Of a stretch of DNA of 29,154 nucleotides, positions 1-29,154 are shown piece by piece (within the stretch, counting starts at the first letter, position 1; every line of letters begins with the position of its first letter). Below the pieces are notes generated by a model that was given only the letters and a program-made list of their open reading frames with translations, did no database searches and was not told the origin of the DNA. The DNA comes from a virus. The DNA is taken from IMG/VR virus record IMGVR_UViG_3300042691_024053, positions 1-29,154 of that record; one strand, written 5' to 3'. A program made the translations under genes and the position numbers.

Positions 1-67
1 ATCTAGAGGCCTAGGATACCGCCCTTTCACGGCGAACACACCGGTTCGAATCCGGTACGGGACGCCA
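1..67 (+). tRNA. tRNA-Glu(TTC), 5' end cut by window
   Basis: The window opens inside the D-arm region of a tRNA. The anticodon loop at 24-30 reads CTTTCAC, giving TTC at 26-28 (glutamate, GAA codons). A T-arm with GGTTCGAATCC follows and the 3' end GACGCCA carries an encoded CCA at 65-67. The acceptor 5' strand lies outside the window, so the array continues upstream. Confidence 0.93.
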
Positions 68-127
68 TATTGAAACACATTACTAAGAGTCCAGGTTCAG
101 AGCGTGGCATAGTGTGCTTCAATATGG
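65..127 (+). repeat. inverted repeat bridging tRNA-Glu and tRNA-Val
   Basis: Positions 65-79 and 113-127 are 15-base inverted repeats with one mismatch. The left arm begins with the CCA of tRNA-Glu and the right arm ends with the first two bases of tRNA-Val. In a joint precursor RNA they would form a long hairpin joining the two tRNA ends, possibly guiding processing. Function is inferred. Confidence 0.6.
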
Positions 128-201
128 GAAGTTAGCTCAGTTGGTAGAGCGTCGCCCTTACAAGGCGAATGTCGGCGGTTCGAGACCGTCACTTCCTACC
201 A
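126..201 (+). tRNA. tRNA-Val(TAC)
   Basis: A complete class I cloverleaf. The 7-bp acceptor GGGAAGT/ACTTCCT contains one G-T pair; the D-arm is canonical (AGCTCAGTTGGTAGAGC); the anticodon loop CTTACAA gives TAC; CCA is encoded at 199-201. Confidence 0.97.
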
Positions 202-207
202 AACAAT

Positions 208-299
208 GCCAGCGAGACTTGGAAGTCAGAGAGGTCTTATACACCTTTTAGCGCCAGATTAGCGTTCTTGAGTGGGTTCGATTCCCACCGCTGGTACCA
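208..299 (+). tRNA. class II tRNA with TAT anticodon (Ile by anticodon, Leu-like body)
   Basis: The acceptor GCCAGCG pairs with CGCTGGT, followed by ACCA; the T-arm GTGGG/CCCAC is perfect. The anticodon stem GAGGT/ACCTT encloses loop CTTATAC, so the anticodon at 238-240 is TAT, which would read AUA. The variable region (248-271) is about 24 nt and can form a 5-bp hairpin, a class II feature of Leu, Ser and Tyr tRNAs and not of Ile. The D-arm TTGGAAGTC and discriminator A also resemble tRNA-Leu. Charging identity is therefore uncertain: Ile by anticodon, Leu by body. Confidence 0.8.
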
Positions 300-318
300 A
301 TATTAGTATAAGTATTAT

Positions 319-408
319 GGAAGTGTGGCAGAGTCCGGTTTATTGCACCTGTCTTGAAAACAGACGACGAGAAATTGTCCGTGGGTTCGAATCCTACCAC
401 TTCCGCCA
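319..408 (+). tRNA. tRNA-Ser(TGA)
   Basis: A class II tRNA with acceptor GGAAGTG/CACTTCC, discriminator G and encoded CCA at 406-408. The anticodon loop CTTGAAA gives TGA, followed by a long variable arm. It closely resembles bacterial tRNA-Ser(UGA). Confidence 0.97.
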
Positions 409-422
409 ACTAGGAGATTGTT

Positions 423-716
423 ATGAGTACAGAAGTAGATAAGTTTCATCATAGCAAAAGGCTTCATAAAGATGAAGTAGCAATTGAAAGACAAGTGCGT
501 ATTGCCAAAGATTATCATATGCATCAAAACACTAAATGGAAGTATTTAGAACAACCGCATCGTAATCATAAAAAGCACATATTAAACTGCGGAGATCCAA
601 AATGTTATATGTGTGCTAATCCTCGTAAAGTATTCAAAGAAGAAACTATGCAGGAACGTAAGCACAAACAAGATAAATTTTATAGAGACAATGGAATAGA
701 TATAGAAGATGTATGA
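423..716 (+). CDS. small Cys-containing conserved phage-type protein
   Basis: A 97-residue basic protein starting at an ATG behind a good Shine-Dalgarno sequence (TAGGAG, 411-416). The N-terminal two thirds are rich in Lys, His and Arg. Near residues 58-70 it has a CGDPKCYMCANPRK motif, a C-x5-C-x2-C arrangement often seen in small uncharacterised phage proteins and possibly binding metal or nucleic acid. It sits between tRNA genes and overlaps the next ORF by 8 bases, so the two are probably co-translated. I know no function for it. Confidence 0.8.
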   Translation: MSTEVDKFHHSKRLHKDEVAIERQVRIAKDYHMHQNTKWKYLEQPHRNHKKHILNCGDPKCYMCANPRKVFKEETMQERKHKQDKFYRDNGIDIEDV

Positions 717-924
717 AGTAAGTTATAAAGATGTTGATGGTATTAATTATTGTGAAGAATTTGAAAATTTAGATTTAGCAATTTCTAGAAGTAAAGTATT
801 GAATAAGTTTGTTATTATTAGTTTCGATGGTAATCAGTTAGTAGGCAAGTTTGGAGTAGACAGTGTAGAAAAAGGCTGTTTACCAAACGGCGATAACTAT
901 ACTTGGAAGAAACGTAGAAAATAA
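709..924 (+). CDS. hypothetical protein, 71 aa
   Basis: Starts inside the end of the preceding gene and stops one base before tRNA-fMet. The first half is acidic (motif YKDVDGINYCEEFENLDLA) and the C-terminus is strongly basic (WKKRRK). I see no recognisable domain. The tight packing between a phage ORF and a tRNA, without spare bases, supports it being real, with translation coupled to the upstream ORF. Confidence 0.65.
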   Translation: MYEVSYKDVDGINYCEEFENLDLAISRSKVLNKFVIISFDGNQLVGKFGVDSVEKGCLPNGDNYTWKKRRK

Positions 925-925
925 T

Positions 926-1002
926 GGCGGAGGGGAGAAACGGTTTACTCGTCAGTCTCATAAGCTGAAGACATCAGGTTCGATTCCTGTTCTCCGCAAC
1001 CA
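926..1002 (+). tRNA. tRNA-Met(CAT), probably initiator
   Basis: The anticodon loop CTCATAA gives CAT. The segment CTCGTCAGTCTCATAAGCTGAAG and the CCGCAACCA end closely resemble bacterial initiator tRNA-fMet. If base 1 is G926 it faces an A, a 1:72 mismatch that is the hallmark of initiators. There is one extra base between the T-stem and CCA compared with the E. coli form, so the exact 5' end (926 or 927) is uncertain. Confidence 0.85.
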
Positions 1003-1004
1003 AT

Positions 1005-1082
1005 GCTTAGGTGCCAGAGTGGTCCAATGGAACGGTCTGCAAAACCGTAAAGCCGTCGGTTCAAATCCGACCCTAAGCTCCA
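1005..1082 (+). tRNA. tRNA-Cys(GCA)
   Basis: Acceptor GCTTAGG/CCTAAGC, anticodon stem ACGGT/ACCGT with loop CTGCAAA (anticodon GCA), T-arm GTCGG/CCGAC, then TCCA. The CCA is encoded at 1080-1082. It lies two bases after tRNA-Met. Confidence 0.97.
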
Positions 1083-1105
1083 GTATAAGCAGTAAATAGA
1101 TTTAA

Positions 1106-1182
1106 GCCCAGGTGATGGAATTGGTATACGTGTTGGTCTTAGAAGCCAAATTTTGCGAGTTCGAGTCTCGCCCTGGGCACCA
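1106..1182 (+). tRNA. tRNA-Leu(TAG) lacking the long variable arm
   Basis: Acceptor GCCCAGG/CCTGGGC with ACCA; anticodon stem TTGGT/GCCAA with loop CTTAGAA, so TAG (reads CUA). The D-arm (GATGGAATTGGTATAC) is typical of tRNA-Leu. The T-stem GCGAG/CTCGC begins only 5 nt (ATTTT) after the anticodon stem, so the long variable arm expected in bacterial tRNA-Leu is missing. Confidence 0.9.
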
Positions 1183-1187
1183 ATAAT

Positions 1188-1263
1188 GCGGGCGTAGCTC
1201 AGTTGGTAGAGCGTTACCTTGCCAAGGTAAATGTCGTCAGTTCGAATCTGATCGCCCGCTCCA
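1188..1263 (+). tRNA. tRNA-Gly(GCC)
   Basis: Acceptor GCGGGCG/CGCCCGC, canonical D-arm, anticodon stem TTACC/GGTAA with loop TTGCCAA (GCC), and TCCA end at 1260-1263. It is a close relative of the tRNA-Gly(TCC) at 3223, with the same T-arm and discriminator. Confidence 0.97.
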
Positions 1264-1373
1264 ATTAAGGCGGACCTGTAACCATATTCCGCCTCCGCTG
1301 ACGCGAAAACAGGATGGGCTGCGCTCACGGGGTTTGTTAGGTTCCTGACACAACAATACCTAACACTAACAAT
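1264..1373 (+). ncRNA. inter-tRNA non-coding segment with possible H-type pseudoknot
   Basis: About 110 bases with no convincing ORF. GGCGGA (1269-1274) pairs with TCCGCC (1288-1293), and the loop sequence CCTGT (1275-1279) can pair with ACAGG (1309-1313), the layout of an H-type pseudoknot. Downstream, GTTAGGT and ACCTAAC form a second hairpin, and the block ends CCTAACACTAA, the same ending as the other long inter-tRNA segment (3015-3222). It may be a stable RNA like the non-tRNA species in the T4 tRNA cluster, or tRNA gene debris. Confidence 0.4.
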
Positions 1374-1448
1374 CGGTCCTTAGCTCAGCGGAAGAGTTCT
1401 GGTCTTCGAAACCAGCTGTCGGCAGTTCGAATCTGTCAGGACCGGCCA
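1374..1448 (+). tRNA. tRNA-Arg(TCG)
   Basis: Acceptor CGGTCCT/AGGACCG with GCCA; anticodon stem CTGGT/ACCAG with loop CTTCGAA, so TCG (CGA codons). T-arm GGCAG/CTGTC. CCA is encoded at 1446-1448. Confidence 0.95.
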
Positions 1449-1463
1449 ATTAGGAGATATAAC

Positions 1464-1643
1464 ATGGAAATTAAATTTAAAAAATTTGAACCTGCTACAC
1501 CTGTGGCAAAAGTTAAAGTCTCTGAATTGGTTCAGAGAGGTGGCGTTATTATCGAAGATCGAAGAGAATACGTTGAAGTGAAAAGACAACAGAGTATTGC
1601 TCATATTGATCAATATGGGCGTGTAGAATGGCGAGCAGAATAA
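1464..1643 (+). CDS. hypothetical protein, 59 aa
   Basis: A short ORF with a strong Shine-Dalgarno (TAGGAGAT) nine bases before its ATG, directly after tRNA-Arg. The product is highly charged and starts MEIKFKKFEPATPVAKVKV; the C-terminal half (EYVEVKRQQSIAHIDQYGRV) looks like beta strands of a small basic fold. No family recognised. It is followed at once by the promoter for the tRNA-like RNA. Confidence 0.65.
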   Translation: MEIKFKKFEPATPVAKVKVSELVQRGGVIIEDRREYVEVKRQQSIAHIDQYGRVEWRAE

Positions 1644-1645
1644 AG

Positions 1646-1674
1646 TTGACTTTTATAGTTTACGACTATATACT
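1646..1674 (+). promoter_or_regulatory. sigma70-type promoter for the tRNA-like RNA
   Basis: TTGACT (1646-1651), a 17-base spacer and TATACT (1669-1674). The predicted start, near 1681, coincides with the first bases of the tRNA-like gene at 1680. Confidence 0.8.
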
Positions 1675-1679
1675 AAGCT

Positions 1680-1778
1680 GTGGTCGTAAGCAAACTGGAA
1701 AAGCTCCCACTCGTTGGGTCGGGGATGGGCACAGGCAAAGCCAAGCTCTTGTAGGTTCGAAGCCTACCGACCACACCA
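1680..1778 (+). tRNA. atypical tRNA-like RNA, identity undetermined
   Basis: The acceptor GTGGTCG/CGACCAC is perfect, with an encoded ACCA at 1775-1778, a perfect T-arm (GTAGG/CCTAC) and a plausible D-arm (AGC/GCT with GG in the loop). The middle is not a normal anticodon domain. Either a 5-bp stem with a bulged C holds a TCGTTGG loop (GTT anticodon, but C instead of U at position 33), or an 8-bp bulged rod forms with loop TTGGGT. A further small hairpin GGC-AAA-GCC lies in the variable region. At 99 nt it is long. It has its own strong promoter, so it is probably expressed. Confidence 0.6.
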
Positions 1779-1797
1779 TATTTGGTTAAAAATGTTC

Positions 1798-1826
1798 TTG
1801 ATAATACTTTGAACTTAATGTAATAT
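1798..1826 (+). promoter_or_regulatory. sigma70-type promoter upstream of small membrane protein
   Basis: TTGATA (1798-1803), 17 bases, TAATAT (1821-1826), giving a leader of about 30 nt before the ATG at 1864, which has its own Shine-Dalgarno (AAAGGAAA). Confidence 0.65.
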
Positions 1827-1863
1827 ATAGGTTCATTAGTTAAGTTCTTGAAAGGAAACAGAA

Positions 1864-2070
1864 ATGAATTTGAAACTTAAAGCAGCGTTAATAACTGTAA
1901 GTGTAATACTAACCGGTTTCGTTACTGGGTTTGTAATGAGTTACTTGCCTAATTGGGCAGTGGCAGTGCTGGCACTCGCATTTGCTGGTTATCTCGTGTA
2001 TACTTTAGCATTGGCACAGTTAAAGTGGGATCAGACTGTAGATGAAATAAATCAGAAGTATCAGAAGTAA
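1864..2070 (+). CDS. small inner-membrane protein, 68 aa
   Basis: Two hydrophobic segments are visible, about residues 7-28 and 31-51, separated by a short LPNW turn and followed by a charged tail ending QKYQK. This fits a two-span membrane hairpin with a basic N-terminus (MNLKLK). It has an AAAGGA ribosome site and its own promoter, and is immediately followed by tRNA-Ser. No homology recognised; small phage membrane proteins of this type can be superinfection-exclusion or lysis factors, but nothing in the sequence proves it. Confidence 0.7.
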   Translation: MNLKLKAALITVSVILTGFVTGFVMSYLPNWAVAVLALAFAGYLVYTLALAQLKWDQTVDEINQKYQK

Positions 2071-2076
2071 AAAATT

Positions 2077-2168
2077 GGAGATATGGCTGAGAGGCTTAAG
2101 GCAGCGGTTTGCTAAACCGTCGTAGGGATTAAACTCTACCGTTGGTTCGAATCCAACTATCTCCGCCA
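2077..2168 (+). tRNA. tRNA-Ser(GCT)
   Basis: Class II tRNA with acceptor GGAGATA/TATCTCC, anticodon stem CGGTT/AACCG with loop TGCTA at its centre (GCT, AGC/AGU codons), a long variable arm and G-CCA end. It starts 6 bases after the preceding stop. Confidence 0.95.
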
Positions 2169-2183
2169 ATATAAAGGAAGAAA

Positions 2184-2357
2184 ATGAGAGCTAATGCAAA
2201 TTTTAAATTAAGTAAGTCTAGCAAGATGATGATGGCCAGTATGTTGCCTCCTAAGAGTCACGAATTTAAACGTGCAATGATTCAAGCAGAACTATCAGCA
2301 GCAGTTAGACCTAAATCTAGTAAGTCAGACCGTAATACACCAGATGTTGAGAGATAA
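2184..2357 (+). CDS. hypothetical protein, 57 aa
   Basis: ORF from ATG 2184 with an AAGGAAG ribosome site, ending two bases before the next ATG. The product begins MRANANFKLSKSSKMMMASM and is basic, with many Ser, Lys and Met and no Cys. No family recognised. It leads a run of four closely packed small genes (2184-2932) between two tRNAs. Confidence 0.65.
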   Translation: MRANANFKLSKSSKMMMASMLPPKSHEFKRAMIQAELSAAVRPKSSKSDRNTPDVER

Positions 2358-2359
2358 TT

Positions 2360-2497
2360 ATGACACAACAACTAACCGAAGATCTTGTAAAATGCGGATG
2401 TGGTCGTAGTTCCAGTGGTTATTGTACTGGATTACACAATTTATCCGAAGCAGAATGGCAGGCAAAATTGCTTGAAGAATTTAAGGATGAGGAATAA
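2360..2497 (+). CDS. CDGSH-like mini iron-sulfur protein, 45 aa
   Basis: A tiny ORF with motif CGCGRSSSGYCTGLH at residues 12-26. This mirrors the CDGSH iron-sulfur cradle (C-x-C ... C-x-G-x-H), with ligands Cys12, Cys14, Cys22 and His26, though the second spacing is one residue shorter than in mitoNEET and the usual Pro and Asp are absent. A short acidic helix follows (AEWQAKLLEEFKDEE). It probably binds a [2Fe-2S] cluster or zinc. It overlaps the next ORF by one base (TAATG). Function in the phage is unknown. Confidence 0.6.
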   Translation: MTQQLTEDLVKCGCGRSSSGYCTGLHNLSEAEWQAKLLEEFKDEE

Positions 2498-2673
2498 TGG
2501 CAGCTAAAAGTTTTAAACGTGATCCAATGAAAACCAAGACAGGTAAAGTACGTCTTGGTCCATTGAATATTAAACAATTAAATGAGATGCTTACTACTTG
2601 TCGTTCTAAGCATAAGATGAAAATACAAAGACGCATTAAAGAATTAGAAAAAGGAAATGTAAATGCAAGTTAA
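2497..2673 (+). CDS. conserved small basic phage-type protein, 58 aa
   Basis: Starts in a TAATG overlap with the preceding stop. The sequence has the pattern KTKTGKVRLGPLNIKQLNEM followed by a basic helix (KHKMKIQRRIKELEKG). Similar short RTGKxRLGPLN proteins occur in T4-like marine phages as uncharacterised ORFs (from memory). The basic C-terminal helix suggests nucleic-acid binding. It overlaps the start of the PpiC gene by 11 bases. Confidence 0.65.
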   Translation: MAAKSFKRDPMKTKTGKVRLGPLNIKQLNEMLTTCRSKHKMKIQRRIKELEKGNVNAS

Positions 2674-2932
2674 AGCAAGCCATATTTTAGTCCCTTCACT
2701 AACTGAAGCTCAAGCTATTCATAATAAATTATCAGCTGGTGAAAATTTTGAAGATTTAGCTAGAAATAACAGTAGTTGTCCAAGCGGCCGTAATGGAGGC
2801 GATTTAGGTATGTTTGGTCGAGGTATGATGGTTAAGCCATTTGAAGATGCCGCATTTGGTTTAGATGTAGGTGGCCTTAGCCATCCAGTTCAGACACAAT
2901 TCGGATTTCATGTAATTAAACGTACTGCTTAA
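2663..2932 (+). CDS. parvulin-type peptidyl-prolyl cis-trans isomerase (PpiC family)
   Basis: An 89-residue protein equal to a single rotamase domain. It has the family landmarks: KASHILV at the N-terminus, AxxIHNKLSAGENFEDLA, the CPSGRNGGDLGMFGRGMM loop, FEDAAFGL and the C-terminal QTQFGFHVIK. It catalyses proline isomerisation and usually helps protein folding. It has no signal peptide, so it acts in the cytoplasm, perhaps on virion proteins. It is about the size of E. coli PpiC (parvulin 10). The ORF starts inside the previous gene and ends 7 bases before tRNA-Thr. Confidence 0.93.
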   Translation: MQVKASHILVPSLTEAQAIHNKLSAGENFEDLARNNSSCPSGRNGGDLGMFGRGMMVKPFEDAAFGLDVGGLSHPVQTQFGFHVIKRTA

Positions 2933-2939
2933 GATTTTT

Positions 2940-3014
2940 GCTGGCGTAGCACAACGGTAGTGCAACTGATTTGTAATCAGTAGGTTGAGGGTTCGATTCC
3001 TTTCGCCAGCACCA
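2940..3014 (+). tRNA. tRNA-Thr(TGT)
   Basis: Acceptor GCTGGCG/CGCCAGC with ACCA; anticodon stem ACTGA/TCAGT with loop TTTGTAA, giving TGT (ACA codons). CCA encoded at 3012-3014. Confidence 0.96.
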
Positions 3015-3222
3015 TGAACCTCGCAGTCCCATCTGCGTTATTAATGGGGGTAGTTAGCTTCACCAAAACGCTAGGGCGCATACGATCAATGGCCTCAGGT
3101 CCCGCTTACATGGGAGCCCGGAAACATCGTAGGTGGGTAGCACACCTTGCCATAAGTAAATGTGATGGACAGAGTAACAGCTCAGTTAGGGGCTAGTGAG
3201 GACTAGTAGCCTAACACTAAAT
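3015..3222 (+). ncRNA. inter-tRNA non-coding segment with possible pseudoknot and hairpins
   Basis: About 208 bases without a believable gene. CGCAG (3022-3026) pairs with CTGCG (3033-3037), and the loop CCCAT (3028-3032) can pair with ATGGG (3044-3048), an H-type pseudoknot layout as in 1264-1373. Near the 3' end GTTAGG...CCTAAC encloses CTAG...CTAG, and the segment ends CCTAACACTAA like the other segment. GC content is higher than in the coding genes around it, as expected for structured RNA. An ORF from 3014 overlaps the CCA of tRNA-Thr and has no ribosome site. Confidence 0.4.
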
Positions 3223-3298
3223 GCGGGTGTAGCTCAGTTGGTAGAGCGTCTGCCTTCCAAGCAGAATGTCGTCAGTTCGAACCTGATCACCCGCTCCA
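3223..3298 (+). tRNA. tRNA-Gly(TCC)
   Basis: Acceptor GCGGGTG/CACCCGC with TCCA; anticodon stem TCTGC/GCAGA with loop CTTCCAA (TCC, reads GGA/GGG). It differs from tRNA-Gly(GCC) at 1188 mainly in the anticodon stem-loop, suggesting duplication. Confidence 0.97.
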
Positions 3299-3303
3299 AT
3301 TTT

Positions 3304-3382
3304 CGGGGTGTAGCTTAGTCTGGTTTAAAGCGCCTGCTTTGGGAGCAGGAGATCGTGAGTTCGAATCCCACTTCCCCGACCA
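3304..3382 (+). tRNA. tRNA-Pro(TGG)
   Basis: Acceptor CGGGG/CCCCG with weak inner pairs, anticodon stem CCTGC/GCAGG with loop TTTGGGA (TGG), T-arm around GTTCGAATCCCAC and ACCA end. It is the last tRNA of the array, 16 bases before the next start codon. Confidence 0.95.
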
Positions 3383-3398
3383 GTTTGGTACTTTTATT

Positions 3399-4223
3399 AT
3401 GAATATACATTACGATGACAATGGCTGGACAGTCTTTATCGACGAAGATATTAAAAAATTAAATATCGAACAAGCTCATCATGTTGCTAGATTGATTGTT
3501 AGTAATATGGTAGTAGTTTTTAAAAATCAAGATCTTTCACCTGAGGACGAATTAAAATTTTGTTCTATGATAGGTAAGTATCAATACTACCCGTCCGACG
3601 TAGATAGAATTAAACATATAAGAGTTAATGAAGGTATTCTCAGAGTAACTGCTAAGAAAAATGAGCATGGAGAGGAAGGACTATTTGGTCATAAGGCTGC
3701 ATTAGATTGGCATGCTAATCAGGCTAGTAATTTAGAAAGAAAACCCTTGATATGGTTATACTCGAAACAAGGCAGCAAAGGTTCTAGAACTTCTTGGCTA
3801 AACAACATAATCAGTTATGAAAGTCTTCCAGAAGACGTTAAAAATAAGATTAACGACATAAAAGTTTATTGCGGCTATAAATCTGGCAGTTATTCGACTA
3901 GTAATTTTTTTAAAGAACACGTAGATAAAACAAACCCTATTTCTTTGGTACAAGTAAACAAAGAAGGAAAAAAGGGTTTATTTTTTCCATTCCTGCAAAT
4001 TTTTGGATTTGAAAACTATTCCGATAACGAGTTTGAAGACATTATGAATGTTCTAAAAGATCATGTTATTAATGAAAAATTTATGTATCATCATGATTGG
4101 GATGATAACGATATTGTTATTTCTGAACAATGGTTAAGCATACATAAACGTTGGGATTTTGAAAATATGAAGGACAGAGTTCTTCATAGGATAGCATTTG
4201 ATTATTCTAAAGTTTATAAATGA
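3399..4223 (+). CDS. TauD/TfdA-like 2OG-Fe(II) oxygenase with altered metal motif
   Basis: 274 residues from ATG 3399; an upstream in-frame start would lie inside tRNA-Pro. The fold landmarks of the taurine dioxygenase superfamily are present: an N-terminal helix and VVVFKNQDLSPEDELKF (about 38-54), a metal motif DWHANQ at His105-Asn107, a distal His249 in SEQWLSIHKRW and the 2-oxoglutarate Arg264 in VLHRIAFDY. The usual HxD is HxN here, which would weaken or change iron binding. No Shine-Dalgarno is seen; the leader may be only the 16 bases left after tRNA-Pro processing. The stop overlaps the next start (ATGA), so it is co-translated with the QueC-like gene. The substrate is probably a small molecule or side chain; unknown. 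Confidence 0.8.
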   Translation: MNIHYDDNGWTVFIDEDIKKLNIEQAHHVARLIVSNMVVVFKNQDLSPEDELKFCSMIGKYQYYPSDVDRIKHIRVNEGILRVTAKKNEHGEEGLFGHKAALDWHANQASNLERKPLIWLYSKQGSKGSRTSWLNNIISYESLPEDVKNKINDIKVYCGYKSGSYSTSNFFKEHVDKTNPISLVQVNKEGKKGLFFPFLQIFGFENYSDNEFEDIMNVLKDHVINEKFMYHHDWDDNDIVISEQWLSIHKRWDFENMKDRVLHRIAFDYSKVYK

Positions 4224-4831
4224 AAACAGTACAAATAGCAAACGTAGATATAGATATTCATAATGACAAAGTAGGTATAAGTTGTAGCGGCGGAGCAGAC
4301 AGTAGTCTCTTGTTATACATTTTAATGAAACACATAGAATGTCCCTTACACATTTTTACTTGTGCTAATAAAAATAAAAGATACAGTAATCTTCCTGTTG
4401 TTAATAATGTAATATTGAAATGTATTGAGCTTACTGGTAACTCTAACGTGTTTCATCATGTTCATTACGTCGAAGAACAAACTTCTGAAAATTTTTATCT
4501 CTTCAGTCACTTTCGATTGATTAAAATTTTATACACAGGAATTACACGAAATCCTCCATTAGAAATTACAGAAACTTGGAATCAGCCTAACACAGAACAC
4601 GTAGAGAGAGATCCTAATATTAACAGAGATTTTTATCATAGAAACAATACATTCTATACACCATTTCACCGAATAAATAAAAAAACAATCGCTAGTATAT
4701 ATAAAGAGTTAAACTTAGATGCACCCTTATATCCATTAACTCGTAGTTGTGAAAACATAGATTATACGCAAGGGCATTGTGGACAGTGTTGGTGGTGTAA
4801 AGAACGTGAGTGGGCGTTCGGCAGATTATAG
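4220..4831 (+). CDS. QueC-like PP-loop ATPase
   Basis: 203 residues. An N-terminal PP-loop (SCSGGADSS, about 22-30) binds ATP in N-type ATP pyrophosphatases. The C-terminus holds four cysteines, SC-x9-CGQC-x2-C followed by KEREWAF, matching the zinc site of QueC (7-cyano-7-deazaguanine synthase). QueC turns carboxy-deazaguanine into preQ0 using ammonia and ATP. The middle region is not typical of QueC and no queD, queE or folE lies in this window, so it may amidate or nitrilate another acid. It is flanked by two oxygenase genes in one operon, suggesting a joint modification of one substrate. The start overlaps the upstream stop (ATGA). Confidence 0.82.
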   Translation: MKTVQIANVDIDIHNDKVGISCSGGADSSLLLYILMKHIECPLHIFTCANKNKRYSNLPVVNNVILKCIELTGNSNVFHHVHYVEEQTSENFYLFSHFRLIKILYTGITRNPPLEITETWNQPNTEHVERDPNINRDFYHRNNTFYTPFHRINKKTIASIYKELNLDAPLYPLTRSCENIDYTQGHCGQCWWCKEREWAFGRL

Positions 4832-4839
4832 GAAAAAAT

Positions 4840-5490
4840 ATGATAGGTGTTTATAGTTACGGTGAACCAATTGATCCAAATACTCCTTACGATCTTTTCT
4901 ACACACTTAATTTACCTGTTTCTCCTTGGAAAAAAGATTTAGATTTACAAAGTGACATAGTTGATAAAATAGACTGGCACAGACCTTATAGAAATTGGTT
5001 AGTAGACACTGAGGATTACATTAGTAAAGAATTTCATGAATTTTGTTATAGTATTGGTTTAAAATTAACAACCAAACAATTATTTTTTGCTTGTAAAGAA
5101 GGGTACAAAGGATTTAGACATAGAGATGTCCATATCTATCCGCATTGGCACTGGGGCAATCCTTATAACTGTGCTGCTTTAAACTTCTTGTTAACACCCA
5201 CAGCTGGTTGTTTAGATTTTTTGGATGTTAGGGAAGGTGGAGAGATTTTAGACACAGAATGTAATACACAATATGAAGTTGGTGTCGACCACGATCATAC
5301 AAAAATTATAACAAGTTGGACAGGTCAAGATAATTTATCACCTACATTGGTAAGAACAGAAGCAGCACATCAAGCATCAAATCTACAAGGACCTGGTCCT
5401 CGAGTTACATTTACAGTAAGATTTCATTTAAACCCAATTTGGTGGATGGTTCGAGCAGCGTTTGAACCTTATTTCATTAGAGGTTATTGA
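4840..5490 (+). CDS. 2OG-Fe(II)-type oxygenase (double-stranded beta-helix)
   Basis: 216 residues from ATG 4840, chosen because an AGGAAAA ribosome site precedes it; an earlier in-frame GTG/ATG at 4810 lies inside the previous gene. It shows an iron motif His94-Arg-Asp96 (GFRHRDVHIY), a hydrophobic core strand ALNFLLTP, the distal His177 in TEAAHQASN and an Arg188 11 residues later (PRVTFTVRF), the usual 2OG-binding position. This is the layout of phage prolyl/aspartyl-hydroxylase-like proteins. The end overlaps the promoter of the next gene. Substrate unknown; context suggests cooperation with the preceding PP-loop and TauD-like enzymes. Confidence 0.72.
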   Translation: MIGVYSYGEPIDPNTPYDLFYTLNLPVSPWKKDLDLQSDIVDKIDWHRPYRNWLVDTEDYISKEFHEFCYSIGLKLTTKQLFFACKEGYKGFRHRDVHIYPHWHWGNPYNCAALNFLLTPTAGCLDFLDVREGGEILDTECNTQYEVGVDHDHTKIITSWTGQDNLSPTLVRTEAAHQASNLQGPGPRVTFTVRFHLNPIWWMVRAAFEPYFIRGY

Positions 5491-5515
5491 CAAATCGAAA
5501 TTATGGTGCTATAAT
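5487..5515 (+). promoter_or_regulatory. perfect sigma70 promoter with palindrome on the -10
   Basis: TTGACA (5487-5492), exactly 17 bases, TATAAT (5510-5515), a full consensus match. GTGCTA-TAA-TAGCAC (5506-5520) is a perfect inverted repeat centred on the -10, a likely operator. The predicted start of transcription falls at about 5522, the A of the next ATG. Confidence 0.85.
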
Positions 5516-5521
5516 AGCACT

Positions 5522-5944
5522 ATGAAATTAGATATACTACAATCAGATTTTGAACGTTGCGGGTTTAATCCTATTATTAAAACGCAAACATTTTCATTAT
5601 TCAAATCCTTACCAAAAGTCAAAGGACTGTATAGTATTTGGCAAGAGGATACTTGTATATACGTAGGACAAGGCGGTGGTCGCGGAGGCATTAGAGCACG
5701 ATTTGATCATCACCATAACAAAGCCTATGCCATTTTTGAAACTAACAAAGGTACCAGAAACGGTACACAAGATGGCGCAGGCTGGAAAGAAGGAAGAAGT
5801 AATGATTGGTGGACTCCAGAACATTGGACTGTAGAATATTTTGAATGCCCTAGAGCAGTACATCGTACTTATTTAGAAGGTGTGATGATGCTGGTACTGA
5901 ATCCATTTTGTAATGATGAGTCTTTTGAAGATAGATTAATTTAA
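5522..5944 (+). CDS. GIY-YIG endonuclease
   Basis: 140 residues if started at ATG 5522. The GIY-YIG core is clear: VKGLYSIW (GLY) and CIYVGQ (YVG) near residues 34-50, then the conserved Arg in GIRARF, a His-rich helix start and a late Glu in YLEGVMMLVLNPFCN that would bind the metal. This is a single-domain nuclease without an obvious DNA-binding tail, as in small phage Seg-like or stand-alone GIY-YIG proteins, which may be homing nucleases or DNA-processing factors. A longer form from TTG 5462 would overlap the promoter and is less likely. The mRNA looks leaderless. Confidence 0.88.
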   Translation: MKLDILQSDFERCGFNPIIKTQTFSLFKSLPKVKGLYSIWQEDTCIYVGQGGGRGGIRARFDHHHNKAYAIFETNKGTRNGTQDGAGWKEGRSNDWWTPEHWTVEYFECPRAVHRTYLEGVMMLVLNPFCNDESFEDRLI

Positions 5945-5958
5945 GAAAGGAGCGCACT

Positions 5959-6558
5959 ATGCCTGCTGTGTTTTTAGTAAGCGATACGCATTTTGGCCAC
6001 GCTGGTGTGTGCCGATTTTTGCGTGAAGATGGAACCAAACTTCGTCCATGGGACGATCCTAGCGAAATGGACGAGGAAATGATTAAGCGTTGGAATGAAC
6101 GTGTTCGTCCAAACGACAAAGTTTATCACTTAGGTGATGTTGTGATCAACCGTAAGGCTATGAGCACATTGGCTCGTTTAAACGGAGACAAAGTGTTAAT
6201 CCGTGGTAACCACGACATATTCCGTGACACAGAATATAATGAATATTTCCGAGAACTTCGTGCTTATCACGTTATGAACGGAATGATTTTGAGTCATATT
6301 CCTGTACACGAAGCAAGTTTAGGACGTTTTGGTGTAAACATACACGGACACTTACATGCTAGTCGTGTTAAAAAAGCACGTGGCATAAATGCCAAAACAG
6401 GAGAAGTTTTATACAGCGACGAAATCGATCCTCGTTATCATTGCGTCTGTGTGGAACAAACTGACTATACACCTATCTTATTCGAAGACGTTATTAAACG
6501 TATCGAAGCAGAAGGCGGTACAGTTGGATTTAAAAACGGAAACGGTCCAACAATGTAA
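5959..6558 (+). CDS. calcineurin-like metallophosphoesterase
   Basis: 199 residues with all family blocks in order: DTHFGH (8-13), GDVV (about 53-56), GNHD (about 77-80), SHIPVH (about 111-116) and NIHGHLH (about 125-131). These form the two-metal site of phosphodiesterases and phosphatases. Similar phage proteins are common and may act on nucleotides, nucleic-acid ends or RNA ligase-linked repair; the target is not evident. It has a strong ribosome site (AAAGGAG) and is followed 4 bases later by a strong terminator, so it ends a transcription unit. Confidence 0.93.
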   Translation: MPAVFLVSDTHFGHAGVCRFLREDGTKLRPWDDPSEMDEEMIKRWNERVRPNDKVYHLGDVVINRKAMSTLARLNGDKVLIRGNHDIFRDTEYNEYFRELRAYHVMNGMILSHIPVHEASLGRFGVNIHGHLHASRVKKARGINAKTGEVLYSDEIDPRYHCVCVEQTDYTPILFEDVIKRIEAEGGTVGFKNGNGPTM

Positions 6559-6561
6559 TAT

Positions 6562-6590
6562 AAAATAGGCACTTCGGTGCCTATTTTTTT
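6562..6590 (+). terminator. rho-independent terminator
   Basis: An 8- to 11-bp stem (AAATAGGCAC / GTGCCTATTT) with a TTCG tetraloop followed by a run of seven T. It ends the metallophosphoesterase unit. The last Ts are part of the next promoter's -35. Confidence 0.95.
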
Positions 6591-6617
6591 GACTTTATTT
6601 TCTACTGAAAGTAAAAT
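6589..6617 (+). promoter_or_regulatory. sigma70-type promoter for structured RNA
   Basis: TTGACT (6589-6594), 17 bases, TAAAAT (6612-6617). The predicted start at about 6623-6625 is the first base of the closing stem of the RNA below. Confidence 0.75.
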
Positions 6618-6621
6618 ACAC

Positions 6622-6824
6622 TGTGGGCATAATCAATGTAGCGGATACTGTTACCTGAATAGGCCATGTTGGAATCTGTTGTCAGTAGTTTGATCCCCGT
6701 GCGAATATCGGGTGCTCCCGAGGGTCCAAGTTTTTTTCAACTGTTCCGAAAAGTTGTTGATGATACTTAGCTAGTATCTATAGTACAGCCTGGTAGGTCG
6801 CGAACACAGTCTTGTATGCCCACA
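6622..6824 (+). ncRNA. candidate ~200-nt structured RNA
   Basis: No ORF is evident from 6591 to 6852. TGTGGGCATA (6622-6631) pairs perfectly with TATGCCCACA (6815-6824), so the 5' end, set by the promoter, pairs with the 3' end. Nested inside are ACTGT (6647-6651) with ACAGT (6806-6810), ACCT (6653-6656) with AGGT (6795-6798), and GGC (6662-6664) with GCC (6788-6790), extending the rod. Local hairpins lie within: CCCG/CGGG (6696-6712), CAACT/AGTTG (6738-6756) and GATAC/GTATC (6762-6778). A rod closed by its own ends recalls 6S-type regulatory RNAs, but I see no match to 6S, tmRNA or RNase P landmarks. Confidence 0.6.
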
Positions 6825-6852
6825 CTCTTTCCTAATTTCGATAAGTACAGAT

Positions 6853-7407
6853 ATGAACGAACCAAGTAAAAGCCCAGATCGATATTCTTTTCAAAAGCAA
6901 GGATATGTTAAGCGTCAGGAAGAAAAGGACGAACCTGTCAACGAAGATTATCTAGACTTTTTTGACAAGATTTTACAGGAACACAATCAAAAGTTTGATG
7001 ATCCACAGAGCAGAATCAACAATATGGAATATGATCTCTTAACCACAGACTGGATACTGGAGAAAGTTCGTGCCAGTGAAACCTATGCTCAAAACTTATA
7101 TGCCGCTATATGTAATAACGATTTTCAAAAACGCGATCTGTGGCCTTTACTTAAAGAAGAAACTTGGGGTGCTAGTTGGCGTTATGCTGGAGGCATTATT
7201 GCCGACATGCGTCAACAAGGTGACTACATCGATTGGTACTGTAGTGGCATGGGCGGACTCGCCGGTGGTTGGGACAAAGATGAAGAGACATTTTCAGAGT
7301 GGGCTGCACGTACTGGGTTCGTTTCCGAAAGTGTAGTCACTGACGAAATTCGAGATGACTTATTTAAATTAGGATGGTTAGTTGTAGATGATAAAAATGA
7401 CACATAA
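6853..7407 (+). CDS. conserved phage-type hypothetical protein, 184 aa
   Basis: The N-terminal 50 residues are polar and probably disordered (SKSPDRYSFQKQGYVKRQEE). The rest is a compact, Trp-rich region: TDWILEKVRASETYAQNLYA, KEETWGASWRYAGGIIADMR and a Gly-rich loop SGMGGLAGGWD. No catalytic motif recognised; from memory, similar proteins are annotated as hypothetical in T4-like marine phages. No clear ribosome site precedes the ATG. Its end overlaps the start of the first desaturase gene by up to 20 bases, which would couple their translation. Confidence 0.75.
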   Translation: MNEPSKSPDRYSFQKQGYVKRQEEKDEPVNEDYLDFFDKILQEHNQKFDDPQSRINNMEYDLLTTDWILEKVRASETYAQNLYAAICNNDFQKRDLWPLLKEETWGASWRYAGGIIADMRQQGDYIDWYCSGMGGLAGGWDKDEETFSEWAARTGFVSESVVTDEIRDDLFKLGWLVVDDKNDT

Positions 7408-8146
7408 TCAAACTGTAAGAACATTACAGGTAATCAATCATATACTTGCTTTAGTAGGCATTGTATATGCTATCTATTTTAGTGAATACAGTTTATTATT
7501 TGTATCTGTTGTGACCTATTGGATTATAGGCGTGCTTGGTATTAATATTGGTTATCATAGACTGCTCAGTCATCGTAGTTTTAAAACACATTGGTTCTGG
7601 GAACAACTGTTTAGTCTTATCGGAGTTATCACTGTAGTAGGTAGTCCTCTAGCCTGGGTAGCTGTACATAGACAGCATCACAGATTAGCAGAGCGTCCTG
7701 GAGACCCACACAGCCCATACTTACTAGGAAATTTACGAGCTTGGTTCGGCATCTGGAACATGCCTAGATTAGATTTAAAACTAGTTAGAGACATGCGTGA
7801 AAATGCTTTTCAACGTGAACTACATAAAAAATATCTACTAGTAATTTTGATTTGGTTAGGAATTTTGTTTGCCTACGATCCTTTAATGATAATCTATGTA
7901 TTCGCCATACCCGCATGTCTTTGTTTACATAGTACCAGTGCTATTATTGTTATAGCACATAGACATGGTTACAGACCTTATCCGGATGTTAAGGACCAAA
8001 GTCGTAACAGTTGGATTGCTAATCTTATCACACTAGGCGAAGGCTGGCATAATACACATCACGCTAAACCATATGCTTGGAACAATCAAGAACGTTGGTG
8101 GGAGTTTGATATACCTGCTTACATTATTAGATTGATCAAACAATGA
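7388..8146 (+). CDS. membrane fatty-acid desaturase (DesC / acyl-CoA delta-9 type)
   Basis: 252 residues (start at ATG 7388 or ATG 7397). Membrane spans at about 14-33 and 36-56 precede the first histidine box H57-RLLS-H62 (GYHRLLSHRSF); the second is HRQHH (94-98) followed by the typical DPHSP; a further hydrophobic pair lies at about 150-190; the third box is WHNTHH near 221-226. These eight or so His bind a di-iron centre that removes hydrogens from acyl chains using O2. Length is short for SCD family members but covers the catalytic core without a cytochrome b5 domain, as in bacterial DesC-like enzymes. The stop overlaps the next desaturase start (ATGA). Confidence 0.93.
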   Translation: MIKMTHNQTVRTLQVINHILALVGIVYAIYFSEYSLLFVSVVTYWIIGVLGINIGYHRLLSHRSFKTHWFWEQLFSLIGVITVVGSPLAWVAVHRQHHRLAERPGDPHSPYLLGNLRAWFGIWNMPRLDLKLVRDMRENAFQRELHKKYLLVILIWLGILFAYDPLMIIYVFAIPACLCLHSTSAIIVIAHRHGYRPYPDVKDQSRNSWIANLITLGEGWHNTHHAKPYAWNNQERWWEFDIPAYIIRLIKQ

Positions 8147-8907
8147 AAAAATATGGATTTAATTTTTGGGTAGTATTTCTACCTTTTCACGTATGGGGAT
8201 TAATTGCTCTGTGGGAATTACCTAATCACTGGATCAGCTTCTTAGTTATGTGGTTTGTTATTGGAGTTATAGGTAACGGCGTAGCAGCACATAGATACTT
8301 CGCTCACGGACAATTTGAAACTTACAAACCAATTAAATGGGTGTTAGGATTTTTATCTACTCTAGGTGCTATTGGTCCTGTTACGTTCTGGGTCATCCAA
8401 CACAAAGCACATCATCTTAGAGCAGATAGGATCAACGATCCACATAGCCCTGTATACAACAGCTGGTTCTATGTTTTTTATGCTTGGACATTCCCCCAAG
8501 GCAATAACGAACAAGATTATTTAAAAGATCGTTATGCCAAAAGACTGGCAGTACAAATGCTACGTGATCCGTTTTATTTGTTCTTTCATAATAATCATTA
8601 CAAAATAATTTTTACGTTTTGTATAATTCTTGCCTTAATTGATCCAGCATACTTTATGATGTACTGTTTGGCTTACTGTGTAGACTTCTTCAGATTAGGT
8701 GCTGTTAATTATTGGTGTCACAGAGCCGGATATAGAAACTTCGATACAGAAGATGCTACAACTAATAATTTTTGGTTAGGATGGTTGGGTATGGGGTTCG
8801 GATGGCACAATAATCATCATGCCCATCCAGGAAGATTAATCCTTCAACATCGTTGGTGGGAAATCGATATCGAAGGATATATCGGGTGGTTATTAAGTAA
8901 ACGTTAA
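8143..8907 (+). CDS. membrane fatty-acid desaturase, second copy
   Basis: 254 residues. His boxes: H50-RYFA-H55 (AAHRYFAHGQF), HKAHH (87-91) followed by DPHSP, and WHNNHHAHPGR near the C-terminus; membrane spans at about 8-27, 31-49 and two more near 145-180. It is clearly homologous to the preceding enzyme but diverged, so the pair is an old tandem duplication or two regiospecificities. It is translated by ATGA coupling. Its stop overlaps the end of the convergent gene at 8904 by 4 bases. It may act on acyl-ACP, acyl-CoA or lipid chains; which one cannot be read from sequence. Confidence 0.93.
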   Translation: MKKYGFNFWVVFLPFHVWGLIALWELPNHWISFLVMWFVIGVIGNGVAAHRYFAHGQFETYKPIKWVLGFLSTLGAIGPVTFWVIQHKAHHLRADRINDPHSPVYNSWFYVFYAWTFPQGNNEQDYLKDRYAKRLAVQMLRDPFYLFFHNNHYKIIFTFCIILALIDPAYFMMYCLAYCVDFFRLGAVNYWCHRAGYRNFDTEDATTNNFWLGWLGMGFGWHNNHHAHPGRLILQHRWWEIDIEGYIGWLLSKR

Positions 8908-9284
8908 GCAGTTATTTTACTTACAAATGAATCTAACGATACAATATTATCGTTTTTTACTGGCGGTTCTATCGAAGTTTCTGGCCAATAAAGAGTATGT
9001 TGAATTTCTCTAGAATTTAGATTTTCTAATACCCTAGGTTTAATGTCATTATGAACAGTCGACCATTCTTCGAGCCACGTTGCGTAGGCTTCTTCGTTAT
9101 GCCAATATATATGATATTCTACATAAGATCCGTCTTCAGTAGATTTCAAATCCATTTTAGACACATACGGATTAGAATCATATAAAAAACATTGTGTAAG
9201 TTTAAACCACCCAGGTGTGGCCCATAACTCTGCTTCTATTTGTGCTCCTGATTTTTCAAATACTGAAATAGTTTGAAACTCCAT
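8904..9284 (-). CDS. ABM-like dimeric alpha/beta-barrel protein
   Basis: 126 residues with a strong ribosome site (AAGGAG) 8 bases before ATG. The core reads PGWFKLTQ..., then NPYV...EYHIYWHNEEAYATWLEEW, the strand-strand-helix pattern of the antibiotic biosynthesis monooxygenase / EthD-like barrel family (strand, W/xs, eay-xx-W). The same pattern recurs in the N-terminus of the 382-aa protein at 9988 and in proteins at 11751 and 12157. Such barrels are often cofactor-free monooxygenases, cyclases or isomerases in secondary metabolism, but assignment here rests on pattern only. A late-like AATAAATA box lies 22 bases upstream. Confidence 0.6.
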   Translation of the reverse strand: MEFQTISVFEKSGAQIEAELWATPGWFKLTQCFLYDSNPYVSKMDLKSTEDGSYVEYHIYWHNEEAYATWLEEWSTVHNDIKPRVLENLNSREIQHTLYWPETSIEPPVKNDNIVSLDSFVSKITA

Positions 9285-9305
9285 AGATACTCCTTTTTCT
9301 GCGTA

Positions 9306-9313
9306 TATTTATT
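9306..9313 (-). promoter_or_regulatory. late-like promoter box AATAAATA
   Basis: On the minus strand this reads AATAAATA, one base from the T4 late box TATAAATA, 22 bases upstream of the ATG at 9284 with the Shine-Dalgarno in between. Confidence 0.45.
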
Positions 9314-9349
9314 TTATAATGATATATACATTAAAATTAAAGGACCTGT

Positions 9350-10012
9350 ATGAAAAAATTAGTGTTACTCACTGGAGGCAGTAAAGGCATAGGATTAGCA
9401 ATAGCCGATAATCTAAAAGAGAATTATAATGTAGTTACTGTGTCAAGAGGTTCAACTAGCACTGAACAAGGTGATTTACTCGATCCTACTTTTCGAAATT
9501 ATCTAGTAGAAAAATACACTCCGGATATTTTTATCAACAATGCTGCATCCTTGTATAAAGATCCACAAAGGATGTTAGAGATGAATGGACTTGTTCCTGT
9601 CGATCTTCTTTTAAAGTTTTATGAAAAAATGGACAACGGAATTATTATAAACATGGGCAGTCAAAGTTCTGAAAAACAAATAAGGCCTAAAGACGATTTG
9701 GCAACCAATGTGTATTCTTTAGGAAAAAGATTTTTAAAAGATGTATCGCTTAGTTTAAACTATTCTAAAAATAAACCCATTAAAGTAATGTGTCTAAGTC
9801 CTGCTGCTACACATACACCTATTCTCAGTTATATAACAAATTTTGAACCTAAAGCTGAAGACTATACAAACTATGATTGGAATAGTAGTATTGCTTGGAC
9901 TAAGCCAGAAGAAATAGCTGGCATTGTTAGATATCTTATCGAACTTCCAGAATATATTTGTATATCTGAATTAGTAGTAGATAACCATTACTCCAATGCC
10001 GTATATTGGTAA
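9350..10012 (+). CDS. short-chain dehydrogenase/reductase, FabG-like
   Basis: 220 residues. The Rossmann dinucleotide motif TGGSKGIG is at 8-15, NNAA at 63-66, the catalytic Ser region NMGSQSS at about 101-107, and the YxxxK pair Tyr122-Lys126 (VYSLGK). A later SPAATHTP segment matches the SDR PG-like loop. The usual role is NADPH-dependent reduction of a keto group, in fatty-acid synthesis the 3-ketoacyl-ACP. It is about 25 residues shorter than FabG. Start chosen by the AAAGGA ribosome site. Near the desaturases, synthase and dehydratase it could supply the reductive step, although a sugar or other keto substrate is possible. Its 3' end overlaps the convergent gene by 25 bases. Confidence 0.9.
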   Translation: MKKLVLLTGGSKGIGLAIADNLKENYNVVTVSRGSTSTEQGDLLDPTFRNYLVEKYTPDIFINNAASLYKDPQRMLEMNGLVPVDLLLKFYEKMDNGIIINMGSQSSEKQIRPKDDLATNVYSLGKRFLKDVSLSLNYSKNKPIKVMCLSPAATHTPILSYITNFEPKAEDYTNYDWNSSIAWTKPEEIAGIVRYLIELPEYICISELVVDNHYSNAVYW

Positions 10013-11136
10013 TCGAAAAAATATAATTCTGAACCAGCAGTTTCTCGGAAAAAATTAGTTTGACTATGTTCTTTAATTTTTTCTAATGCGTTTTCTTTAA
10101 AAGTGACATTATCGTATACGTAAAATATGTAGATATCATTATCGTACTGTGCGCTATGAGGAGTGAAAGCAGCATTAAACACTAGTATGCTTGTTCTTGC
10201 CTGTATAATAAGTTCTTCGTATTTTTTATTTTTAACGTATTCATTTAACAAATTATGATGACTATAATAATAAGGTAGATTGTCATCGTCTTTTGAAAAT
10301 GGTTCGTAGAATTTGCATCTAATACCTTTATCATTAAAGGTTAATCTAACTGCTATAGTAAAAGTGTATCTAAGCTCATTGCTTACTCTGTGAGCATGAA
10401 CAGGTAATTCATAACCTAATTGCTGGTGTCCAACTAGAACAGCGGCATTATCGCAATCCTTTATATAGTTGTTCGCTATTGCTTCACAGTCATAAGTTAA
10501 TTGTGTTAATTTTCTATATAACCACGGAGCAGTATACATAGATGTTAAAACAGCTTGTTCAAAGGAATAAGCAAGTAATAAAGGAAAGCTCTTTTTAGCT
10601 ACATTACTTATTGGGCGTCTAACAATATCAGAAGTACGCTCTTTAATAAATCTAGCAGCTTTTCCTGGTTTAGCATCAACGAATACATTTTCTCCTTTAT
10701 ATTCTTTCAATGAACCTAAAGGTAAAATATTTTTTACAAAATGATCTTTATGGTATGAAACAAGTGTCCAATCTATTAAATCATTTTTATCAGGGTAATC
10801 TGTGTAAGGAAACGGACTTACATAGTTGTGATCTTTACTAGTTAATCTTTGGTAATCAATATTTTCTTTTATATGAAATTCTTTAAATTTGTTCGTAATT
10901 TCTGTATATCGTTTTCTATTTTCATTAGCCCACTGATTATATGATTCTTCACTCCACCATATCACTCTCCATTCTGAAGTTAAAAAGTCATCAGATACGT
11001 GTTGTTCTATAGAAACTATGTAAGGAGAGTTTAAAAGTAAAGAATATAATTCAAGAAGTTCTTTTGGATATATTACTGTTGGGTTCGGTTCTTTAAAATT
11101 GTTTACATTATAAACTATATAATATTTGTCTATCAT
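9988..11136 (-). CDS. two-domain protein: ABM-like barrel plus cupin-like oxygenase domain
   Basis: 382 residues from ATG 11136 (an upstream in-frame start at 11187 would run into the divergent gene). Residues 1-80 carry the ABM-like pattern SPYIVSIEQHVSDD...EWRVIWWSEESYNQWANENR, closely paralleling the protein at 8904. Residues 150-345 look like a double-stranded beta-helix oxygenase: HAHR at 247-250 in ELPVHAHRVSNELRYTFTIAV and a late His327 in AAFTPHSAQYDNDIYIFYV, similar in layout to the 4840 protein. The iron motif is HxH rather than HxD, so the chemistry is uncertain. A fusion of these two domains is unusual and suggests they act in the same pathway. Confidence 0.6.
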   Translation of the reverse strand: MIDKYYIVYNVNNFKEPNPTVIYPKELLELYSLLLNSPYIVSIEQHVSDDFLTSEWRVIWWSEESYNQWANENRKRYTEITNKFKEFHIKENIDYQRLTSKDHNYVSPFPYTDYPDKNDLIDWTLVSYHKDHFVKNILPLGSLKEYKGENVFVDAKPGKAARFIKERTSDIVRRPISNVAKKSFPLLLAYSFEQAVLTSMYTAPWLYRKLTQLTYDCEAIANNYIKDCDNAAVLVGHQQLGYELPVHAHRVSNELRYTFTIAVRLTFNDKGIRCKFYEPFSKDDDNLPYYYSHHNLLNEYVKNKKYEELIIQARTSILVFNAAFTPHSAQYDNDIYIFYVYDNVTFKENALEKIKEHSQTNFFRETAGSELYFFDYQYTALE

Positions 11137-11159
11137 AATTTTTTTGGATATATAATAAT

Positions 11160-11762
11160 ATGCATTTATCTTATAGACCTTTATCAATAAACGATTGTGA
11201 TCTACTTATAGACCTTTTAAAGAATCGACCATATTTGTTCAATGGTCACCATGATCCATCATGGCACAACAATATGCTAAATTTAGTTCCAAAATGGTTA
11301 AGCGATCCATTATGGTACTTTCCGGCTATTTGGAATAACGACGTCTTGATAGGAGCTATGTTAGCAAAAGAAAGTTCAGGAAATCCAAGCTGGAGTTTTG
11401 GCCACTGGGTATCAAAAGGCAACTTAATAACTACGCTTGCTTCGGAACAAGGTGTTCAAATATTACGTCTTGCCGACAAAGAAATATTCGATGAGATGGA
11501 GATTAAAAGAAAACTTAATAGGATATATGTTTCTTACAGATTTTATGATAATCAAAATCCAAATGTTAAAAACATAGGTATGAGTGATAGACTTTTCACC
11601 TGGATGACTAGAAATAATTATAGAGTGGCTAGGTATAAATTTTTTACAGACTGCATTGTAGATGCTGGTGAATCTCCTAAGTATGCTTATCAAAAAGAAC
11701 TGTTAGGTAATACAGTATGGCCGTTTAAAACTGCTGTAAGAATTGGATTTTTAGTCGAATAG
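11160..11762 (+). CDS. GNAT-like acyltransferase candidate, 200 aa
   Basis: Divergent from the previous gene with only 23 bases between the two ATGs. The N-terminus (SYRPLSINDCDLLIDLL) looks like the opening strand and helix of a GNAT protein, followed by a strand segment AIWNNDVLIGAMLAKESS and a C-terminal RIGFLVE strand. The acetyl-CoA pyrophosphate loop (Q/RxxGxG/A) is not obvious. A related-looking protein (W...YRxxNRYW) lies at 21142 in the lipid operon. If an acyltransferase, it could use acyl-ACP or acyl-CoA. It overlaps the 3' end of the convergent gene by 12 bases. No ribosome site is visible. Confidence 0.45.
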   Translation: MHLSYRPLSINDCDLLIDLLKNRPYLFNGHHDPSWHNNMLNLVPKWLSDPLWYFPAIWNNDVLIGAMLAKESSGNPSWSFGHWVSKGNLITTLASEQGVQILRLADKEIFDEMEIKRKLNRIYVSYRFYDNQNPNVKNIGMSDRLFTWMTRNNYRVARYKFFTDCIVDAGESPKYAYQKELLGNTVWPFKTAVRIGFLVE

Positions 11763-12062
11763 ATCTGAGAAAGGTTTCCAAACTTCTCCTTCGTTCGATG
11801 TCATAACTAGATTGATATCGTGTCTTAGTGCTTCTACTTCAAATCTACTCCAAAACATTTTTCTCATAGGATGTTTTTGTGCTTCGTCGAATTTTTCTTT
11901 ACTTTCCCATTCTGTTTGAATTTCCCAAGATTCGTCATCAAACTGTGTATCAACTGCTCGTATAAATCCAGGCATTTTAACACTATAATTTTTCATTAAT
12001 TGTTCAAAAGGTAATCCTTGTGTGGTCACTATTCTAAATCTTTTCATTTTAGGTTCGGACAT
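11751..12062 (-). CDS. ABM-like barrel protein, about 103 aa
   Basis: The core MKRFRIVTTQGLPFEQL, then KMPGFIRAVDTQFDD and EIQTEWESKEKFDEAQKHP, is a good match to the antibiotic biosynthesis monooxygenase-like barrel pattern (MPGF, EW-S-EKF). The start is unsure: ATG 12062 is shown, but ATG 12092, TTG 12104 or ATG 12047 are in frame and none has a clear ribosome site. It is divergent from the next gene, which has the same fold, so the pair may be a heterodimer or tandem duplicates that inverted. Function unknown. Confidence 0.6.
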   Translation of the reverse strand: MSEPKMKRFRIVTTQGLPFEQLMKNYSVKMPGFIRAVDTQFDDESWEIQTEWESKEKFDEAQKHPMRKMFWSRFEVEALRHDINLVMTSNEGEVWKPFSDLFD

Positions 12063-12131
12063 GCATTTAAGTTGATAATATCTTATGTACATAATAACTT
12101 TCAAAAAAATATTTAACCTTATTTTTCTAAC

Positions 12132-12139
12132 TATAAATA
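12132..12139 (+). promoter_or_regulatory. T4-type late promoter box TATAAATA
   Basis: A perfect TATAAATA 17 bases before ATG 12157, with the ribosome site AAGGAG between them. Confidence 0.7.
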
Positions 12140-12156
12140 TTTTTAAGGAGAGTACT

Positions 12157-12480
12157 ATGTACGCTAGAATAGCAAAGATTACTACAGAAAATTCAGATGA
12201 TTGGGAATTAATTCCTAATTTTGTTCATGAACTTCGAACTAACAGTATGTATAGATTTATAATCGAAGATTTGATGGCTAGACCAGGATTTATAAAAAAA
12301 GAACATACTCTATGCGAAGACAATACAGGGCAAACATTTTTTAGTACTATAAATTTTGACACTAAAGAAAATTTTGATTCTTACATTAATGAAGAAGCAA
12401 ATCAAAGTATATGGATATATTTAGAACTTACCGCACAACAAAAAGGTCTTATTATAACTATAGAAGACAAAGAAGTTTAA
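12157..12480 (+). CDS. ABM-like barrel protein, 107 aa
   Basis: ATG 12157 is preceded by AAGGAGAG and the late promoter box. Begins MYARIAKITTENSDDWELIP, then MARPGFIKKEHTL..., STINFDTKENFDSYIN: strand, helix, PGF loop, strand, helix as in antibiotic biosynthesis monooxygenase-like barrels. It is the fourth such domain in 4 kb. The C-terminal strand GLIITIEDKE closes the barrel. Its 3' end overlaps the convergent oxygenase gene by 4 bases. The specific reaction is unknown. Confidence 0.6.
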   Translation: MYARIAKITTENSDDWELIPNFVHELRTNSMYRFIIEDLMARPGFIKKEHTLCEDNTGQTFFSTINFDTKENFDSYINEEANQSIWIYLELTAQQKGLIITIEDKEV

Positions 12481-13019
12481 TCGTCTAATAATAATCCAGC
12501 GTCTGGAGTGGTCGATATCGTTAAGGTTACTCTAGGAACTCTGGTCTCATCCATTACAATATCATGTCCTTCTGATATTCTTACAATAGCAGGAAAATCA
12601 AAAGGCATTCTATCTACTTCGTAATAATCTGTATTAGATGTTAGATAAAAAGGAGCTCCAGTAGGTAACACTAACCGCCGTGCTTTTACATTAGCATAAA
12701 ATGTTGTAAAACTACCTTCAAAATTTAAAATAGGAATATTTACTCTACCTATACTATCTGTATAGTCTTTATGAGGAGCAGAGTCTTTATTCCTATATGT
12801 TACATAGATACTGGCATCGTCTGGAAATAAATCTAATTTTCGAAAAGATTCTGCTATTTCGGGAATACGATCTAAGAATCCAAACTTTTTTAAATTAATA
12901 AAAGGACCTCTAAACTTAGTCTTTTCAAGGAGACTAGTTTCTTTATAAAGAAAATCTAAAGTTTTCGTTCTTATTGTTTCTAAATTTTTTAAATCAATTC
13001 TTTTCCAAAAATATCCCAT
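12477..13019 (-). CDS. small 2OG-Fe(II)-type oxygenase
   Basis: 180 residues. A jelly-roll oxygenase core is visible: SIYVTYRNKD then APHKDYTDSIGRVNIPI with His83-x-Asp85, NFEGSFTTFY, the distal His152 in SEGHDIVMDETRVPRVTLTIS and Arg163 at the 2OG position. The complete HxD...H...R set predicts an active hydroxylase. It is the last gene of a three-gene minus-strand operon of oxygenase-like proteins and overlaps the end of the preceding one by 26 bases. Target unknown; small phage enzymes of this type may hydroxylate peptides, lipids or nucleobases. Confidence 0.7.
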   Translation of the reverse strand: MGYFWKRIDLKNLETIRTKTLDFLYKETSLLEKTKFRGPFINLKKFGFLDRIPEIAESFRKLDLFPDDASIYVTYRNKDSAPHKDYTDSIGRVNIPILNFEGSFTTFYANVKARRLVLPTGAPFYLTSNTDYYEVDRMPFDFPAIVRISEGHDIVMDETRVPRVTLTISTTPDAGLLLDD

Positions 13020-13938
13020 ATTTTCCTATGCTTTTTTCTAATAAATTATCTAACTTTTTATCGTCCCATATAGCGTTTACTACTATTTGATAACTAAGTT
13101 TATTATAGAAATCCATTCCATATATGTGTGTACCATTACTCCAACAAAAACTATTCGTGGTGTCTGGAAGGTCGATATAGTTAGTCTGACCAGTTTCAAT
13201 ATGACTTACATAATATGTAGGTTTATCATTTTCATCATAAAGAGCTATTCTAAATTCAGTAGGACATTGCCATGCCCAAGTTTGTTCTCTGTGAGGAAGT
13301 ACATCATTTTTAGGTTCTAGAATCATTATATTATTAAGAACTCGAATAGGAAAATGATCCATTATTTGAACTATAATATTTGAAAAAAACTTGTCTTTAT
13401 ATAATTTTTTTGTAAATGTTCCCTGAGCAGTTCTTCCTTGCCTGAAACCATTTTCATTAGAATATTGAGGAGTTTTAAGAGTTCCATTTACGTATAAATC
13501 GTGTATGTTAAAGTCAAGAGTAGCATTACAAGTGATATGAAGTCCATAAAATTCTACACGATTCCAACTGCTGTTTTCTCCTAGTGGGTGTTCTTCTGAC
13601 GACCATGGTTCATCTTCACTGGGCAGTAATCTTTTAATTTCTATTTTTTCTCTATTCCATATTTCTTTAAATTTATCAATGTCATCTATTTTAAATTTAG
13701 GAATGTCTAGAGCAGACCAAGACAGATCTTTATATTTTTTTCCTAATGTTTCAAATCTCTCTTTATATTTTTCAGAAATAGGATCAGAAGGATGCCAGGA
13801 AGCACCAGTCCACTGATCACTAGATTGAAAACTTGGTCCTAATTTAGTCTTGCTAGGATTCATAAATTTATGATCATATTGATTAATCTTCGAAACTTCC
13901 CTAGCTTTTAATATCAATTGACTTTTATTTTCTATCAT
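12994..13938 (-). CDS. aspartyl-hydroxylase-like oxygenase paralogue with altered metal site
   Basis: 314 residues. It shares long stretches with the preceding gene product, for example CPTEFR, DEN-x3-PT, NYID, DTNSFCWSNG and GxDF. At the sites where the paralogue has His167-Arg-Asp169 and His224, this protein has His216-Arg-Glu218 and Tyr273 (HIYGMDF), so the standard iron ligands are partly replaced. The His two residues earlier (271) could compensate. It may be an inactive partner or a modified enzyme. ATGA overlap with the upstream gene gives coupled, near-equal translation, as for subunits of one complex. Confidence 0.6.
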   Translation of the reverse strand: MIENKSQLILKAREVSKINQYDHKFMNPSKTKLGPSFQSSDQWTGASWHPSDPISEKYKERFETLGKKYKDLSWSALDIPKFKIDDIDKFKEIWNREKIEIKRLLPSEDEPWSSEEHPLGENSSWNRVEFYGLHITCNATLDFNIHDLYVNGTLKTPQYSNENGFRQGRTAQGTFTKKLYKDKFFSNIIVQIMDHFPIRVLNNIMILEPKNDVLPHREQTWAWQCPTEFRIALYDENDKPTYYVSHIETGQTNYIDLPDTTNSFCWSNGTHIYGMDFYNKLSYQIVVNAIWDDKKLDNLLEKSIGKYGIFLEKN

Positions 13939-14741
13939 AAATCTAATTTGTAATTTAGTACGTTCTTGTACTTGTTGATACTTCTTGAAAAAAGCTCATC
14001 TGCTTTTTTGGTATGCGGAATGCCTGTGATACATAAAATCCACTTTTTACATCCGTTAAAATCTGAACCGTGTATTTGAGATCCATTACTCCAACAAAAA
14101 CTATTAGTGTCATCTGGACAATCTATATAATTCACGTCTCTATGTTCTGTGTCTACTACATAAAGAGTTGGTCCAGGATTCTCATCATGAAGCATCACTC
14201 TAAATTCAGTCGGACAATTAAAGTACATACCTCTATCTCTGTGAGGTTTAATTTCTCGTGTACTTTGCCATATAAAAGTCGATAGCATGGTATGAATTGG
14301 AAAAAATTCTCGAACTTGTTCTAAAATTCTTTTCAATTGTTTATTATTTCCGGTATACAGTTTTCCGATAAACGAGTCTTGACTAATAGGGGATAGCTGT
14401 TTATTCTCATATAAATGTAGTCCTCTAAAAGAAGGAACATGATAACTACTACTTTTCCTCAAAGGATGTTGATCTTTGAGCCATGGTTCAGCAGCGTCTG
14501 GACGCACTCGTAGTACGTCTATGCTTTCTTCTTCCCAAATACTTTTAAATTCATCTATGTCTTCAAATTCAATTTTAGGAATATCCAATGGCAACCATCT
14601 TATGGGTCTGTACTTATCTCCCAACAGTTTCATTTTATCTATATACTCTTCAGATAAACTCCAATCAGTGTAATGATCTTTTTTAGAATTCTGTTCCTTT
14701 ATAACAGTATCTATCACTCTGTCTATTAATATACGATCCAC
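13935..14741 (-). CDS. aspartyl/asparaginyl-hydroxylase-like oxygenase
   Basis: 268 residues from a GTG start with an AGGAAA ribosome site. The C-terminal half carries KPHRDRGMYFNCPTEFRVML with His167-x-Asp169 and SNGSQIHGSDF with His224, the ligand layout of cupin-type 2OG-Fe(II) hydroxylases of the aspartyl beta-hydroxylase group. The N-terminal 150 residues (WLPLDIPKIEFEDIDEFK...) are shared with the paralogue downstream. It opens a three-gene operon running to 12477. The Arg that usually binds 2-oxoglutarate is not clear (KK at 232-233). Substrate unknown. Confidence 0.65.
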   Translation of the reverse strand: MDRILIDRVIDTVIKEQNSKKDHYTDWSLSEEYIDKMKLLGDKYRPIRWLPLDIPKIEFEDIDEFKSIWEEESIDVLRVRPDAAEPWLKDQHPLRKSSSYHVPSFRGLHLYENKQLSPISQDSFIGKLYTGNNKQLKRILEQVREFFPIHTMLSTFIWQSTREIKPHRDRGMYFNCPTEFRVMLHDENPGPTLYVVDTEHRDVNYIDCPDDTNSFCWSNGSQIHGSDFNGCKKWILCITGIPHTKKADELFSRSINKYKNVLNYKLDL

Positions 14742-14758
14742 TTTATTTCCTAAAACAA

Positions 14759-14766
14759 TATTTATT
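14759..14766 (-). promoter_or_regulatory. late-like promoter box AATAAATA
   Basis: AATAAATA on the minus strand, 17 bases before the GTG at 14741, upstream of the ribosome site. It would drive the three-gene oxygenase operon. Confidence 0.5.
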
Positions 14767-14782
14767 GAGTCTATTACCTAGC

Positions 14783-14790
14783 TATAAATA
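14783..14790 (+). promoter_or_regulatory. T4-type late promoter box TATAAATA, leaderless start
   Basis: TATAAATA ends 5 bases before ATG 14796. With the usual late spacing the transcript begins at about the A of the start codon. It lies back to back with the minus-strand box at 14759. Confidence 0.75.
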
Positions 14791-14795
14791 TTTCA

Positions 14796-16256
14796 ATGTC
14801 AACAGAGTTACTATTATTAACCAATGTGTCTAGCCCAATTTGGCAACGATCTATTGGCGCCTATCAGGTGGCTAGTCATGTGAGAAAGTTTGGAATACAA
14901 AGTCAAGTTATTGATTTTATTGATTTGTTTAAAATTGATGAACTAGAAGAAATTATAACATCTTTAATCAGTAACGAAACACTATCTATTGGAATAAGCA
15001 CTACTTTCTTTAGTAATCGAGAAACTAAAGGAAAATTTATCAGCAGTAAAAGAAATTCAAATTTAATAATTTCCGAAAATTTAAGACAATTATTGTTAAA
15101 AATTAAAAAGAAATTTCCTAAGATAAAAATTATGGGCGGGGGAGCAAACAGTTATCTATTAGAAAATGATGATTTATTCGATGTTGTGTTCCATGGTTAC
15201 AGCGAACAAAGTGTAGTAGAATGGTTATTAGAGTTAAAAGACAAAGTTCCAAAAAGAATTTATCTACAGAAAAATAAACAAATCATAATCGATGGAAAAC
15301 TTGGAAAATTTGATATTAACAAATTGGATCATCGTTGGGATAAAAAAGACTTTGTACTCGAAGGCGAAACTCTGCCAATAGAAATAAGTCGAGGATGTAT
15401 ATTTAAATGTAATTTTTGTTCATATCCCCTTAATGGAAAAAAGAAATTCGATTATCTTAGAGATCCTGAACTGATCAAAGATGAACTAATCTATAACTAC
15501 GAAAATTTCGGAACTACTAATTATTTTTTTACAGATGATACGTTTAATGATTCTACACTAAAATTAGAGCTATTACATAAAGCAATTACTAGTCTTCCTT
15601 TTAAAATTAAATTTGTTACCTATTTAAGACTAGATTTATTAAATGCTCACAAGGAGCAGATACCTCTGCTGAAAGAAATGGGGCTAGGATCTTCGTTCTT
15701 CGGAATAGAAACTTTAAATCACGAAAGCGGAAAATGTATTGGTAAAGGCATGAATCCTGAAACTGCCAAATCTTTTTTACTGGATTTATATTATAATCAT
15801 TGGAACGAAGAAATACCATTTACTTGTAGTTTTATAATTGGACTACCAGGAGAAAATTTAGAATCAATAAATCAAACTTATTCGTGGTTAACTAATACGC
15901 CGTTTAATGGACTATGGTATCCTTTATATATTAAAACAAACGGACACTATAAAAGTGATTTTGATTTAAACTATTCGAACTATGGTTATAAATTAGATTC
16001 AAATAACGAATGGTACACAGACATTATGAATTATAAAGACGCTCTTTCTTTAGCTGAAGAATTTAATAGTGTTGGATTATATAATGAGAATACACCAAGT
16101 AGTTGGTTTTTATTTGGATTGTTAAGTTATGGATTTAACATCGACGAAATAAAGAATGTTAAAACAAAAGATTTTCATTGGCCTAGTATCTTATTAAAAA
16201 GATATAAGTTATTCAGACAGTATAAAGATCTTGTAATTAAAGAGATTCAAAGATAG
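14796..16256 (+). CDS. radical SAM enzyme with N-terminal Rossmann (B12-binding-like) domain
   Basis: 486 residues. Residues 1-150 form a Rossmann-like domain resembling cobalamin-binding domains (SPIWQRSIGAYQVASHVRK, KIKIMGGGAN), but the DxHxxG cobalamin motif is not seen, so B12 may not be bound. The radical SAM cluster motif C201-x3-C205-x2-C208 (SRGCIFKCNFCSYP) is intact, followed by YFFTDDTFN and GIETLNHES segments typical of the barrel and a family-like FIIGLPGE. It would generate a 5'-deoxyadenosyl radical for methylation, cyclisation or C-H chemistry on an unknown substrate. Within this island it is a good tailoring enzyme candidate. It overlaps the convergent synthase gene by 20 bases. 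Confidence 0.88.
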   Translation: MSTELLLLTNVSSPIWQRSIGAYQVASHVRKFGIQSQVIDFIDLFKIDELEEIITSLISNETLSIGISTTFFSNRETKGKFISSKRNSNLIISENLRQLLLKIKKKFPKIKIMGGGANSYLLENDDLFDVVFHGYSEQSVVEWLLELKDKVPKRIYLQKNKQIIIDGKLGKFDINKLDHRWDKKDFVLEGETLPIEISRGCIFKCNFCSYPLNGKKKFDYLRDPELIKDELIYNYENFGTTNYFFTDDTFNDSTLKLELLHKAITSLPFKIKFVTYLRLDLLNAHKEQIPLLKEMGLGSSFFGIETLNHESGKCIGKGMNPETAKSFLLDLYYNHWNEEIPFTCSFIIGLPGENLESINQTYSWLTNTPFNGLWYPLYIKTNGHYKSDFDLNYSNYGYKLDSNNEWYTDIMNYKDALSLAEEFNSVGLYNENTPSSWFLFGLLSYGFNIDEIKNVKTKDFHWPSILLKRYKLFRQYKDLVIKEIQR

Positions 16257-17415
16257 AAATATTAGTTCTGCCGCCGAAACCAAAACTAGCTTTCATAAAA
16301 ATTTTACTGTTTAGATTAGTTTGTCTTGTAATAATTCTAGGATCATCTGATAAAGGTTCTGTCAAATTATAATTACCTTGAACAAATCCATTTTTAACAG
16401 CTTCTAATCCATAAGCACTTTCGATTAAACCACAGGCACTCATAGTATGGCCTATGTATCCTTTGAATGCCACAATGGGTATATCTACATCAGTAAATGC
16501 TTTTTGGAAAACATCTATTTCTATATCGTCACCAATTAGTGTACTAGTAGCATGAGCATTAAAAAATGAAATATCATTCCTAGTAAGTTGCGATTGAGCT
16601 AATGCTTGATTAATAATTTTAAGTTGATTCTCACAAGTCTTATCATGAGCTGTTATGCTGGTTACTTTAGCACCGCTAGAGATGGCTCTTATTCTAGCCT
16701 TAGGTGTTAAATTATTTTTAATTAGTGTCTCTTCGTCACAAATAAACCAAATTGTTCCGCCTTCTCCCTGTAAAAAGCCATCTCTCTTTTTATCAAAAGG
16801 AGCACATGACCCACCGTTTAAAGTAGAGATAGCACTTGTACATTGCCAATGGTATTGCATCTTGGCCTCAATAGGCATATCGGCATTGCCAACAATAGCA
16901 GCAGACGTCTGACCTGTTTGGATTAACATTACAGCAAAATGAAGGTTGAACATACTACTAGTACAAGCACCGTTAAGACTAGTATTAATTCCTTCTAATT
17001 TTAATTTTCCAGCTACTAATGAACTTAATAGATCGTGATTACCTTGAAAGAGTCTGGTAGGACTGTATCTTGTTACACCTGAGTTGTAAGCAGCAACGAA
17101 TTCATCTCTAACTTTAGATGCTGAAGTAAATGATCCAAAAATCACTGCCGAGTCTTTTGGAATGATTTCACCTATTGGGTATTTGTCAATTAAATCGTTA
17201 CATAAATCTACTGTAAGTTTGTAAGTGGTGTAATCCTTTTCTACATAAGACATATGAAACCCTTTTTTACAAAGAACATTAGGCGCTTCATCTATATTGT
17301 ATCTGAGAGGCTCGGTAGCTCCCGGTGTATTCGGCATCGTTAAAAAATTGTCTTGAACATTTACTCCAATACAATCCTTGACTAGATAATCTACAACATA
17401 TACCGGTTTCATCAT
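16237..17415 (-). CDS. beta-ketoacyl-ACP synthase (KAS I/II, FabF-like)
   Basis: 392 residues with the thiolase-fold active site intact: Cys151 in NGACTSS, His288 in FNAHATST, Lys318 and His323 in FKGYIGHTMSACG, and the C-terminal SFGFGGRT loop. This is the decarboxylating Cys-His-His set that joins an acyl chain to malonyl-ACP. Length is near the 410 of FabF; the N-terminus departs from the usual opening. Only one KAS subunit is present and no chain-length factor. The start is ATGA-coupled to the ACP gene, so this synthase probably works with that ACP. Third gene of fabZ-ACP-KAS. Confidence 0.92.
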   Translation of the reverse strand: MMKPVYVVDYLVKDCIGVNVQDNFLTMPNTPGATEPLRYNIDEAPNVLCKKGFHMSYVEKDYTTYKLTVDLCNDLIDKYPIGEIIPKDSAVIFGSFTSASKVRDEFVAAYNSGVTRYSPTRLFQGNHDLLSSLVAGKLKLEGINTSLNGACTSSMFNLHFAVMLIQTGQTSAAIVGNADMPIEAKMQYHWQCTSAISTLNGGSCAPFDKKRDGFLQGEGGTIWFICDEETLIKNNLTPKARIRAISSGAKVTSITAHDKTCENQLKIINQALAQSQLTRNDISFFNAHATSTLIGDDIEIDVFQKAFTDVDIPIVAFKGYIGHTMSACGLIESAYGLEAVKNGFVQGNYNLTEPLSDDPRIITRQTNLNSKIFMKASFGFGGRTNISIFESL

Positions 17416-17768
17416 TTTTGTTTAATTCTTGTAGGATCTTGACTGTCAGTAATATAGCCTATTAAATCCTTCCAAACAAGAAGTTTAGCGACTTCATGAT
17501 CATCTATAGTAGAACCGAATTCTTCTTCGACTTGTATAACAAGTTCCAAAATGTCAATGCTATCAATTTCTAAATTTTTCTTCTTGAGTTCAGCAAGCTC
17601 TTCGGGTAATCCTTCGATTTCTTTATTATCTAATAAACGTAGATCCTTAATATTCATATCAGCTGGTAGTGGATATGTTAACTCTAATTTTAAATATTCA
17701 TTTATCATTTCGATAAATCGTTTTTCAATTTGTTCTTTAGTTAAAGGTGTCCAATTTTCGGCACTCAT
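17412..17768 (-). CDS. acyl carrier protein, extended form (118 aa)
   Basis: The carrier motif is LEIDSIDILELVIQVEEEFG with phosphopantetheine Ser70. The spacing up to this motif is long: usual ACPs have Ser near residue 36, while here about 30 extra residues (charged, DNKEIEGLPEELAELKKK) separate helix 1 from the motif. It has a strong AAGGAG ribosome site. It sits between fabZ and the synthase and should hold the growing acyl chain in the cytoplasm. The insertion may mark partner specificity, for example exclusive use by phage enzymes. Confidence 0.9.
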   Translation of the reverse strand: MSAENWTPLTKEQIEKRFIEMINEYLKLELTYPLPADMNIKDLRLLDNKEIEGLPEELAELKKKNLEIDSIDILELVIQVEEEFGSTIDDHEVAKLLVWKDLIGYITDSQDPTRIKQK

Positions 17769-17794
17769 TCAATTCTCCTTTGCGTTATTTACAG

Positions 17795-18250
17795 TTAAAC
17801 TCCTGCTATTGCTTTTAATTTGGCTTCAGCAACAATAATTTTGTCCACTTCAATTCGAGTATCGAACTCAAATAAATTTCTAGCATTTCTAATCAGTGTA
17901 GTATAGATATACAATTGATCGCCAGGGTAGACAACTTTCTTAAATTTTACTTGATCCGCTCCTGAAAATAAAATACCATGACCTTTAAAATATTTCATAA
18001 TAGTTTCGGCATTATTCTCTACATACTTAAATGCTAAGATTGTACTAGCTTGAGCCATGGACTCGATCATCATAACTCCTGGCATGATATGATTTCCTGG
18101 AAAATGTCCTTGTATGTAGGGCTCATTTATAGAAACATTTTTAATAGCAGTTAAACTGTGAGTATCGTAATCTAATACCCTGTCTATCATAATAAATGGA
18201 TACCGATGGGGTATCATAGACAAGATTTCTTGTATGTTAATAGAATTCAT
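17795..18250 (-). CDS. fabZ: (3R)-hydroxyacyl-ACP dehydratase
   Basis: 151 residues, the usual FabZ length. Landmarks: IPHRYPFIMIDRV (13-25), QGHFPGNHIMPGVMMIESMAQA with catalytic His49 and Glu63. It removes water from 3-hydroxyacyl-ACP to give trans-2-enoyl-ACP in type II fatty-acid synthesis. No Shine-Dalgarno is seen before the ATG; instead a full sigma70 promoter places the transcript start on the A of the ATG. Next to ACP and KAS genes in the same direction, it forms the elongation core of the island. Confidence 0.95.
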   Translation of the reverse strand: MNSINIQEILSMIPHRYPFIMIDRVLDYDTHSLTAIKNVSINEPYIQGHFPGNHIMPGVMMIESMAQASTILAFKYVENNAETIMKYFKGHGILFSGADQVKFKKVVYPGDQLYIYTTLIRNARNLFEFDTRIEVDKIIVAEAKLKAIAGV

Positions 18251-18256
18251 TACAAA

Positions 18257-18285
18257 ATTATAAATTAGAAAACTTCTGAAGTCAA
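18257..18285 (-). promoter_or_regulatory. sigma70-type promoter for fabZ-ACP-KAS, leaderless
   Basis: Minus strand: TTGACT (18285-18280), 17 bases, TATAAT (18262-18257), then 6 bases to ATG 18250, the same -10-to-ATG spacing as at 5515/5522. It lies within the 3' end of the upstream gene. Confidence 0.8.
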
Positions 18286-19167
18286 TGCGTTTGATGAGTT
18301 ACCAGAACTAAGTTTAGCCACTACATCATGATATTGATGATCGCTAGTTCCTTTCCACTTATCTTTCCAACTTATCACTGTCTGAATATCAGGATGATTA
18401 AAGATAGGACTTCTTTCTGCTATTTCATATCCGCATTGTTTTACACGTTGTTCTAAATTATAATTAGAAAATCTGTTAAACACATATACCTTGGTACTAT
18501 TAGTTCCTAACTTTCCCGGAAAACCATGATTAGCTAATTTTTCCATGGTAGGATCAATTAAAAAACTCAACATAGATTCAGGAGTATAACTGAGTAAAAA
18601 AGGTGTACCTAGTATATTATGTTCCTTCCAAAAATTAAATTGACTATGTATAATTTCCTCTTCATCTAAGTACCATAAATTGTTTTTTTGATTTAATTTC
18701 ATATGAGGAGGATCGTTACCTGTTAGCACTGTTCCATCTAACTGTTTAGCTAACCACATATTAGCAGGTATTTGCCAAGCAGCGCATTTCATCGAATTCG
18801 CTATTTCTAATAGTTGTCCGGATTTGACGAACCAATCATAATCAAGATCTACTACTGTGGGTTTAATATTCTTTGCCTCGCAGAATCTAAAAGCATACTT
18901 TGTTTCATGATAGTTATATTGAGTACTCATTATAATAACTTCTACAGGAATACCTAGATCTAATAAAGTGGCTAAAACAAACTCACTGTCTAATCCTCCA
19001 CTGTAACATAATTGTAAAGGAGAAGTTCTTTGTTCGTAAATTAGCCCACAAATAATCTTTACTTCCTCCCAATAACTTAGTACTGGTCTAGATGGTGGGT
19101 CTATTTCCACACACCAAGTAGACCCATTACCTTTACTACGCATATAATTGTTATATAGCAAATCCAT
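18265..19167 (-). CDS. PP-loop ATPase, asparagine-synthetase/amidotransferase-like
   Basis: 300 residues. A PP-loop YSGGLDSEF at 55-63 sits after an N-terminal 50-residue segment, followed by alternating strands and helices (VEVIIMSTQYNYHETKYAFRF, VVDLDYDW, LTGNDPPHMK), as in the synthetase domain of asparagine synthetase B and related amidating enzymes. There is no glutaminase domain, so ammonia or an amine would come from elsewhere. It adenylates a carboxylate in ATP-dependent amide or C-N bond formation. It overlaps the Rieske gene by 17 bases and precedes fabZ, so it may act on the acyl product or its headgroup. An alternative start is ATG 19143. Confidence 0.75.
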   Translation of the reverse strand: MDLLYNNYMRSKGNGSTWCVEIDPPSRPVLSYWEEVKIICGLIYEQRTSPLQLCYSGGLDSEFVLATLLDLGIPVEVIIMSTQYNYHETKYAFRFCEAKNIKPTVVDLDYDWFVKSGQLLEIANSMKCAAWQIPANMWLAKQLDGTVLTGNDPPHMKLNQKNNLWYLDEEEIIHSQFNFWKEHNILGTPFLLSYTPESMLSFLIDPTMEKLANHGFPGKLGTNSTKVYVFNRFSNYNLEQRVKQCGYEIAERSPIFNHPDIQTVISWKDKWKGTSDHQYHDVVAKLSSGNSSNALTSEVF

Positions 19168-19972
19168 TTTTATGTAACCATTTTCTATAATGTATTTTAG
19201 ATTCTTCTAGATTTGCAGTAGGGAATCTTACCATTTGTTCTGCTTGTGCCTTGTCTTGTGAAAAAGCATTTTCCCACATTTGAGAATTAACTCTGTAATT
19301 TTCATCAGAATCAGTTATGTCTTTATACTTCCAAACGGCCATTTGTGTATCTGTAAAACTGCGTGTAACAAACAAGGCATGGTCCTGCCATTCTATCATA
19401 GTGTATGGATAGATAGCGATCCAGCGAGCAATAACGTTCCCTTGTTCATCACTTACAGTCTGCATACTGCCCCAGTCAGCATAATCCCAATTTACATTTG
19501 CTTTACCTTCGATTCCTAACAAGTCATAAACTCCATTGTGTACTACAGGTATGTGATCAACATCTAGGAATATATCCATACTAAGTTTTGGATCAGCATT
19601 GACAAAATCTATTCTAAACTCGTCAAGACGAAGATTTTCAAAACTTAATTCTTTTAACATAGATAAATCGAGTTGATCTTGAAAAATTAAACCATTGTAT
19701 TCATAAACAGATTTGGTGTGTAATTTTTGCTTGTTGCACATAGTACTGGCGCCAGAATCTTTGGGCAAGCCATCCATGTGCCATGACCATCCATGGTATT
19801 GACATCTTAATTCTGTTTGAGTTCCTGATATAATTCTACTATTTTGATGCGGGCAAATGTTGCTACCTAAACGGTAGTTTCCGTTTTCATTTATGAGAAT
19901 TTTTTTATTTTCGAGAACTTCGATAGATTTAGCCTGACCAGGTTGTAAGTCTGTTTTGTGTCCTAAAAACAT
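19151..19972 (-). CDS. Rieske non-heme iron oxygenase
   Basis: 273 residues. The Rieske [2Fe-2S] site is C40-P-H42 and C57-Q-Y-H60 (NICPHQNS ... RCQYHGWSW). The mononuclear iron site is suggested by DVDHIPVVHNG with His140 and His145. These are the parts of ring-hydroxylating and related oxygenases that use O2 and electrons from a reductase; no ferredoxin or reductase gene is in the window. It is shorter than most alpha subunits (350-450), with a reduced C-terminal domain. Strong GGAGGA ribosome site. First gene of the minus-strand operon that continues to the synthase, transcribed divergently from the desaturase at 20031. Confidence 0.9.
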   Translation of the reverse strand: MFLGHKTDLQPGQAKSIEVLENKKILINENGNYRLGSNICPHQNSRIISGTQTELRCQYHGWSWHMDGLPKDSGASTMCNKQKLHTKSVYEYNGLIFQDQLDLSMLKELSFENLRLDEFRIDFVNADPKLSMDIFLDVDHIPVVHNGVYDLLGIEGKANVNWDYADWGSMQTVSDEQGNVIARWIAIYPYTMIEWQDHALFVTRSFTDTQMAVWKYKDITDSDENYRVNSQMWENAFSQDKAQAEQMVRFPTANLEESKIHYRKWLHKNGFAI

Positions 19973-20030
19973 AAGATTCCTCCGGAAGTATTTACCTTAG
20001 CCTTGAATCTTGAGATAATTACATATAGAT

Positions 20031-20789
20031 ATGAAATTTAATTTACATTACAAAATATTCTATTTGATAGTGATAAGCAGTATTCCTTTAAGTATATGGA
20101 TAACTGTGTCCGAATCATTGTGGCTATGGCTATTATTCACATTATTATGGTCTAAAATTGTTCATTTTTTATTTTTACAAATTGGATTACATAGATACTT
20201 TTCACATAACAGTTTTACTACAGGAAGAAAAAGACACGTATTCTTAGCCTTAGGTACGATCCTAACAGGACAAGGAAGCCCGATCACATGGAGTATTAAT
20301 CATCTTTATCATCACAAACACAGCGATACTGACGAAGACATACATAGTCCTCAACATGGCTGGTTACACACTGTCCTTCTGTGGCCTTTAAAAGAAAAAA
20401 ATATCGGAATTAGTCCTAAACATTTGGTTAGAGATAAACTCATTCTCTGGATACATAAGAATTATTTTTTAATTTGGATCATGCTATCTACCCTAGCTTA
20501 TGTAATTGATTGGAAACTATTAGTATACGGATTACTGGCACCAGCAGGATGGAGTTTGCTACAAAGTAATGTGATAGGAAATTTATTTAATCATTTAAAA
20601 ATTCCAGGATCTTATCAAAACTTTGACACTAAAGATCAAAGTTGGAATAATAAGTGGGTACAATTTTTTCAAGTAGGTGAAGGATTACATAATAATCATC
20701 ATTATAACATGAAAATCTATAACCAGGCCATGATGAATGGCGAATACGATCCAGCAGCAGTAATTATAGAAAGGTACTTTATAAAATGA
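20031..20789 (+). CDS. membrane fatty-acid desaturase, third copy
   Basis: 252 residues. His boxes H54-RYFS-H59 (IGLHRYFSHNSF), HLYHHKHSD (about 90-98) followed by DIHSP, and GLHNNHHYN near the end. Hydrophobic spans at about 8-25, 29-50 and 140-175. It opens the plus-strand operon desaturase-AcpS-GNAT-like-desaturase, and only 58 bases separate it from the divergent Rieske gene. No ribosome site is seen before the ATG; a weak -10 (TATAGAT) overlaps the start. The stop overlaps the AcpS start (ATGA), which hints that the substrate is an acyl-ACP. Confidence 0.93.
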   Translation: MKFNLHYKIFYLIVISSIPLSIWITVSESLWLWLLFTLLWSKIVHFLFLQIGLHRYFSHNSFTTGRKRHVFLALGTILTGQGSPITWSINHLYHHKHSDTDEDIHSPQHGWLHTVLLWPLKEKNIGISPKHLVRDKLILWIHKNYFLIWIMLSTLAYVIDWKLLVYGLLAPAGWSLLQSNVIGNLFNHLKIPGSYQNFDTKDQSWNNKWVQFFQVGEGLHNNHHYNMKIYNQAMMNGEYDPAAVIIERYFIK

Positions 20790-21145
20790 TAGTAGGACAT
20801 GGAGTAGACATAGTCGATTTAAAAAGATTTCGAATTATGAATAAAGAACGTTTAATGAAGATAGCTAAACGTATTTGTACTGATTTTGAATTAAATGAAT
20901 TTAATAATCATAAATTAAAAAATGAGTACCTAGCTAAGATATGGGCAGGAAAAGAATCTATAGCTAAGGCTTTTGGTACTGGCATTCGAGGAGCTGTAAC
21001 TTGGAAGCAGATACAAATACAGTCTAACGAGCTGGGTCGTCCTTTTGTTCAGTTTAAGGAAAGATTGTCTGGACCAATATGTCATCTTAGTTTTAGTCAT
21101 GAACGAGATTATCTGATCGCTAGTGCCATTCTAGAAATTATATGA
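20786..21145 (+). CDS. acpS: holo-ACP synthase (4'-phosphopantetheinyl transferase)
   Basis: 119 residues, the AcpS size. Motifs: GHGVDIVDLKRF with the metal-binding Asp8, WAGKESIAKAFGTGI with Glu57 and Lys61, and C-terminal HLSFSHERDYLIASAI. It transfers the phosphopantetheine arm from CoA to a serine of ACP. Its operon partners and the two ACP genes nearby suggest it activates the phage ACPs; host AcpS might do so too, and carrying its own suggests the host enzyme is insufficient or unsuited. Translation is coupled at both ends by ATGA overlaps. Confidence 0.96.
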   Translation: MIVGHGVDIVDLKRFRIMNKERLMKIAKRICTDFELNEFNNHKLKNEYLAKIWAGKESIAKAFGTGIRGAVTWKQIQIQSNELGRPFVQFKERLSGPICHLSFSHERDYLIASAILEII

Positions 21146-21684
21146 TACACGCAAAAACATGGATTCCTGGTACAAATCAAGAATTAGATAACTTATTCGA
21201 AAATCTAAGACAAAACATTTATGACAGTCAACAGTACACACTTTGGTCAAACTATCATGTTGATCATTTTAAAAAGTGCTCGGCTCTGACTATTTCATTT
21301 GAAGATAATATTCCTTTATTTTGTGCTTCTATTTTAGAAAGAGATATATGGCCCAAAGGAGTTTACAGAATAATGAATAGATATTGGAGGATTGGGGGAG
21401 ATCACGCCGTTCTTAAAACTCTAAGTACAGGCACAGGAATCTTAGTACAAAGTCAACTAGAGTGGGTACGATCTCAAAAAAACTTTCAACTAGCATTTAT
21501 TAGTAGACAGTATGATCATTGGCAGAATTTTTCGATACGAGAATTCAGCAAAAACTTCAAAATTAATTTTCAAAGTGATAATTACTATTATTGCACATGC
21601 GAAACCTTAAATGACGATTCTTGTTGGCAAAAGATTATCTATGATGGAAATAGCAGCATTTTAGAATTTTGGAAGCGTCGATGA
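21142..21684 (+). CDS. GNAT-like protein of unknown activity
   Basis: 180 residues. It shows ALTISFEDNIPLFCASI, then GVYRIMNRYWRIGG, QSQLEWVRSQ and FQLAFISRQYDHW, a pattern of strands resembling GNAT-fold proteins, especially the R-x-x-NRYW segment. I see no clear acetyl-CoA loop. It sits between AcpS and a desaturase with overlapping start and stop codons at both ends, which argues for a role in the same acyl pathway, perhaps moving an acyl chain from ACP to an acceptor. That role is inference. Confidence 0.5.
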   Translation: MIHAKTWIPGTNQELDNLFENLRQNIYDSQQYTLWSNYHVDHFKKCSALTISFEDNIPLFCASILERDIWPKGVYRIMNRYWRIGGDHAVLKTLSTGTGILVQSQLEWVRSQKNFQLAFISRQYDHWQNFSIREFSKNFKINFQSDNYYYCTCETLNDDSCWQKIIYDGNSSILEFWKRR

Positions 21685-22442
21685 AAAACAAAAGCCTGTT
21701 CACTTTAATAATACCAATACACATATTATCTTTAAGCACTATATGGTTGTCAGAATTTTCCTGGGTAAACTTACTTTATTTGTTCTTAGGATATGTGGTT
21801 ATCAGTGGGCTAGGTGTTGGAGTAGGCCTACATAGATGGGCTAGTCATAGATCAGTTAAATTGAACACCATAGCTAAACCTGTAGTTATCTATGCCAGTA
21901 TAATGTCTTGTCAAGGACATCCTTATTGGTGGGCTGCTGTTCATCAAAGTCTACACCACAGATATACAGATACAGAAAAAGATATTCATAGTCCTGTAAA
22001 CGGTAAGTGGAACAGTTTTATAGGATGGTTATTTAATCACGATACTGGCACATTAAATTATAGACACGTACTGCATTTAACTTCTGAGCCTTTGTTGAAT
22101 TTCAGTCAAAAATATTATCTTCATATCATTTGGGGAAGTTGGTTACTATTTGGATTAGTAAATTTAGATGTTCTACTATGGGCTATAATAATACCAACCG
22201 CTATAGCATTACATCTAGAAGGATTAATTAATACATTCTGTCACGGGAATTACGGTTACAGAAATTTTGAAACCAACGACCAGTCTTGTAATGTTCCGAT
22301 TCTAGGTTGGCTGGTTTGGGGTAATGGGTGGCATAACAATCATCATGCCAGACCTGGACATTTCGATTTTGGTAAAACTGTTAGTGGCAAAAACGAGTTT
22401 GATCCAACAACACTGTTTCTACCTTTGATCAAGCAGTATTAA
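21681..22442 (+). CDS. membrane fatty-acid desaturase, fourth copy
   Basis: 253 residues from ATG 21681 (ATGA overlap; a TTG at 21669 is in frame but unneeded). His boxes H51-RWAS-H56 (GLHRWASHRS), HQSLHH followed by DTEKDIHSP, and WHNNHHARPGH. Hydrophobic segments at about 7-23, 29-50, 150-185. Sequence between boxes differs from the other three copies, so the four probably form or act on different bonds. It ends 14 bases inside the convergent ACP gene. Confidence 0.93.
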   Translation: MKNKSLFTLIIPIHILSLSTIWLSEFSWVNLLYLFLGYVVISGLGVGVGLHRWASHRSVKLNTIAKPVVIYASIMSCQGHPYWWAAVHQSLHHRYTDTEKDIHSPVNGKWNSFIGWLFNHDTGTLNYRHVLHLTSEPLLNFSQKYYLHIIWGSWLLFGLVNLDVLLWAIIIPTAIALHLEGLINTFCHGNYGYRNFETNDQSCNVPILGWLVWGNGWHNNHHARPGHFDFGKTVSGKNEFDPTTLFLPLIKQY

Positions 22443-22674
22443 TTTTTTGGTAAATCAAAAAATATAAATCAAACAGTTTTGTAAAACTTTTTGGATCAAT
22501 CGTATCTAAATCAATTTCGATTTGAAATTCATCTTCACAGGCTACAATGATTTCAGTTAAAGATAGACTATCTAGTTTTAAGTCGTCCTTAATGTAAGAC
22601 TGTAAAGTTATCTCTTTGTCTTTTCTTACATATTTTTTGGTGATCTCTATCACTTGTGTTTCTATATTATTCAT
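22429..22674 (-). CDS. acyl carrier protein, second copy (81 aa)
   Basis: Standard ACP length. The motif DDLKLDSLSLTEIIVACEDEFQIEID carries the phosphopantetheine Ser36, and helices before and after fit the four-helix fold. ATG 22674 is chosen over a start at 22695 because a late promoter box sits between. The box ends 7 bases before the ATG, so the leader is only about 2 bases. It faces the desaturase operon, overlapping its end by 14 bases. Having two ACPs suggests one for elongation and one for desaturation or transfer. Confidence 0.93.
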   Translation of the reverse strand: MNNIETQVIEITKKYVRKDKEITLQSYIKDDLKLDSLSLTEIIVACEDEFQIEIDLDTIDPKSFTKLFDLYFLIYQKINTA

Positions 22675-22681
22675 AGTACAA

Positions 22682-22689
22682 TATTTATA
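22682..22689 (-). promoter_or_regulatory. T4-type late promoter box TATAAATA
   Basis: A perfect TATAAATA on the minus strand, 7 bases before the second ACP start, implying an almost leaderless late transcript. Confidence 0.7.
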
Positions 22690-22693
22690 AACC

Positions 22694-22701
22694 AATAAAT
22701 A
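22694..22701 (+). promoter_or_regulatory. late-like promoter box AATAAATA
   Basis: Plus-strand AATAAATA 14 bases before ATG 22716; back to back with the minus-strand late box at 22682. Confidence 0.4.
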
Positions 22702-22715
22702 AACTATATTTTTTT

Positions 22716-22898
22716 ATGGATATCAAAATGAATTTAACTTATAACGTAGAAGATATTTTTGAAGAAATAGACGGAGACCCAGACAACATACTTATGAAAA
22801 TACCACAAGAAATTTTAGATCACAATGGTTGGAAGGAAGGCGATGTATTAACTATTACTGTCGAAGACGGTACCATCGTGATTATAAAGAATGGCTAA
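22716..22898 (+). CDS. AbrB/MazE-like (SpoVT-type) small protein
   Basis: 60 residues. The second half, ILMKIPQEILDHNGWKEGDV followed by LTITVEDGTIVIIK, is the swapped-hairpin pattern: a strand with IP, a helix with G-W-KEGD, and two strands. Such domains bind DNA as dimers in antitoxins and transition regulators; the phage form lacks the usual basic start and has an acidic N-terminus (EDIFEEIDGDPDN), so DNA binding is uncertain. It overlaps the IF-1 gene by 8 bases, so the two are co-expressed. Confidence 0.65.
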   Translation: MDIKMNLTYNVEDIFEEIDGDPDNILMKIPQEILDHNGWKEGDVLTITVEDGTIVIIKNG

Positions 22899-23112
22899 AA
22901 ATAGTGAACTAATCGAATTTACTGGCAAAGTGATTGATGTACTACCTAACAGTACTTTTAAAGTGAAAGTAGACGACACTAACCACGAACTTATCTGTTA
23001 CATGGGTGGCAGACTCAAACAACACAAAATAAAAATAATTTTGGGCGATAATGTCCGACTTGAAGTCAGTCCTTACGATCTTACCAAAGGTAGAATTACC
23101 TACAGATTGTAG
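22891..23112 (+). CDS. infA: translation initiation factor IF-1, phage-encoded
   Basis: 73 residues (bacterial IF-1 is about 72). It matches the OB-fold protein along its length: IEFTGKVIDVLPNSTFKVKV, CYMGGRLKQHKIKIILGD and the signature LEVSPYDLTKGRITYR at the end. IF-1 occupies the ribosomal A site region during initiation and helps select the initiator tRNA. A phage copy, together with an initiator-type tRNA at 926 and apparently leaderless genes, suggests the phage adjusts initiation during infection. It begins inside the AbrB-like gene and ends just before a perfect promoter. Confidence 0.92.
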   Translation: MAKNSELIEFTGKVIDVLPNSTFKVKVDDTNHELICYMGGRLKQHKIKIILGDNVRLEVSPYDLTKGRITYRL

Positions 23113-23141
23113 TTGACATTTAAATTGGTTGATAGTATAAT
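23113..23141 (+). promoter_or_regulatory. perfect sigma70 promoter
   Basis: TTGACA (23113-23118), 17 bases, TATAAT (23136-23141). Transcription should start near 23148, 24 bases before ATG 23172, with TTGGAG as ribosome site. Confidence 0.88.
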
Positions 23142-23162
23142 ATATAAATTATAAACCAATTT
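23122..23162 (+). repeat. inverted repeat around the -10 and start site
   Basis: AAATTGGTT (23122-23130) and AACCAATTT (23154-23162) are perfect 9-base inverted repeats flanking the -10; the right arm touches the ribosome site. Possible operator or read-through hairpin. Confidence 0.55.
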
Positions 23163-23171
23163 GGAGTAAAC

Positions 23172-23876
23172 ATGGACTTTCCTGTACAAAAAGCACTAGA
23201 ATTGGCTTGTGCTGCTCAGCGTTATAATAATTGCTATCAAAAAGAAAGTGAAACTTTATACACTGATGACGGTAAATCCATGGGTTACAAACATAGCAAC
23301 AAAATTCTAATGTTGTGGACTTTGGATCAAGAAAGACGTGCTGGTGCCGATCCGCAATACTTGCCTCCTGTAATTACAACAAATGAATCTGATCGCTTAT
23401 TAACTGAGGATATCAGAACGTACTATCGTCGTCTTATGTTTAGTGTACTGGCTCAACCTGATAATCAATTTCTTCAAGAAATTTTGAGCTTGCTTAATAA
23501 AGAAACAATGAACGAAAATAAACTAGGATTCATTGCTTGTTTGCCTAGTGTATATGAACGTGACCGTAAACGTAATGATGTTAACAAAGCCATAAGAGAT
23601 TGTGAAAACAGTTATTTGGCCGATAAAGAAACTAAATTAATTGCTTTAAACGCAACCATAGTGGATTGTACACGTTCAAAAAACTTTGATGCCTACAATG
23701 TTCTTGCTATAATAGATAACAAGTTAGCAAGTTGGTTCAGTAAATTTCCAATTAGACAGAATAAGGTAGAGATAATTTCTGCTAAAGTAAAAGACAACAA
23801 TCAAAATTGGCTTACTAAAAAAGCAGAAACAAGATTAAATTATGTAAAGGTAAAAAATGAAAATAGCAGTAACTAG
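23172..23876 (+). CDS. hypothetical protein, 234 aa
   Basis: Driven by a perfect sigma70 promoter and with a TTGGAG ribosome site, so probably early. Mostly helical and polar; features include FPVQKALELACAAQRYNNCY, a tail of the sort TRLNYVKVKNENSSN, and IRTYYRRLMFSVLAQPDNQF in the middle. No family or catalytic motif recognised. Its end overlaps the start of the metallophosphoesterase gene by 20 bases, suggesting a common operon with it. Confidence 0.7.
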   Translation: MDFPVQKALELACAAQRYNNCYQKESETLYTDDGKSMGYKHSNKILMLWTLDQERRAGADPQYLPPVITTNESDRLLTEDIRTYYRRLMFSVLAQPDNQFLQEILSLLNKETMNENKLGFIACLPSVYERDRKRNDVNKAIRDCENSYLADKETKLIALNATIVDCTRSKNFDAYNVLAIIDNKLASWFSKFPIRQNKVEIISAKVKDNNQNWLTKKAETRLNYVKVKNENSSN

Positions 23877-24753
23877 TGATGTACATCTAGAATTTGGAGA
23901 TCTAGACCTACACAATGATGAAAACGCCGATGTGCTGATCCTTGGTGGAGATATACTTGTGGCCGAAGATATTAAAAACTTCAGTTACGTGGACGAGCAG
24001 ATTATGGCAGCTACTCCAAGTATGCTAGCTCGTGGAGAGCGTTATTACAACTTCTTAAAACGTTGTAGTGAAAGATTCCCACAGGTTATTCTAATCATGG
24101 GTAATCATGAACACTATCACGGTGACTATGCGGAATCTGCTAGTGTAATTCGTACTGTAGTTGGTGAAATGAGTAATGTTCATTTCTTAGACAAAGAGTG
24201 GCGTATCATTAATGGTGTGTTATTCTTTGGCGGCACACTATGGACTGATATGAACAACGAAGATCCGCAAACGCTACGTCAGATCGCCTACATGATGAAC
24301 GACTACAGAGGAGTACAAAACTCTAATAAGACAGTTTCATATCGTGTACCTAGTCTTGATGAAAATAATCCGGATGGATTCAAGTTCAAAGAAAGACCTG
24401 CTACGTTTACTCCTGAGGATAGTGTAGAGGATCATAAAGAGTTTTTGAAAAAATTAGATGAAGTTCTTACTTTACATCCTGATCTAACTACTGTAGTATG
24501 CGGGCATCATGCTCCTAGTAAGGCTAGTACCCATCCTAGATACAAAACAGAATGGTTGATGAACGGTGCGTATAGCACTAACTTAGATAATTTTATTCTG
24601 GATCGTAGACAGATCAAGTTATGGACTCATGGTCATACACATGAAGATTTTGACTACATGATTGGAACTACTCGCATTGTCTGTAATCCTCGAGGCTATG
24701 ATGGTTACGAAGAACGAGCAGACAATTTTAAATTAAAATACGTGGAGGTATAA
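23857..24753 (+). CDS. calcineurin-like metallophosphoesterase, second
   Basis: 298 residues with metal-site blocks SDVHLEF (7-13), LGGDI (about 29-33), MGNHEHYHGDY (about 80-90), CGHHAPS (about 216-222) and WTHGHTHEDFDY (about 251-262) plus NPRGY. It is longer than the one at 5959 and of the type annotated as phosphohydrolase or DNA-repair-linked esterase in many phages. Substrate not evident; could be nucleotide or DNA/RNA ends. It starts inside the preceding gene and leads into a small ORF one base later. Confidence 0.92.
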   Translation: MKIAVTSDVHLEFGDLDLHNDENADVLILGGDILVAEDIKNFSYVDEQIMAATPSMLARGERYYNFLKRCSERFPQVILIMGNHEHYHGDYAESASVIRTVVGEMSNVHFLDKEWRIINGVLFFGGTLWTDMNNEDPQTLRQIAYMMNDYRGVQNSNKTVSYRVPSLDENNPDGFKFKERPATFTPEDSVEDHKEFLKKLDEVLTLHPDLTTVVCGHHAPSKASTHPRYKTEWLMNGAYSTNLDNFILDRRQIKLWTHGHTHEDFDYMIGTTRIVCNPRGYDGYEERADNFKLKYVEV

Positions 24754-24754
24754 A

Positions 24755-24958
24755 ATGAAAGACCAATTAGTAAAAGCAGCTAAACTTCACTTCGAAAGTC
24801 ATATTGAAAAACACCGTATGAATGTAGAAGTTATGTTAAACAATCCTATTGCTATTCATGATCATACAGATTGGATGACAGCTATGGAAAATGAAGTAGC
24901 TCAAATCGCTGAGTATGAAGATAAACTAGAAGTTTTACAAAAACACTTCGGAGCTTAA
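24755..24958 (+). CDS. hypothetical protein, 67 aa
   Basis: Preceded by a strong GGAGGT ribosome site overlapping the end of the esterase gene. The product is helical with His/Glu-rich segments (KLHFESHIEKHRMNVEVMLN, DHTDWMTAMENEVAQIAEYE). Small phage proteins of this shape are frequent; no function known. Confidence 0.7.
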   Translation: MKDQLVKAAKLHFESHIEKHRMNVEVMLNNPIAIHDHTDWMTAMENEVAQIAEYEDKLEVLQKHFGA

Positions 24959-24959
24959 T

Positions 24960-25355
24960 GTGTTAGACTGTTTAATACTAGGCGATAGTATTGCTAAGGG
25001 CATAAGCGACATTAGAAAAGAATGTGTGGCTTATGTCCAAAGCGGTATTAACAGCCAAAACTGGAATGACAAATTTGTTAAACAAATCAGACCTGCTCGA
25101 ACTACAATTATAAGTTTAGGTAGTAATGATTATAAAAATCTTAACACTGAAATTGAATTAGTAGCATTGAGAAGTTTTGTTAATTCAGATAAAGTGTTTT
25201 GGATCGTGCCTGCTATTAAACCAGAAAAACAAGAACTTATTAAAAAAATTGCTAGACTTTACGGTGACACTTTTGTTATAATTCCAGAACTGTCTGCTGA
25301 CAAAGTACACCCTACATATCAAGGATATAAGCAGTTAGGTACATTAACAAAATAA
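24960..25355 (+). CDS. SGNH/GDSL-type hydrolase-like protein
   Basis: 131 residues from a GTG start placed 7 bases after GGAG. Blocks of the SGNH hydrolase fold are in order: LILGDSIAKG (block I, nucleophile Ser10), SLGSNDY (block III, Gly and Asn) and DKVHPTYQGY (block V, Asp and His), so the catalytic set looks complete, although block II is weak. The protein is short (usual 180-200), a minimal esterase. Such enzymes deacetylate or de-esterify sugars, lipids or peptidoglycan. In this phage it could also cleave an acyl ester, but its neighbours are ordinary phage genes, not the lipid operon. Confidence 0.8.
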   Translation: MLDCLILGDSIAKGISDIRKECVAYVQSGINSQNWNDKFVKQIRPARTTIISLGSNDYKNLNTEIELVALRSFVNSDKVFWIVPAIKPEKQELIKKIARLYGDTFVIIPELSADKVHPTYQGYKQLGTLTK

Positions 25356-25365
25356 TAAGGAGATC

Positions 25366-25500
25366 ATGGATAATACAACAATAGAACAAGCAGCAGAAAT
25401 GACTGCTGAAAATTTAAAAAACTTACTGCTACATCTAATCAGTGAGATACGTAGATTAGAATCAGAAAATGAACAACTCAGACAACAACTTGGAAAATGA
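25366..25500 (+). CDS. small coiled-coil protein, 44 aa
   Basis: ATG 25366 with a good AAGGAG ribosome site. The product is a single helix with heptad-like Leu/Ile (NLKNLLLHLISEIRRLESEN), likely a coiled coil. Overlaps the following ORF by 32 bases in another frame. No function known. Confidence 0.6.
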   Translation: MDNTTIEQAAEMTAENLKNLLLHLISEIRRLESENEQLRQQLGK

Positions 25501-25834
25501 TGAACGTATTCCACACGTATTTCTTTTTATGTGGGATATGTATGGTTTAGAATTTTGTCAAGATGTTACAACTATAGAGAAACGTAATATGATTAAAGCA
25601 TTAAAAGGAGAACAACTAGAACGTCCTTTTAATTTAAATGCTTTATTAATGCGAGCAAGAATAAACAGTCAACGTAATTATGAAATTTATACAATGACTG
25701 TAGAACAAGGTATTACAGAACAACAAGTTAAAGAATGGTTTGATTCTAATCCTCAAGAAGCTGTGGATCAAATTAGAGCTAGAGGTCGAGAACTATATAA
25801 AATTGGTTCTCACACAGAACAAGTTATTAAGTAA
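25469..25834 (+). CDS. hypothetical protein, 121 aa
   Basis: The ORF begins inside the coiled-coil gene and extends well beyond it. Segments RIPHVFLFMWDMYGLEFCQDV, EQGITEQQVKEWFDSNPQEA and IRARGRELYKIGS look like a conserved alpha-helical phage protein; no catalytic motif. The true start is unsure because no strong ribosome site precedes ATG 25469. Confidence 0.7.
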   Translation: MNNSDNNLENDERIPHVFLFMWDMYGLEFCQDVTTIEKRNMIKALKGEQLERPFNLNALLMRARINSQRNYEIYTMTVEQGITEQQVKEWFDSNPQEAVDQIRARGRELYKIGSHTEQVIK

Positions 25835-25843
25835 AAGGAAAAA

Positions 25844-26080
25844 ATGAAAACATTTGACACATTTGAAAAGGTATCAGGAATGAGTTCCTGTATGAAACGT
25901 CCTATTGTTGTTCTTGCCAAACAGATTGACGATGAATTTAGAGTTAACACACTAGAAGGCAATTACAAACAAGGTAAGTCTGGTGACTATCTAATGCGTG
26001 GTATTGACGGTGAACTTTATATTTGCGATAAAGATATATTCGAAAAAACTTACGATTTTATAAAGGACGAAAATGCCTAA
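25844..26080 (+). CDS. PGDYG-like small phage protein, 78 aa
   Basis: A short protein with [32 protein letters not shown] and [19 protein letters not shown], matching from memory the PGDYG-like family found near other phage genes, where a GDYLM turn and a C-terminal F/Y-rich strand are conserved. Function unknown. It overlaps the ClpP gene by 8 bases and has an AAAGGA ribosome site, so the two are probably translated together. Confidence 0.75.
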
Positions 26081-26660
26081 TTTAATACCAATGGTAGTCG
26101 AACAAGAAGCACGTGGCGAACGTGCCTATGACATTTATAGTCGTCTTCTTAAAGATCGTATTGTGATGTTAGATACTGATGTTAACGAACATAGCGCCAG
26201 TATAATTGTGGCACAGCTATTATTTTTAGAAAGTCAAGGTAATGAAGACATTTCGTTTTTTATCAACAGTCCAGGAGGAGTGGTTACTGCTGGCATGGCT
26301 ATTTACGATACAATGCAGTTCATTCGGCCTGACGTTGCCACAATCGTTATGGGGCAAGCTTGTAGTATGGGCAGTCTGCTTGCTTGTGCTGGTGCTCCTG
26401 GTAAACGTAAAATGCTCCCGAATGCAAGACATATGATTCATCAGCCCAGTGGCGGTGCTCGTGGGCAGGCTACGGATATGCAGATTCAAGTTGAAGAAAT
26501 TTTGAAGATGAAAAAGAGCTTGACTGAAATATATGTCAAACATAATAGCAAAGGCAAGACTTATGAACAGTTGTTGGCTGACATGGAACGTGATAAGTTT
26601 ATGTCAGCCGAGGAAGCATTGGAGTATGGTCTAGTCGACGAGATAATTACTAAACGTTAA
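26073..26660 (+). CDS. clpP: ATP-dependent Clp protease proteolytic subunit
   Basis: 195 residues, standard ClpP length. The catalytic triad is intact: Ser98 in GQACSMGS, His123 in [10 protein letters not shown] and Asp170 in LADMERDKF, along with [19 protein letters not shown] and the C-terminal [11 protein letters not shown]. It assembles into a tetradecameric barrel that degrades proteins fed by a Clp ATPase; no clpX or clpA is in this window, so it would use the host or a phage partner. No propeptide beyond a few residues. It is convergent with the PG-binding gene, with no gap between the two stops. Confidence 0.96.
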
Positions 26661-27818
26661 TTATGGGCTAATTTTCTTTAAACCAGGAACAAGATTGATA
26701 GACTGAAGTAAAGTATCAAATTGTTCCTCTCCATCCTTACCATAGTCTTTGGCGGGACCAATATAGTTAGCTTGAAGAGTGATAATATGTATTCCTTGAG
26801 ATGACTCAATGGCTACATTAGTTTGTGTTTCTACAACTACTAGATGTTTTCCTGGTTTAACGTATGAATTTACTTCTACCACTGTATTACCAAGAGGAGT
26901 TTTTATACTAGATAACTGATCATTTTTAAGTTCGTATCCTAATGCTTTTTTTAACTCTTCTCCATAATCCTCAAGATTTCCATCTCTAAATATTTTTGTC
27001 ATATCAATCCAATATATTCCATCGCGAGGCCGCTGGGCTATAGCTAAGGTCGAATTGTTGTATTGCCAACTTTGTATGACTTTATAACCAGTTCCTCTGG
27101 AATTTTCCCAAGTTTGTAGCTCATCAGCGAAACTACCAGGACTCTTTAATCCAAGTTTAGCTGTGAATACTGCTCCGCCCGTCCATTCTGTATAATCTTC
27201 CTTAACGTTGCCAAGTGCGTCTTCAACGGTCTTGCCATCAGCTCGTACACGATTACCCTGTCTTTTTGTATTTGCGTATGGGTCGTTAGGATCAGTATTT
27301 AATTCCCAATTTTTTGGAGCATCCAAAGCGTCTGTATTTCTTGAAGTAAAAGAAAACTTAGTTCTATTCTTACCAGTTAACTTGGCTGTATCGGATGAAT
27401 TAGCAGCTCCCGCTGGTGTCATTATGTTATTATGAGCTTTTCTAGTGATAGGGCCGTATTTGCCGTCTGGAGCAACCTTAAGTTCTTTTTGTAGTTGGAT
27501 AACAGCTGACTTAGTAGCTTGATCATATGTACCAGTTTCTGGTATACCTAATCGTTTTTGTAATTCTTTTACCTTAGGACCGGTTTGGCCTAAACTTAGA
27601 ATACTGTTATCAGGTCTCATAACAGCTGGATCGTTTGGAGTTTTTGGCTTATTAGGATCCAGTGGAAGCACAGCTGGTGTTCCTGGGGCAGCTTCCCAAA
27701 TTCTCCTAGTTTCTAACATTTTGGTACGAGGATTTAAATAGGGCAGACGATGCTGTATTTTACCCTGTTCTAGGTTGTCTAAATGATCTATAAGTTTACG
27801 TAAGTTTTCTGAGTTCAT
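26661..27818 (-). CDS. protein with peptidoglycan-binding domain, 385 aa
   Basis: Residues about 72-128 form a PG_binding_1 domain (LSLGQTGPKVKELQKRL, GTYDQATKSAVIQLQKELK, DGKYGPITRKA). Before it is a Pro-rich linker (about 43-70), after it a 250-residue region with beta-rich sequence (WEAAPG, YKVIQSWQYNNS, IKTPLGNTVVEVNSYVKPGK) that I do not recognise. No signal peptide and no hydrolase motif, so it may be a virion or tail-associated cell-wall-binding protein, or need a partner enzyme. Its late-like promoter box fits a virion role. Confidence 0.7.
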   Translation of the reverse strand: MNSENLRKLIDHLDNLEQGKIQHRLPYLNPRTKMLETRRIWEAAPGTPAVLPLDPNKPKTPNDPAVMRPDNSILSLGQTGPKVKELQKRLGIPETGTYDQATKSAVIQLQKELKVAPDGKYGPITRKAHNNIMTPAGAANSSDTAKLTGKNRTKFSFTSRNTDALDAPKNWELNTDPNDPYANTKRQGNRVRADGKTVEDALGNVKEDYTEWTGGAVFTAKLGLKSPGSFADELQTWENSRGTGYKVIQSWQYNNSTLAIAQRPRDGIYWIDMTKIFRDGNLEDYGEELKKALGYELKNDQLSSIKTPLGNTVVEVNSYVKPGKHLVVVETQTNVAIESSQGIHIITLQANYIGPAKDYGKDGEEQFDTLLQSINLVPGLKKISP

Positions 27819-27835
27819 AATAGGCTCTAAACTAA

Positions 27836-27843
27836 TATTTATT
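27836..27843 (-). promoter_or_regulatory. late-like promoter box AATAAATA
   Basis: AATAAATA on the minus strand, 17 bases before ATG 27818. Confidence 0.45.
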
Positions 27844-27890
27844 TTTTTTGTAAAAAATAAAAATAATTATGTACGTATATAATTGGCTAA

Positions 27891-27927
27891 CATAGTCTGC
27901 TATAAATATGTGTAGGAGCAGACTATG
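27891..27927 (+). promoter_or_regulatory. late promoter inside a perfect 11-bp inverted repeat
   Basis: CATAGTCTGCT (27891-27901) and AGCAGACTATG (27917-27927) are perfect inverted repeats. Between them lies TATAAATA (27901-27908), and the right arm includes part of the ribosome site and the ATG (27925). A read-through RNA would hide the start site in a hairpin; a transcript beginning at about 27914 would lack the left arm and be free. Confidence 0.75.
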
Positions 27928-28653
27928 GCCCGATATAAATTTGATTGGTCTTCTTTGGACCGATCCACATTATATAGTTTTATGTACGAAGCCCGAAAGG
28001 ATATAGTAGGGAAAGAATTAACTATTGATCAAATACATAGAATACTATCAACTCAAGCAAAAAAATACCTTCCTATTAAAACTAAAATGATTAAAACTGC
28101 CGAACAAGAACACGGCATAATATATATTGGCGGTTGTTACTATGGTGATGATGACAAAAACAAATCACCGAGATTTGTAGAGATATGCTTCAGTTATTTT
28201 GTTTGGGATCATGTACTTAAAATTACAGATTATCGTTGGAAAAGAATCTGTAAGGTATTTGCTGATACTGTGTTACATGAAATAATACATATCAAGCAGT
28301 ACAGAAGTAGACGCTGGAAAGATATTCCTGGCTACAAAAGCACTGCGCATTCTGGGCAGCAAAGAAAAAATCAAAATTACTACGGGCATCCAGACGAAAT
28401 TGGAGCATACGCATTTAACATAGCCTGCGAGTTGTACGATAGATTTGGTTCGAATCACCAAGCTATTAAACGATATCTAGATTCAAATCGAGTTTTAAAA
28501 CATAAGAGCAGCAGTTATCTTAGATATTTTAGAACATTTGACTATAATCATAACCATGCTGTGATCAAAAAACTTAAGAAAAAAGTAATACATTATCTTC
28601 CTTATACAGTAATTGGTAAACCATTTAAGACTTCAGAATACTTGACTTCATAA
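27925..28653 (+). CDS. HExxH zinc metalloprotein (metalloprotease-like)
   Basis: 242 residues. The zinc motif H118-E-I-I-H122 (DTVLHEIIHIKQYRSR) sits on a helix and Glu158 in PDEIGAYAFNI is a fitting third ligand, the layout of gluzincin-like or SprT/WLM-like phage peptidases. The rest is basic (KKLKKKVIHYLPY). It could mature virion proteins or act on host targets. Strong AGGAG ribosome site. A late promoter within a hairpin arrangement suggests late-only synthesis. Confidence 0.8.
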   Translation: MARYKFDWSSLDRSTLYSFMYEARKDIVGKELTIDQIHRILSTQAKKYLPIKTKMIKTAEQEHGIIYIGGCYYGDDDKNKSPRFVEICFSYFVWDHVLKITDYRWKRICKVFADTVLHEIIHIKQYRSRRWKDIPGYKSTAHSGQQRKNQNYYGHPDEIGAYAFNIACELYDRFGSNHQAIKRYLDSNRVLKHKSSSYLRYFRTFDYNHNHAVIKKLKKKVIHYLPYTVIGKPFKTSEYLTS

Positions 28654-28670
28654 ATCTATTCGTGTACAAT
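28642..28670 (+). promoter_or_regulatory. sigma70-type promoter for DNA ligase
   Basis: TTGACT (28642-28647), 17 bases, TACAAT (28665-28670), with the start near 28677, 24 bases before ATG 28701. No Shine-Dalgarno is evident in the leader. Confidence 0.75.
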
Positions 28671-28700
28671 TAGCGCATCATCAATTCACACAGTAAAATT

Positions 28701-29154
28701 ATGTCAGATCCTTGTGATACAGTTATCCGTAGTTTGGAAAATCATCCTAGTCGTTTGAACAAGGAAGATATCATTCGAGTACAAGCAGAAGCGGGCAATA
28801 AGGAATTCTTTAAAGGAGTTCGATTAGCTCTCGATCCTATGATAACGTTTGGTGTAAAAAAAGTACCTAGTCACAGTGGTCCAGATGGTCAAGGACTGCC
28901 CTGGGAAGTATTTGAGGATCTGGCAGACAAATTATCGAACCGAGAACTTACCGGTCATGATGCCAAAGACGCTATCGAATTATGTCTTACTATTGCTAAG
29001 AAAAATGAATGGAACGATTGGTATCGTCGTATCCTAATTAAGGATCTACGTTGCGGTGTTAGTGATAAAACTGTTAACAAGGTAGTGGAGAAAAAATATG
29101 CAGATTACATTGTACCTACTTTCAGTTGCCAGCTTGCTCACGATAGTGCTAATC
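28701..29154 (+). CDS. lig: T4-type ATP-dependent DNA ligase, N-terminal part (cut by window)
   Basis: The 151 visible residues match the N-terminal domain of T4 gp30 ligase: VIRSLENHPSRLNKEDI, FFKGVRLALDPMITFGVKK, LADKLSNRELTGHDA and NDWYRRILIKDLRCGVS. The adenylation-domain opening FSCQLAHDSAN is reached at the very end, just before the expected active-site KxDG lysine, which is outside the window. It seals nicks in phage DNA using ATP. Its own sigma70-type promoter, separate from the late gene upstream, fits early expression. Confidence 0.95.
   Translation, partial: MSDPCDTVIRSLENHPSRLNKEDIIRVQAEAGNKEFFKGVRLALDPMITFGVKKVPSHSGPDGQGLPWEVFEDLADKLSNRELTGHDAKDAIELCLTIAKKNEWNDWYRRILIKDLRCGVSDKTVNKVVEKKYADYIVPTFSCQLAHDSAN

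Follow-up and report, generated by a model that had tools for sequence, protein, structure and literature searches.

A putative phage-dedicated type II acyl-ACP pathway with an exchangeable acyltransferase-desaturase-carrier unit in aquatic jumbo phages

Reports of acyl carrier proteins (ACPs) and desaturases in phages mostly describe isolated auxiliary genes whose role is unclear. A 2018 study by Roitman (cited in PMC11480375) reportedly found lipid desaturases in cyanophages, i.e., single desaturases with no carrier-protein pathway, and phage-borne biosynthetic gene clusters are said to have been described by Dragos in 2021 (cited in PMC10452541), reportedly of a prophage bacteriocin type. 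In terminal-alkyne cassettes of the jamABC type, a membrane desaturase is paired with a dedicated ACP, while FeeM and LuxI combine a GNAT-like fold with an acyl-ACP donor. Lone ACPs are known from Alteromonas phage R22Y (PMC11705849) and Erythrobacter phage R6L (PMC5463345), and fab genes have been treated only as pooled viromic auxiliary metabolic genes in two further papers (PMC10653327, PMC11360552). For freshwater pelagimyophages, fabF and a stearoyl-CoA desaturase have been described as lipid genes (PMC7029224).

The window, i.e., the whole 29,154-nucleotide stretch of viral DNA analysed here, carries membrane desaturases as cyanophages do, but adds a carrier-protein pathway. If our reading is right, it would also resemble the clusters attributed to Dragos in being a specialised-metabolite cluster on a phage, here of the type II acyl-ACP kind and in jumbo phages. 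Like the pelagimyophages, it places a KAS and a desaturase in an aquatic phage; unlike them, as they are reported, it has an ACP, AcpS, FabZ and GNAT set alongside (PMC7029224). The lone phage ACPs (PHROG 5934/4154, R22Y, R6L) were likewise reported without an AcpS, KAS or FabZ of their own. The block shares enzyme families and catalytic residues with bacterial type II fatty acid synthesis (FAS; FabF, FabZ, ACP and AcpS), but it has no recognised FabD or AMP ligase, and its KAS falls in a phage-specific clade and shares only about 26-33% identity with bacterial FabF. Relative to jamABC, FeeM and LuxI, it again has no AMP ligase, and its GNAT-fold proteins gave no Pfam or NCBIfam sequence match to the LuxI/FeeM acyl-ACP N-acyltransferase families. 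What distinguishes the locus is that, in a maintained phage lineage, the carriers occur together with the enzymes for their activation, for condensation and for dehydration, and with a candidate for product release. Having these genes side by side makes it testable whether infected cells contain lipids or small molecules built by the phage.

Several known clusters were compared with the block and rejected. For the aryl-polyene cluster, a scan of eight related phage records gave no PF00501 (ApeH-like ligase), and FabZ outscores ApeP-like. For the ladderane cluster, TIGR04072 scored 80.1 bits against a cut-off of 360, and a radical SAM gene adjoins KAS only in the window and in contig L005. For the cispentacin (Amc) cluster, scores against cut-offs were 73.3/140 bits for AmcE, 121.9/325 for AmcF and 18.6/80 for AmcB.

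The KAS gene (16237..17415, minus strand; Pfam E 2e-18) encodes an elongating-type enzyme with Cys151, His288, Lys318 and His323, all invariant across aligned relatives. Its Cys-His-His triad, conserved Lys and Pfam ketoacyl-synt domains place it in the KAS I/II superfamily; against the FabF equivalog TIGR03150 (NCBIfam) it scored 148.3 bits, below the cut-off of 493.75. ACP1 (17412..17768, minus; Pfam E 1.4e-4) has an N-terminal extension of about 45 residues and a DSI attachment site, and FabZ dehydratase (17795..18250, minus; PF07977 E 5e-27) scored 156.4 bits against NF000582 (cut-off 113). On the plus strand, the holo-ACP synthase AcpS (20786..21145; Pfam E 6e-19) scored 85.3 bits against TIGR00516 (cut-off 59.8). 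Residues S70 of ACP1, H49 and E63 of FabZ and the Mg-binding D8 and E57 of AcpS are likewise invariant across aligned relatives. The two ACPs of the block scored 22.5 and 27.5 bits against PF00550 (cut-off 20.8). An earlier sequence-only reading had listed AcpS, two ACPs, KAS and FabZ with intact catalytic residues, and the Pfam matches and the invariance of these residues bear it out. The divergent arrangement with stop/start overlaps that it described also agrees with the ORF list: ATGA overlaps join KAS to ACP1, a desaturase to AcpS and AcpS to GNAT (and GNAT to the second desaturase, provided that the ATG at 21681 is used), and the divergent gap between the Rieske and desaturase genes is 58 bp. 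Promoter and terminator scans gave nothing above shuffled sequences.

A search of related phage contigs for the same gene set and order found the KAS-ACP1-FabZ part on eight further phage contigs (L002, L003, L004, L005, L009, L038, L040 and L130). The phage KAS sequences form one clade with a support of 100/100 and a long stem (3.88). No close bacterial KAS relative was found: a profile from a narrow alignment retrieved nothing from genome contigs, and a broader KAS profile retrieved generic FabF only, at about 25-33% identity. With dN/dS values of 0.044/0.053 for KAS, 0.026 for ACP1 and 0.023/0.070 for FabZ, all three are under strong purifying selection. This selection and the recurrence of the gene order on other phage contigs set the arrangement apart from chance.

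The conserved block spans about 8.9-22.7 kb, with its left edge at about 8.9-9.9 kb, and is thus larger than previously noted. Its left extension comprises h8904, h9988, a GNAT-fold protein (gn11160), two ABM-like proteins and three putative 2OG-oxygenase-like proteins. The small h8904 (8904..9284, minus; no Pfam match) groups with the ABM-like set and has relatives at 24-31% in L004, L005 and L009. The conserved block protein h9988 (9988..11187, minus), which in L129 is fused to an h13935-like protein, tentatively consists of an N-terminal ABM-like region and a C-terminal HxH...H oxygenase-like region. A GNAT superfamily fold is predicted for gn11160 (11160..11762, plus; AlphaFold2 pLDDT 80, Foldseek prob 1.00, E 7e-8), which has six homologs. 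A tentative ABM-like (dimeric alpha/beta barrel) protein (11751..12104, minus; relatives at 52-75%) gave a weak PF03992 match in 5 of 18 alignment members (best E 6e-4), and a second tentative one lies at 12085..12480 (plus), its conserved part beginning near 12157. The putative 2OG/Fe oxygenases begin with h12477, of the Asp/Asn-hydroxylase kind (12477..13019, minus; HxD...H...R invariant, no Pfam match), followed by a paralogue whose second His is replaced (12994..13938, minus; THIYG) and by h13935 (13935..14741, minus; HRD...H). Next to KAS lies an accessory PhpK/TIGR04072-like radical SAM enzyme (14796..16256, plus; PF04055 E 9e-17), which scored 85.9 bits against TIGR04479, below the cut-off.

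Upstream of FabZ on the minus strand are a PP-loop ATP-pyrophosphatase-like protein (18265..19167) that keeps SGGLDS and weakly matches QueC (E 0.006), and a Rieske non-haem iron oxygenase (19151..19972; PF00355 E 2e-12) with CPH-14-CQYH ligands and a D..H....H site; a relative of the latter weakly matches Ring_hydroxyl_A. The PP-loop, ABM-like and 2OG-like proteins are weakly assigned. Membrane desaturase 3 follows at 20031..20789 (plus; PF00487 E 1e-15), and desaturase His boxes are invariant across aligned relatives. Two further membrane desaturases (7388..8146, plus, PF00487 E 4e-17; 8143..8907, plus, PF00487 E 4e-13) are of the flank type, being 94% and 91% identical in contig G010. The accessory FabG-like SDR (9350..10012, plus; TGGSKGIG, YSLGK; PF00106 E 9e-10) is a possible ketoreductase by sequence; SDR homologs occur in L129 and L151. 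The Rieske and PP-loop genes, the four desaturases and the SDR, including the SDR and desaturase pair at 7388-10012, all lie where the first reading had put them and agree with the ORF list. PADLOC recognised no known anti-phage defence system, with only the radical SAM protein matching a candidate model.

The right end of the block holds a three-gene unit. Its first gene encodes the protein formerly called GNAT-like (21142..21684, plus), for which no Pfam or NCBIfam match was found, and which is predicted to have a GNAT superfamily fold (AlphaFold2 pLDDT 90.9; Foldseek prob 1.00, E 3e-6). Membrane desaturase 4 (21669..22442, plus; PF00487 E 5e-14) probably starts at the ATG at 21681, and ACP2 (22429..22695, minus; PF00550 E 4e-6) has a canonical DSL site with S43 invariant across aligned relatives. 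Between L002 and L003, KAS is 94% and ACP1 98% identical, yet GNAT is only 52%, the desaturase 51% and ACP2 51% identical. Pairwise identities of the three correlate with one another at 0.58-0.70, whereas those of the desaturase and ACP2 correlate with KAS, ACP1, FabZ and AcpS at -0.23 to 0.16. Because GNAT identities also track KAS (0.54) and FabZ (0.48) moderately, the exchange signal rests mainly on the desaturase and ACP2. Relatives of this GNAT protein occur in 41 viral loci. Of 33 dereplicated phage loci, 28 have a same-strand desaturase gene no more than 1 kb after it, whereas the remainder of these loci averages 0.034 desaturases per kb. What the first reading had missed is how widely the GNAT-desaturase(-ACP2) unit occurs in the absence of KAS. 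From these sequence comparisons, GNAT-desaturase-ACP2 evidently travels as a unit exchanged between phages. A search of 399 genomes of one bacterial phylum, run with no positive control, found no GNAT relatives, and PDB sequence searches with the PP-loop and GNAT proteins gave nothing useful.

Membrane desaturases, oxygenases and two GNAT-fold proteins thus share a phage genome with KAS, ACP, FabZ and AcpS genes. On sequence grounds, we lean slightly towards a modular type II acyl-ACP pathway that aquatic jumbo phages dedicate to their own use and that would yield a specialised acylated product. AcpS would load phosphopantetheine onto ACP1 and ACP2, and KAS would elongate an acyl primer taken from the host and carried on ACP1, using malonyl units supplied via host FabD. 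The SDR or host FabG would reduce the keto group before FabZ dehydrates the chain. The chain would then pass to ACP2, to be desaturated by the partner desaturase and decorated by the oxygenases, and the GNAT-fold enzyme would move it onto an amine prepared by the PP-loop and Rieske proteins, releasing an N-acylated product. We infer desaturation on a phage ACP; ACP2 does keep company with the desaturase and GNAT rather than with KAS. Desaturases of this family can use lipids or acyl-CoA, and Foldseek's best matches for both predicted GNAT folds are acetyl-CoA enzymes. Most GNAT-desaturase loci have no ACP2, and therefore an ACP-bound substrate is not general. Since it is exchanged between phages, the GNAT-desaturase-ACP2 unit would set chain type or acceptor, and it is the likeliest determinant of the chemistry.

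The line had been called complete and phage-dedicated. Its own AcpS and two own ACPs speak for the latter, but complete is too strong a word: a scan of eight related phage records (the window itself being a fragment) found neither a malonyl/acyl transferase (PF00698), the mark of an autonomous type II FAS, nor an AMP ligase (PF00501), and L005 is the only block-bearing relative that retains the SDR (65%). Host FabD, FabG, FabI and host primers must therefore be assumed. The product would most likely be a specialised acylated metabolite or a surface or lipid modification for infection, not bulk host fatty acid. A long-maintained acyl kit whose parts are swapped among close relatives suggests a custom small molecule or lipid. 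More tentatively, the line may be ancient and phage-specific, its product diversified by GNAT-desaturase-ACP swaps much as bacterial clusters switch chemotype.

Among other explanations, an unlikely but serious one is that the genes remodel the host membrane, turning the host fatty-acid pool into longer, more unsaturated chains in phospholipid or lipid A, e.g., for membrane fluidity or a superinfection block. Four desaturases, KAS and FabZ would suit this, as would the HxD...H...R pattern of h12477 if the putative 2OG oxygenases resemble LpxO-type lipid hydroxylases; such a role has been proposed for phage desaturases and phage ACPs (PMC7678222; PMC11705849), and fabF and a stearoyl-CoA desaturase are reported from freshwater pelagimyophages (PMC7029224). 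Feeding host FAS, however, would not call for an AcpS and two ACPs of the phage's own, the block has no recognised glycerolipid acyltransferase, and fast GNAT-desaturase-ACP2 exchange would be unexpected if the role were one of general fluidity. That same exchange would fit GNAT-fold enzymes placing the acyl chain on a phage or host macromolecule (surface glycan, virion protein or nucleic acid), with the variable unit tracking an arms race over a receptor or surface structure. Genes resembling, by eye, an FkbM-type methyltransferase and glycosyltransferases come after the block in L002 and L003, but these neighbours are missing in the window and in L130, where the block abuts core genes directly, and we consider this explanation rather improbable. 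It is very improbable that independent auxiliary genes merely accumulated in a hypervariable region without a common pathway: the region is mosaic, and PP-loop, Rieske and desaturase genes also occur without KAS, but nine contigs preserve KAS-ACP1-FabZ in this order and, diverging from it, the AcpS side, with coupled ORFs, correlated identities and low dN/dS.

The block is phage-borne and does not come from a host fragment. Phage contig G010 (364,554 bases), which carries the phrog_2 terminase that is not on shorter contigs, matches the window colinearly along one stretch, and flanking core genes on both sides of the block reach 97% identity (PE5959 97%, ClpP 93%, ligase 89%); KAS stands at 53%, and there are 24 tRNAs. 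The discontinuity across 7400 or 22700 that the sequence-only reading named as grounds for doubt is not there. A chimeric joining of a host segment to phage contigs, a caveat it raised, would suit genes of bacterial kind but is already contradicted and next to impossible, as the arrangement is repeated in independent contigs, including those of 364 kb and 96 kb (G010 and L009) with phage genes on either side, and the KAS sits in a phage clade with no close bacterial relative found. Its statement that no phage with such a set is described holds for 50,697 phage records, where the block was absent apart from apparent host contamination: reference matches to KAS, FabZ and AcpS at about 22-44% identity, labelled as Listeria, Staphylococcus, Enterococcus and Acinetobacter phages, were rejected as such. 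A distant KAS is present in contigs L041 and L042.

The genes that the sequence-only reading had named were all recovered in the ORF list where it had placed them, and profile searches returned the families it had proposed, with FabZ (17795-18250, minus strand) and AcpS (20786-21145, plus strand) exceeding curated NCBIfam cut-offs. The KAS (16237-17415, minus strand) is a KAS-superfamily enzyme, its 148 bits lying far under the FabF equivalog cut-off of 494. Alignments upheld the claim of intact catalytic residues, i.e., active-site positions are invariant across the phage relatives. The 180-residue protein at 21142-21684 (plus strand; GNAT 1), earlier called GNAT-like, has no family match, and its predicted structure supports that description with a confident GNAT fold; structure prediction also gave an additional GNAT-fold protein, GNAT 2 (11160-11762, plus strand). 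The proposed layout of two divergent arms, a facing ACP gene and stop/start overlaps was likewise seen: both arms diverge from a 58-bp gap (19973-20030), ATGA overlaps occur at 17412, 20786, and 21142, and also at 21681 if the ATG there is the start, and the last desaturase (21669-22442, plus strand) is faced by the ACP2 gene (22429-22695, minus strand).

A break at 7400 or 22700 would have spoken against this block being phage-borne. Continuity holds across both positions, since a 25-kb segment of G010, a related 364,554-b phage record, runs colinear with the entire window (an IMG/VR record of 29,154 b), and the match takes in both the left-hand tRNA cluster and ClpP/ligase at the right. The phage terminase of G010 shares 56% identity with the terminases of PA5oct-group jumbo phages; for the window's ClpP-like head protease, identity to its counterpart in the 490-kb Agrobacterium phage Atu_ph07 is 73%. 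The left side of the window (126-3382) holds 13 tRNA genes and the colinear 51-kb G010 stretch 24; beside them, at 3339-5490, a TauD-like dioxygenase (E 1e-23) forms a further coupled set with a second QueC-like PP-loop protein and a 226-aa protein.

The search of related phage contigs that the earlier reading had suggested found KAS-ACP1-FabZ (ACP1 at 17412-17768, minus strand) with recurring neighbours in eight further contigs: L002, L003, L004, L005, L009 (L039 being another view of it), L038, L040, and L130, whose gene positions and identities are the same in a second contig, L134. The neighbours are 2OG-like proteins, two ABM-like proteins, GNAT 2, usually PP-loop (18265-19167, minus strand) and often Rieske (19151-19972, minus strand), and AcpS and GNAT 1 recur on the divergent arm of block-bearing relatives. 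Because the same neighbours recur across contigs, the conserved block spans about 8.9-22.7 kb. KAS, ACP1, FabZ, AcpS and PP-loop queries against 50,697 phage records retrieved no convincing relative; Listeria phage LM 4-11-1/4-14-1, Staphylococcus phage SA 1306 Kay and similar records contain housekeeping fab/acpS genes and look like host contamination.

When the nine block KAS were placed in a tree alongside 40 FabF sequences from bacteria, they formed a single clade (support 100/100) whose stem measures 3.88 changes per column; the long L042 branch is placed unsurely and the bootstrap had not fully settled. A search of bacterial genomes for KAS relatives returned nothing beyond generic FabF. 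Where dS was computable, dN/dS was 0.023-0.07 for KAS, ACP1 and FabZ, rough values given several dS >1. Two loci of other aquatic phages, L042 (4794-15753) and L041 (6886-11523), hold a distant KAS (26-30%), several desaturases and 2OG-like proteins, with no recognised ACP.

GNAT 1, its desaturase and ACP2 behave as a swapped unit. Between L002 and L003, identity is 94% for KAS, 98% for ACP1 and 96% for FabZ, and 51-52% for GNAT 1, desaturase and ACP2; between the window and G010, the nearest matched flanking genes share 72-97%, the GNAT 43%, the desaturase 35-37% and ACP2 40-49%. Pairwise identities of the three correlate mutually at 0.58-0.70, and those of desaturase and ACP2 correlate with KAS, ACP1, FabZ and AcpS at -0.23 to 0.16, figures that rest on non-independent pairs and are descriptive only. 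The separation is weaker for the GNAT, which correlates with the same four at 0.19-0.54. Among 41 viral loci with GNAT 1 (33 after dereplication), a same-strand desaturase follows within 1 kb in 28 of the 33, and ACP2 is nearby in 10, AcpS in 12 and KAS in 8. GNAT-desaturase-ACP2-AcpS is kept without KAS in L129, L151 and L143, which makes chain building look optional and suggests ACP2-bound tailoring plus transfer as the nucleus.

From family knowledge, AcpS would charge the ACPs, KAS would condense and FabZ would dehydrate. Host FabD and host primers would probably be used, since eight related phage records, contigs of 355-525 kb among them, lack both PF00698 and PF00501. Some GNAT-like enzymes (LuxI, FeeM) use acyl-ACP, which, together with the co-travel of the genes, points to desaturation on ACP2 and putative release of the chain by the GNAT. 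Published work already records lone ACPs and desaturases in phages, biosynthetic clusters borne by phages and, in freshwater pelagimyophages, fabF together with a desaturase (PMC7029224). No ACP/AcpS/KAS/FabZ set owned by a phage and combined with a swapped tailoring unit came up in the literature searched, which largely excludes subscription journals and preprints.

In L129 (1209-3101), relatives of the 2OG-oxygenase-like protein at 13935-14741 and the block protein at 9988-11187 (both minus strand) are fused in a single 630-aa ORF, a fusion that suggests the two act together; a PF04116 fatty-acid hydroxylase lies nearby (4562-5002). In the 2OG-like paralogue at 12994-13938 and its L004/L009 orthologues, the second metal His is replaced by Tyr, and these proteins may thus be inactive or changed. 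PP-loop and Rieske genes are recurrent same-strand neighbours (9 of 11 Rieske occurrences). L124 (2217-7995; contig shared with L011) has several tandem PP-loop paralogues and Rieske directly ahead of GNAT 1 and desaturase, with no KAS, and is a separate putative PP-loop/Rieske cassette type. The radical SAM protein at 14796-16256, which adjoins KAS only in the window and L005, is closest to PhpK P-methyltransferases (85.9 bits, under the cut-off) and also matches the PADLOC candidate PDC-M51A.
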